Shown: positions 1 through 64,000 of the stretch, piece after piece | How the letters are laid out: every line of letters begins with the position of its first letter | Numbering within the stretch: the first letter of the stretch is position 1 | Assembly (NCBI GenBank): GCA_039720395.1 | Contig: CM077822.1 | Coordinates: 17,129,043 to 17,193,042 of the forward strand | Direction: 5' to 3' | Origin: Liquidambar formosana | Lineage: Eukaryota > Streptophyta > Magnoliopsida > Saxifragales > Altingiaceae | DNA length: 64,000 nucleotides | Made by a program: the position numbers and the translations under genes | The notes under the pieces: generated by a model | Seen by the model: only the letters and a program-made list of their open reading frames with translations | What the model was told of the DNA's origin: nothing | Database searches by the model: none

Positions 1-518
1 GGGAAACAATGCACAATTTGCTCTTCAGAAAGTCCGATAGGTTTCATTGCTAGAATGTACTGCTTCAAGTGATTGCGAGGATTACCAGTCCCATCAAACA
101 TATCCATCTTTGGCATTTTGAATTTTGGGGGTAATTGGATGTTTGGGAATGGGCATAACTCATCCATGTCTAGCATGTACTCTTCAACACCTTGGGATTT
201 CCTCAAAATAGTCTTCATTTTTTCTACTTCATCAGAAATGTCTTGCACCTCTCTCTTTTTAGCTTTCTTCTCGGCTTCAGATTCCTTCTTAGCTTCAGCT
301 TCCTTCTTCTTAGCCTCAGTTTCCTTCTTCTTAAGGTAGTCCTCATGGTCTTTTTCATCAAAAATAAAATCTTCATCCTCTTCCCTAGTTTCAACTATCT
401 GTTTACCCTGGTTAACTTCAATCTTCTGGAGTCTTTTCAAGATAGGAGCCATTGATCTTTCCATCATCTTTGCCATCATTTCTTCCAGCTTCTTCACCAA
501 ATCTTGTTCAGCATCCAT
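1..518 (-). CDS. Ty3/gypsy retrotransposon gag, N-terminal part (runs off window)
   Basis: One uninterrupted minus-strand frame runs from an ATG at 516-518 to the window edge, about 172 codons. Roughly residues 55-125 are very rich in Lys and Glu and look like a coiled coil. They are followed by a stretch typical of plant gypsy gag: KMPKMDMFDGTGNPRNHLK, then YILAMKPIGLSEEQ. This resembles the start of the Retrotrans_gag domain. Gag packages the element RNA into virus-like particles. The upstream leader, primer-binding site and LTR (1646-3106) are in the same orientation, so this is the 5' part of one element. The frame is also open upstream of this ATG, so the start is uncertain. No lesion is seen in the visible part; the rest lies outside the window. 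Confidence 0.8.
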   Translation of the reverse strand, partial: MDAEQDLVKKLEEMMAKMMERSMAPILKRLQKIEVNQGKQIVETREEDEDFIFDEKDHEDYLKKKETEAKKKEAEAKKESEAEKKAKKREVQDISDEVEKMKTILRKSQGVEEYMLDMDELCPFPNIQLPPKFKMPKMDMFDGTGNPRNHLKQYILAMKPIGLSEEQIVHCF

Positions 519-1645
519 TTCAGTGGTTTGTGATGTTTCTGCTCTTTCTAACCTTCCAAATGAATTACGAACCCAAGCAATGATTGGTTACCCCTGCAAA
601 GAATGTGTCTATCCTTATAAAAGCTATTTACTTTGATTATTCATAATGATTCCATATCAATTTCCATCCAAACATGCCCCTGGAATAAGATGGAGACAAA
701 CAAAGACTAAAGGGGTTGAACCAAAGGGAGAACTTAGACACACTTAGAATGAGATGAACAAATGACAATGACCTAATATGAAAGATGCAAATGGACCTAG
801 ACTCCTAAAATGACAACTAAAGACCTAGACAAGAGATATGATAACAACATACAAAACCAAAAAGGAAAAGATGTAAACTTAAAATGAATAGGCCTAATGC
901 CCCTAAAATGGACCAACTTAAAAGACTACACATCAAAGGAGATACAAAGAACCTAAGACCCCTAATTAATAAGATGACTACAATTAATGAGATGCCCCTA
1001 GGAATATGAGATGAAGTCAAAGTATCACATTGGGTTTAACCAACCAAGGTCCATCCTTTTTGCACCTAGGCCCATTACAATATTTACACAATCTATCACT
1101 CTCATTTGGATCCAAGCCCATATTTTTTTTTTTTTTTTGGATTTTTTTTTATTTCTTTTTTTTTTTGGGCTTGGGTCTAATTACATGATCATACACCTCA
1201 CCTCTCAATTGGGCCTAGACTTGAAAAGATAATAGACAATGATGGGCTTTGCTCCCTAACCTAAACATCATAGGCCTAAGTGCAAATGCAACATGACATG
1301 CATAATGACACACATTCAATCAAGGCTATGCAATGGTCTGTGGGGGACATTAATGTGGTTGGTCAATTAGGGTACTTCTCCTTCAAGGGTCACCCAGGCT
1401 AGGGTGCTCAAAGAGCAACCCGTTAACGTACTCACTAGCTTATTACAGGCTAGTGGCATAGGCCGTGGGTTGATGGTGCTGAATCGAGTTGCCCATTGGA
1501 ACTAAATGGAACCCGGGTCTCTAATCAGACTGCCATCGAGGGATAATAAATGCCAAAATTGTGCGCGTGTGTGCAATTTTGGTTTTGCCCAATTAAGTTT
1601 CCTAATTAATTAAAGCCAATAAATACCTTGGAGTTTACCTCTCCG
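519..1645 (-). other. Untranslated leader of the Ty3/gypsy element
   Basis: This lies between the primer-binding site and gag. No convincing reading frame is present on either strand. It includes T-rich runs at 1122-1166 and a non-coding stretch of ordinary composition. Tat/Ogre-type elements can carry an extra ORF here, but none is recognisable in this copy. Confidence 0.5.
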
Positions 1646-1663
1646 TCCCCAGCGGAGTCGCCA
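1646..1663 (-). other. Primer-binding site of the Ty3/gypsy element
   Basis: On the minus strand the LTR end (CTCACA) is followed after one base by TGGCGACTCCGCTGGGGA. That is the position and start (TGG) of a tRNA primer-binding site. The sequence resembles the site described for Tat/Ogre-like plant elements (tRNA-Arg type). The tRNA assignment is from memory and is an inference. Confidence 0.65.
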
Positions 1664-2684
1664 TTGTGAGCGCCGTGTCCTGAACCACGCTCGGGCTCGA
1701 GAGTACTACGCCACTAACCACGGATGATTAGGGTGAAAAAGGAGTCGCCACCCGATTTGACTTCGGGAACCAATTGACCCTTTGGAAGGGTCCAACTTAC
1801 CATAACCAGAGATCGTTCGGGTTCGGAGCTAGGATACACGGATGGGAAGGTGTTAGGCACCCATCTACGCCCGGCCGAGGCCGGCCCCCACATGTACTTA
1901 TTGGCTTTAATTAAAAAGGACTTAATTAGGCTTAACCATATTCAATTAATTCAATGATTTAATTCAATCGATGGCACACAATGGAAAATAGGTATGAAAT
2001 CAAGGTAAAACGAGAGAAATAAATATATACACAGGAAACAAAAGCATTTAACAGAGTCGAATCATACTTACACAGCCTGCAAAACAAGGATTAGTCTACA
2101 AAACGTGGGTCATGCACGTACGTGCCTACAAAAATCTCATCCTGCACTTACCATGTTGTGCCCGAACGGATCTATAACTCGAATATATGCAATGACATGG
2201 CTACAATGCGATTTAGGGATAATAGGATAGCCTAAACCTAGATGATGGAATGATAGTGAATGCTAATGAAGATGCAATAAACAATATTCATACATGTAGT
2301 CCTAAATCATGTGAATCGAATACCAAGAATTAATGAAGAGATATGATTGCGGAATTCTACCTATCCTATATACCCGAACAATATATAGAATATGGAATAT
2401 CATATGTAAGGGATGAATAGATGCTAAAACGAATCTGAATGCTAACCATTAAATGAAAGGGATGTGGAAGATGTTATGCACATTTCATACATTTAATAAT
2501 CACGTTAAATCACAAGGAAATGGAATAAAGGATTGAAAATCGTTACCCTCAGGTACGGGCAACAGCAATTTCTCCACGAGCTTGCCTTTCGGACCTCTCG
2601 TAGTCACAACTATGAGTTTTCAGATCTTTCAGGTTGGAGGCTAGGTGCAAAAGTTGGGATCCTTTCTCTTGGTTGAAAGTGGGG

Positions 2685-2692
2685 TATATATA
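2685..2692 (-). promoter_or_regulatory. LTR TATA box
   Basis: The minus strand reads CCCTATATATACCCC about 415 bp inside the LTR start. It is the only strong TATA motif in the LTR and is correctly oriented to drive the element RNA. Confidence 0.5.
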
Positions 2693-2815
2693 GGGAGGTA
2701 TTAGGGTTTATTTCGGAGTTCATTAGGGTTTCTTAGCTGCCACCAAGCAGCTGTTAGCATAGGGGCTTCATAAGGAAAGGAACGATTTGGAGGAAAAAGC
2801 TGAAAATTTCAAAAA

Positions 2816-2975
2816 TAAGGGGCATGATCGTACGTGCATGGAAGATGCACGTACGTGCATGAACCATGCTCGTACGATCATAGGGTATCAAAAAATCAGG
2901 TTGCATGATCGTACGTGCATAGAAGATGCACGTACGTGCATGAACCATGCTCATATGATCATGGGGTATCAAAAA
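2816..2975. repeat. Two tandem copies of a palindromic ~78-bp unit in the LTR
   Basis: Two units start near 2822 and 2903. Each carries ATGATCGTACGTGCAT, a short loop (GGAAG or AGAAG), then ATGCACGTACGTGCATG, then GAACCATGCTC and GGGTATCAAAAA. The arms are self-complementary and could form a cruciform or an RNA hairpin. They lie upstream of the LTR TATA box with respect to transcription, so they could be promoter repeats (inference). Confidence 0.75.
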
Positions 2976-3106
2976 GTATCAAAAAGTTGTGTTGTGCCTG
3001 CACGGGTCCTTCGGGCTTGCTTGTGGTAGTTTATCTGTTGTTGCCCTTCATCATTGGGCTTAAAGGTGGTCCAAAATGTCAGGCGGTACAAAATTGGGTG
3101 TCAACA

Positions 3107-3400
3107 GCACAGTCTAAGTAAGTGCCATGTTGATATTTTTATAGAATCAGGCAACCCTTGATTCCCTTGGCATCTCTACCCTAGCTCCCTTGATGAAGAT
3201 ATCACCGGCCATACACTTAAATAAACGAATGAATGGAAAAGGTTACTACTTGAATGCGATTTTTTTTTTCTCCTTTGGCAGTAGGGTTATCAGTCGACTA
3301 ATCCCAATAACATGGTTATTTCATTGTCTTCCACTTCTAAATTTTTTAACAATATAATGAAAGATTGGCAATGGTGGTACCTTCATATATAGATGAGTTA
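3107..3400. other. Spacer of the first SPH unit
   Basis: No gene is present. The sequence (GTCTAAGTAAGTGCCATGTTG onward) recurs at 26037 and in altered form at 29810, 31590 and 34560. It therefore marks the left end of the tandem SPH unit. Confidence 0.6.
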
Positions 3401-4040
3401 CCAAGGAACGGCCTTTCAGGTTTTTGGTACCCTTAGCGAACTCCTAAAGTGGGATCTTTGGAAATGATTTGAGGCCCTCAATAAATTAGGTATTAAAAAA
3501 TTATATTAGGGACTGGTTATTGTAAATTTGTAGCCCCTTAATTTTACTTGCACACGGTACTAATTTTAATTTTTCAAGGTTTAAAAAAAATATAAAAAGT
3601 ATTTATTAAAATTGGCTGCTATGTTCATTAGGAAAAAATCATTTTGAATAACTATAAAAAAAAATGTTTTTCCAAAATCTTTCGTTTAAGTAGAATTTTT
3701 GACAAAAAATGAAATAGAGATAGTAAATTTCCAAAAAAGTTTCCTTAAATGACAAATTTTAGAGAAACTTTCTTTTACAAATTTATTTAAAATAATGTTT
3801 TCTATTGGACAATGCATCTAATTTTTCATAAAAACCTTATGTACTGTTCGTAAAACCTTAATAAAATAAAAATTTGTGGGGTGTGCAAATAAAATTAAGG
3901 GGTGGCAATAACGGCCCCAACGTTTTATTTTTTTGGGCCTACTAAAAACGTTAAATTGAATTGGAGGCCTCATTTTTTTAATTAAAAATTTGGGTCCCTC
4001 TACGGTCTCATACCTTGAATACCCTCAAGGTCGGCCTTGG
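3401..4040. mobile_element. Ancient hAT-like relic inside the SPH unit
   Basis: The ends are CAAGGAACGGCCTTTCAGG and, inverted at the right, CCTCAAGGTCGGCCTTGG. Flanks TGAGTTAC and TCAGTTAG look like a decayed 8-bp target duplication. The interior is AT-rich with no coding frame. Versions recur downstream of several other SPH genes (26319-26770, 34694-35330, and partial at about 22530, 32452 and 6566), so insertion predates amplification of the array. Confidence 0.6.
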
Positions 4041-4213
4041 TCAGTTAGCTCAGGAAAATCCCATGCCTTTTTTGAATTTTCACACATATGGAGTCGTCTA
4101 AATTCATCAAGCATGACGTCCTTAAAAGTGGCATAGAGACATTTCATATTCCAACTGGTAGAAATTTGACTGAAAAATCGTAAAAAATGCAAAGTCCAAT
4201 GATTCTTTGATGT

Positions 4214-4739
4214 TAGGCCTGGTTCTGAAGTAAGGTCACTCAGGTAGCTGCCTAAAACCCCAAAATTTTAACAAAAAACTAAGGGCCCCAACTTAGTTGG
4301 TACCCTTGTAGTAGGTCCAAAAAAATATACTTTTTTTTTAATAACTTGATGGGCAAAGGCTCCAATCCAAGTATGGTCTCCCCCCCCCCCCCCCCCCCCC
4401 CCCGCCCCCCCAAAAAAAAGAATTCTTTAACCCAAATTTCGATTAGATCTATTATGTAGATTTGCCTCCAACCTCCAACTTCCAACTTCCTCCCCTCTCC
4501 CTCTTTTAGTGCTCTCAAACATCCAAACCATTCTCTCTTTAATATCTTTACTCTTTCTTTCATATATATATATATATACCTGACTACCTGTGATCTATAT
4601 AACCAAATTTTAGTAATCATATATGTAGGCCAATTTTGTGTAAAATGTTGAATATAAATTTTATTGTGCGTGTAAATATGTATAGAGGACCTATTTTACT
4701 AGTTTCTGTAAGGCCCCAAAAAACTCAGAATTGGTCTTG
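4214..4739. mobile_element. Non-autonomous hAT element, 526 bp
   Basis: Terminal inverted repeats TAGGCCTGGTTCTGAAG and CTCAGAATTGGTCTTG are flanked by a perfect 8-bp duplication TTTGATGT (4206-4213 and 4740-4747), the hallmark of hAT. It is related to 26945-27610, which has the same duplication, so the two were duplicated together with the SPH unit. It contains a poly-C tract (4381-4403) and a TA microsatellite. No transposase is encoded. Confidence 0.85.
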
Positions 4740-4944
4740 TTTGATGTTTAACACGGTAGAATGGACATCCAAATCAAGATGAATGGTATCGATCTCACTA
4801 GTATTGGACGAGTAGTCAATTAAGAAGCATTATCCAATCAAGGATATTTATTCATTTAAATATCAAAGAGGTGAACATAAAATCTTTTTTGGCCTTTTAG
4901 TTCAGATCGACTAGGCCAGTAATATAACACAGGGCAAGACTTCA

Positions 4945-5358
4945 TCATAGATGGTTATTGTTCCATTTATAGCATATATCATATCGAAGGGTTTTAAGAT
5001 CTAGAAAACATGGCCCCGCTTCTAGTACAATCCACAAACAATAGCTCTTGCACCTATCTGCATCCCTCTTCTCAATGTAAATATCGAAATAGTGGGTCAC
5101 ATTTGGCCATTGCATACTGCAAAAAAATTGGGTATTCCTCCAAAAAAAGTTGGGCCTGAAACTAAATTCGAAGTACTGATCATTTGGGAGAACATGCGCA
5201 CCAAGGTCATCGTCTTTGGATTTACAATGTACTGTAAGGTTCATGCCATCGCCCAATTCATTTGTTATCCTCACATGGGTTTTGCCAAAAAGTTTTGCAC
5301 TGCACTGCGTCACAAGCAACAAAAACAGTAGTACAACAATTTTATTGAATGAAATCAT
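4945..5358 (-). CDS. S-protein homologue (SPH), secreted self-incompatibility S1 family
   Basis: A single-exon 137-residue protein. Residues 1-21 form a signal peptide (hydrophobic core VVLLFLLLV, likely cleaved near CSA). The mature part carries the S1-family pattern: KTHVRI, NLTVHCKSKDDDLG, FEFSFRPNFF, FFCSMQW, HYFDIY, GPC and YDIC. Six cysteines lie at 45, 80, 103, 107, 117 and 129; N40 and N86 are possible glycosylation sites. The family is a small extracellular beta-sandwich; the poppy member PrsS is the stigma self-incompatibility ligand, but most homologues have no known role. An in-frame ATG at 5409 lies within about 10 bp of the TATA box, ahead of any likely transcription start, and paralogues begin at the ATG used here. 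The protein has LW where most paralogues have WW (108-109). Confidence 0.88.
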   Translation of the reverse strand: MISFNKIVVLLFLLLVTQCSAKLFGKTHVRITNELGDGMNLTVHCKSKDDDLGAHVLPNDQYFEFSFRPNFFWRNTQFFCSMQWPNVTHYFDIYIEKRDADRCKSYCLWIVLEAGPCFLDLKTLRYDICYKWNNNHL

Positions 5359-5412
5359 GTTTGCAAACTTTTTCTTGGTGGGAGAATGTCGTTGGTTTTG
5401 GGCTTTCATCTC

Positions 5413-5420
5413 AATTTATA
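5413..5420 (-). promoter_or_regulatory. TATA box of the SPH gene at 4945-5358
   Basis: The minus strand reads CTTATAAATTGAGATGAAAG, 55-62 bp upstream of the ATG. The TATAAA(T/G)TGAGAT block is conserved in front of most SPH genes here. Confidence 0.6.
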
Positions 5421-5764
5421 AGGGTTTGATAAGTTTTTTTTTGTACAATTACCAAGAATTAAAAGGGAAAAAAATTGATAATAATTACTCTATACGTCCC
5501 ACAAAATAGGTCATTTTTGCCAAAATGCACAGCTTAAAAAAAGTCATCAATGCAATGATTTGTCACCCATTAAACCTCTTCTTTTCAAAATTACCAGTCT
5601 TCTATTTGGGATTTTGTTTTGTCTTGAAAGTAATTTTTGAAATAATAGAAAATGTATAGGAAAGTTAAAATTTTTATGATTTTCAAACCAAAAACCAAAA
5701 TTTATTATTTGACTTTTCAAAATGGAAGAACATTTTGAGACAACAAAAGTAACAAAAATGGACT

Positions 5765-6146
5765 ATCAGTATAACCATTTATGTTATATCAATAGATACC
5801 TCTTGCTCGTTTGAGAAGAAAAATTAACAAGCAGAAAAAGTATAAAGCTATTAAAAGTGGAAGAATTATTGCGAAAGTTGTTATGCATCAATGCATGGCT
5901 GCTTTCATGCCAATTAATGAACCTTCTATAAAAAAATTGCTCAAGCAAAGTGTTGATTAACGTTATAAACCATTTTTACTGTAAAAATAAATGCCCTTTT
6001 CGTTATTGTGAAAAAAGGAACGACTTAACCTATTTAAAGCAGAAGGATTTTGGCCAAAGTTGTATTGGCTGATTTATATTGTAGTGCTGATATGTGAATT
6101 TGAGTTTCTATAATATGTTTTCCGAGTCATAACTCGCACTCGTCAT
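5765..6146. repeat. SPH-upstream repeat, about two degenerate units
   Basis: Units contain ATAACCATTT, AATAAATGCCC, CTATTTAAAGCAGAAGGATT, GCCAAAGTTGT, then TGCCAATTAATG and a TATAAAA-like stretch. The same composite unit lies upstream of almost every SPH locus, which suggests an old tandem repeat of the 5' flank. No gene is seen. Confidence 0.6.
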
Positions 6147-6856
6147 GATTTACTAGAAAACATCATTTGGACTAAGTTTGCAAAAGAAAGATTTCTCAAA
6201 ATCTTTTATTTAAGTAGATTTTTTGGCCAAAAATGAAACAGAGATGTTAAATGGCCAAAAAGTTTACTTAAATGACAAATTTTGGAGAAAATTTTTTTAC
6301 AAAGTTCTTGCAAATGATGTTTTCTATTAGACAATAAATCCAAATTTTGTAAAAACCTTCTATATTTTTTTGTATAACCTTAATAAAGTAAAATTTAATT
6401 TTTGGCCGGCACACAATAAAGTTAAGGAGTGGCAATAACTGCCCCCCAATGTACTAATTTTTTGGGCCTGCGACAAGCATTAGAATTGATTTGGAGCCAT
6501 AATTTTTTATTAAAATTTTGTGGCCCTCTGTGGTTGCGTACCTTGAATACCCAAGGACCGTCCGTGTCGACCAGATAGCCAATTAGGAACATCTCATGGA
6601 ATTTTTTAATTTTCACGCACATGCACGCGTCCAAATTCATCAAGCGTGACATCCTTGAAAGTGGCGTTGAGACATTTTACATTCCAATCACTAGAAAATA
6701 GAAATTTGACAGATTGAGCTTAAAAAATGTAAAAGTCAAGTAAAAAGCATAGTCCAATCAAGAATATTTATGAAAGATCGAGGTGAACATAAAAACTTTT
6801 TTGGCCTTTTATTTCAGATAGACTAGGCCAGCAATAAAGCACAGGGCAACACTCCA

Positions 6857-7261
6857 TCATGGATGGTTATTGTTCCACTTATAGCATATATTATATCGAT
6901 GAGTATAAATATTTAGGAAACACGGCCCCTCTTCCAGTACAATCCACCAACAATACCTCCTGTACCTTGCGAAATCCCTCTTCTTAATGTAAATATCGAA
7001 ATAGTGGGTCACATTTGGCCATTGCATGCTGCAAAAAAAACGGGTATTCGCCAAAAAAAGGTTGGGCCTGAAACTAAATTCAAAGAACTGATCATTTGGG
7101 AGGACATGCACACCGAGGTCATCGTCTTTCGATTTACAATGAAGTGTGAGGTTCACGCCATCGCCCAATTCATTTTTGATCCTTACATGGGTTTTGTCAG
7201 ACAATCCTGCACACTGTTTGTAACAAAAACATTAGTACAAGATGCTTATTGAATAAATCAT
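6857..7261 (-). pseudogene. SPH pseudogene (leader frameshifts, lost cysteine)
   Basis: The mature part is readable from SDKTHVRIKNELGDG to the normal C-terminus at 6857. The original ATG (7259-7261) is followed by a 1-bp deletion, and the signal-peptide segment has a further 5-bp deletion, so no ATG opens the mature frame. The third family cysteine is Tyr (ARYRRYCWW instead of ARCKRYCWW). Its block-2 counterpart is 35590-36006, which shares the 1-bp deletion; the 5-bp deletion and the Cys-to-Tyr change are private to this copy. Confidence 0.85.
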
Positions 7262-7389
7262 GTTTGTAACCTTTTTTCTTGGTGGGAGAAAACGTTGTTG
7301 GTTTAGGGCTTTTATCTCACTTTATAAGGGCTCTGATAAGCTCTTTCTACAGTTTCCATGAATTAAAAAGGGAAAAAAAATGATAATTT

Positions 7390-8026
7390 TGTTTCCTCAA
7401 AAAACATTTTTTGCTAGCATTTTGAGGTCGAAATGGAGTGTAGGGCGTGCTAGCCTTTCTTAAGCAATTTGTGCGAATAATTCGAATGCCTCATCGAAGA
7501 GGACTTTACATTCGCCGTGTGATTTGAGGATTTCAACCTTTTGATCATTCAACGAGTAATGTGGATTGATTCCACTATTCACCATGGATGGTAAAATTGA
7601 ATGGGATCAATTTCGATTGCAACGATTTGAATATGTGATCAACAAGCGTTTCAAATGTGTCTTTTGAATTGCAAAGGGGTGCACACGCATTTAACTAGGA
7701 AGGAGCACATGTTCCTGAATTTTTGAATTAGACTGTCTTAAGGGCCAACTACTCCTAAGATAAAGACTGGAGTCTTGAGACCGGAGTCTGAAATTGATAA
7801 TTTGATTCATTGGGGGGGTTTACAATAAGGTTTCAAGGCCTATTTATAGAATTACAAGAAAACTACTCATAACTACATAAAACCACTAATAACTCCCACT
7901 AACTGGCAAGTACTAATTCCTTCATTCTAATTACTTCACATGTCTTCGTGTAACCTCTAAAGATGAACTTATGCTACATGTGCTGCATTTTCTTTATAAT
8001 TGTCAGGTGTCCTACAAAATTCAACA
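7390..8026 (-). mobile_element. LTR-like repeat (possible solo LTR), copy 1
   Basis: The minus strand starts TGTTGAATTTTGTAGGAC at 8026 and ends GAGGAAACA at 7390, with a TATA box TCTATAAATAGGCC near 7842-7853. This looks like a copia-type LTR of 637 bp. No target duplication and no primer-binding site were found, so ends and class are tentative. A 41-codon minus-strand frame inside it (MVNSGINPHY... LFAQIA) is conserved in the block-2 copy at 36167-36803. Confidence 0.45.
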
Positions 8027-8931
8027 CATGATAATAATAATAAAATTTGATAGTTTTAGGATGCAAACAAATAGTTATAACCAATTTATGTTATATCAAT
8101 AAATGCACTCTTCTTCATTGGAAAAAAAGAAGTATAAACCTATTAAAAGCAGAAAAAATTTTGCGAAAGTTGTTAGCCATGGCTGCTTTCATGTCATTAA
8201 TTTAATGAACATTTAAAGCAGAAGCATTTTGCCGGTCGATTTCCATTTATGGTGCAACAATAGATGCCCTTTAATTTATTGGATAAAGAACAACTCAAAC
8301 CTATTTAAAGCTGAAGGATTTTCGCCAAAAGTTGTTAAATAAAATAGGAAATGAAATAGGAAGTTGTTGCTTTTTTATGTTTTCTTTTTCCTTTTTTATT
8401 TTCATGAAAAACGAATAAATAAGCCCATTTAAAGCGGAAGGATTTTTGCGAGTTTTGTTGACTGATTATCATGCCAATTAATGCAACTTTTATAAAATAT
8501 ATAGTTGACCTCCTTCTGTTTGTTTTTTTCTTTTTATTATTTCTTTTCCATTTTTATTTATTGGGAAAGGAATTATTAAGCTTATTTAAAGCAAATGGCT
8601 ATTTGCGAAAAATGTTGTATTATTGCCCTAGCAAAAAGACTTCCAAAAATGCTATTGGTTGATTCCACATTTCCACGTACCCATCTCTAAGTCTAAGTGA
8701 TTCTTTGATGTTTAAACCAAAGACTAAGTCAATTGCCTTTGAATCTAATGGCATATCCCATCCCAATAGGATTGTGAGGTTTGCGGAGATGTTAGTTCGG
8801 ACTCTGTTTGGTTGCGTATGTGGGTGTAGGTATTTATTGGTTTGTTATGTTCCACGAATGCCAACCTTGCTCTTTCATTAGATATGGTATTCTAGCATGC
8901 TATTGATGTTTAAAATTAAACAAGATTCTCC

Positions 8932-9132
8932 TTGAGTTTATTCTCTACGATTTCCTCGGCATTCAATCTTTATGCCCATATTTATCTCCATCCACATCCG
9001 TTTGGAAAATTAACATTTAACAAGATTCTTTATGTGAATCTTTCTCATGATTTTTATAAAAATCATAGGGATTCCTATGTTTATCTCCTTCAAGATCCGA
9101 TTGACAAAAAAACTTATATTGCTTTCCATTAA
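8932..9132 (+). other. Conserved short reading frame without ATG, unknown
   Basis: About 66 codons are open and retained in block 2 (39005-39205) with few substitutions. The frame has no ATG at its head (it begins at TTG) and I recognise no domain (LYAHIYLHPHPFGK, VYLLQDPIDKKTY). It may be a transposon or organelle-derived fragment. Retention may simply reflect the recent duplication. Confidence 0.2.
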
Positions 9133-9289
9133 TATTAACCCAATAGTATATTAATCAAATCCGTAGATTTGTACATTGATATAAATACCCAAAATAGTTA
9201 CAACAAGCTTTGTGGTGATTTAACATTCCTTAAAATAGTCACAAGGTCATGCACTCGTTGGAACCCCAAATGAGCCCCATGTAATTAAT

Positions 9290-10345
9290 TACGAAATTGT
9301 ATTAAACAGTTACAATTACGAAGGAACTATTACCAATTTAACATGTAACATTTCATAAAGTTCATGTAGCTATTTTTGTGCCAGAAAAATTCTCATTCAT
9401 GTAATTGTTATCAAAACAGAAAACAATTACATGTAACTATAACAATTACATGTAATTGTTACCAAAATAGTAGCATCATTTTTCATTTATGTAACTGGTT
9501 TTTAACGCAAAGAATATCTTCATGTAACTGCTCATAATTTTTGGAGATATTATAACCCAAATTAATTGCCTCCTTAATTTATACTCACAATTTTTGGAAA
9601 ATTTTGGAGATATTATAACCTAATTAATTGTCTCGTTAATTTATGCTCACTATTTTTGGAGATATTATAACCAAGATTCTCTCCTTAACTAATGAAATAT
9701 TAATGAGCCAAAGACTGTTTAGGTAGTATACATGTTTCTTTGTGAGTACTACGAGGGCATTTTCGTTACACGGATATTTGATAGACTTCATGCCGTATAA
9801 GTTTTTTTTTTAGACTTTTGACTATACAAGTCCCATTTTAGGGACTTGTGGTCAAATCCTCCTTTATTATTTAGGTTTGCTAAATGTCCAATAAAATTCA
9901 TACCCGTCAAGTTTCGACAAATGTAACTAGTTAATGATGTATTGCTTTTTTGTAGACTTATTTTATGTAAAGTCAAATAACTAACCCATATGTTTGTGTA
10001 TTTCCAGAAAAATTTGCAATGTAACTATTCCGAATAATGTATGAAATTTCATAACTCACATCAACAATGTCAAAATCCCTAAATCGGAATTCAAATAAAT
10101 CAAAACAAACTCCTATGTTTAGTTATATGAATAGTTACATGCCTACACTTCATCTTCTTCATTCATTTGTTCATCATGTAACTGTTCCTCGTTATAACAA
10201 TTACAATAACTACAATCACAGACATCTCTAGTTACATGTAACTGAGACTTAAGTAACTAGTTACCCATTCAATTTCTTTAACAAAAAATAATAATAATAA
10301 AAAAACAACCTAAATTTAGTTACATGTTCAAAAAGTTACACGATG
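9290..10345. repeat. Region rich in GTTACATGTAAC-like motifs
   Basis: Many direct and inverted copies of ATGTAACT / AGTTACAT are scattered here, including CAATTACATGTAACTATAAC and CTAGTTACATGTAACTGAG. Such clustering is typical of subterminal repeats of DNA transposons, but I could not find matched ends. It is conserved in block 2 (39355-40415). No coding frame. Confidence 0.45.
9530..9675. repeat. Tandem repeat, three units of ~45-70 bp
   Basis: The motif TTTTTGGAGATATTATAACC followed by AATTAATTG, CTC and TTAATTTATNCTCAC occurs three times in a row (near 9538, 9603 and 9652), with spacers of different length. Confidence 0.65.
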
Positions 10346-11189
10346 AAACAGATGGTCTACTACCAAAGGGATGCTCGTATGATTGTGAATGACAAGGGGA
10401 GAAAAAGTATGAGTAGTAATTGAGGAAATTGAGGGAGGTAAGAAAGGACTTGACAAAGATGGACAGAGAGAGAGTTTTGGGAAGTATGGGAAAATAAAGG
10501 AGAAGAGTTATGAATGGGCAAAATAATGGAGGGGAGTTATGGGAAATAATTGAGGGAAGTTAAGAAAGAAGGAGTGAGCATATCACAGTAGGGAAAGTAG
10601 GGGACATTGGGAGTGGAAGGAAAGAATTTGAGTGGTGGAGAATTTGTAGGGATTTGACCTAAATTCAAGGAGAATTTCTAGGTGAGTTATTCCTATTTCT
10701 GATCTTTATGCGATTTGTATCTTCATAGCAGGGGCATTTTTGTCTTCCCAACTTATAGTGTACTAGAAGATAAATGTGTTTTTAAAGAGAGACTTTACAC
10801 AACATAAGCATTACTTTTTGAACTTGAGCCCAAATGCCCCCCCCCCCCCCCCAAAAAAAAGTACATCCAATGCCATTTTTTAATTTTCACGCACATGGAG
10901 TCGTCTAAATTCATCAAGCGTGGCATCCTTAAAAGTGGCGTGGAGGCAGAAAGAGCGTAAAAATGTAAAGTCGGGTGATTCTTCGATGTTCAATATACAC
11001 TATAGAATAGACATCAAAATCAAGATCAATGGTATGTCATTTGTATTTGTATTGAAGTAGTCAATAAAAAGGCATTATCCAATCAAGATATTTATTCATT
11101 CAAATACCAAAGAGGTGGATATAAAAAACTTTTCTGGCCTTTTATTTCAGATCGACTAGGCCAGTAATAAAGTACAGGGCAACACTCCA
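10346..11189. other. Intergenic, purine-rich tract and poly-C run
   Basis: No gene is seen. 10385-10640 is strongly A/G-rich on the plus strand (repeated GGGAGG, GAGAGAGAG and AAGGAG). A run of 16 C bases lies near 10837-10852. From about 10870 the sequence is the standard 3' flank of an SPH unit. Confidence 0.5.
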
Positions 11190-11600
11190 TCATGGATGCT
11201 TATTGTTCCACTTATAGCATATATTATATCGATGAGTATAAATATTTAGGAAACATGGCCCCTCTTCCAGTACAATCCACCAACAATTCCTCTTGCACCT
11301 TGGGAAATCCCTCTTCTGAATGTAAATATCGAAATAGTGGGTCACATTTGGCCATTGCATGCTACAAAAAAAACGGGTATTTGGCCAAAAAAAGTTGGGC
11401 CGGAAACTAAATTCGAAGAATCGATCCTTTGGGAGCACATGCACACCGAGGTCGTCGTCTTTGGATTTACAATGAACTGTAAGGTTCGCGCCATCGCCCA
11501 ATTCATTTTTGATCCTTACATGGGTTTTGTCAAACAATCCAGCACACTGTGTAACAAGCAACAAAAACATTAGTACAATATGCTTATTGAATAAAATCAT
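11190..11600 (-). CDS. S-protein homologue (SPH), 136 aa, intact
   Basis: Signal peptide at residues 1-21 (core IVLMFLLLV, likely cleavage near TQCAG). The mature domain has cysteines at 44, 79, 102, 106, 116 and 128 and sequons N39-L-T and N85-V-T. The start ATG is the conserved one (MILFNKH). The block-2 copy at 41270-41680 differs by one residue only (Trp72 here, Leu there), which dates the duplication as recent. The protein belongs to the NELGDG subgroup with its neighbours on both sides. Nothing in the sequence identifies a partner or receptor. Confidence 0.9.
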   Translation of the reverse strand: MILFNKHIVLMFLLLVTQCAGLFDKTHVRIKNELGDGANLTVHCKSKDDDLGVHVLPKDRFFEFSFRPNFFWPNTRFFCSMQWPNVTHYFDIYIQKRDFPRCKRNCWWIVLEEGPCFLNIYTHRYNICYKWNNKHP

Positions 11601-11659
11601 GTTTGTAACCTTTTTTCTTGGTGGGAGAAAATGTTGTTGGATTAGGGCTCTTATCTCAC

Positions 11660-11667
11660 TTTATAAG
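11660..11667 (-). promoter_or_regulatory. TATA box of the SPH gene at 11190-11600
   Basis: The minus strand reads CCTTATAAAGTGAGATAAG, about 60 bp upstream of the ATG. Confidence 0.6.
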
Positions 11668-11724
11668 GTCTGATAAGCTTTTTCTACAATTACCAAGGAT
11701 TAAAAACGAAAAAAAAAATTGATA

Positions 11725-12240
11725 ATAGTTAGCCATGGCTGCTTTCATGTCATTTAATGAACCTATTTAAAGCAGAAGGATTTTCACCAAAAGTTTTTAA
11801 ATAAAATAGGAAATTAAATAGGAAGTTATTGCTATTTTATCTTTTCCTTTTCCTTTTTTATTTATTTGGAAAACGAAATAAATAAGCCTATTTAAAGCGG
11901 ATGGATTTTTACAATTGTTGTTGTTGGCTGGTTAATGTTTATCATGCCAATTAATGTAACTTTTATAAAATAGTTGACCTCCATCTGTTTGTTTTTTTCT
12001 TTTTATTATTTTTTTTTTCCAAAAGGAATTATTAAACTTATTTAAAGCAAATGGATGTTTGCTTGGCTGATTAACATGGAAATTAATGTGCCATGCATTA
12101 ATGCTTGAAAATGATGAAAATGTATTGTAAATAGTGAAAGTTACTTGGAAATAAGTAAAAATATTTGAAAAATTATGAAAACACATTTTTTCATATTGGG
12201 TTATTAATTGTATCTTAACATGTGCCTTAGAGCACATCTT
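11725..12240. repeat. SPH-upstream repeat, about three degenerate units
   Basis: Contains CCTATTTAAAGCAGAAGGAT, CCTATTTAAAGCGGATGGAT and CTTATTTAAAGCAAATGGAT at roughly 120-150-bp intervals. Two of them are followed by CATGCCAATTAATG-like or CATGGAAATTAATG-like blocks. No gene. Confidence 0.6.
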
Positions 12241-12484
12241 AAGAAAACCCTAAAATATTGCACGAGCAAATAGTTACCACGAACATATCCGACCAGAAAA
12301 TAATTTCTGAATTTAAGTTAGTACAATTCTCTTTGCCTAGCCAAAACGTTTGTCCATTTTGGAGCAAGACTTCCAAAAATGCTATTGGTTGATTCCACAT
12401 TTCCACATGCCATCTTTAAAAGTGAAAAAAAATGCTAAGTCTAAGCGATTCTTTTATGCTTGACACCAAAGAATAGGATAATTG

Positions 12485-12613
12485 TCTTTGGGTCTAATGA
12501 CATGTCCCATCTCAACAGGAGTGTGGGGTTTGCGGAAATTTTAATTTCGACTTTGCATGAGTTTGTGTGTAGGTGTATGTTCTCTCCTATTATTTGACCC
12601 AAAAAAAAAAAAA
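12485..12613 (+). mobile_element. SINE-like repeat (putative)
   Basis: Starts TCTTTGGGTCTAATGAC, contains ATTTCGACTTTGCATG (box-B-like position) and ends CTCCTATTATTTGACC followed by a run of A. Similar units lie at 16561, 19139 and, in block 2, 42568, 44340 and 46822. Their shared head, internal GGTTTCGATTC and A-rich end fit an Au-like SINE. No target duplication was established. Confidence 0.4.
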
Positions 12614-13350
12614 ATCATGTTCTATTAGCTCGATTTAATTATAAGAAAAAGAGAATATAAAATGAAAGCAAAGAAGAAAGAAAACAACTGATTAAGTTAA
12701 CTTATAATTTAGTCATAATCCAATTCATAAATAAAATTAATGAAATGGTCTATAAAAAATGAAACTATAACCTTAAGGCTTTAAACCAATAGTTAGGCAA
12801 GCTGTAATTAACCCACCAAAGAAAAGACATCCAAATCAGGATAGAATGGTGTCTCATGCACTTATATTGAAGCATATAGTCAAAGAGGCATTATCCATTC
12901 AAGGATGTTCATTTATTCAAATATTCAAGAGGTGTACATAAAAACCATCTTGGGCGCCTTCTATTTCAGATCAACCAGGCAGTAATATGTATAGCAGAGG
13001 GCTGCAGGACTCCACCATGGAGGGTGAGTTTTCCACTTATAGCATAAATCATATCTTCTTGTCAAGAAATCCAGTAAACATGGCCCCTCTGGTAGTACAT
13101 TCCACCAACATTTCTTCGCACACCTCCGCAGATCCCTCTACTCAATGTAAACATCAAAATAGTGGGTCATATTGTAAAACTAGGCCTAACTCATAACAAA
13201 AGACCGATGGATGAGGTTTAGACCAAGCTTATAAGGATAGGATCAAAGCACAGGCGATGTGGGACAATCCAATACACCCCCCCACGCGTGGCAGAAGGAG
13301 AGCCCAACTAACACGCAGGAATGGTGGACCACATAAGCTGGGCTGGACCA

Positions 13351-13363
13351 GGCTCTGATACCA
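13351..13363 (-). other. TRIM primer-binding site (initiator tRNA-Met type)
   Basis: The minus strand reads TGGTATCAGAGCC, the classic plant tRNA-iMet primer-binding site. The hAT duplication ATACCATG (13358-13365) overlaps it, so the hAT inserted into the primer-binding site. Confidence 0.8.
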
Positions 13364-13690
13364 TGCAAGGGCAGTCCTGAGTTTTTTGGGGCCCTAAGCG
13401 AACTCCTAAAATGGGACCCTTAATATATATATTCATACGCACAACAAAATTTATACCCAACAATTTTCTTTCCCTAATACACACAAAATTTTCTTAAATA
13501 TATGAGTACTAAAATTTGCTTATATAAATTAAGATAAAAAATAAATCTTTATAAAAACTATAAATAAATAAAATTTGACCTTCTTCCTTTATAATTTATA
13601 AAAAAATCACATATACAAGAAGAAGGAAAAAAAAACAACAAAATTTAAAGCTATAATACCAAAAAGAAATGAACCAATTATAGCAAAGTA

Positions 13691-13954
13691 TCACTTAAAT
13701 ATTAATCTTCTCGCATTTTTAGCTGCAAAATCACTTATTAAGTTAACATAATCAAGGTTTTTTACCAAATCATGTTCAATGAATGATATAGCTAATCTAG
13801 TCAATCTTTCCTGTGACATAGTAGAACGAAGGTAAGATTTGATCAACTTCAACTTTGAAAAACTTATTTTTGCAAATGTAACTGTAACTAGTATGATCAA
13901 CAATATTCTATAAGCATTCCAAGCATTTGGGAAATAACTGTCCATTTCTTTCAA
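13691..13954 (-). pseudogene. hAT transposase C-terminal (dimerisation) fragment
   Basis: An 87-codon frame includes SFSKLKLIKSYLRSTMSQER then LTRLAISFIEHD. This is the hAT-family dimerisation segment found in TTF/MYM-type zinc-finger transposase-like plant proteins. The catalytic domain is missing, so the element depends on another source of transposase. A close copy is encoded at 38295-38612. Confidence 0.75.
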
Positions 13955-14064
13955 ATAATTCAGTACTTCAATTGGTCCTTTTAGATCTGTTGGTAAAACT
14001 TCTTTTAAGACTTTTAATTCTAAAAATAAATCTCCCCCAATAATATCAAAGTGCCCCTTATGTT

Positions 14065-14104
<40 letters not shown>

Positions 14105-14585
14105 GAGAGAGAGAGAGAGAGGAAAGAAAAAGTATAGAAATTAATTAATTAAAGAGAGAACGGTTTGGACATGTGGTGTACCTGACTTCTTCTTAGTCTG
14201 AGAGGTAATCAAATACTTTTAATCTTCTAAATAGAATTTTGATATTATCTAATTAGGATGGAGGTAGTGAGAGGTTGAGAGCACTAAGAGAGGAAGAGAG
14301 GAGGAGGTTGGAGTTTGGAAGCTCAAGGCAAATTGACAGAGGCGTTAGATCTGATCAGATTTAGGATTAATTTTTTTTTTAATTTTTATTTATTTATTTA
14401 TTTATTTATGGTTTTAGGCTTGAGTTGAGTAGATTATTTGGCCATTTGGGTTATTGTATATGGACTTGGGTTAGAAACTTTGGAATTATTTGGGGTCTAA
14501 AAACTTGGATTAGGGCCTTTCTCATCTAGTTATTATTATTATTATTATTATTATTATTTTGACTTATTATGAAGGTAACAACTAA

Positions 14586-15608
14586 GGCCCTGTTTGGGAA
14601 AACTGTAACTTTTGCTTTTAGGAAAAAGCGGAAGAGAATCAGAAGTTATGAGTAACAGAAGAGAATCAGTCTCTTTTTGGAAACTGTATTCAAAAGTGCT
14701 GTTAGAGCTGAAAGTGATTTTTTGTCTGCTTGGGATGAACATTTGATGTTGTTGTTATAACCCTAAATTGATTGAACTATTCCTTATAATATATGAATTT
14801 TTTTTTTTTTTTTTTTTTGTTCTATTTGGTATTAGTAGCGATTATTTTATTTTATTTTTTATAAATATTAATGATTGGAGATATCGTAGGTGATACTTTT
14901 ATCAAAATTTGAGCCCTAATAGCTTAGGTAAGGCGTCTCATAACCACACAAACAACAAGAGCGACAAGGCATTACAACGATAACCTTTGGAAAACACACA
15001 CAAGACTTGACCTCTCGATCAACCCCACAAAGGTATATTATTTGGGATTTTTCTTATGTTTTTTTTTTTTTTTAAATATTTTTTCCTTACTTAAAACAAA
15101 GAAAAAAGAGAGAGCTTGAATTGATATATATATATATATATATATTTTTTTTTTTTAAATTATTATAAATCCAAATTTTATGGAATCAATTCTTGAAAAA
15201 ATTCCAACAAATATAAATCAATGAATGTATGAAGAGAGGGAAAAAAAAAAAAAAAAAAGATTTGAAGTTTAGATTAGGATCCTACAAGTCCAAGTTGGTT
15301 GAAGTTACCAAGACATTAATGCCGGCAGAAAAGAGGAGTACAGGAGAGGAGAAGACTTGGGTCTAAGGTGGAAAAAATTGTTTCCATACTCAAGCATTAA
15401 CGGTAGTTTTAGAAATGTGGAAAGTTATTAAAATCCTCAGCAAAAGCTAACACCAACTTTTGATTAAAAGCTGAGGGCAGTCTGCTTATTATAGAATCAT
15501 TTTTTGAGCTTAAAAGTGATTATGATTTAAACTACCAAACAGAACTAAAAGTGATTTTAAGCTTCAAAAGTGATTTTAGACCATCTAAAAACTTAGCCAA
15601 ACAGGGCC
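14586..15608. mobile_element. Tourist-like (PIF/Harbinger type) element, 1023 bp
   Basis: Perfect 12-bp inverted ends GGCCCTGTTTGG and CCAAACAGGGCC are flanked by TAA on both sides (14583-14585 and 15609-15611). It splits hAT sequence that is continuous in the related element at 37676 (around GGGCCCCAACTTAG). It contains TA and poly-A/T tracts and no transposase frame. Confidence 0.8.
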
Positions 15609-16243
15609 TAAGTTGGGGTCCTTATTTTTTGTCAAAATTTTGGGGCCTTAGGCGGCTGCCTGAGTAGTCTGACCTCAGGGTCGACCTTAATACCATGTAA
15701 AACTGAGCCTAACTCATAACAAAAGACCAATATAATGGGATGAGGTTTACACTAGGCTTATAAGGAGCAAACAGGATCAAGGCACAGGCGATGTGGGACA
15801 ATCTAACACATACTTTGCCATTGCAAGCTGCAAGAAGATTGGGTATTTGGCCAAAAAAGGTTGGGTTTGAAACGAAATTCGAAGTATTGTTCGTATGAGA
15901 GCACATGCACGCCGAGGTTATCATCTTTGGATTTTCAATGAACTGTAAGGCTCACGCCAATGCCCAACTCATTTTTGATCCTTACATGAGTTCTTTCTAC
16001 AAAAGCTGCACATCGTGTGACGAGCAACAAAAACATCACTACAACATGTTTATTGAATAAAATCATGTTTGTAACCTTTTCTTGGTGGATTGTTGGTTTA
16101 AGGCTAGCTTATAGGGTTCTGAGAAGCTTTGTTTTTTTATAGGGAGGCTTTTAAAGGTGCAGAACTTTTGCTTATGTACCACACTTAACTTCCATCTCAT
16201 CCTTAGCAAAATAAAAATAAAAATAAAAACTTTTTAAAGCAGA

Positions 16244-16525
16244 AGGATAATTGTACTTTATAATCCGATCCATTTATGGTGCAACAATAAATGCGTGACT
16301 GATTTCATGCCAATTAATGCAGCTTGTATGGAAAATTTCCCCCGCAAAGAGTTGGTTAAAGTTTTGAACCATTTACTGTAATAATAAATACCCTCTTATT
16401 TGTTTGTCGAAAAAAAGAACAACCCGCCAAACGTATTTAAAGCAGACGGATCTTTGCCAATTTTGTTTTGGCCGATTTCCATGCCAATTGATGTGCACCC
16501 TGTATAAAATTTGCTCTAGCAAACA
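16244..16525. repeat. SPH-upstream repeat, two clear tandem units
   Basis: Unit 1 (16244-16378) and unit 2 (16379-16525) share CCATTTA(C/T)GGT-like, AATAAATGC/ACCC, TTTAAAGCAGA, and GCCAATTAATGCAGC / GCCAATTGATGTGC followed by TGTAT. They lie directly upstream of the split SPH gene. Confidence 0.65.
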
Positions 16526-16560
16526 ATTACGCGTAGTCAAGACCACTTGTGGTGGTCAAT

Positions 16561-16700
16561 GGCCTTGGGTCTAGTGAGTAATGACAAATCTGATCCCAAT
16601 AAGGATATGGGATTTATAAAGGTTTTGGTTTCGATTCTACATGAATGCATGCATGGGTGTCTATTCTCCTATTGTTTGGCCAAAAATAAAAAAAATAAAT
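16561..16700 (+). mobile_element. SINE-like repeat (putative)
   Basis: Reads GGCCTTGGGTCTAGTGAG, an internal TTGGTTTCGATTCTACATG (box-B-like), then CTCCTATTGTTTGGCC and an A-rich tail. The block-2 copy is at 44340-44468. Confidence 0.45.
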
Positions 16701-17058
16701 AAATATCTATCTATCTATATATATATATATATATATATAAAATAGATATCAAGATATGCAAATCAAGCTATCAAACAAAAGAAGGAAAAAAAAAAAAAAT
16801 TATGGTAACATGGGTCTTTCATTTGTTTTGAAGTAGTTAAGAGACTTCACAAAATCAAGCATATTATTCATTCAAACATCACACCGTGCGATCGGTGTTA
16901 GAACATTGGGGATTCATCTAGGTTCCTTCTTTGAGTGATGGGGATTTTGAGGCTTGAGTAAGAGGAGAGAAGAGAGAGGTGAAGTGGTTATAAATGTTAT
17001 TATGTGTAATAAACAAATTGTGAGGAGTGAAGGAGGTCATGGGAGGTAGCACAAATAG

Positions 17059-17612
17059 AGATGGCAATGGGGCAGGTTTGGGACTAGACACCCTTATCCT
17101 GAACCTATCCTGCTAAAGATAATATCTTCTCAAACCGGTCCCAACCCCATGCCGGGATCGGACGGGCCGAATTGACAAAAATATATATAACGGGCGGGGC
17201 GGGTCTTGTCAGGTCATTTACATTGATAGAAAACAAATTCTATTTAAAAATGAGAAGAAAAAATCAATCCTAAATCACACATTTCACTCGTAGATTTTTT
17301 TCCTCTTTATGGTATTGGTGAAGTAAATACTAAAAGAATTTAAACATAAACATAAACTCATGAAAAAAGTAACTAATGGAAAATGTAGAATTCAAGAAAA
17401 TATGAAAGGTATTAAAAAAGATCAATATTTATTTATACATATTCAGGTGGGGCAAGGCGATCTTAAACCATTCCCCATCCCAAATTCGATACAGGTTTTT
17501 ACTTTCTCCCAAAATCCACTTGCCTCTAATCTATTTACTTGTTCCCTAAGCCTATCCCAAAAAAGGGTGGGATATAGCAGGATATTCGCTTTGTCAGGTT
17601 CATTGCCATCCC
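17059..17612. mobile_element. Foldback MITE-like element with GGATGGCAATG ends
   Basis: Starts GAGATGGCAATGGGGCAGG and ends GTTCATTGCCATCC, so the termini are inverted. The interior is non-coding, with a GGCGGGGCGGG motif. No clear target duplication; the superfamily is not assigned. The block-2 copy is at 44735-45296. Confidence 0.5.
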
Positions 17613-17788
17613 TAAGCGTAAATAGCGCTACGACTTAAAACAACGAAGGTTATAGAGGATGTGTGTTCTCGTAGATTTTTGAAAAAAAAGAAAGAAAAAA
17701 CAACTACTCAAGAGGCTTTGCACGAAAGCATATTATATTATTCATATCAAAGAGGCCAGGTGTGCATAACAAATATTATTTTTGCCTT

Positions 17789-18202
17789 TCATTTATTCCA
17801 CACATCACAAAGATCATATTTTGAAGATCCCTTGAACCGCAAACATGGTCCCCTTGGCTTTACAAGCCACCAGCAATGGTCTTCACATCGAATAGCATCC
17901 CTGTTCTCAATGTAAATATCGTAATAGTGGGTTACTGTTTCACCTTTCCATCGAAAGCTGCAAAAATATTGGGTAGTCTTCCACAAGTTGTTCCGAAAAT
18001 GAAATTCAAAATAACCTTGAGAATGGAGCAACTGCACACCGAGGTCATCGTCTTTGGATTTACAATGCAAAGTAAGCTCCACGCCCTTGCCCAAGCCATT
18101 TGTGATCCTTACATACGTTTTATACCAAGGAAAGATTCCTGCTTCACACAAAGTGATTAACAACAAAAGCATTAGTAGACCATGTATTTTGAAAATTTTC
18201 AT
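17789..18202 (-). CDS. S-protein homologue (SPH), 137 aa, NGLGKG subgroup
   Basis: Signal peptide at residues 1-22 (MKIFKIHGLLMLLLLITLC), then FPWYKTYVRITNGLGKGVEL. Cysteines are at 47, 81, 106, 110, 120 and 132. Its sequence differs clearly from the NELGDG subgroup: no NLT sequon near the first cysteine, FRWKGETVTHYYDIY in the middle, and a KPRGPC turn. It is closer to the genes at 51372-51788 and 54911-55330. The block-2 copy (45466-45879) differs at four residues, all mild. A single exon with the conserved start; apparently functional. Confidence 0.9.
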   Translation of the reverse strand: MKIFKIHGLLMLLLLITLCEAGIFPWYKTYVRITNGLGKGVELTLHCKSKDDDLGVQLLHSQGYFEFHFRNNLWKTTQYFCSFRWKGETVTHYYDIYIENRDAIRCEDHCWWLVKPRGPCLRFKGSSKYDLCDVWNK

Positions 18203-18257
18203 GGTGGTGGCCTTTTAGTTGGTGGGATAGTACTTGGGTTTTTGGGCTTCTATCTCA

Positions 18258-18264
18258 ATTTATA
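18258..18264 (-). promoter_or_regulatory. TATA box of the SPH gene at 17789-18202
   Basis: The minus strand reads GCCTATAAATTGAGATAG, about 56-62 bp upstream of the ATG. Confidence 0.6.
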
Positions 18265-18486
18265 GGCAATGAAGCTTGTGCTCAAAAGAATGCCTACTTA
18301 TATGGGTGGCATCCTCTTATGGAATAGCAATTAATATCTATTAAAGATACACAATGAAGAAATAAGTGTGTGAGAAAATGTATTTGTACAACTTTCTAAG
18401 CATTTTCATATTTTCTATACTATTGGTACTTTTTTTTAAATGCATTTCCACATTTTAATTCTATGCTATTTGCACAATTTTTTATA

Positions 18487-18688
18487 GGGTAAGTTACAGA
18501 TAATCCCCTAAAGTATTTGGGTGGTCGACATAAAACCTCTTTGATGTACAAAATCAAGTAATGTCCCCCCAAAGTCATCTTGAGGATTGCTTGGTTTTGA
18601 ACGTTTGAGGGGGATTTTGCTTGATTTTAAACATCATGGGGATTTTCTAGAGACCCTCCATACTTCAGGGGGTTATCTACAATTTACC
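18487..18688. mobile_element. Short foldback MITE, 202 bp
   Basis: Starts GGGTAAGTTACAGATAATCC (then CCTAAAGTA) and ends TACTTCAGGG, GGTTATC and CAATTTACC, so the ends are inverted. The middle holds a CTTGAGGATTGCTTGGTTTT block echoed in inverted or direct form. Related to 60564-60893. The block-2 copy is at 46166-46367. Confidence 0.55.
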
Positions 18689-18799
18689 TATTTTTATACA
18701 ATTTCACATTTTTTTAATGCACTTATTACTGCATTAAATGTATCTTAACATATAGAGATATTCCCTTCTATCTTTTTCCATCTCTTTTTTGTTTTTTGG

Positions 18800-19035
18800 A
18801 AAAGTAATCAATAAGTCTATTTAAAATAAATGGACTTTAGCAAGAGTTGTTGATTGATTAATTAAAATGCCAATTAATGCAGCATTTTTTTTTAAATAGT
18901 TAAACCTCTTTCTATTTATTTTTCTTCTGCTTTTTTTTTTTCCTTTTTTTCTTATGGGAAAGGAACAATTAAACCTATTTAATGCGGATGGAGGTTTGCT
19001 AGTTCGCTGATTAACATGACATTTAATGCAGTGTG
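18800..19035. repeat. SPH-upstream repeat, two diverged units
   Basis: CTATTTAAAATAAATGGACT...TGCCAATTAATGCAG is followed by CCTATTTAATGCGGATGGAG...ATGACATTTAATGCAG. They lie upstream of the SPH gene at 17789-18202. Confidence 0.55.
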
Positions 19036-19138
19036 GCTAAAATTGAAATTTCACCTTTGCTTGCTGAACATTTGTGCACATGTGTCATGTCTTCCGAGAT
19101 AGAGAGATTGAGACTCACGGGATCTGTAACGGGATAGA

Positions 19139-19260
19139 GGCCTTGGGTCTAATGAGTAATGACAAATCTTATCCCAATGGAGATGTGTTATTTATAGAAG
19201 TCTTGGTTTCGATTCCACGTGAACGCGTGTAGGAGTGTCTGTTGTCCTATCGTTTGGTCA

Positions 19261-19263
<3 letters not shown>
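19139..19263 (+). mobile_element. SINE-like repeat (putative)
   Basis: GGCCTTGGGTCTAATGAG, then CTTGGTTTCGATTCCACG and TCCTATCGTTTGGTC. It is followed by a TA microsatellite (19266-19292) rather than poly-A. The block-2 copy is at 46822-46947. Confidence 0.45.
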
Positions 19264-19296
<33 letters not shown>

Positions 19297-21283
19297 GATA
19301 TCAAGATATGCAAACGAAGCTATGAAATAAAAGAAGGGAAAAAAAATTATGGTAGAATGGGTCTTTCATTTGTTTTAAAGTAGTTAAGAGACTTCACAAA
19401 AGCAAGCATATTATTCATTCAAACATCACACCAGAGGTGGGATTGGTGTTAGAACATTGGGGATTCATCTAGGTTCTTTCTTTGAGTGATGGAGGTTTTG
19501 TGACTCGAGTGAGAGGAGAGAAGATGAACATTGGGTCTTTCATTTGTTTTGAGACTTGAGTGAGGTATCACGTACCCACTTATTAATCCTGTGGACAAAA
19601 AATGTAACCACTTATATAATATGACTACGTACATACATGAGGTATTTTGTACCCATTGGCAATATTTAGTCGAATAATCCTTTAGAATATGGGGATTGTC
19701 CACCCATACCATCTCTGTCCTTAATTATGCTACCATTTATTTTAAAGATATTAATCATGATAGGTGTAATTCTAGTTATTGGGAACTCTAATCTTTCAGC
19801 TATTTCTAATAAAACTAACAAGATTTGTAGGTCTATTTCATAGAACCTCCTCCTACTAATGGGAGAAAATTAAATTTTGATAGGTCCTGCAAAAGCAAAT
19901 CTAGACAGAATACTAAAACATCCCTAAATCATGCTAATAACCATGCAAAAGACAAAAATCAAAAGAAATACAAAACCTTAATATGCTCCTATATGCCCTA
20001 GACTTACTATCATGCATGAAAAATATCAAAAACATGTTAAATATGAATTATTATGATGAAAATATCGTATAACAATTCAAAACATGAAAAAAATAAATAA
20101 ATAAATAAAACAAGATGCATTATATAATGATTTTATATAGGAACATAAATAAGCATCCTTACGATGAGTTTTCTTAAGAAAAATCATCCTAAGATAATTT
20201 TACATAGAAAGCACTCCGTGTGAATGATTTTTTCATATATCTTATGTAAAATATATACTTAAGAATGCAAAGAAACTAATGGTGCACTTAAACACACTCC
20301 AGAAAGTACCCATGCAAAGACTCACCCTTTAAAAAGGATAATTATCCTCCAAAAGAATAATCATCTATATACTTATGAAGATGAATCTAACACAGAAATT
20401 GTTCTACATGAAAAATACTTAAAATCATGCATATAAATGAACCATGAAGAGAAAAAAACTCTAACATATCAACTAATATGCTATGCAAAACATACCCCTA
20501 TTGTAGAGAGAGAAAATCACTATTCAACACACAATTCACAAAATCCTACTCCATTAGCATGCTTACACTCAATAACAATCATATAAACTCAATAGAATTA
20601 AGTAATCATGATATTTAAATCAATAACAAGCCTTAAGCATGTAAAGAATTGACTATAAGAAAATAGAGAGAATATATATAGAGAAATGATGGAAATTTAC
20701 AATAAAGAAGACCTTCACTGCGTTCTTCCTTCTTCTTAGGCTTGAACTCCTTCTTATTCTTCTTCAACAATGCAATAGAATGCTCTCTCAAAAATGTATA
20801 TGTGTGCAAATTAGTGGTCCCCTTCTCGATCTCTAGTGAATATGGAGTGTCAAAAGTCCTTTAATGCTAACAAAAAGGTCTATATTTATAGCTATTTAAC
20901 CCTAGGATTCAATGATTAAGATTAATTCACCATAAAACTAATCTAAAACTATTATTAACACCCTTGGTCCTTAAACAATTCAAAGTCACTTAATAATAGG
21001 ATTAAAACTCTTTTGAAACAAGAAAAACGGAGTAAGAGGGTCCAAAAACGCATATCCTTTAAAATAGGGGAAACTGTACGCGGGATCTCGGGTGACTAGT
21101 TGGCCTAACCGGTTGGACTAGTTGGGTGAACCGGTCACCCGAGGCTCAACTCAAGTTCCTCTGATTTTGACTTATTTTGGGTTTTTATCTTAAAATGGTC
21201 ATATCTTGGTCAAATTAACTCTAAATTGAGTGATTCAAAAGCCCAAATTTTCATATTTCAATGAAGAACAAGTGTAGAATATT
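19264..21283. other. AT-rich intergenic region, unclassified repeat likely
   Basis: No gene is supported. 19878-21283 has LTR-like texture, including TATATATA at about 20670 and a TTCTTCTT-rich stretch at 20726-20765. Near 21090 is a run of short repeats of the ACTAGTTGG / ACCGGTTGG / ACCGGTCACCCGAGG type. In block 2 the same sequence continues beyond 48963 without a recognised end, so it may be part of a larger retroelement cut by the duplication edge. Confidence 0.35.
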
Positions 21284-21598
21284 CTTGAATACCCCAGGAC
21301 TGTCCGTGTCGACCAGATGGCCAATTAGGAACATCTCATGGCATTTTTTAATTTTCACGCACATGGACGCGTCCAAATTCATCAAGCGTGACATCCTTGA
21401 AAGTGGCGTTGAGACATTTTACATTCCAATCACTAGAAAATAGAAATTTGACAGATTGAGCTTAAAAAATGTAAAAGTCAAGTAAAAAGCATAGTCCAAT
21501 CAAGAATATTTATGAAAGATCGAGGTGAACATAAAAACTCTTTTGGCCTTTTATTTCAGAAAGACTAGGCCAGCAATAAAGCACAGGGCAACACTTCA

Positions 21599-22011
21599 TC
21601 ATGGATGGTTATTGTTCCACTTATAGCATATATTATATCGATGAGTATAAATATTTAGGAAACATGGCCCCTCTTCCAGTACAATCCACCAACAATACCT
21701 CTTGCACCTTGCGAAATCCCTCTTCTTAATGTAAATATCGAAATAGTGGGTCACATTTGGCCATTGCATGCTGCAAAAAAAAAACGGGTATTCGCCAAAA
21801 AAAGGTTGGGCCTGAAACTAAATTCAAAGAACTGATCATTTGGGAGGACATGCACACTGAGGTCATCATCTTTCAATTTACAATGAAGTGTAAGGTTCAC
21901 GCCATCGCCCAGTTCATTTTTTATCCTTACATGGGTTTTGTCAAATAATCCTGCACACTGTGTAACAAGCAACAAAAACATTAGTACAATATGCTTATTG
22001 AATAAAATCAT
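21599..22011 (-). pseudogene. Chimeric SPH pseudogene with a homopolymer frameshift
   Basis: The leader and first ~30 residues (MILFNKHIVLMF...CAGLFDK) match the gene at 11190-11600. From GVNLTLHCK onward, and in the 3' flank, it matches the loci at 6857 and 35590. A 2-bp expansion of an A run (21775-21784, ten A bases instead of eight) shifts the frame after NTRFF, so the second cysteine and all downstream motifs are lost. It sits just inside a duplication junction at 21284-21289, so an unequal crossover between neighbouring units is the simplest origin. Confidence 0.82.
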
Positions 22012-22646
22012 GTTTGTAACCTTCTTTCTTGGTGGGAGAAAATGTTGTTGGTTTAGGGCTTTTATCTCACTTTATAAGGGTCTGATAAGCTTTTTCTACG
22101 GTTACCAAGAATTAAAAACGAAAAAAATTTGATAATAGTTAGCCATGGCTGCTTTCATGTCATTTAATGAACCTATTTAAAGCAGAAGCATTTTTGCCAA
22201 AGTTTGAAAAGACATAGTAAATTGCCCAAAATTTTACTTAAATGACAAATTTTAAAAAAACTTTTTTCAACAAATTTGTTTAAAATAATGTTTTCTATTG
22301 GACATGCATCCAATTTTTTATAAAAACCTTATGTATTGTTCGTAAAACCTTAATAAAATAAAAGTTGTGAGGTGTGCAAATAAAATTAAGGGGTGCCAAT
22401 AACCTCACTAATGTATTAATTTTTTTTGGGCCTAATACAAACGTTAAACTGAATTGGGGCCGTCATTTTTTATTTAAAATCTGGGAACCTCTGCGGTCTC
22501 ATACCTAGAATACCCTCTAGGTCGGCCTTGGTCAGTTAGCTTAAGAACATCCCATGCCATTTTTGAATTTTCACACATATGGAGTCGTCGATCTAAATTC
22601 ATTATGCGTGACATCCTTAAAAGTAGTGTAGAGGCATTGCATATTC

Positions 22647-22850
22647 TTTTTCTTTGGTTTGACGGTTAGGGTGTTTGGCTCAGTTTGCATGCACCTTAAC
22701 TAAATCTTTCCCCGAGCGATTTTAAGGGCACACTCCCCCACATCGGCCTAGTGCATTCAAGAATTAATTTTTGGAGTGCTCCCCAGAGAAATCAAACCTA
22801 GGTTGCCAGAATAAAAGGACTTTCCTCCTACCAATTGAACTAACTACCTT
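22647..22850 (-). mobile_element. tRNA-derived SINE, 204 bp
   Basis: On the minus strand the 5' end has a box A (TTAGTTCAATTGG) and a box B (CCTAGGTTTGATT), as in tRNA-derived SINEs. The body is about 150 bp and the 3' end A-rich (CAAAGAAAAA). Direct repeats GCATATTC (22639-22646) and GCATATTT (22851-22858) flank it. Other SPH units lack the insertion at this site. Confidence 0.75.
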
Positions 22851-22885
22851 GCATATTTCAACTAGGAGAATTTAATAGAAAAAGC

Positions 22886-22985
22886 ATAAAATCGAACCTA
22901 GGTTGCCAGAATAAAAGGACTTTCCTCCTACCAATTGAACTAACTGCCTTGTATATTCCAACCAGGAGAAATTTGATAGGAAAAG
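22886..22985 (-). repeat. Tandem duplication of the SINE head plus flank
   Basis: About 99 bp containing the SINE tRNA-like head, the target duplication and the following flank (CCAACCAGGAGAAATTTGATA...) repeat the segment just to the left. This copy has a better box B (CCTAGGTTCGATT). It is a local duplication, not a second insertion. Confidence 0.65.
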
Positions 22986-23225
22986 CATAAAAAAAAATGC
23001 AAAGTCAAGTGATTCTCTGATGTTTAACACAATAGAAAATGGACATCCAAATCAAGATGAATGGTGTCTCACTTGTATTGGAGTAGTCAATTAAAAAGCA
23101 TTATCCAAGCAAGAATATTTATTCATTCAAATATCAAAGAGGTGAACATAAAAAACCTTTTTGGCCCTTTATTTCAGATCGACTAGGCCGGTAATACAGC
23201 ACGGGGCAAGACTAGCTCCAAGCCA

Positions 23226-23639
23226 TCATAGATTGTTATTGTTCCACTTATAGCATATATCATATTGAGTAGTATTAGTATCTAGAAAACATGGCCCCTC
23301 TTCTTGTACAATCCACCAACAATAGCTCTTGCACCTGTCTTCATCCCTCATCTCAATGTAAATATCGAAATAGTGGGTCACATTTGGCCATTGCATGCTG
23401 CAAAAAAATAGGGTAGATGACCGAAAAAAGTTGGGCCTAAAACTAAATTCGAAGCACTGATCATGTGGGAGAACATGTGCACCAAGGTCATCGTTTTTGG
23501 ATTTACAATGAACTGTAAGGTTCACACCATCGTTCAATTCATTTTGAATCCTCACATGGGTTTTGCCAAAAAGGTTTGCATTGCACTGTGTAACGAGCAA
23601 CAAAAACATTAGTACAACAAGTTTATTGAATAAAATCAT
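23226..23639 (-). CDS. S-protein homologue (SPH), 137 aa, with an extra cysteine
   Basis: Signal peptide at residues 1-21 (LVVLMFLLLVTQC). Family cysteines are at 45, 80, 103, 107, 117 and 129, with a seventh, Cys61, in LPHDQCFEF where paralogues have Tyr or Phe. An unpaired surface cysteine could allow dimerisation (inference). The frame is intact and the start is the conserved ATG. The TATA position is degraded: the minus strand reads CCCTTACAAAATGAGAT, TACAAA instead of TATAAA. Expression may therefore be lower or changed. N40-L-T, N86-V-T and a C-terminal NTT are possible glycosylation sites. Confidence 0.87.
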   Translation of the reverse strand: MILFNKLVVLMFLLLVTQCNANLFGKTHVRIQNELNDGVNLTVHCKSKNDDLGAHVLPHDQCFEFSFRPNFFRSSTLFFCSMQWPNVTHYFDIYIEMRDEDRCKSYCWWIVQEEGPCFLDTNTTQYDICYKWNNNNL

Positions 23640-24057
23640 GTTTGCAACCTTTTGGTTGGTGGGAGAATGTTGTTGGTTAATTTAGGGCTTTCATCTCATT
23701 TTGTAAGGGTTCGATACGTTTGTTTGTACAATTACCAAGAATTAAAAGGGAAAAAATTTGATAATAATTACTCAATCTATCCATCCCACAAAACAGGTCA
23801 TTTTTGACGAAACGTGCAGCTTAAGAAAAGTTATTGATGCAACGATTTGTCACATACCCATTAAACCTTTTCTTTTCAAAGTTACCAATCTCCTATTTGG
23901 GATTTTGTTTTGTGTTGAAAGTAATTCTTGAAATAACAGAAGATGTATAGGAAGGTTAAATTTTTTTTATGATTTTCAAACGAAAAACCAAAATTTATTA
24001 TTTGACTTTTCAAAATAGAAAAACATTTGGGAATAACAAAAGTAGCAAAAATGGACT

Positions 24058-24345
24058 ATCAGTATAACCATTTATGTTATATCAATAAATACTTCTTGCT
24101 TGTTCGAGAAGAAACACTATAAACCTATTAAAACTAGAAGAATTATTGCGACAAGTTGTTATGCTTGGTGCGCTGCTTTCATGGCAATCAATGAACCTTC
24201 TATGCAAAATTATTGCAAAGCATTGATTAAAGATATAAACCATTTTTACTGTAAAAATCAATGCCCTATTCGTTATTGTGAAAAAAGGAACAACTTAACC
24301 TATTTAAAGCAGAAGGATTTTTGCCAAAGTTGTCTTGGCTGATTT
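24058..24345. repeat. SPH-upstream repeat, two units
   Basis: ATAACCATTTATGTTATATC, AAACCTATTAAAACTAGAAG..., then ATAAACCATTTTTACTG and CCTATTTAAAGCAGAAGGAT. Same composite unit as at 5765-6146. Upstream of the SPH gene at 23226-23639. Confidence 0.6.
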
Positions 24346-24649
24346 ATATTGTAGTGCTGATATGTGAATTTGAGTTTCTAAAGCTATGTTTTCTGAGTCA
24401 TAACTCGCACTTGTCATGGAGGGATGATATGAGTTCAATTCTACTTAATGCAAAATAAAAAATTAAAAATTAAAAAATCCCAATAAAAAATTGTCTGTAG
24501 TACCAATTTAGATTGTTCCAAAAGTTTTGTTATAATTAAAAAGTCAATGATTCAATTTTAATAGATTTTCTAAAATATCATTTCTCATGGTTGTATAATA
24601 TAATCTATAAAGATAAAGTGATACTCATCTCGATTGTAGGTTAAGTTAG

Positions 24650-25722
24650 TGAAATTTCGGTTTTACCAAGCTTGCAATACCTAGAAAAGGGGTTGAATAA
24701 GTATTCTAATTTATCTTACCCAATTTTTATTTAATCACTTCAAACCCTAAAAGTTATCAATCAATCACACATAAATCATACTATAAAGCAGTAAAAATAT
24801 TACAAGAGAATTTTTACGTGAAAAAATCTAGTAAGAAAAACCATGGGACCTCGTCTAATTGAAGTGAATCTACTATGAAAGTAATAAGTACAAGACACAA
24901 TACTTACAGACCCACAGACTTAAGTAATTGCTTTCATTCTCATGACCAATTGATCGATTTCTGTGTCGTCACGGCTTCAGATAGCATCTGACCTTTTTTA
25001 AGTGATTCTCTAACCCACAATCTTGCAAGCTTGATCTCCGTCGCAACGGCTTCGGTGAACTCCGGCCACACACACTTAAAGATGTGTTGAAGGTTATGAT
25101 TTGAATGATTCTCTAAAGAATATAAGCGAAAACTTTAAGTTGAAGAGCTCTAGAGAGAAGAAAGTAAGATATTCAATGAAAATCTAATTGGGAGAAACTT
25201 GCTTGGCCCTCTTAATGATAATAGACTCTATTTATAAAGTTTAAGAGAACCCAAGTGATTAGGATTCGAAAATAGATCAAATAGAAAAGTTTTAAAGAGT
25301 TGAAAAACTGAATTTTATGAACCCCGATCGATCCAGGTCCAAGCCCGATCGATCCGAGGGTGGTAGAGGAGAAAACCACTTTATGAAGGGGCACCGATTG
25401 ATCGGGGTAGGAAGTAGCAAAATGGTATTTATAAAATAACACCGATCAATCGGTCCTTAACTCCCAATCGATTGGGTTGCCCTGATTTGTTTTATAAACC
25501 TTATAAATCAATTTAAAAACCACTTATCCTCTGATAAAAACTTGCAAATAATTTGGGATGATTTAAAACACTAATAATGGGGCAATTATTGATACTTACT
25601 TTTCCTATGAGCGAGTGTAAGCCTCATTGCCCTGAAACTTCACTTGAATGTATCTTCAAAGACAAATACTCCACTTTTGACACGAAATATACCAACACTT
25701 AAAAACATATATGGACTTTACA
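24650..25722. mobile_element. Solo LTR, 1073 bp
   Basis: The element begins TGAAATTTCGGTTTTACC and ends ATATGGACTTTACA (TG...CA). It is flanked by a perfect 5-bp duplication GTTAG (24645-24649 and 25723-25727). The paralogous empty site reads GTAAAGTTGGAATATC near 34383. No internal domain, primer site or second LTR is present. It contains repeated CGATCGATC-like motifs (25326-25350). Family not identified; orientation uncertain. Confidence 0.8.
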
Positions 25723-25762
25723 GTTAGAATATCAAAATAAATTGATGGGTGTGAAGCGTTAA

Positions 25763-25904
25763 AGCTATGTTCGGATAAAGAATTTTTAGGTGGAATTTGT
25801 CTTTAAAATGAAATTTGTAAAATTTTTATTAGAAAATTTGTAAAATTTTATAATTTCATCTCAAAAACAAATTCCACCTAAAATTTTTTTATCCAAACAT
25901 AGCG
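25763..25904. mobile_element. Tourist-like foldback MITE, 142 bp
   Basis: The ends AGCTATGTTCGGATAAAG and ATCCAAACATAGCG are inverted, and most of the element can fold on itself (AGGTGGAATTTG against CAAATTCCACCT). The flanking TAA is duplicated (25760-25762 and 25905-25907). An empty site in a paralogous unit reads GAAGCATTAAATGAAC at about 29670. Confidence 0.78.
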
Positions 25905-26318
25905 TAAATGAACTTTATAACAAAAACTTGATTTTTTGAGGACGACAATTTCTAAGGACCGAAGGAAGTTAAAAACCTCCAATAAGAGAAAAAGGTTAAT
26001 AAAAAATGAAATTTAAGTTCACATCATAGCAGAGTCTAAAGTAAGTGCCATGTTGATATTTTTATAGAATCGGGGCCACCCTTGACTTCCTTGGCATCCC
26101 TACCCTAGCTTCCTTGATGAAGATATCACCGGCCATACACTTAAATAAACCCATGGATGGAAAAGGTTACTACTTGAATGCGATTTTTTTCCTCGGGCAG
26201 TAGGGTTAACAGTCAACTAATCCCAATAACATAGTTATTTCATTGTCTTCCACTTTTAAATTTTTAAACAATATAATGAAAGATTGACAATGGTGGTAAC
26301 TTCATAAATATGAGTTAC

Positions 26319-26770
26319 CACGGACCGGCCTTCGAGGTTTTTGGTACCCTTAGCGAACTCCTAAAGTAGGATCTTTGGAAATGATTTGAGGCCCTCAATA
26401 AATTAGGTATTAAAAAATTATATTAGGGACTGGTTATTGTAAATTTGTAACCCTTTAATTTTACTTGCACACGGTACTAATTTTAATTTTTCAAGGTTTA
26501 AAAAAAGTATAAAAAGTATTTATTAAAATTGGCTGTTATGCTCATTAGGAAAAATCATTTGGAATAACTTTACAAGAAAATGTTTTTCCAAAATCTTTCT
26601 TTTAAGTGGGCTTTTTGACAAAAAAATAAAATAGAGGCAATAAATTTTCAAAGAGTCTACTTAAATGATAAATTTTAAAAAAACTTTCTGTTACAAATTT
26701 ATTTAAAATAATATTTTTTATTGGGACCCTCTGCGGCCTCATACCTTGAATACCCTCAAGGTCGGGCTTG
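26319..26770. mobile_element. Ancient hAT-like relic, internally deleted copy
   Basis: Homologous to 3401-4040. The left end is CCACGGACCGGCCTTCGAGG after TGAGTTA; the right end is GGTCGGGCTTGG before TCAGTTAG. About 190 bp of the interior is missing. Confidence 0.55.
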
Positions 26771-26944
26771 GTCAGTTAGCTCATGAAAATCCTATGCCTT
26801 TTTTGAATTTTCAGACATATGGAGTCGTCTAAATTCATCAAGCGTGACATCCTTAAAAGTGGCATAGAGACATTTCATATTCCAACTGGTAGAAATTTGA
26901 CAGAAAAATCGTAAAAAATGCAAAGTCAAGTGATTCTTTGATGT

Positions 26945-27372
26945 CAGGCCCGGTCCTGAAATAAGGTCACCCAGGCAGCCGCTTGAGACCCCAAAATTTT
27001 AACAAAAAATAAGGGCCCCAACTTAGTCGGTACCCTTGTAGTAGGTCCAAAAAAAATATACATTTTTTTAATAACTAGATGAGCAAAGGCTCCAATCCAA
27101 GTTTAAGAGCATCAAATAATTTCCAAGTTCTTAAACCAATTCTATGTACAATAACCCAAATGATCAAATAATTTACTCAACTCAAGCCCAAAACCCTAAA
27201 TAAATAAATAAATAAATAAAAATAAAAATAAAAATCTTTAACCCTAAATTCAATTAGATCTAATGCCTCTATCAATTTTCCTCTTGCCTCCAACTTCCAA
27301 CCTCCTCCTCTCGCCCTCTCTTAATCCTCTCAAACGTCCAAACCATTCTCTCTTTAATTTCTTTACTTTTTC

Positions 27373-27413
<41 letters not shown>

Positions 27414-27610
27414 TATATTAGTATGTACACATATATACCTAACTACCTGTGATCTAAAATAACCAAATTTTAGTAATCATATATGTAGGCAAATTTTGTG
27501 AATTAAGGAAAAAAAATGTTGAATATAAATTTTATTGTGCGTGTAAATATGTATCGAGGGCCTACCTTACAAGTTCGCCTAAAGTTCCAAAAAACTCAGG
27601 ACCGGCCCTG
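26945..27610. mobile_element. Non-autonomous hAT element, 666 bp
   Basis: Ends CAGGCCCGGTCCTGA and TCAGGACCGGCCCTG; perfect 8-bp duplication TTTGATGT (26937-26944 and 27611-27618). Orthologous by position to 4214-4739. Empty sites are at about 23017 and 32623. Carries a long TA microsatellite (27379-27412). Confidence 0.87.
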
Positions 27611-27813
27611 TTTGATGTTTAACACAGTAGAATGGACATCCAAATCAAGATGAATGGTATCGATCTCGCTTGTATTGGAGTAGTCAATTAAGAAGCATTA
27701 TCCAATCAAGGATATTTATTCATTTAAATATCAAAGAGGTGAACATAAAAAACTTTTTTGGCCTTTTAGTTCAGATCGACTAGGCCAGTAATATAACACA
27801 GGGCAAGACTTCA

Positions 27814-28231
27814 TTATAGATGGTTATTGTTCCATTTATAGCATATATCATATCGACGAGTTTTAATATCTAGAAAACATGGCCCCTCTTCTAGTACAAT
27901 CCACCAACAATAGCTCTTGCACCTATCTGCATCCCTCTTCTCAATGTAAATATCGAAATAGTGGGTCACATTTGGCCATTGCATACTGCAAAAAAATTGG
28001 GTATTCCTCCAAAAAAAGTTGGGCCTGAAACTAAATTCGAAGTACTGATCATTTGGGAGAACATGCGCATCAAGGTCATCGCCTTTGGATTTACAATGTA
28101 CTGTAAGGTTCACGCCATGCATCGCCCAATTCATTTTTGATCCTCACGTGGGTTTTGCCAAAAAGTTTTGCACTGCACTGTGTCACGGGCAACAAAAACA
28201 TTAGTACAACAATTTTATTGAATGAAATCAT
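27814..28231 (-). pseudogene. SPH pseudogene, 4-bp insertion
   Basis: Close relative of the gene at 4945-5358 with the same start (MISFNK at 28229-28231). A 4-bp insertion (CATGCATCG where paralogues read CATCG, about 28117-28121) shifts the frame after NELGD. The rest (HGVNLTVHCKSK onward) is intact in another frame with all six cysteines. The lesion is single and the remainder undamaged, so inactivation looks recent. Confidence 0.87.
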
Positions 28232-28775
28232 GTTTGCAACCTTTTTCTTGGTGGGAGAATGCTGTTGGTTTTGGACTTTCATCTCATCTTATAAGGGTTT
28301 GATAAGTTTTTTTTGTACTATTACCAGGAATTAAAAGGGGAACAAATTGATAATAATTACTCTTTATGTCCCACAAAATAGGTCATTTTTGACAAAATGC
28401 GCAGCTTAAGAAAAGTCATCAATGCAATGATTTGTCACCCATTAAACCTTTTCTTTTCAAAATTACAAATCTTCTATTTGGGATTTTGTTTTGTGTTGAA
28501 ATTAATTTTTGAAATAACGGAAAATGTATAGGAAAGTTAAAATTTTTATGATTTTCAAACCAAAAACCAAAATTTATTATTTGACTTTTCAAAATGGAAG
28601 AACATTTTGGAACAACAAAAGTAACAAAAATGGACTATCAATATACCCATTTATGTTATATCAATAAATACCTCTTGCTCGTTTGAGAAGAAAAATTAAC
28701 GAGCAAAAAAAGTATAAACCTATTAAAAGTGGAAGAATTATTGCGAAAGTTGTTATGCATCAATGCATGACTGCT

Positions 28776-29073
28776 CAATCCAAATTTCAATGTCTACCAC
28801 AAGTCTAGCATGTTGCGCTAAACCATGGGAAGCGCTATTGCCTTGTCTTCCAACATAGGTGAAGACCATTTTGGTGGAGCGAGAATTGTCGACTTCTGCC
28901 CATATATCCTCTATAATTAGCCTCACCGGCGAAAGGGAATCATCCTTCTTGTTTATAGAGCTAATAACCTCACTTTTTAAGTGAATGTGTCCAAAGTGAC
29001 TTATTTCATTGTACTGATTGATTTCGTATTTTTTAATAAATCTTTTGATTGTTTCTTATCAAAAAAAAAAAAA
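28776..29073 (+). mobile_element. LINE insertion with inverted 5' part (twin-priming structure)
   Basis: Flanked by a 14-bp duplication AATGCATGACTGCT (28762-28775 and 29074-29087), with a poly-A tail at the right end (29061-29073). The right part (TTGTACTGATTGATTTCG, then AATAAATC) looks like a plus-strand LINE 3' end. The left part encodes, on the minus strand, an RNase H-like stretch (KMVFTYVGRQGNSASHGLAQ then HARL), which belongs to the end of LINE ORF2. The ORF2 piece is therefore inverted relative to the tail. Confidence 0.7.
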
Positions 29074-29834
29074 AATGCATGACTGCTTTCATGCCAATTA
29101 ATGAACCTTCTATGAAAAATTGCTCAAGCAAAGTGTTGATTAAAGTTATAAACCTTTTTTACTGTAAAATTAAATGCCCTTTTCGTTATTGTGAAAAAAG
29201 GACAACTTAACCTATTTAAAGCAGAAGGATTTTTGCCAAAGTTGTCTTGGCTGATTATATTGTAGTGCTGATATGTGGATTTGAGTTTCTATAATATGTT
29301 TTCTGAGTCATAACTCGCACTTGTCTTGGCTGATTTATATTGTAGTGCTGATATGTGAATTTGAGTTTCTATAATATGTTTTCCGAGTCATAACTTGCAC
29401 TCGTCATGGAACGATGATATGAGTTCAATTCTAACTACTTAATGCAAAATAAATAAAAAATAAAAAATCTCACTAAAAAATTGTCCTTATATAGTTCCAT
29501 TTTAAATTGTTCCAAAATTTTTGTTATAGTTAAAAAATCAATGACTTAATTTTAATAGATTTTTAAAAATATCCTTTCTCATGGTTAAATTATATAATCT
29601 GTTAAGATAAAATGATACCCTTCTCGATTGTGGGTAAAATTAAAATATCAAAACAAATTGATGGGTGTGAAGCATTAAATGAACTTTACAAAAAAAAACT
29701 TGGTCTTCTTAAAGATGACAATTTTTAAGGACGGAAGGAAGTAAAAAAAACTACAATAAGAGACGAAGGTAAATAAAAAATGAAATTTAAGTTCACATCA
29801 TGGCACGGTCTAAGTATGTGCCATGTTGTATTTT

Positions 29835-31565
29835 AATTTGTCGGGGTCAATTACCTCATCCATGATGGTTGGTGATATGTTTACTATGCGTATCAGTGAA
29901 TTACCCGTACAAGACAAAACTTGTTGATTGTAGAACTAATGTGATTGGGAGATTGCTTCTTCCAAAGGCTCTAAGCCTCTTACTCTATTGGATTTAAAGG
30001 CCAACCCTGTTTTTTTTTTTTTTTTTTTTTTTATGGAAAATGATTGGGAAGTGACGGATAGTTCCATTGGGTAAAGGATCCACTTCTACCATTCCAATGA
30101 CATGAAACAAATTTGGGCAGGGGGAAATTGCAATTTATCCCTGGATTTTTACGGATTTCGTAGTGGGTTCTTGAATTTAACTTTCACAAACAAGTGCATT
30201 CTCATTCTCAGGTATGGATCAAAATTTATGGTCTTTCACAATAATATCGGCATCACCAAAATCTATTAGAAATTACCAAAGGAGTTGGGATCCCACCCAG
30301 ATAGATACAGCTACGCTGAATCAGATTTATGGTATTACTCTTGTATTTTAGTGTAGATCGATAGATTTATCTAAACAACTGCCTCACAACATCCGAGTTG
30401 AGAGACAAGGTTGTGGGTTTTTTGTTAATATTTATTATGAGAGTTTGCCTTCTTTTCTCTCTCAGTACCATTTGTTTGGTCATGATCTTTCAAATTGTAG
30501 ACTCATAGCAGACAAAGGTATTCAGCTCCTGTTAAGACTAAGACTAATGAACAACAACCCAAAGTAGTGATGCAATACCACCTCAAGCTTAATTCAGATG
30601 ACGCTCTTATAGATGGAGAGAGTGCAAAAGGTATGAAAGGGATCAAGGTTGTGAACGAGCAGATTGCACCTTAGGTGTTTGACAAAGAACCTCATGTGCA
30701 TGTTGTTGATAATACACTTGTGTTTGATAAAAATCTTGATGGTAGGAATAATGCACAACATGTATTTGATAACGAGCATAGCAACAAGAAGGCTGAGACT
30801 AATGCATTGGAAAAGGCGATTATTGTTAATACCTCCCCTACTCATAATTGGGGGGACCTTTTGGATGATGAAAGTTTAGATGATGAGGAGAATATCATGC
30901 CTATGAATTTGAGGACTATTGCTACTGATGAGATTGAAGTTGTTATACATTCTCTTAGTTCCCATCAAGTTTGTCTCCAACAGGTTGTTTTTTTTTTTTT
31001 TTGGATAAGTTCCAACAGGTTGTTACTTGCACTATTGAGAGTGCTGCTAACCAGATTTTAATGGATGCTGCAAACAAGGTTGCTGATAATGTCAGCAATA
31101 CTACTTTAGTCCAAAATTTTGATCCTATTATAGTTTTAAATGGGGATAATGTTCAAAGCCAGCCTTTTACTTCTCAAGAAGGTAACTTTTCTTATACTAT
31201 TTTTGAGCAAATCAATTTAGTTATTGAGGATGTAGAAAAAAGAAGGGCTATTGAAGACTCTTTTATTTCTATTTTATCAAAATCGCAACAAAAAACACTT
31301 TGATAACAGGCTAAGCAGTGTGCTTTACCATTTTCGAGACAGGAATTTTTCAAAAACATCTAAGTATGACGATTTTGTACTTGACTGTTAGAGGTCTTAG
31401 ATATATATCCTCCCTATGAGTTGGATTGTGATATTCTATAAGTTACCAAGATCAAACCTATCATTTATCTTTTATTGTCTTATTTCTTTATTTTATTTTC
31501 TTTCTTTTAATAATATTTTGAGTTGTTTGCTTTTGTGCAAACAACTCTTTCATTAATAAATAAAT
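29835..31565 (+). mobile_element. Degenerate L1-type LINE, ORF1 plus ORF2 start
   Basis: Inserted in an SPH-unit spacer: flanking sequence resumes at 31570 as in other units. Pieces in shifting frames match plant LINE ORF1 of the DUF4283 plus zinc-knuckle type: SQVWIKIYGL near 30210, LPHNIRVERQGCGFFVN near 30380, and a CHLFGHDLSNC-like knuckle near 30475 whose first cysteines are lost. After ORF1 come an ORF2-like start (ILYLTVRGLR near 31374) and an immediate jump to a 3' end with A/T-rich tail. Most of ORF2 is thus deleted. Confidence 0.65.
30675..31303 (+). pseudogene. LINE ORF1 C-terminal region, broken
   Basis: Two overlapping frames (30675-31061 and 30971-31303) carry an acidic, Asn-rich ORF1 tail. 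A poly-T run at 30986-31002, resembling a small insertion, shifts the frame between them. A stop at 30673 separates it from the zinc-knuckle part. No function can be expected. Confidence 0.5.
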
Positions 31566-31589
31566 AAATGGTATCGAGGTTGCCCTCGA

Positions 31590-32819
31590 TTCCCTTGGCA
31601 TCTCTACCTTAGCTCCCTTGATGAGAAGATATCACCATGTACTTAATTAATAAACCCATGGATGGAAAATGTTAATACTTGAATGCCATTTTTTTTCTCC
31701 TTGGCAGGAGGGTTATCAATTGACTAATCCCAATATCATGGTTATTTCATTGCCTTCTACTTTCAAATTTTTAAACAATATAATGAAAGATTGACAATGT
31801 GGATACTTGGATATGATTTGAGGCCCTTATTAAATTAGGTATTAAAAAAATATATTAAGGACTAATGATTGTAACCCCTTAATTAATTTTATTTGCATAC
31901 TGCACTAATTTTAATTTTCAAGGTTTAAGAATATATAAAAAGTTTTTTATTAAAACTTATTGCGATGTTCATTAGCTAGAAAATATCATTTCGAACAACT
32001 GTACAAAAGGTTTTTATTAAAACTTGCTGCGATGTTCATTAGAAAATATCATTTTGAATTACTATATAGAAAAAAAATTTCCAAAATCCTTTTTGTAAGT
32101 GGATTTTTTTGGTAAAAAATGAAATAGAGACAATAAATTAATTGCCAAAAAAGCATACTTAAATGATAAATTTTGGATAAATTTCTTTTCCACAAAGTAG
32201 TTCTAAATAATGTTTTCTACTGAACAATACATGCAATTTTTCATAAAAATCTTATATGTTGTTCGTAAAACCTTAATAAAATAAAATTTGTGGGGGGTGC
32301 AAATAAAATTAAGGAGTGACAATGACTACCCCAATGTATTATTTTTTTGGGTTTACTACAAACGATAAATTGAATTGGAGACCTCATTTTTTTTTAAAAA
32401 AATTGGGGCTCTATGCAGTCTCATACCTTGAATGCCCTCAAGGTCGGCCTTGGTCAGGATCATCGATCCCATCCCATTTTTGAATTTTCACACATATGGA
32501 GTCGTCTAAATTCATCAAGAATGACATCCTTAAAAGTGGCGTAGAGACACTTCACATTCCAACCAGTAGAAATTTGACTGAAAAAGCGTTAAAAAAAAAA
32601 AAAAAATGCAAATTCAAGTGATTCTTTGATGTTTAACACAATATATAGAATGGACATCCACTTGTATTGGAGTAGTCAATTAAGAAGCATTATCCAATCA
32701 ATGCAAGGATATTTATTCATTCAAATATCAAAGAGGTGATCGAACGTACATAAAAAAACTTATTTGGCCTTTTAGTTCAGATCGACTAGGCCAGTGATGT
32801 AGCACAGGGCAAGACTCCA
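31590..32819. other. 3' flank of an SPH unit, no gene
   Basis: Homologous to 3107-4944 and 26030-27813, but lacks the hAT insertion at the TTTGATGT site (32623-32632). It holds the right end of the old hAT relic (to about 32452). Confidence 0.55.
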
Positions 32820-33230
32820 TCATAGATGGTTATTGTTCCACTTATAGCATATATCATATCGACGAGTATTAATATCTAGAAAACATGGCCCCTCTTCTAG
32901 TACAATCCACCAACAATAGCTAGTGCACCTTGATACGTCCCTCTTCTGAATGTAAATATCGAAATAGTGGGTCACATTTGGCCATTGCATCCTGCAAAAA
33001 AATTGGGTATTTCGAAAAAAGTTGGGCCTAAAACTAAATTCGAAGTACTGATCCTTTGGGAGAACATGCTCACCAAGGTCATCGTCTTTGGATTTACAAT
33101 GAACTGTAAGGTTCACACCATTGCCCAATTCATTTTTGATCCTCACGTGGGTTTTGCCAAAAAGTTTTGCACTACACTGTGTAACAAACAACAAAAACAT
33201 TAGTACAGTAAGTTTATTGAATGAAATCAT
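32820..33230 (-). CDS. S-protein homologue (SPH), 136 aa, intact
   Basis: Signal peptide at residues 1-21 (LTVLMFLLFVTQCSA). The mature domain has the six family cysteines (first at 45) and sequons NLT and NVT. It is one residue shorter than the gene at 4945-5358, because FFWRNT there is FFRNT here. CRMQW replaces CSMQW after the second cysteine. The start is the conserved ATG (MISFNK). It belongs to the same NELG subgroup; apparently functional. Confidence 0.9.
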   Translation of the reverse strand: MISFNKLTVLMFLLFVTQCSAKLFGKTHVRIKNELGNGVNLTVHCKSKDDDLGEHVLPKDQYFEFSFRPNFFRNTQFFCRMQWPNVTHYFDIYIQKRDVSRCTSYCWWIVLEEGPCFLDINTRRYDICYKWNNNHL

Positions 33231-33284
33231 GTTTGTAACCTTTTTCCTGATGGAAGACTGTTGTTGGTTTAGGGTTTTCGTCTC

Positions 33285-33292
33285 AATTTATA
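33285..33292 (-). promoter_or_regulatory. TATA box of the SPH gene at 32820-33230
   Basis: The minus strand reads CTTATAAATTGAGACG, 55-62 bp upstream of the ATG. Confidence 0.6.
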
Positions 33293-33539
33293 AGGGTCTG
33301 ATAAGGTTTTTCCACAATTACCAAGAATTAAGAAGGAAAAAAATCTGATAATAATTACTCCATCCGTCCTACAAAATTAGACCATTTTTCACAAAATGCG
33401 CAACTTAAGAAAAGTTATAAATGCAATGACTTGTCACCTATTAAGCCTTTTCTTTTCAAAAATACCAATCTCCTATTTGGAGTTTGGTTTTTTGTTCAAA
33501 ACGGAAGAACATTTCAGGACAACAAAATTACCAAAAACG

Positions 33540-34560
33540 GATTATCAGTATAACCATTTATGTTATATCAATAATAAGTGCTTCTTATTCCTTTGAGAAA
33601 AAAAAATAATAAACATATTAAAAGTAGAAGAATTATTGCGAAAGTTAATTGTTATGCATGGATTCTTTCTTGTCAATTAATGAACCTTCTATGAAAAATT
33701 GCTCTATTCGAACATGTTAACCTATTTAAAGCAAAAGGATTTTTGCCAAAGTTGTTTTGGCCCATTTCCATGCCCTTTCTTTATTTTATTAATTATTATT
33801 ATTATTTTTTTTAACAATTGATAGAATTTCCCACTAAACCTAAACCCTCAATATCAACAAATTAAATGGGTATTGATGCTTCGTTTAAAGTTGAACCCAA
33901 GATCGCTTATTCAACAAGCGAGAAGAATATATTAGACTATCATACCATTGGCGATTTTCATGCCAATTATTCAATTAAAGCACCTTGTATAAAAATTGCT
34001 AATGTGAAAAGCTATAGCTAATCATGTACGTATTGTAGTGATGATAAGTGAATTTGAGTAGCTAATTAGCTATGGTTGCCTAGTGTCATGGGCTCGATGT
34101 TTTTTCTCGCGCACAGGCCATGTCACTAGTCATAACTCTCACTCGCCATGGAGCAATGAGATGATTTCAATTCTATTTAATACATAAAAAAAAATAATAA
34201 TAATAACAAAAATATTCCCACACACTCAAAATTTTCTTCTGATCCATTATGGATTGTTTCAAAATTATTGTCATACTTAAAGAGTTAATGACTCAATTTT
34301 AATAGATTTTCTAAAATACCCTTTCTGAAGGTTAAATTATATAATCTGTAAAGATAAAGTGATAACCTTTTCCATTGTGGGTAAAGTTGGAATATCAAAA
34401 CAAATTGATGGGTGTGAAACATTAAATGAACTTTATAACAAAAACTTGCCTTTTTTTTGAAGCGGACAATTTTTAAGGACTGAAGGAAGTAAAAAAACCT
34501 CCATTAAGAGAAAAATTAAAAATTAAAAATATAATGCAATTTAAGTTTAGATCATGGCAC
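33540..34560. repeat. SPH-upstream repeat and unit spacer
   Basis: Contains ATAACCATTTATGTTATATC, CCTATTTAAAGCAAAAGGAT at 33721 and TTTTCATGCCAATTATTC near 33956. Then follows the common unit spacer ending CATGGCACTGTCTAAG at 34569. No gene. Confidence 0.5.
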
Positions 34561-34693
34561 TGTCTAAGTGCATGCCAATATTATCAATCGACTAATGTCA
34601 ATATTATGGTTATTTCATTGTGTTCCACTTTTAAATTTTTAAACAATATAATGACCTTTCGAACTTTAGAGATTGACAACCTCCATGAGTTAC

Positions 34694-35330
34694 TCAGGGC
34701 TGGCCGTAGAAGTTTTTGGGATCCTAAGCAAACTCCTAGGGGGATCTTGGACATGATTTGAAGCCTTCATTATTTTAGGGATTAAAAAAAATGTATTGAG
34801 GATTGGTTATTGTAACCCATCAATTTTATTTAATTACACACCCCATTAATTTTATTTTTTCAAAGTTTTATAAAAATACAAAACATTTTTATGAAAACTG
34901 GTGACGTGATTTACTAGAAAACATCATTTGGAAGAAGTTTGCAAAAGAAAGGTTTTTCAAAATCTTTATTTAAGTAGGACTTTTTGGCCAAAAATAAAAC
35001 AGAAATCGTAAATGGAAAAAAGGTTTACTTAAATGACAAATTTTGGTGAAAATTTCTTTGCAAAGTTCTTCCAAATGATGTTTTCTATTAGACAATAAGT
35101 CCAGATTTAATAAAAACCTTCTATATTTTTTTGTATAACCTTAATAAAATAAATTTTAATTTGTGGGAGGCGCACAATAAAGTTAGGGAGTGGCAATAAC
35201 CACCCCCCCCATGTACTAATTTTTTTTGGGCCTACTACAAGCATTAGAATTGATTTGGAGCCATAATTTTTCATTAAAATTTTGTGGCCCTCTGTGGTTG
35301 CGTACCTTGAATACCCCAGGACCGTCCGTG
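34694..35330. mobile_element. Ancient hAT-like relic, copy next to block 2
   Basis: Left end TCAGGGCTGGCC after TGAGTTAC, right end CCAGGACCGTCCGTG. Homologous to 3401-4040. The left boundary of the large duplication (34909) falls inside it. Confidence 0.5.
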
Positions 35331-35589
35331 TCGATCAGATAGCTAATTAGGAACATCCCATGGCATTTTTTAATTTTCCTGCACATGGAGTCGTCCAAAT
35401 TCATCAAGCGAGGCATCCTTGAAAGTGGCGTTGAGACATTTTACATTCCAATCACTAGAAAATAGAAATTTGACAGATTGAGCTTAAAAAACGTAAAGTA
35501 AAAAGCATAATCCAATCAAGAATATTTATTCATTCAAATATGAAAGAGGTGAACATAAAAAACTTTTTTGGCCTTTTATTTCAGATAGA

Positions 35590-36006
35590 CTAGGCCAGCA
35601 ATAAAGCACAGGGCAACACTACATCATGGATGGTTATTGTTCCACTTATATAGCATATATTATATCGATGAGTATAAATATTTAGGAAACATGGCCCCTC
35701 TTCCAGTACAATCCACCAACAATACCTCTTGCACCTTGCGAAATCCCTCTTCTTAATGTAAATATCGAAATAGTGGGTCACATTTGGCCATTGCATGCTG
35801 CAAAAAAAACGGGTATTCGCCAAAAAAAGGTTGGGCCTGAAACTAAATTCAAAGAACTGATCATTTGGGAGGACATGCACACCGAGGTCATCGTCTTTCG
35901 ATTTACAATGAAGTGTGAGGTTCACGCCATCGCCCAATTCATTTTTGATCCTCACATGGGTTTTGTCAGACAATCCTGCACACTGTGTAACAAGCAACAA
36001 AAACAT
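35590..36006 (-). pseudogene. SPH locus with shortened leader and altered C-terminus
   Basis: A 1-bp deletion after the ancestral ATG (near 36028-36030) breaks the usual start; the next ATG (36004-36006) gives MFLLLVTQCAGLSDKTH, a hydrophobic stretch of about 8 residues instead of 17. Near the end a 2-bp insertion (TATATAGC for TATAGC, about 35648) replaces the YKWNNNHP terminus by YISGTITIHDVVLPCALLLA and reads 36 bases past the usual stop (35624-35626). All six cysteines remain. It may still encode a protein, but secretion is doubtful. Confidence 0.75.
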
Positions 36007-36166
36007 TAGTACAAGATGCTTATTGAATAAATCATGTTTGTAACCTTTTTTCTTGGTGGGAGAAAACGTTGTTGGTTTAGGGCTTTTATCACACTTTATA
36101 AGGGTTCTGATAAGCTCTTTCTACAGTTTCCTTGAATTAAAAAGGAGAAAAAAAAAATGATAATTT

Positions 36167-36803
36167 TGTTTCCTTGAAAAACATTTTTTGCTGACACTTT
36201 GAGGTCGAAATGGAGTGCAGGGCGTGCCAGCCTTTCTCAAGCAATTTGTGCGAATTGTTCGAATGCCTCATCGAAGAGGACTTTACATTTGCCGTGTGAT
36301 TTGAGGATTTCAACATTTTGATCATTCAAAGAGTAATGTGGGTTGATTCCACTATTCACCATGGATGGTAAAATTGAATGTGATCAATTTCGATTGCAAC
36401 GATTTGAATATGTGATCAACAAGCGTTTCAAATGTGTCTTTTGAATTGCAAAGGGGTGCATACGCATTTAACTAGGAAGGTGCACACGTTCCTGAATTTT
36501 TGAATTAGACTGTCTTAAGGGCCAACTACTCCTAAAATAAAGACCGGAATCTTGAGACCGGAGTCTGAAATTGATAATTTGATTCATTGAAGGGGTTTAC
36601 AATAAGGTTTCAAGGCCTATTTATAGAATTATAAGAAAACTACTCATAACTTCATAAAACTACGAATAACTCCCACTAACTTGCAGGTACTAACTCCTTC
36701 ATTCTACTTACTCCACATGTCTTCGTGTAACCTCTAAAGATAAACTCATGCTACATGTGCTGCATTTTCTTTATAATTGTCAAGTGTCCTACAAAATTCA
36801 ACA
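36167..36803 (-). mobile_element. LTR-like repeat (possible solo LTR), copy 2
   Basis: Block-2 copy of 7390-8026, with the same TG...CA ends and TCTATAAATAGGCC TATA motif. The internal 41-codon frame is retained with a few replacements. Confidence 0.45.
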
Positions 36804-37675
36804 CATGATAATAATAATAAAATTTGATACTTTTAGGGTGTAAACAAATAGTTATAACCAATTTATGTTATATCAATAAATGCACTCTTCTTCATTGGAA
36901 AAAAAGAAGTATAAACCTATTAAAAGCAGAAAAAATTTTGCGAAAGTTGTTAGCCATGGCTGCTTTCATGTCATTAATTTAATGAACATTTAAAGCAGAA
37001 GCATTTTGCCGGTCGATTTCCATTTATGGTGCAACAATAGATGCCCTTTAATTTATTGGATAAAGAACAACTCAAACCTATTTAAAGCTGAAGGATTTTC
37101 GCCAAAAGTTGTTAAATAAAATAGGAAATGAAATAGGAAGTTGTTGCTTTTTTATGTTTTCTTCTTCTTTTTTTATTTTCATGAAAAACGAATAAATAAG
37201 CCTATTTAAAGCGGATGGATTTTTGCGAGTTTTGTTGACTGGTTATCATGCCAATTAATGCAACTTTTATAAAATATATAGTTTTTTTTTGGATAAGTAT
37301 AAAATATATAGTTGACCTCCTTCTGTTTGTTTTTTTCTTTTTATTATTTCTTTTCCATTTTTTTTATTGGGAAAGGAATTATTAAGCTTATTTAAAGCAA
37401 ATGGATGTTTGCGAAAAATATTGTATTATTGCCCTAGCAAAAAGACTTCCAAAAATGCTATTGGTTGATTCCACATTTCCACGTACCCATCTCTAAGTCA
37501 AAGTGATTCTTTGATGTTTAAACCAAAGACTAAGTCAATTGCCTTTAAATCTAATGGCATATCCCATTCCAATAGGATTGTGAGGTTTGCGGAGATGTTA
37601 GTTCAGACTCTGTTTGGTTGCGTATGTGGGTGTAGGTATTTATTGGTTTGTTATGTTCCACGAATGCCAACCTTG

Positions 37676-38172
37676 CAGGGCCGGCCCTGAGGTCAAGCTA
37701 CTCAGGCAGCTGCCTAAGGCCCCAAAATTTTGACAAAAAATAAGGGCCCCAACTTAGTTGTTATCTTTTTAATAAGTCAAAAAAAAAAATTAATAACTAG
37801 ATGAGAGAAGGCCCTAATCCAAGTTTAAGGGCCCCAAATGGTTCCTAAGTTTCTAACTCAAGTCTATGTACAATAACCCAAATGGCCAAATAATCTACTT
37901 AATTCAAGCCCAAACAAAAAAAAAAAAAAAAAAAAAGAAGCATTTAACCTTAAATTAGATCAAATCTAATGACAGAGAGCCTCCAAACTCCAACTTCCTC
38001 CTCTCTTCCTCTCTTAGTCCTCTCAACCTCTCACAACCTCCATCCTAATCAGATCAGATCAGAATTCTATTTGGAAGATTAAAAGTATTTGATTACCTCT
38101 CAGACAAAAAAGTAAAGTACACCAAACGTCCAAACCATTCTCTCTTTAATTAATTAATTTCTTTACATTTTC

Positions 38173-38239
<67 letters not shown>

Positions 38240-38934
38240 CACATAATGAGCACTCTAATATTATTGGGGGGATTTATTTTTAAAATTAAAGGTCTTGAAA
38301 GAAGTTTTATCAACAAATTTAAAAAGGCCAATTGAAGTAGTGAATTATTTGAAAGAAATGGACAGTTGTTTCCCAAATGCTTGGATTGCTTATAGAATAT
38401 TGTTGATCATACTAGTTACAGTTACATTTGCAAATGTAAGCTTTTCAAAGTTGAAGTTAATCAAATGTTACCTTCATTCTACTATGTCACAGGAAAGATT
38501 GACCGGATTAGCTATATTATCCATTGAATATGATATGGTAAAAAAGCTTGATTATGCTAACTTAATAAGTGATTTTGCAACTAAAAACGTGAGAAGAGTA
38601 ATATTTAAGTGATACTTTGCTATAGTTGGTTCATTTCTTTTTGGTGTTATAGCTTTAATTTTGTTTTTTTGTTTTTTTTCTTCTTCTTGTATATATGATT
38701 TTTTCTAAATTATAAAGGAAGAAGATTAGATTTTATTTATTTATAGTTCTTATAAAGATTTATTTTTTATCTTAATTTATATAAGCAAATTTTAGTACTC
38801 ATATTTAGGCAAATTTAGTATGTATTAGGGAAAAAAAATTGTTGGATATAAATTTTATTGTGCGTATGAATATGTATAGAGGGCCCCATTTTAGGAGTTC
38901 GCCTAGGGCCCCAAAAAACTCAGGACTGGCCCTG
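37676..38934. mobile_element. hAT element private to block 2, 1259 bp
   Basis: Inverted ends CAGGGCCGGCCCTGAG and CTCAGGACTGGCCCTG; perfect 8-bp duplication CAACCTTG (37668-37675 and 38935-38942). Block 1 has the unoccupied site CCACGAATGCCAACCTTGCT at 8862-8869 with no footprint, so this insertion is younger than the duplication. It includes a CT/TA microsatellite (38178-38240) and a transposase remnant. Confidence 0.92.
38295..38612 (+). pseudogene. hAT transposase C-terminal (dimerisation) fragment
   Basis: A 105-codon frame without an ATG start includes SFSKLKLIKCYLHSTMSQER, LTGLAILSIEYD and a basic end. Same fragment as 13691-13954, in opposite orientation relative to the SPH genes. No catalytic core is present. 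Confidence 0.75.
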
Positions 38935-39004
38935 CAACCTTGCTCTTTCATTAGATATGGTATTCTAGCATGCTATTGACGTTTAAAATTAAACAAGATT
39001 CTCC

Positions 39005-39205
39005 TTGAGTTTATTCTCTACGATTTCCATGACATTCAATCTTTATGCCCATATTTATCTCCATCCACATCCGTTTGGAAAATTAACATTTAACAAGATT
39101 CTTTATGTGAATCTTTCTCATGATTTTTACAGAAATCATAGGGATTCCTATGTTTATCTCCTTCAAGATCCGATTGACAAAAAGACTTATATTGCTTTCC
39201 ATTAA
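39005..39205 (+). other. Conserved short reading frame without ATG, copy 2
   Basis: Block-2 copy of 8932-9132. It differs by three or so residues and has no in-frame stop. Function unknown. Confidence 0.2.
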
Positions 39206-39354
39206 TATTAATCCAATAGTATATTAATCAAATCCGCAGATTTGTACATTGATTTAAATCCCCAAAATAGTTACAACAAGCTTTGCGGTGATTTAGCATT
39301 CCTTAAAATAGTCACAACAAGGTCATGCACTCGTTGGAACCCCAAATGAGCCCC

Positions 39355-40415
39355 ATGTAATTAATTATGAAATTGTATTAAACAGTTACAACTACGAAGG
39401 AACTATTACCAATTTAACATGTAACATTTCATAAAGTTCATGTAGCTATTTTTGTGCCGCAAAAATTCTCATTCATGTAATTGTTATCAAAATAGAAAAC
39501 AATTACATGTAACTATAACAATTACATGTAATTGTTTCCAAAATAGTAACATCATTTTTCATTCATGTAACTGGTTTTTAACGCAAAGAATATCTTTATG
39601 TAATTGCTCATAATTTTTGGAGATATTATAACCCAAATTAATTGCCTCCTTAATTTATACTCACAATTTTTGGAAAATTTTGGAGATATTATAACCTAAA
39701 TTATTGTCCCGTTAATTTATGCTCACTATTTTTGGAGATATTATAACCAAGAGTCTCTCCTTAATTAATAAGATATTAATGAGACAAAGACTGTTTAGGT
39801 AGTATACATGTTTCTTTGTGAGTACTACGAAGGCATTTTCGTCACATGGATATTTGATAGGCTTCATGCCGTATAAGTTTTTCTTTTAGACTTTTGACTA
39901 TACAAGTCCCATTTTAGGGACTTGTGGCCAAATCCCCCTTTATTATTTAGGTTTGCTAAATGTCCAATAAAATTCATATCCGTCAAGTTTCGACAAATGT
40001 AACTAGTTAATGATGTATGGCTTTTTTGTAGACTTATTTTATATAAAGCCATATAACTAACCCATATGTGTGTGTATTTCCAGAAAAATTCGCAATGTAA
40101 CTATTCCGAATAATGTATGAAATTTCATAACTCACATCAACAATGTCAAAATCCCTAAATCAGAATTCAAATAAATCAAAACAAACTCCTATGTTTAGTT
40201 ATATGAATAGTTACATGCCTACACTTCGTCTTCGTCATTCATTTGTTCATCATGTACCCGTTCCCTGTTATAACAGTTACAGTAACTACAATCACAGACA
40301 TCTCTAGTTACATGTAACTGAGACCTAATTAACTAATTACCCATTCAATTTCTTTAACAAAAAAAAAAAAAAAAAAAAAAACCAACCTAAATTTAGTTAC
40401 ATGTTCAAAAAGTTA
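39355..40415. repeat. GTTACATGTAAC-rich region, copy 2
   Basis: Block-2 copy of 9290-10345, including the triple TTTTTGGAGATATTATAACC repeat (about 39615-39750). A run of about 22 A bases lies at 40360-40381. Confidence 0.45.
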
Positions 40416-41269
40416 CACGATGAAACAGATGGTCTACTACCAAAGGGATGCCCGTAGGATTGTGAATGATAAGGGGAGAAAAAGTAGGAGTAGTAATTGA
40501 GGGAATTGAGGGAGGTAAGAAAGGACTTGACAAAGATGGAGAGAGAGAGAGTTTTGGGAAGTATGGGAAAATAAAGGAGAAGAGTTATGAATGGGCAAAA
40601 TAATGGAGGGGAGTTATGGGAAATAATTGAGGGAGGTTAAGAAAGAAGGAGTGAGCATATCACAGTAGGGAAAGTAGGGGACGTTGAGAGTGGAAGGGAA
40701 GAATTTGAGTGGTGCAGATTTTGTAGGGATTTGGCCAAAATTCAAGGAGATTTTCTAGGTGAGTTATTCCTATTTCTGATCTTTATACGATTTGTATCTT
40801 CATAGCAGGGGCATTTTTGTCTTCCCAACTTATAGTGTACTAGAAGATAAATGTGTTTTTAAAGAGAGACTTTACACAACACAAGCATTACTTTTTGAAC
40901 TTGAGCCCAAATCCCCCCCCCCCCCCCCCCCAAAAAAAAGGGACATCCCATGCCATTTTTTAATTTTCACACACATGGAGTAGTCGTCTAAATTCATCAA
41001 GCGTGACATCCTTAAAAGTGGCGTGGAGGCAGAAAGAGCGTAAAAATGCAAAGTCGGGTGATTCGATGTTTAATATACACTATAGAATAGACATCAAAAT
41101 CAAGATCAATGGTATGTCATTTGTATTTGTATTGGAATAGTCAATAAAAAGGCATTATCCAATCAAGATATTTATTCATTCAAATACCAAAGAGGTGGAC
41201 ATAAAAAACTTTTCTGGCCTTTTATTTCAGATCGACTAGGCTAGTAATAAAGCAGAGGGCAACACTCCA

Positions 41270-41680
41270 TCATGGATGCTTATTGTTCCACTTATAGCAT
41301 ATATTATATCGATGAGTATAAATATTTAGGAAACATGGCCCCTCTTCCAGTACAATCCACCAACAATTCCTCTTACACCTTGGGAAATCCCTCTTCTGAA
41401 TGTAAATATCGAAATAGTGGGTCACATTTGGCCATTGCATGCTACAAAAAAAACGGGTATTTGGCAAAAAAAAGTTGGGTCGGAAACTAAATTCGAAGAA
41501 TCGATCCTTTGGGAGCACATGCACACCGAGGTCATCGTCTTTGGATTTACAATGAACTGTAAGGTTCGCGCCATCGCCCAATTCATTTTTGATCCTTACA
41601 TGGGTTTTGTCAAACAATCCAGCACACTGTGTAACAAGCAACAAAAACATTAGTACAATATGCTTATTGAATAAAATCAT
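41270..41680 (-). CDS. S-protein homologue (SPH), 136 aa, intact (copy of 11190-11600)
   Basis: Identical to the product of 11190-11600 except Leu for Trp at residue 72, in the loop before the second cysteine. Signal peptide, six cysteines and both sequons are kept. Flanks are nearly identical too, so little selection can be inferred from the identity. Two functional copies of this gene are therefore likely. Confidence 0.9.
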   Translation of the reverse strand: MILFNKHIVLMFLLLVTQCAGLFDKTHVRIKNELGDGANLTVHCKSKDDDLGVHVLPKDRFFEFSFRPNFFLPNTRFFCSMQWPNVTHYFDIYIQKRDFPRCKRNCWWIVLEEGPCFLNIYTHRYNICYKWNNKHP

Positions 41681-41738
41681 GTTTGTAACCTTTTTTCTTG
41701 GTGGGAGAAAATGTTGTTGGTTTAGGGCTTTTATCTCA

Positions 41739-41746
41739 CTTTATAA
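41739..41746 (-). promoter_or_regulatory. TATA box of the SPH gene at 41270-41680
   Basis: The minus strand reads CCTTATAAAGTGAGATAAAAG, as in the block-1 copy. Confidence 0.6.
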
Positions 41747-42567
41747 GGATCTGATAAGCTTTTTCTACAGTTGCCAAGAATTAAAAACGAAAAAAAAAAA
41801 AATTGATAATAGTTAGCCATGGCTGCTTTCATGTCATTTAATGAACCTATTTAAAGGAGAAGGATTTTCGCCAAAAGTTTTTAAATAAAATAGGAAATTA
41901 AATAGGAAGTTATTGCTATTTTATCTTTTCTTTTTCCTTTTTTATTTATTTGGAAAACGAAATAAATAAGCCTATTTAAAGCGGATGGATTTTTGCAATT
42001 GTTGTTGTTGGCTGGTTAATGGTTACCATGCCAATTAATGTAACTTTTATAAAATAGTTGACCTCCATCTGTTTGTTTTTTTCTTTTTATTATTTTTTTT
42101 TTCCAAAAGGAATTATTAAACTTATTTAAAGCAAATGGATGTTTGCTTGGCTGATTAACATGGAAATTAATGTGCCATGCATTAATGCTTGAAAATGATG
42201 AAAATGTATTGTAAATGGTGAAAGTTACTTGGAAATAAGTGAAAATATTTGGAAAATTATGAAAACACATTTTTTCATATTGGGTTATTAATTGTATCTT
42301 AACATGTGCCTTAGAGCACATGTTAAGAAAACCCTAAAATATTGCACGATCGAGCAAATAGTTACCACGAACATATCCGACCAAAAAATAATTTATGAAT
42401 TTAAGTTAGTACAATTCTCTTAGCCTAGCCAAAACGTTTGTCCATTTCGGAGCAAGACTTCCAAAAATGCTATTGGTTGATTCCACATTTCCACATACCA
42501 TCTTTTAAAGTGAAAAAAATGCTAAGTCTAAGCGATTCTTTTATGCTTGACACCAAAGAATAGGATA

Positions 42568-42709
42568 ATTGTCTTTGGGTTTAATGACATGTCCCATCTC
42601 AACAGGCATGTGGGGTTTGCGGAAATTTTAATTTCGACTCTACATGAGTTCGTGTGTAGGTGTATGTTCTCTCCTATTATTTGACCAAAAAAACAAAAAA
42701 ACAAAAAAT
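42568..42709 (+). mobile_element. SINE-like repeat (putative), block-2 copy
   Basis: Copy of 12485-12613; the tail is interrupted poly-A (AAAAAACAAAAAAACAAAAAA). Confidence 0.4.
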
Positions 42710-43259
42710 CATGTTCTATTAGCTCGATTTAATTACAAGAAAAAGAGAATATAAAATGAAAGCAAAGAAGAAAGAAAACAACTGATTAAGTTAACTTATA
42801 ATTTAGTCATAATCCAATTCATAAATATAATTAATGAAATGGTCTATAAAAAATGAAACTATAACCTTAAGGCTTTAAACAATAGTTAGGCAAGCTGTAA
42901 CCCACCAAAGAAAAGACATCCAAATCAGGATAGAATGGTGTCTAATGCACTTATATTGAAGCATATAGTCAAAGAGGCATTATCCATTCAAGGATATTCA
43001 TTTATTCAAATATTCAAGAGGTGTAAATAAAAACCATCTTGGGCGCCTTCTATTTCAGATCGACTAGGCGGTAATATGTATAGCAGAGGGCTGCAGGACT
43101 CCATCATGGAGGGTGAGTTTTCCACTCATAGCATAAATCATATGTTCTTGTCAAGATCCAGTAAACATGGCCCCTCTGGTAGTACATTCCACCAACATTT
43201 CTTTGCACACCTCCGCAGATCCCTCTACTCAATGTAAACATCAAAATAGTGGGTCATAT

Positions 43260-43574
43260 TGTAAAACTAGGCCTAACTCATAACAAAAGATCGATGGATG
43301 AGGTTTAGACCAAGCTTATAAGGAGCAAACAGGATCAAAGCACAGGCGATGTGGGACAATCCAATACACCCCCCCACGCGTGGCAGAAGGAGAGCCCAAC
43401 TAACACGCAAGAATGGTGGACCACATAAGCGGGGCTGGACCAAGCTCTAATACCATATTACCATGTAAAACTGAGCCTAACTCATAACAAAAGACCAATA
43501 TAAAGGATGAGGTTTACACTAGGATTATAAGGAGCAAACAGGATCAAGGCACAGGCGATGTGGGCAATCCAACA
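43260..43574 (-). mobile_element. TRIM retrotransposon, 315 bp, without the hAT
   Basis: Left repeat 43260-43368 and right repeat 43464-43574 with TG...CA ends; flanks CATAT (43255-43259) and CATAC (43575-43579). The G-rich tract next to the 3' LTR (C run at 43369-43375) is present. The primer-binding site is altered by a 16-bp footprint (43450-43465). The LTRs carry no 5S rRNA-like promoter, unlike Cassandra TRIMs. Confidence 0.88.
43450..43465. other. Probable hAT excision footprint
   Basis: ATACCATATTACCATG equals two copies of the block-1 hAT target duplication ATACCATG, with only the two bases at the junction changed (GA to AT). Altered bases between two retained target copies are the usual hAT excision product. 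Confidence 0.85.
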
Positions 43575-44339
43575 CATACTTTGCCATTGCAAGCTGCAAG
43601 AAGATTGGGTATTTGGCCAAAAATGGTTGGGTTTGAAACGAAATTCGAAGTACTGTTCATATGAGAGTACATGCATGCCGAGGTTATCATCTTTGGATTT
43701 ACAATCAACTGTGAGGCTCACGCCAATGCCCAACTCATTTTTTATCCTTACATGAGTTCTTTCTACAAAAGCTGCGCATCGTGTGACGAGCAACAAAAAC
43801 ATCACTACAACATGTTTATTGAATAAAATCATGTTTGTAACCTTTTTTTTGGTGGATTGTTGGTTTAAGGCTAGCTTATAGGGTTCTGAGAAGCTTTATT
43901 TTTTTTATAGGGAGGCTTTTAAAGGTGCAGAACTTTTGCTTATATACCACACTTAACTTCCATCTCATCCTTAGCAAAATAAAAAAACAAATAAAAACTT
44001 TTTAAAGCAGAAGGATAATTGTAGGATAATTGTACTTTATAAACCGATCCATTTATGGTGCAACAATAAATGCATGACTGATTTCATGCCAATTAATGCA
44101 GCTTGTATGGAAAATTTCCTCCGCAAAGAGTTGGTTAAAGTTTTGAACCATTTACTATAATAATAAATACCCTCTTATTTGTTTGTCGAAAAAAAGAACA
44201 ACCCGCTAAACGTATTTAAAGCAAACGGATCTTTGCCAATTTTGTTTTGGCCGATTTCCATGCCAATTAATGTGCCCCCTGTATAAAATTTGCTCTGGCA
44301 AACAATTACGCGTAGTCAAGACCACTTGTGGTGGTCAAT

Positions 44340-44468
44340 GGCCTTGGGTCTAATGAGTAATGACAAATCTGATCCCAATAAGGATATGGGATTTATAAAG
44401 GTTTTGGTTTCGATTCTACATGAATGCATGCATGGGTGTCTATTCTCCTATTGTTTGGCCAAAAATAA
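44340..44468 (+). mobile_element. SINE-like repeat (putative), block-2 copy
   Basis: Copy of 16561-16700, followed by a shorter TA tract. Confidence 0.4.
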
Positions 44469-44734
44469 ATATATATATATGGTAGCATGGGTCTTTCATT
44501 TGTTTTGAAGTAGTTAGGAGACTTTACAAAATCAAGCATATTATTCATTCAAACATCACACCATGGGATCGGTGTTAGAACATTGGGGATTCATCTAGGT
44601 TCCTTCTTTGAGTGATGGGGATTTTGAGGCTTGAGTAAGAGGAGAGAAGAGAGAGGTGAAGTGGTTATAAATGTTATTATGTGTAATAAACAAATTGTGA
44701 GGAGTGAGGGAGGTCATGGGAGGTAGCACAAATA

Positions 44735-45296
44735 GAGATGGCAATGGGGTAGGTTGGGGACTAGACACCCTTATCCTGAACCTATCCTATTAAAGATAAT
44801 ATCTTCTCAAACTAGTCCCAACCCCATGCCGGGATCGGACTGGCCGAACTGACAAAAATATATATAGCGGGCGGGGCGGGTCTTGTCGGGTCATTTACAT
44901 TAATAGAAAACAAATTCTATTTAAAAATGAGAAGAAAAAATCAATCCTAAATCACACATTTTACTCGTAAATTTTTTCCTCTTTATGGTATTGGTGAAGT
45001 AAATACTAAAAGAATTTAGACATAAACATAAACTCATGAAAAAAGTAACTAATGGAAAATGTAGAATTCAAGAAAATATGAAAGGTATTAAAAAAGATCA
45101 ATATTTATTTATACATATTCAGGTGGGGCAGGACGATCTTAAACCATACCCCATCCCAAATTTGGTACAGGTTTTTACTTTCTCCCGAAACCCACTTACC
45201 TCTACTCCATTTACTTGTTCCCTAAGCCTATCCCAAAAGGGGCGGGATGTAGCGGGATATTCGCTTTGTCAGGTTCATTGCCATCCCTAAGCGTAA
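44735..45296. mobile_element. Foldback MITE-like element, block-2 copy
   Basis: Copy of 17059-17612 with the same GATGGCAATG inverted ends. Confidence 0.5.
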
Positions 45297-45465
45297 ATAG
45301 CGCTACGACTTAAAACAACGAAGGTTATACAGGATGTGTGTTCTCTTAGATTTAAAAAAAAAAAAAGAAAGAAAAAACAACTACTCAAGAGGCTTTGCCC
45401 GAAAGCATATTATATTATTCATATCAAAGAGGCTAGGTGTGCATAACAAATATTATTTTTGCCTT

Positions 45466-45879
45466 TCATTTATTCCACACATCACAAAGATCATATTTTG
45501 AAGATCCCTTGAACCGCAAACATGGTCCCCTTGGCTTTACAAGCCACCAGCAACGGTCTTCACATCGAACAGCATCCCTGTTCTCAATGTAAATATCGTA
45601 ATAGTGGGTTACTGTTTCACCTTTCCATCGAAAGCTGCAAAAATATTGGGTAGTCTTCCACAAGTTGTTCCGAAAATGAAATTCAAAATAACCTTGAGAA
45701 TGGAGCAACTGCACACCGAGGTCATCATCTTTGGATTTACAATGCAAAGTAAGCTCCACACCCTTGCCCAAGCCATTTGTGATCCTTACATAGGTTTTAT
45801 ACCAAGGAAACATTCCTGCTTCACACAAAGTGATTACCAACAAAAGCATTAATAGACCATGTATTTTGAAAATTTTCAT
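45466..45879 (-). CDS. S-protein homologue (SPH), 137 aa, NGLGKG subgroup (copy of 17789-18202)
   Basis: The same protein as 17789-18202 with four replacements: one Leu to Val in the signal peptide, Ile23 to Met just after it, Ile104 to Val and His109 to Arg next to the third and fourth cysteines. All six cysteines, the signal peptide and the single-exon frame are kept. Apparently functional. Confidence 0.9.
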   Translation of the reverse strand: MKIFKIHGLLMLLLVITLCEAGMFPWYKTYVRITNGLGKGVELTLHCKSKDDDLGVQLLHSQGYFEFHFRNNLWKTTQYFCSFRWKGETVTHYYDIYIENRDAVRCEDRCWWLVKPRGPCLRFKGSSKYDLCDVWNK

Positions 45880-45933
45880 GGTGGTGGCCTTTTAGTTGGT
45901 GGGATAGCACTTGGGTTTTTGGGCTTCTATCTC

Positions 45934-45942
45934 AATTTATAG
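45934..45942 (-). promoter_or_regulatory. TATA box of the SPH gene at 45466-45879
   Basis: The minus strand reads GCCTATAAATTGAGATAG, about 55-63 bp upstream of the ATG. Confidence 0.6.
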
Positions 45943-46165
45943 GCAATGAAGCTTGTGCTCAAAAGAATGCATAGTTATGTGGGTGGCATCCTCTTATGGA
46001 ATAGCAATTAATATCTATTAAAGATACACTTAATGAAGAAATAAGTGTGTGAGAAAATGTATTTGTACAACTTTCTAAGCATTTTCATATTTTCTATACT
46101 ATTAGTACTTTTTTTTAAATGCATTTCCACATTTTAATTCTATGCTATTTGCACAATTTTTTATA

Positions 46166-46367
46166 GGGTAAGTTACAGATAATCTCCTAAAGTATTTGGG
46201 TGGTCGACATAAAACCTCTTTGATGTACAAAATCAAGTAACGTCCCCCCAAAGTCATCTTGAGGATTGCTTGGTTTTGAACATTTGAGGGGGATTTTGCT
46301 TGATTTTGAACATCATGGGGATTTTCTAATGACCCTCCATACTTCAGGGAGTTATATGCAATTTACC
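46166..46367. mobile_element. Short foldback MITE, block-2 copy
   Basis: Copy of 18487-18688. Confidence 0.5.
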
Positions 46368-46821
46368 TATTTTTATGCAATTTCACATTTTTTTTAATGC
46401 ACTTATTATTGCATTAAATGTATCTTAATGTATAGAGATATTCCCTTCTATCTTTTTCCATCTCTTTTTTGTTTTTTGGAAAAGTAGTCAATAAGCCTAT
46501 TTAAAATGTATGGACTTTAGCAAGAGTTGTTGATTGATTAATTAAAATGCCAATTAATGCAGCATTTTTTTTTTAAAATAGTTAAACCTCTTTCTATTTA
46601 TTTTTCTTCTGCTTTTTTTTTTTTTCCTTTTTTTCTTATGGGAAAGGAACAATTAAACCCATTTAATGCGGATGGAGGTTTGCTAGTTCGCTGATTAACA
46701 TGACATTTAATGCAATGTGGCTAAAATTGAAATTTCACCTTTGCTTGCTGAACATTTGTGCACACGTGTCATGTCTTCCGAGATAGAGAGATTGAGACTC
46801 ACGGGATCTGTAAGGAGATAG

Positions 46822-46947
46822 AGGCCTTGGGTCTAATGAGTAATGACAAATCTTATCCCAATGGGGATGTGTTATTTATAGAGGTCTTGGTTTCGATTCC
46901 ACATGAATGCGTGTAGGAGTGTCTGTTGTCCTATCATTTGGCCAAAA
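46822..46947 (+). mobile_element. SINE-like repeat (putative), block-2 copy
   Basis: Copy of 19139-19263; GGTTTCGATTCCACATG is retained. Confidence 0.4.
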
Positions 46948-48963
46948 CAAAATATAAAATATATATAAAATAGATATCAAGATATGTAAACGAAGCTATG
47001 AAACAAAAGAAGGGGAAAAAATTATGGTAGAATGGGTCTTTCATTTGTTTTAAAGTAGTTAAGAGACTTCGCAAAAGCAAGCATATTATTCATTCAAACA
47101 TCACACCGGATGTGGGATTGGTGTTAGAACATTGGGGATTCATCTAGGTTCTTTCTTTGAGTGATGGAGGTTTTATGACTCGAGTGAGAGGAGAGAAGAT
47201 GAACATTGGTTCTTTCATTTGTTTTGAGACTTGAGTGATGTATCACGTACCCACTTATTAATCCTGTGGACGAAAAATGTTACCACTTATACAATATGAC
47301 TACGTACATACATGAGGTATTTTGTACCCATTGGCAATATTTAGTTGAATAATCCTTTAGAATATGGGGATTGTCCACCAATACCATCTCTGTCCTTAAT
47401 TATGCTACCATTTATTTTAAAGATATTAATCATGATAGGTGTAATTCTAGTTATTGGGAACTCTAATCTTTCAACTATTTCTAATAAAACTAACAAGATT
47501 TGCAGGTCTATTTCATAGAACCTCCTCCTACTAATGGGAGAAAATTAAATTTTGATAGGTCATGCAAAAGCAAATCTAGACAGAATACTAAAACATCCCT
47601 AAATCATGCTAATAACCGTGCAAAAGACAAAAATCAAAAGAAAGACAAAACCTTAATATGCTCCTATATGCCCTAGACTTACTATTATGCATGAAAAATA
47701 TCAAAAACATGCTAAATATGAATTATTATGATGAAAATATCATATAACAATTCAAAACATGAAAAAAAAAATAAATAAATAAAACAAGATGCATTATATA
47801 ATGATTTTATGTAGGAACATAAATAAGCATCCTTACGATGAGTTTTCTTAAGAAAAATTATCCTAGGATAATTTTACATAGAAAGCACTCTGCATGAATG
47901 ATTTTTTCACATATCTTATGTAAAATATATATCTAAGAATGCAAAGAAACTAATGGCGCACTTAAACACATGCACTTCAGAGAGCACCCATGCAAAGACT
48001 CATCCTTTAAAAAGGATAATTATCCTCCAAAAGAATAATCATCTATATAACTATGAAGATGAACCTAACACAGAAATTGTCCTACATGAAAAATACTTAA
48101 AATCATGCATATAAATGAACCATGGAAAGAAAACGACTCTAACATATCAACTAATATGCTGTGCAAAACATACCCCTATTGTAGAGAGAGAAAATTACTA
48201 TTCAACACACAATTCACAAAATCCTACTCCATTAGCATGCTTACACTCAGTAACAATCATATAAACTCAATAGAATTAAGTAATCATGATATTTAAATCA
48301 ATAACAAGCCTTAAGCATGTAAAGAATTGACTATAAGAAAATAGAGAGAATATATATAGAGAAATGATGGAAATTTACAATAAAGAAGACCTTCACTATG
48401 TTCTTCCTTCTTCTTAGGCTTGAACTCCTTCTTATTCTTCTTCAACAATGCAATAGAATGCTCTCTCAAAAGTGTATATGTGTGCAAATTAGTGGTCCCC
48501 TTCTCTCTAGTGAATATGGAGTGTCAAAAGTCCTTTAATGTTAACAAAAGGGTCTATATTTATAGCTATCCAACCCTAGGATTCAATGATTGAGATTAAT
48601 TTATCATAAAACTAATCTAAGGCTATTATTAACACCCTTGGTCCTTAAACAGCTTAAAGTCACTTAACAATAAGATTAAAACTCTTTTGAAACAAGAAAA
48701 AGGGAGTAAGAGAGTCTAAAAACGCATATCCGTTAAAATAGGGGAAACTGTATGCGGGATCTCGGGTGACTGGTTGGCCCAACTGGTTGGACTAGTTGAG
48801 TGAACCGGTCACCCAAGGCTCAACTCAAGTTCCTCCGGTTTTGACTTATTTTGGGTTTTTATCTTAAAATGATCATATCTTGGTCAAATTAACTCTAAAT
48901 TGAGTGATTCAAAAGCCCAAATTTTCATATTTCAATTAAGAACAAGTGTAGAATATTCTTGAA

Positions 48964-50118
48964 CTAAAAATCTCTAACCATGATGAAGTGGTTGGGTTTA
49001 ACAAAACGGTTAACCGAAAAAGGGTCAATTAGCCAATAGGTGAATAATATGGTAAATCAATCTCAAACCTATTCAATCCTTAAATTGTTACTACAATTAG
49101 ACTCTTTTCATCATTATAAACTCATTGGAACAATCCAGGATGAATTTTGAGGTCAATTGGAAAAGATACAAGTTAAAAGACGAAATTGCCCTTCAAGTTG
49201 CAAAAGTTCTAATTAACTATCCAAACCTATCTGGAATTGAACCAAATTACACCCACATATCCTAAATGCACCTAAAAACTAAATGCAAGTGATGGAATGC
49301 AAAAATGAGATAAAAATATTCATGCAATAATGAACTATATATGCTCATAAGCCTAAAAGGGTAAAAATGTCCTTCAAGGCTTAGAGACTCATAAATGATT
49401 CAAAAACTTATGAAATGAGTTCATGAACTCTTAAGAATGAAAATGGGTTGTCTAAAACAAATAGTAAAATTTTATACTTTTATGACATAAACCATGCCAA
49501 GTTGTAAGATTTTATTACTTTAGGAAGTAGTAAAATTTTACAATTTTATGAAGTATTATATTGGACTATATATAAAATAGTAAAATTTTACAGTTTTAAT
49601 TTTTTTAGTAATTAGCTAATCAATATGAATCTTGTTTCAAAGATGTTGATGAGTATGTTCCAAAAATATAATTTTTTTTTTAAAAATCAAATGTTTATAT
49701 TACAAGTTATAAGTTCTTAAAGATTGAAAGACTAAAAAACGAAATTAGTTACATAGGATGCCCTTAATAACAAAAAAAGGGAGTGTCCTTGGTAATAATA
49801 AGGATAAACCAAGAACTTTTTTTAAAAAATGTGACTAATTGCTAAATAATTGCTAATTGAGTTAGAAAAACTCTTACTTGACTAATTGCTAATATTTTAC
49901 CTAAATATGGACTGATCACCAATTCCCCAAAAAAAAAAAAAAAAAAATTAATAGTAAAAAATTATGGTTATAGTTTATTTCTATTCCTTACCCCAAAAAA
50001 AGAAAATGTACATGTTATTTCCAAATTTATCTAATCTGAGAAATTTTTTGATTATTCCTTTGGTATAAATTTATGGAGAACCATATATTATGGGTTTCTC
50101 TCTAAATTAATTATATAG
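48964..50118. other. AT-rich intergenic region
   Basis: No gene. 49460-49600 contains several direct copies of AGTAAAATTTTA(C/T)A with TTTTAT. Poly-A runs lie at 49928-49946. The first part is the continuation of the unclassified repeat shared by both blocks. Confidence 0.4.
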
Positions 50119-50360
50119 GTTCTTTTTTTTTTTTTTTTTTTTTTGTTTTTTTAGTAGGCAACAAAATATTATTATTATGTCAGGAAAAGAAGACTAAGCA
50201 CAATAGGCTTTAGTGACAGGTAATCGACACCAGGAGACACCCACAAGCTAAAAAGGAAGCCTAGCACAAACTACATAGACAACACCCAAAGCAGGGGCCC
50301 CCTAAGACAACAAACAACAAACACCTGAAGTGCACTTAAGAAAAGGTGGAAAAAATCCTA
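50119..50360 (-). mobile_element. LINE 3' end, minus strand
   Basis: On the minus strand the sequence reads GGTGTCGATTACCTGTCAC, then CTTAGTCTTCTTTTCCTGAC, ATAATAATAATATTTTGTTG and a long poly-A (poly-T at 50121-50142 on the plus strand). The oligo-A tail with the preceding simple repeat is typical of a 5'-truncated plant LINE. No coding part is left. Confidence 0.55.
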
Positions 50361-50479
50361 CTAGGAAATTATATATGTTCTTAGGGAACCATATTAGTCC
50401 ACTATAGATAAATGTCTTTTTAATGAAAGTTTTGATTTTTTGACATAGCTGCTACATCATTTGGGAAGGAAAAGGAAGG

Positions 50480-50775
50480 GAACAATGGTTAAGGATCTGG
50501 AGTCTATGTTAAGATGTGGGAATGTTCCAAGATTAGCTTGTCGGCACTCATTTCACCTGAGTTAGAATCAATTACTAATTATTTTAATTTTTGGGTTGTT
50601 AGAATTGTTTTGAGGGCAGCAAATGATGTTGCTCAAAAACTTGCCCACTGGGCTGCCTTTTATAATTATTTTGGAGACATTCTCATTTCCAACCTCCCTA
50701 GTCTGTACTTGTTGAAGAGATCGATGATGGGAATGGCTCTGCATCTCTTATATAATATTAGTTGCTTATCAAAAA
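50480..50775 (+). pseudogene. LINE ORF2 C-terminal (RNase H-like) fragment
   Basis: The frame reads FWVVRIVLRAANDVAQKLAH then WAAFYNYFGD and SNLPSLYLL. This matches the end of the RNase H-like domain in plant LINE ORF2 (pattern V.R..N..AH.LA..A). It is followed by a short 3' end with TTATCAAAAAG. The 5' end is truncated and the rest of ORF2 is absent. Confidence 0.6.
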
Positions 50776-51371
50776 GATTTAGGCATATTTTGTCATCAAA
50801 CAAGAAGAAAAGATGTGATGTGATGGAATGAATAAAAGGAGAGAGAAACAAACAAACAAACAAAAATTTAATCTTATTGGACTTAGGCTCAATTGAGTGG
50901 TCTATATATATATAGCTTCTTATATGAGGATCAAAGCCAACATTGTTCGATATTCAGGAGAGGGTTTCACTCCTTTCATGGAGCTATTAACTCAGAATCC
51001 ACTATTTTTTTTTTTTTTTTGTTTAGAGAAAGACGTGGTTTTTATGGAAACATGCAATAGTGGTCTAGTCACAAACATAATTTTATAACAAAAATTTGCC
51101 ATTTCATCCGAGCTCATGAATCGGATGGCAACTAGTATCTGATCAAATATCTAATAAAAGTGACCTGCTTGAAAAACCATCTTTTTAATTTAATTTAATT
51201 TATTTATTTATCTGGGTTTTGTACAGCATATATAAACCACAAAAAGAGAAATTACAAATTCTCTCTTGATTCTATTTCCTTCACAGATCAAACAGCTGCA
51301 CATACAACTGTTTTAGCTAGCCTTTGATTTCACAGTGACATAGCTGGTGATGCATTCCTTCATGGATGGTT

Positions 51372-51788
51372 TTAATTATTCCACACATCGCAAATATCAT
51401 ATGAATGAGTCACAGAATCATATAAACATGGCCCCCCAGGTCGTCTCACTTCCCAAAAGCAATGGTGGCCGCACAGAGACTGATCCCTACTCTCAACGTA
51501 AATATCGTAATAGTAGGTTGCTCCTTGCCATTCCTTGCTACTCATGCTACAGTAAAATCGAGTACTGCCCCACAAGTTTGGCCGGAAATGAAATTCGAAG
51601 AAGGCTTGATACGAGAGCACCTGCACGCCAAGGTCGTCGTCCTTGGATTTACAATGAAGGGTAAGGTCCATGCCCTCGCCTATGCCATTCGTGATCCTTA
51701 CATGGGTCTTCTTTGGAAAAAGGGCCGCTTCACACAGAGTAATGAGCAACAGAAGAATCAGTGGGACATGCCTATTGAGTAAAATCAT
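51372..51788 (-). CDS. S-protein homologue (SPH), 138 aa, intact
   Basis: Signal peptide at residues 1-22 (VPLILLLLITLCEAA). The mature part has KTHVRITNGIGEG, LTLHCKSKDDDLG and FFEFHFRPNLW. Cysteines are at 46, 80, 106, 110, 121 and 133. It differs from the rest by a longer loop after the second cysteine (SMSSKEWQGATYYYDIY) and by the CGHHCFWEVRRPGGPC segment, with Phe-Trp instead of Trp-Trp. It lies outside both duplicate blocks and is single copy here. The start is the conserved ATG. Confidence 0.9.
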   Translation of the reverse strand: MILLNRHVPLILLLLITLCEAALFPKKTHVRITNGIGEGMDLTLHCKSKDDDLGVQVLSYQAFFEFHFRPNLWGSTRFYCSMSSKEWQGATYYYDIYVESRDQSLCGHHCFWEVRRPGGPCLYDSVTHSYDICDVWNN

Positions 51789-51842
51789 GTTTGTGACCTT
51801 TTTGCTTGTGGGAGTGTATTGTTGTTCTTCAGTTTCTATCTC

Positions 51843-51851
51843 ATTTTATAG
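51843..51851 (-). promoter_or_regulatory. TATA box of the SPH gene at 51372-51788
   Basis: The minus strand reads ACCTATAAAATGAGATAG, about 55-63 bp upstream of the ATG. Confidence 0.6.
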
Positions 51852-52169
51852 GTGATGAGACTAATGCTTAAAGGGAAATGTTCGTCCCACAAAGATATGA
51901 CTCTTTGAAAAAACACGCATATTATGAAAATCAATTATCGCCTTTCTACTCAATTTTTTCTTTTCAAAAGTATCATTATCCTACTGTCAATGCATTGGTT
52001 ATATTTAAAGTTATTTTTTGTATATGGGAAAGTTAGAAAATTTATGCTCCGTAATACTTTTCAAAATAATAAACATTTAGAGACAGCTAAAAAAAAAAAA
52101 AAAAAAAAGGAAGAAAGAAGGAGGACATGTCTTTGTGGGACAGAAGGGAGTATTAAATGAAAAAATTAT

Positions 52170-52345
52170 TCCTATATATAATCCATTTATGGAGTAACAA
52201 TAAATGCTTTCCTATTTTTGGATATGGAACAGGTAAAGTGGATGGTCTACTTGTTAGATCGGATTTTGGTTGATTTTCATGACAATTAATGCAGTTTGCT
52301 TGCAATTTGCAAAAGTTTCTCTGGAGAAATAATTGCAATTACTAC
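52170..52345. repeat. SPH-upstream repeat, one diverged unit
   Basis: ATAATCCATTTATGGAGTAA, CAATAAATGC, AAAGTGGATGG, then TTTTCATGACAATTAATGCAG. It sits upstream of the SPH gene at 51372-51788, showing that the repeat also accompanies the diverged subgroup. Confidence 0.6.
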
Positions 52346-53279
52346 ACGTACTTCAATTTAATATTTGAATTTTATCACTTCATTTGTCTTCTTCGCTAGG
52401 CACTACTTTTTACTCAATATGGAGTTGAAGACATCATTTCATCTCTACATAATAGTAGAGGAAAAAAAAAATGGTGAATTTAAGTCCAATGCCACGGCCA
52501 AAGAGGACACTGGCCGGGCTGTGTATTAATATTCGCAAAAGCAGGGAAGATTAATGCCGGTAAAATGGCCAATTTAGGATGGTGGATCGATCCTCACTTT
52601 GAGTAACAATTTTTCTTCTTCTTCCTTTTTTTTTCTTTTTTTTTTTTTTTTTGGGGGGGTGGGGGGGTGGGGGGGGGGTGTGGGGGCGTCAAACTTTAGA
52701 CAAGGAATAAGGAAAATGGCTAAGAGAGGAAAGAGTCCTTCTGGATGATCTCCAATTTGATGGGGTGGGATACCCTTAGACAAGAAATACATTGGGTTGT
52801 TTTCAATTGTTATAGTATTTTCTTTCGGTTTAATTAATTGTATCTTTAATAAGACATTTTGTGATTTATAATTTCATATTTTTGTGAAAGAGATGCTTTT
52901 TTTTTTTTTTTTGGTTCAATGTGCCAAGTGAGAATACACACATTCATTGACACATAGTCAAAGTCAAGACCTTCACAAACACCACGTCCTTATTAAGACT
53001 AAACATGCATGTTATTAGGACCGAGGCCGGGCCATTAACGGCCATGGAAGAGGATTTAGAGGTTGTTATTAAGGCATTTATCAATGTCAAATTAGTAAGT
53101 AATATTCATATTAGTTGGCTCGGCTTTTCGATTATATATCCTTTAGGCATGTCTATCAACAAGGTATTATTCATGAATTGGCTAGCTTGGAGCATAGTAG
53201 CATACTAATGTTGTATTTTTGTATTTTCTTTATTTTAAGTCAGGTAAAAAGGTTATTTCATGCTCAAATTTAAAACTAA
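52346..53279. other. Intergenic, G/T-rich tract
   Basis: No gene is supported. 52615-52685 is a T run followed by GGGGGGGTGGGGGGGTGGGG, which is G-quadruplex-prone on the plus strand. Confidence 0.5.
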
Positions 53280-53492
53280 GGCTACGTTTGTTTTGTCGGA
53301 ATGGAATAGATGGGAATGGAATTTGATTCCATGCTTGATGTAGCCTGGAATGAAAAGAGATTTGAATTGGCTATCCAAATACACTATTTGATTCTATTCC
53401 CATTTAAAGTATCTCATTGAAACACATTGTATGGAATGAATTGGAATGTAATTCCATTCCATCCATTCCATTCCAGCTAAACAAACATAGCC
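53280..53492. mobile_element. Tourist-like MITE, 213 bp
   Basis: Ends GGCTACGTTTGTTTTG and AAACAAACATAGCC are inverted; TAA is duplicated (53277-53279 and 53493-53495). Subterminal GGAATGGAAT motifs appear inverted at the right as ATTCCATTCC. Confidence 0.78.
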
Positions 53493-54686
53493 TAAGGCAG
53501 AATTGAGGTTTCTATCAATAAAACAAAACATGAGGGGGGGTCAGCATATTTTTCAAAATATCAAGGGAGCTAGGTGCTTGAAATATTTCCAAACCTCCTC
53601 TTTACACTTTTTAGACTTTTATTTTGACATTTCCATATACAGCCGCAATAACGCAAAGGGAAATGCTACTTAAACCCACATTTTGCCCTACAAATCTTGC
53701 CATATTATGTACATTTAGTTTTGTTTCAATTTTTAGGTTTTAACCATATCAATGGGTCCTATAACTTTACCCCCTATTCTCTCAATAAGGCAAGATTTGT
53801 GGAGCAAAATGTGGGACTAACTAACATTTCCCTAAGGCAAATGTTTCCCTAAATATAAACCCATGTGTTTCCTCCAAAAATTAGATTCTGGGGATTTGGT
53901 CGCACGAGCGTGCCAACCACAACCTTGTGGCGAATTGTATGTTCTACCTTGCTTTGAATGGACTCAAGGACCTTTTCTATAACAGTTGAGAAAATAAACA
54001 AAACAATCACAAAAATTAAAAACAAAAGCTTACCACAGAGGAATCCATTTTCATAAATAACTTCTGAAATTACAATGATAAACAAAGGGGTGCACACGCG
54101 TTTGACTAAAAAGGAGCATATGTTTCTGGGTTTCAAAATCCTAGAGTTCTAAAAAGAAAGAAAAAGATAAGTTCTCTGGGAACTAGTTTGTTGATTTGAT
54201 TAATAAAGGTGTTTTCAACTGACTATCTTTCAACTTTTATATGACCAAGCAGCAACTGCACCCATGAAATTCATCCATAACATATTTGCCCATACATGCG
54301 ATCCATCAATTCCCAGCTTAACCACATCCCCATGATTTGACAACCATGATCTCTTTTTAATAACCACCTTGATCATGTCATTTGATAACTGCTTTATAGA
54401 TAACTGTCTCCATGAAACATTCAGCCTTTCTAGGGCGATTCTAAAGAACAACTTCGTCTATTCACACTTACTCCTAGGCCAATTTTTTGGGTGTAAACAA
54501 CATACCACCTAGGAGATTATCTCATAACGTCATTACCATCTTATGGAGGATTTATAAAACCAGTACTTCAGGATGTTTGACTAAAATATAGATCTAAATT
54601 ACAATTATATCCTCACCAACCATTTGTGCATGAGTGCCATATATGTGTATTCATGAGAGAGAACGTGCATGAGTGCCATGTGTTGT

Positions 54687-54720
<34 letters not shown>

Positions 54721-54910
54721 TGTTTGTATTGGGGGGGCGAAGTTAGGACAGTCCTTGATTCAATTGTTTTGAAGAAGTTCAGAGGCTTTGCACAATCAAA
54801 CATATAATTCAGTCAAACATGAAAGAGTTCTTCATGAAATTATTCATTCAAAAACATAAAAGCATATTATTTCACACTAGATGACAATGCAGGGGGCAGC
54901 TCTAGATCCA
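53493..54910. other. Intergenic region, no supported gene
   Basis: Minus-strand frames at 53849-54136 (95 codons, hydrophobic middle) and 54230-54451 (73 codons) are open, but show no domain I recognise. An AG microsatellite lies at 54688-54717. 54730-54910 is the 3' flank of the next SPH gene. Confidence 0.4.
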
Positions 54911-55330
54911 TCATGGGGTAGCAGTATTCCACTTATCGCAAGCATAATATGGAAAAGTTGAATTACTAAGCTTTAAACATGGCCCCCCTGGTTTTACAGT
55001 CCAGAGACAACTGGTATCACACCGATTTTTATCCCTTTGCTCAATGTAAATATCGAAATAGTGGGTCGCTCCTCGCCATCGAAAGCTGCAAAAATACTGG
55101 GTGCTCTTCCAAAGGTTGGGGACGAAACGAAATTGATAATAGTATTGATATGAGATCACATGCACACCGAGGTCATCTTGCTTAGATTTACAATGCACGG
55201 TGAGGTCCAAGCCCTCACCCACGTCATTTGTCATCCTTACAAGACATTTGTTCCAAGGAAAAGGACCTGCCACACACAATGTAACCAACAACAAAAGCAT
55301 TAGCAGGACATGTCTATTGAAGAAATTCAT
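54911..55330 (-). CDS. S-protein homologue (SPH), 139 aa, seven mature cysteines
   Basis: Signal peptide at residues 1-22 (HVLLMLLLLVTLCVAG). The mature part starts FPWNKCLVRMTNDVGEG. Family cysteines are at 47, 81, 104, 108, 118 and 131, plus an extra Cys29 near the N-terminus. The C-terminal turn carries NST (possible glycosylation). I use the ATG at 55328-55330, which matches the paralogues (MNFFNRHV). An in-frame ATG at 55358-55360 arises from a duplicated 5' leader segment (CATGTTTGTGAT twice) and lies downstream of the TATA box, so a form with 10 extra residues is possible. The ATG at 55417 is upstream of the TATA box and unlikely. Confidence 0.87.
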   Translation of the reverse strand: MNFFNRHVLLMLLLLVTLCVAGPFPWNKCLVRMTNDVGEGLDLTVHCKSKQDDLGVHVISYQYYYQFRFVPNLWKSTQYFCSFRWRGATHYFDIYIEQRDKNRCDTSCLWTVKPGGPCLKLSNSTFPYYACDKWNTATP

Positions 55331-55396
55331 GTTTGTGATTTTTTTGGTGAGAGTCGTCATGTTTGTGATCTTTTGTTGGTGAGAGTAGTATGGGGG

Positions 55397-55405
55397 GTTT
55401 ATAGG
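55397..55405 (-). promoter_or_regulatory. TATA box of the SPH gene at 54911-55330
   Basis: The minus strand reads GAGCCTATAAACCCCCC. The distance to the ATG at 55330 is about 70 bp, larger than in paralogues because of the leader duplication. Confidence 0.55.
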
Positions 55406-55594
55406 CTCCCATCTCATTGTTAATAAATGCTAAAATCTTTCATACTACTATACAATTGATAGGCCTCACATGATATGAATGATCTAAATTTTATTGAACC
55501 ATCTAATTAATAAACGAAGAGAAGTCTTTCCTCCTCTTACTAACTATAAAAAAGGAAATTCTAGTCAACTTCCAAAATTATAGTTGTCCAAAAA

Positions 55595-55827
55595 TGAAGT
55601 TTTATTGATAGTTATAATCCATTTTGATGCAAAATAAATGCCCACCATTTTTTTTCTTCTTCTTTTCCTTGTAGTTATAATCCATTTATGGTGAAAAATA
55701 AACGCCCACCTTTTTTTATTTGTCTTCTTCTCCTTGTCGGTATAATCAATTATTGTGAAAAATAAATGCCCTCCCTTTTTAATTCTTCTTCCTTTATTGT
55801 AGTTATAATCCATTTGTGGCGAAAAAT
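55595..55827. repeat. Tandem repeat, four units of ~65 bp
   Basis: Units read (T)AGTTATAATCCATTTATGGT, GAAAAATAAATGCCCACC, T-run, then TTCTTCTTTTCCTTG. The last unit is cut by the hAT element and resumes at 60488. The unit is the first part of the SPH-upstream repeat. Confidence 0.75.
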
Positions 55828-56229
55828 TAGGGGTGCAAGTCAATCTGGTTTGGGCGGTTTAGGGGTGATTTTCCACCAAACCAATCAAATCGGTTTTCTT
55901 CACATGCAACCGAAACCGCACCAAAACCAAAGGAAAACATGCCTACACCGACCACAAGTGAGATGGTGCGGTTTGGTGCGGTTTTCGGTTTCCACCGAAA
56001 TTATTTTTGGGCCTTTCTTGCTTGATTTAGGCTGTTCATTTTGTTGGGCCCAATCACCATGCCAAATAGACCATCCTCTGCGGCAGTCATAATGGGTCCA
56101 CACTCCCCATTTCACATGCTCCCCTTCGTTTCTTTGACCACTCTTATCAACCAGATTTGGGTTCCTTTTTTAGCTCAATTTTTGTTTCATTTTTTGAGCT
56201 TAATTGGATCCCAAATTTAGCACTAAATT

Positions 56230-56475
56230 TAGCACTACCATGACCTGTCAAACAGTTCAAATAAACTATCCAATTTAAATTTACTCATATTCCAAGCATA
56301 ATTGCAATCTAACATTCTAAGCATATCACAATTATACATTCCACCTGATGCAATCACTACCATGACCTGCCAAACTTCAAAATAATCTATCTAATTTCAA
56401 TTTACTCATATTCCAAGCATAATTGCAATCCATCATTCTAAGCATATCAAAATAATGCATTCCACTTGATGCAAT
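56230..56475. repeat. Tandem repeat in the hAT 3' region, two ~120-bp units
   Basis: CTACCATGACCTG(T/C)CAAAC, TTTACTCATATTCCAAGC, ATAATTGCAATC, TCTAAGCATATCA and GATGCAATC occur twice (from about 56234 and 56348). Confidence 0.7.
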
Positions 56476-56611
56476 CTTTCATCCAATCTATATGTAATAA
56501 ATTTAGACAATAATGTTAGACAACAAACTAAAGAGAAAGGCATTAGTATGGCATTCTAACATCTATCCTATGCCATTTACAAAATTACAACCATTTACAG
56601 TTCAATAAGCT

Positions 56612-56775
56612 TCTACCACAAAAAGAATCTGAAGCTATCCTAATATTCCAACCAGCCGACTTGGTTTCAAAAAATCAACATATTCGACACAAAGCACTTT
56701 GTACCACAAAAAGAATTTGAAGCTATCCAATATTCCAACCAGCCAACTTGGTTTCAAAAACAGTCAGCAGCAAAG
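56612..56775. repeat. Second tandem repeat in the hAT 3' region
   Basis: ACCACAAAAAGAAT(C/T)TGAAGC followed by TATTCCAACCAGCC and ACTTGGTTTCAAAAA occurs at about 56617 and 56703. Shorter AAAAATCTGCACTAACAG copies follow at 56859-56900. Confidence 0.65.
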
Positions 56776-57317
56776 CACTATGACACTATCCTTCACAAAA
56801 TATCAACACTAGCCTTCAGAAATCTACAAAAAAAAAAAACAGCCATCTCTGCCTTCAAAAATCTGCACTAACAGGCCCCAAAAATCTGCACTAACAGCCC
56901 CCAAAAATCAACACTACTTTCTCAAAAATCAGCACTACCAGCTGACTACAAAACAATATTTCAATAATACATAAAAAGAACAATTGAACAAATACAGGTT
57001 ATAATTTACATACCAACAAGTGTATATCTAATTATCTATAGTTATATACCAACTAGTGAAGTAGGGTTTACCTCTTTGATGCAATAATTCCTTTCAATCA
57101 TCAACAATACATGTTTCCACTTTATGTGATTCTAGAAGAATTAAAGAAAAAAGGAGTTTATAAGTTCCAGAAATTTTTATAAAAAAAAACTATAGTACTA
57201 TAAATTGAAGGCAGTAGATATAAATGCTAAATTTCTAATACCTGTTTCCATTTTCTCATATTGCTCCACCTCATCAAGTGCATCTCGAATAGAAACTGAA
57301 TCTCTTGACTTCCGCAT

Positions 57318-59363
57318 CTAGTTTTGTGCACAAATGAGGGCCTCCACAGTTTTATGAGACAAAGAACTACGGAATGGATCAAGAACACGCCCTCCTGTGC
57401 TGAATGCAGATTCAGAGGCCACAGTAGAAACAGGTACAACTAGAACATCGCGTGTTACTTGGGAAAGGATGCGATATTTAGTGGAATTATGCTTCCACCA
57501 ACCCAAGATATCAAATTTCCCTCTATCAGCTTCACATCCGTCCATTAAGTACCTCTCCAACTCTGACTTGGATAACATGCTATCCTCTTCCTTTAAGTGC
57601 TTTTGAAATTGAGAGACAAGGAATGCACGCGCATCATGTTCTTCCATATCAGCATCATTTATAGACCTTGATTCGTTTGTATTAGTATTTTGCACATTAT
57701 TACTGGAATCACGTGCATCATACCAATTATACAACCGAATCAAACAGTCCTTTACCTTCTTTTCCATCTCCATTGCCACAACAACATCATAATTTTGTTC
57801 AAAACTCCATTTCACATACACAAGTTTGAACTGAGGATCAAGAACTAAAGCAACCAGGATCAACAGATTCATTTTCCCAAGTTTACCCCAGTATTTATCA
57901 AACTTTGTTTTCATAGCTTCAACCATTTTTTTTAAGGAAGCATCTGAACTATTACACAAAGAAACTATAGCATTTTGAATCACCAAAACCTCTGAAAAAG
58001 CAGTGTTAGAGGTTATATACAATGACCCTGAAAAGCGCAAAGTTGCATCATAAAAAAATTTCAAAAATTTCACAAATAACTTAACTTTACTCTAATCATC
58101 AACATCGGGAGGCCCCGATATCTTCTTGCCCACATTCACTCTCTCATCCCCATCATCATCACTATCCTCCTCTCTAAATTTAGTGAGAAAGAATGTGTCC
58201 TCCTCTTCTAACCTTTCAAAAGCCTTTTGAAATTGTGGAGCCCTCTCCAACATTAAATATGTGGAGTTCCATCTAGTAGGCACATCCAAGCAAACTTGAC
58301 CCTTACACTCAATTGCTTCTTTTTCAGCACAATTCTTAAACTTTGCCATCCTTGATGGTGAGGATCTCAAATACCTCACAGCATTACGCACCTTCATCAT
58401 TGAATCATCAATATCTTTCAAACCATCACAAGCAATGAGATTTAAAATATGAGCACAGCATCTCATATGTAAAAACTCATGCTCTAATATGGTACCCTTC
58501 CTAGATTTAGTCTTCTTCTTTACAAATTCAATACAAGTATTATTAGAGCTGGCATTATCAACAGTGATGGTGAGAATTTTATCTAATCCCCATTCAATCA
58601 AACACTTTTCAATTGCCTTACCAAGTGTGTCACCTTTGTGATTTGGAACTAAACAAAAGTTTAAAATTTTTTTATGGACTTTCCAATCACTATCAATATA
58701 ATGTGCGGTGAGACACATGTAATTCAACTTTTGTATGGATTTCCATGTATCCGTGGTAAGGCAAACTCATTGCTCCCTTAAAGCATACTTTAAATTTTTC
58801 TTCTCATTATAATAGATATTCAGACAATCTTTTGCAACTGTGGTGCGAGAAGGAAGTGTTAACTTTGGTTGCGCAACATGCATAAAACGCCTAAACCCTT
58901 CTTTCACTGCAAAATTAAATGGCAGTTCATCAATTATAATCATCTCAGCAAAAGCCTTTTTACAAGCTTCCACACTAAAAGTGCAAGCTACAAGCTGCTC
59001 GCCACCTTCCACTCCAAGTTCTGTTTTAACTGGTCTAAAACCCAAAATTGATTGTTTCTTATCCCTATTCAAAGCATATTGTGTACACTGTGACGCAATG
59101 TGAGCCAACATAGAAGTTGTCCCATTCTGGCGACTATTACAAGCATACTTCTTCCCACAATAATTATAAGCTACCATAGCTTTACCATCTTTAGTTTTAA
59201 TTTCTTTGAAATGATTCCAAGCCACTGATCGTTTTCTACTACCAGTAGCCTTTTTACTTTTTTTATTGCTCACATTCGGCGAGGAGTTACCTTCAATTAC
59301 AGCATGGTTTGTTGGAGTATCATCCACAACCTTCTCAGAGATATCACCAGCAGGAGTGTCCAT
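57318..59363 (-). pseudogene. hAT transposase (RICESLEEPER-like), broken by in-frame stops
   Basis: One continuous frame of about 680 codons from ATG 59363. Order: BED zinc finger (residues ~43-93; YNYCGKKYAC...HIASQC, with the first Cys replaced by Tyr66); RNase H-like catalytic region (TTDTW, then TVDNASSNN, CCAHILNLIA, DVPTRWNSTYLML); hAT dimerisation domain (ILGWWKHNS, VPVSTVASESAFSTGGR, LICAQN). Stops interrupt without a frame change at 58767-58769 (TGA before VCLTTDTW) and 58092-58094 (TAG after DVDD). The 57318 stop is also premature: the same frame continues MRKSRDSVSIRDALDEVEQY to about 57240. Each could come from one C-to-T or G-to-A change. The element is unlikely to be autonomous now, but its ends are perfect and it could be moved in trans. 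Confidence 0.9.
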
Positions 59364-59614
59364 CTAACAAAAGAATTAAAAAATTTACATCAATAAAAAA
59401 GAGAGAAAACAGAGTATAATATAAATAAAAAGAGGATCCAACAATATATTACAAATCCAACAATAAATAACAGATCTGAAAAATAAACCCTTAAAGAACC
59501 AAAAAAAATCGATATCACAGAATAAACCTTTAAAGAAAACAGAGTACATTAGAGTGTAAATATCACAGATCTAAAAAATAAATCACGGTAAGAGACAGAA
59601 AAATCTTCAAACAC

Positions 59615-59648
<34 letters not shown>

Positions 59649-59704
59649 CTCCTCAAAGAACCAGAAAAATCGAATCTACATTAAAGAACAAGTAAAATCA
59701 AATC

Positions 59705-59755
<51 letters not shown>

Positions 59756-60563
59756 TATATTAACAAAGACCAAAAGAACAAGAGAGGGGAGGGTAGATTG
59801 AGAGAAATATAAAGTGAGAAGCAGAAAACCTTATGCCGTATGGGTTTGAGTGTTTGACAGAAGCAGATCTGGGATTAGGGCTTGACAGTATCAAGATTAG
59901 GGCTTCACGGCAACGAATAGACGATTACCTGTGATTGTAAGAGAAGAAAACTACAAGAGATTAGTGTATGTGTATATATATATATCTATGTATATGTATA
60001 TACACAGATAGAGAGAGAGAGAACGAAGGGTTGAGAGAAAAAGAAAGAGAGAGAGATGGAACAAAGGTTTCAGAGAGAGCAAAACTCGTCGCCGTCGATT
60101 GGTGCATCGTACTCAGTCGGACAGTGATAGGCAGAGAGAAGAACGAAGCGCTTGCTTCATTGCTTGACGGTGCTGAGGTTGGGTGAGGTGAAATGAGAAG
60201 GATTTTAGGGTTGAGCCGTGTAAGTGTGTATATATATGCAAGGGATCAGATGGTGTCGTTTGGACAGGTTTGGTTGCAAAATAGGGGAAAAAATATAACA
60301 TACCTGAATCGGTTCGGTTTGGTTTAATCGGTCCGATTTTTGCCTAAACCAATTTCGAACCGAAACTAAAAATAACATAAAATTTGAACCAAACCGCCCA
60401 AAATTAGTAAAAAAACCGACCAAAAATCGATAAATCGGTTTGGTCCGGTCCGGTTTGACCTGTTTGGTCAGTTTTCTTGCACCCCTACGAAAAATAAATG
60501 TCCTCCTTTTCTATTATTCTTCTTTTCCTTTTCTAAAAAAAAGTAATTAAATTTATTTAAGAA

Positions 60564-60893
60564 TAAATTGCAAATAACTCCGTGAAGTATTGGGAGGAGG
60601 GGTCAACAGATAACTTCCCTAATTATATTTTAATTTTTGTCAATGTACCCCACCGTCACTCGCCGTTGATGAAATTTAACGAAAATTAGTCATATGGCTA
60701 TGCACGTGATACCGTTAATATTCTCGTGTTGCCCAAAATCACCAGAACCCTCGTCGGCGTCATGGCCAATTGGGTGGCCATCGACGATTGGTTTTGTGTT
60801 CCAACTGAATTAGGGGGCACATGGACAAAATTAAAACATAAGGGGGTTATTTGCTGAACCCCCATACTTTAGGGGGTTTTCTGCAATTTACCC
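60564..60893. mobile_element. Foldback MITE related to 18487-18688
   Basis: Starts TAAATTGCAAATAACTCCGT and ends ATACTTTAGGGGGTTTTCTG then CAATTTACCC. The family-specific ends are inverted; the interior is about 280 bp and non-coding. No clear target duplication. Confidence 0.5.
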
Positions 60894-61082
60894 TTTATTT
60901 ACAGCTAGTGGACTTTTTATTCATCTTCTTTTTGTTGTAGATATAATCCATTTAAGGATAGAACGAGTATTATAAAATGTAAATGGTATATCCCTTCTTT
61001 CATGTTGGCTTATAAAATGATGAAAATATAAGAAACAGTCATCAAGAATTCAACAACTACTTTCACAATGACTACTCCTAAC

Positions 61083-61240
61083 TAGGGCTGCAAACGAGCC
61101 GAGTTTTAGTGTGCTCAAGCTTGGTTTGTTAAAAAGCTTGTTCATTAGTAAACGATGAGCTTTTTAACAAGCTTAAATTTCAAGCTTGAGCTCAACTTGT
61201 TAAAAAATATTCGAGCTCAAGCCGAGTTTGGCTTGTTTAG
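61083..61240. mobile_element. Fragment of a hAT-like non-autonomous element
   Basis: Starts TAGGGCTGCAAACGAGCCGA, a frequent left end of plant hAT MITEs, with inverted repeats of CAAGCTTG/GAGCTC motifs. The matching right end (TTTGCAGCCCTA) is absent, so it is truncated. A TTTA microsatellite follows. Confidence 0.5.
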
Positions 61241-62640
61241 GATTTATTTATTTATTTATTTATTTTTGGGATAAGTGGTTTAGTATCACCATCCCAAACA
61301 TTAACTAACAAATCAACAATAAGAAACATCATCCAAGCATAAACCCTAAAAAGCCCAAAACCCAAAATCAAAATCTCGTAAGTTCATAACTATTTTCAAT
61401 ACTATTAAATAAAGAGTTGTAATAAACTTTAACTATTGGTTAGAGGCTTGGAGTACATCATAATACCCATATATGCTTCAAAATTAGTCATCATGCCATC
61501 ATACTTCCATTGGATACCACAAAAAAGGTATCTCTTTCACGCCAAAACTCTATTAGGATAAGTAAAAGCATCAAGGGTGTCTATTATTGCCAGGCTACAT
61601 GGATATGAGCCTCGTAGGGATGCAAGTCATCATGGGACAATCATTTACTTAGCGAAAGATGATGACATCTTTCTCAATTATAATAAAGCTAGTTGGGTGA
61701 AAGTGGCTGATTGGGAAACTGAGTGAGTTTTGGGTGTGTTAATTTAGCACCACGTATAATGCAATATTTCAGATAGCTTTTCCCAATCTACCTTTCGTTA
61801 TGTAAAAGATCTTTAAATGGCCCATGCACTAAAAAATCTTAAAATATGTAAATTGAAATTTAGTTCTTAAAAAGTGTTTCGGACTTTTCCAATCAGTATG
61901 CCAAATACACACTAAGTATAAATATTGAAGGATGTTTCTATCATTTTATTTGTTATTTTCTTATTTTTCCCAAGCGATTAAAGAAACCTAAAGTACCGAA
62001 AAGCGTATAGAAGAAAAAGGGCAGCGCTTTTTTCTTAGAAAATAGCCAAATCCACGAGTAATAGGATAACACACTTGAATCCACAAGCAAAAGGAAGAGT
62101 AAAACTCTAAAATAAATTATTTATTAATAAAAAATTAACTTTATAATGAAATAAGGCAGCATATATATAAGCTACAAGTCCTAGTTCGAGTAGAATAAAT
62201 AAACTTAAGGAAAAAAGAACGAAATTAAGGAAAATAATAAAAATACCAAAAATAGAAAAATTCCAACTAAAGCAATGACTTAAAAGCCCTAAACTTAAGG
62301 AGCAAGCTGGCAGAATAGGACCCCAATAGTAATCGTAGCTCCTTGTTAGTATATTTTAATAAAAATATATCCTTTTACCTTCTTTTGTTATGGGTACCAC
62401 TTTTACAAAAGTAGAACCTCAAAGTGATTTATTTTATTCACTTCTCCTTCACTCTTATTCGGTAAGATAATAAAGTGCTAGTACATGTGCAAAGGGAAAG
62501 TAGATGGGGGAGTTGAGGTTTTGTTTGGGACGAATACAGGGGTTCACCATACGGTAAGGGATTAGTGCTTATACACTTATTTTCATTCTTGAATACAGAT
62601 TTGTAACCCCCACGTACACTAATTAGCCACAATCAGTTTT
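61241..62640. other. Intergenic region, possible gene remnant and copia LTR
   Basis: A plus-strand frame at about 61568-61726 reads coherently (LHGYEPRRDASHHGTIIYLA, then DDDIFLNYNKASWVKVADWE) and ends at TGA, but has no ATG and no family I can name. From about 62200 the sequence probably includes the 5' LTR of the copia element, ending near TTTCTCCAACA (62671). The start and primer site are not recognisable. Confidence 0.3.
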
Positions 62641-62684
62641 GAGTTTGAAATTAGATTTATTTCTCCAACAATTTTTAGACGAAA

Positions 62685-64000
62685 TTGCCAATAGAGGGTT
62701 CTGCAAATTCTGCTCCTAATTCAGGTGATCTTAATAAGCCGTTCCGCTTTAAAGGTGAATATTTTAAAAGATGGGCTAGTCAGGTTATGTTTTATCTTAA
62801 GCTTATGAAAGTTGCATGGGCTCTTATTTCTAAAAATCCTAAAAAAATTGATACCACCAATATGAGTGAAGAGGAGCTTGAGGAACATGAAAAGAACATT
62901 GAAAAATGGGAAAATGATGAAGAAGATTGCAAGAATTATTTACTCAATTGTTTGTTTGATGAATTTTATGATTATTATGCTAACTCTTTTTCAATTGCAT
63001 AAGTATGATTCCAAAGAGGCAAGGGCAAAAAAGTATGCTTGTAGTCGTTTTTTTAGATTTCGAATGGTGGAGAATAAGTTCATTATTGCACAAACTCATG
63101 AGCTACAAAATATGTTCTTGAAATTCAATTTAAGGGAATCAAAGTGGATGAACAAATCCAAGTAGCTGCCATTATTGACAAGTTACCAAGTTCATGGAAG
63201 GAATTTCAGAAAGGGCTTCGTCATAAGCAAAAGGAACTTTCACTAGTGAATCTTATGACTCGGCTTCGAATCGAGGGGCAAGATAGAAAGCTCGATTCGA
63301 AGCAAGATGGGAATGAAGAGAACAATGGCAATGTGGGCTCAAATAAAGTACATCTTACTTCTAGTGATGACATTCCTAAGGGTCATAATGCCAAGAATAA
63401 TGCCCAATTAAAACCTAGGGGAAGGAATATGAAAAAGAGGCCATACAAAAATCAAAATCAAAATAAATATAATGGCCAAAGGAAATGGAACCAAGGACCT
63501 CCTTCTAAACAAGCTCATTATAACAACAACTAAGATACCAATAATCAAGTTACAAATAATAATTGTTTTGTGTGTGGCAAACCTAGACATCATGCCAAGG
63601 TCTATCATTTCCGAAAATAGGGATTTGTACCACAAGCTAATGTTAACAAAGAGCCACTTGTGGCTATGATAAGTGAAGTAAATATGATTGATAAGTTTGA
63701 AGGATGGTGGGTAGACACTGGGGCTTCTGTACATGTCTGCCATAATAGAAATTGGTTCAAGTCTTACTCCCCTCTGGAAATTGAGAAAAAGGTTTTACTT
63801 GGTGACTCACATTCTATTGAAGTCTTAGGCATTGGTGAAGTAAACCTTGACTTCACTTATGTGTGTGTCTTGACCCTAAAGGATGTGCTTCACACACCAA
63901 AGATCATAAAGAATTTAGTTTCTGGATTTCTTCTCAACAAGGCTGGTTTCAAGCAGACTATAGAATTTCATCAATTTGTTCTTACTAAGAATAATGTGTT
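62685..64000 (+). pseudogene. Ty1/copia gag-pol, degraded, runs off window
   Basis: Gag-like start MPIEGSANSAPNSGD...KPFRFKGEYFKRW at 62685. A frameshift near 63000 is followed by KKYACSRFFRFRMVENKF in another frame, then IQVAAIIDKLPSSWKEFQKG back in the first frame near 63155. A stop at 63531-63533 precedes a zinc knuckle CFVCGKPRHHAKVYH whose last Cys is Tyr; another stop is at 63618-63620. Protease follows: WWVDTGASVHVC with the catalytic DTGA at about 63711, then the pre-integrase region (LKDVLHTPKIIKNLVS). TNT1-like gag-pol order. Not functional as it stands. Confidence 0.85.

What the first reader, a model, noticed from the sequence alone, without database searches (positions are those of the whole stretch)
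43450..43465. hAT excision footprint paired with its occupied site in the sister block
Block 1 has a hAT at 13366-15689 with duplication ATACCATG. At the same point, block 2 has ATACCATATTACCATG: two target copies with only the junction bases changed. So the hAT was present before the duplication and later left block 2. Occupied site and footprint within one window is a rare direct record that this family transposed by cut-and-paste after the duplication.
Basis: partly seen in the sequence, partly recalled or inferred. Interest (0 to 1): 0.75.

Follow-up and report, generated by a model that had tools for sequence, protein, structure and literature searches.

The report
Scar left by a departed transposon
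In what is very probably a sweetgum genome, one copy of a duplicated stretch still carries a hAT transposon while its sister copy carries only the small scar that such an element leaves when it jumps out; this is a clean natural example of an ordinary, well-known process.

Summary
Block 1 holds a hAT at 13366-15689 between two ATACCATG copies; block 2 reads ATACCATATTACCATG at 43450-43465 at the same point, inside an old TRIM retrotransposon. New evidence backs the footprint reading. (1) The assembly (very probably Liquidambar formosana) has a second haplotype, contig C89, with the hAT in block 1 and the scar in block 2. (2) All 7 other PBS/LTR junctions that I could read for this TRIM family are unduplicated. 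(3) All 217 informative sites of the four-sequence comparison group by block; no gene conversion is seen. (4) The junction bases can be produced by hairpin-type repair of a hAT excision, a consistent but weak fit. (5) Another family member, at 37676-38934, is absent from block 1 and from C89, so the family moved recently. The change from occupied to scar falls between the separation of the blocks (3.5% divergence) and of the haplotypes (1.4%). That it strictly follows the duplication is likely, not proven. Ordinary hAT biology, well documented here; interest modest.

The parts
43450..43465 (+). Excision footprint ATACCATATTACCATG: two copies of the 8-bp target with the junction bases changed
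   Evidence: also in C89 as ATATCATATTACCATG
13366..15689 (+). hAT A, 2,324 bp, non-autonomous, terminal repeats decayed; the occupied partner site
13358..13365 (+). Left target site duplication ATACCATG of hAT A
15690..15697 (+). Right target site duplication ATACCATG of hAT A
14586..15608 (.). Element of 1,023 bp nested in hAT A: ends GGCCCTGTTTGG/CCAAACAGGGCC, flanked by TAA on both sides; PIF/Harbinger-like (label recalled)
   Evidence: present in both haplotypes
13173..15811 (-). TRIM retrotransposon in block 1, split by hAT A at its PBS/LTR junction
   Evidence: PBS label recalled
43260..43576 (-). TRIM retrotransposon in block 2, carrying the footprint at its PBS/LTR junction
6146..21289 (+). 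Block 1
34907..48963 (+). Block 2
37676..38934 (-). hAT B, 1,259 bp, same family, target duplication CAACCTTG at 37668-37675 and 38935-38942; empty in block 1 and in haplotype C89

Best explanation
43450-43465 is the donor-site scar of a cut-and-paste excision. A hAT inserted into the PBS/LTR junction of an old TRIM and duplicated 8 bp (ATACCATG). The stretch was then duplicated. In the block 2 lineage transposase cut the element out; the flanking ends were closed as hairpins, reopened and joined, so that both target copies stayed and only the junction changed: ATACCAT from the left joined to ATTACCATG from the right, the added bases being palindromic bases from the opened right hairpin. In block 1 the element stayed, its terminal repeats decayed and another element inserted into it. 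Shown: the paired states in both haplotypes, the single-copy site in other TRIM copies, the block-wise grouping. Inferred: the hairpin step, transposase supplied in trans, and that the excision followed the duplication (about 0.75).
For: Position and letters. Same pair in the second haplotype C89. 7 of 7 other readable PBS/LTR junctions of the TRIM family are single. 217 of 217 two-state informative sites group by block. The scar is among the 65 joints listed under a hairpin model, which is the accepted route for hAT elements (passages in PMC5873905, and PMC1978519); one- or two-base changes are called the commonest plant Ac/Ds footprints (passage in PMC3744419). The family makes exact 8-bp target duplications in 19 of 27 scorable copies, has a member coding for the hAT dimerisation region and moved after the haplotypes split (hAT B).
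Against: The hairpin fit is weak evidence: 5 of the 16 possible two-base junctions are reachable, the unchanged repeat included, and the left side does not show the complement base seen in many Ac footprints; two ordinary substitutions in a retained duplication would look the same. Order of excision and duplication is not fixed. Dating hAT A by private changes failed its control. No reinserted copy was found, and the search for one was incomplete.
Confidence: 0.92

Rival explanations
1. The excision is real but older than the duplication: the population held an occupied allele and a footprint allele, and an unequal exchange between the two homologues put them side by side.
For: The haplotypes differ by 1.2-1.4% and the blocks by only about 3.5%, so allelic differences could make up a sizeable part of the block divergence; unequal exchange is likely in such a gene array (inference; tandem junction at 21284).
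Against: Needs a particular kind of exchange. Nothing in the sequence favours it over later excision.
Confidence: 0.2
2. An unrelated 8-bp tandem duplication in block 2, by replication slippage or end joining, with two later changes; the hAT entered block 1 only afterwards.
For: Small tandem duplications do occur here (11 bp at 44012; 7 bp at 24452), and near-tandem 8-mers are common (191).
Against: It would have to hit the very 8 bp of the sister block's target duplication in register.
Confidence: 0.03
3. The doubled site is an old variant of the TRIM subfamily.
For: None found.
Against: 7 of 7 other readable junctions are single, and block 1 of both haplotypes shows one target sequence split by the hAT.
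Confidence: 0.02
4. The blocks themselves arose by reversed-ends transposition of hAT elements and the scar is part of that event.
For: Such duplications are described for maize Ac (passages in PMC3744419), and several members of this family lie in the window.
Against: That route puts a hAT end with an 8-bp duplication at the duplication junction; none of the four block borders is at a hAT end.
Confidence: 0.02

Closest known systems
Ac/Ds excision footprints (hAT superfamily)
   Same: Both 8-bp target copies stay, changes sit at the junction, palindromic or lost bases at the joint (passages in PMC5873905, PMC1978519, PMC3744419)
   Different: Seen here as an old natural event between two paralogous blocks and in two haplotypes, not after an induced excision; the element is of another hAT family with ends CAGGGCCGG
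Empty-site comparison of paralogues or haplotypes
   Same: hAT B against its empty site in block 1 and in C89 is a standard case
   Different: At 43450 the site without the element is not virgin but scarred, so loss rather than gain can be read
Reversed-ends transposition of Ac (PMC3744419, passages)
   Same: hAT elements and a direct duplication occur together
   Different: No hAT end at the block borders

Membership tests
hAT superfamily (hAT A and its family) | 8-bp target site duplication | tested here: met
   ATACCATG on both sides of hAT A in both haplotypes; exact 8 bp in 19 of 27 family copies with both ends placed, ends allowed to shift by up to 3 bases. Some of the 19 are duplicated loci sharing one target site, so they are not all independent. 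2 of 29 fetched relatives had no 3' end in the stretch and were dropped.
hAT superfamily (hAT A and its family) | Short terminal inverted repeats | tested here: met
   Family ends CAGGGCCGGTCCTGAG and CAGGGCCGGCCCTGAG; in hAT A decayed
hAT superfamily (hAT A and its family) | Transposase with hAT domains | tested here: met
   Only a fragment: Dimer_Tnp_hAT, E 2.4e-14, in an open frame of hAT B (38259-38609). hAT A aligns to it but was not scanned. No autonomous member was sought.
hAT excision footprint | Target copies kept with changes only at the junction | tested here: met
   ATACCAT-AT-TACCATG against ATACCATG twice
hAT excision footprint | Site that once held the element, single in relatives that never held it | tested here: met
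   Sister block occupied in both haplotypes; 7 of 7 other TRIM junctions single. No other species tested.
hAT excision footprint | Hairpin-type joint | tested here: inconclusive
   Reachable product, but 5 of 16 two-base junctions are
TRIM retrotransposon (host of the insertion) | Two short LTRs, tiny non-coding inner part, PBS next to the LTR | tested here: met
   About 317 bp at 43260-43576 with direct terminal repeats. The reading of TGGTATCAGAGC as a PBS for initiator methionine tRNA is recalled. A clean target duplication was not seen.
Reversed-ends transposition duplication | hAT end with 8-bp duplication at the duplication junction | tested here: not met

The most novel reading that the evidence does not exclude
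This 64-kb array holds, in one assembly with both haplotypes, four states for one hAT family: occupied and decaying (A), excised with a hairpin-type scar (43450), newly inserted and polymorphic (B), and virgin TRIM sites elsewhere. With haplotype and block divergence as clocks, such arrays could measure natural hAT excision and its repair in a long-lived tree, and the element that left block 2 may still be identifiable if it carried the nested element.
Probability: 0.3. Interest if true: 0.4.

Novelty: new member of a known kind. Interest (0 to 1): 0.3.

Why it matters
It is a well-controlled natural record of one transposon excision and its repair, bracketed by block divergence (3.5%) and haplotype divergence (1.4% in the same segments). 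It shows that a duplicated array plus a second haplotype lets one tell excision from never-inserted, which a single comparison usually cannot. It changes no view of how hAT elements work.

Tried and rejected
Ancestral TRIM variant: disfavoured, 7 of 7 other readable PBS/LTR junctions are single. Gene conversion: no conflicting site among 217. Mis-assembly: a second contig shows the same pair. hAT B as the element that left 43450: rejected, it differs from A at 134 of 1,248 sites (B taken two bases short at one end) while the blocks differ by about 3.5%. Dating A by changes found in at most one other copy: abandoned, because the polymorphic copy B looks just as old (B 40 of 1,198, A 35 of 1,218); the measure is also unstable, since an earlier run on 5' parts gave 5 of 657 for changes shared by both A alleles and the full-length run 29 of 1,194. 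Reversed-ends transposition: no hAT end at the block borders. Finding the reinserted copy: of 1,209 first-look candidates 40 were scored and the closest other than A is 94% identical; the C89 allele of A is not in that list either, so the search is not exhaustive. The better query, across the junction of hAT A and its nested element, did not complete. Literature: six search calls bear on footprints; I saw listings and starts of abstracts, and passages of three papers; two of the six returned no paper; none listed showed from its title or abstract start a paired occupied/footprint site in a duplicated block, but the held library is partial. (Liquidambar, TRIM) gave no paper that I used.

Full report
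What is there. The window lies at G000:C3:17129043-17193042 in a 718-Mb assembly. The length of that contig, 49,631,027, equals the longest contig given for a protein named from Liquidambar formosana (P0004), so the species is very probably L. formosana (Altingiaceae). The window is an array of S1-type self-incompatibility-like genes (PF05938 found in the one copy scanned) with two related blocks, 6146-21289 and 34907-48963. Substitutions between blocks are 4.4, 3.2, 2.8 and 3.7% in four segments.

The pair. In block 1 a TRIM retrotransposon (13173-15811) is split by a 2,324-bp hAT at 13366-15689, flanked by ATACCATG on both sides. In block 2 the same TRIM (43260-43576) reads ATACCATATTACCATG at that point. 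The TRIM interrupts the S1-gene homology; nine paralogue stretches that I printed read through that point without it. The scar is therefore unlikely to affect a working gene (inference).

The unduplicated site. Two genome searches with TRIM sequence found 14 and 13 first-look candidates, all scored; the tool calls such counts lower bounds. One search lists 16 matches. Six are the two blocks on C3 and C89; I aligned the other ten loci. Seven PBS/LTR junctions are readable there: two on C7, one each on C6 and C8, three on C1. All seven have one target copy; four read ATACCATG exactly and three differ by one or two bases at the same length. Four matches (two on C7, one on C2, one on C1) are LTR pieces without that junction and were not counted.

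Second haplotype. Contig C89 (238,845 bp) is collinear with the window at about 98% over its first 61.6 kb; 727 of 59,296 aligned bases differ, 1.23%. It carries the hAT in block 1 with both ATACCATG copies (10267 and 12557) and the scar in block 2 with one extra change (ATATCATATTACCATG, 40879). The four sequences give 217 two-state informative sites in the three segments compared and all 217 group block 1 with block 1 and block 2 with block 2 (93, 18 and 106). Between haplotypes, block 1 differs at 140 of 9,995 and block 2 at 138 of 10,011 sites (1.4% each); between the blocks of C3, 345 of 9,979 differ (3.5%). The change from occupied to scar therefore lies between the separation of the block sequences and that of the haplotypes.

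The element family. A first look found 1,209 candidates for the 5' part of hAT A; 40 were scored. Thirty loci were fetched, one of them hAT A itself. Of the other 29, two had no 3' end in the stretch; of the 27 left, 19 show an exact 8-bp target duplication when ends may shift by up to 3 bases. Consensus ends are CAGGGCCGGTCCTGAG and CAGGGCCGGCCCTGAG. In hAT A they are CAAGGGCAGTCCTGAG (in C89 CAAGGGCGGTCCTGAG) and TAAGGTCGACCCTGAG, so both are decayed, mostly alike in the two haplotypes. This may explain why that copy stayed (inference). hAT B (37676-38934, target duplication CAACCTTG) is missing from block 1 and from C89 at the same point, so it is a recent insertion. An open frame in it matches the hAT C-terminal dimerisation region (PF05699, E 2.4e-14).

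Mechanism. For hAT elements the flanking ends are thought to be closed as hairpins after a nick one base outside the element (passages in PMC5873905, and PMC1978519). With up to four palindromic and up to three resected bases per side I listed 65 distinct joints for the target ATACCATG. The scar is one of them: left ATACCAT without added bases and right ATTACCATG with two palindromic bases, or one base resected on the left and three palindromic bases on the right. Of the 16 possible two-base junctions between unchanged 7-mers the model reaches 5, the unchanged repeat included. So the fit is consistent but not strong.

Chance. Near-tandem 8-mers are frequent (191 in the window), so the motif alone is worth little. 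Its weight comes from the coincidence in position, length and letters with the sister block's insertion, and from the single-copy state elsewhere. Indel counts between blocks (43 in 12,827 columns) hold one clear tandem duplication of 8 bp or more (11 bp, 44012); between haplotypes (97 indels) there is one exact 7-bp tandem duplication (24452), and the rest of that size are simple repeats or imperfect.

What remains open. Whether the excision strictly followed the duplication (about 0.75) or was brought in by unequal exchange between two alleles (about 0.2). An attempt to date the insertion of hAT A failed its own control. The landing place of the excised element is unknown.

Verdict. It is an ordinary hAT excision footprint with unusually complete controls.

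Noticed in passing
37676-38934: hAT B, same family as hAT A, with clean ends and target duplication CAACCTTG; absent from block 1 (near 8863) and from haplotype C89, so a polymorphic recent insertion.
   Followed up: yes
26945-27610 and about 4213-4739: Two more, shorter relatives of the same hAT family; the first has the target duplication TTTGATGT, and both seem to be one insertion shared by two paralogous gene copies.
   Followed up: partly
30870-30879 (C89 27916-29571): C89 has an insertion of about 1.65 kb, TGTTAG...CCAACA, flanked by GAAAG on both sides and absent from the window; LTR-type, polymorphic between haplotypes.
   Followed up: partly
57318-59363: Coding remains of another hAT transposase on the - strand: BED zinc finger, hAT-like RNase-H and dimerisation domains, in one frame broken by two stops.
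   Followed up: partly
44012: Exact 11-bp tandem duplication AGGATAATTGT in block 2, single in block 1.
   Followed up: no
21283/21284: At its right end block 1 runs straight into a 95% copy of its own early part (6542-7387), a tandem junction in the S1 gene array with a unit of about 14.7 kb.
   Followed up: partly
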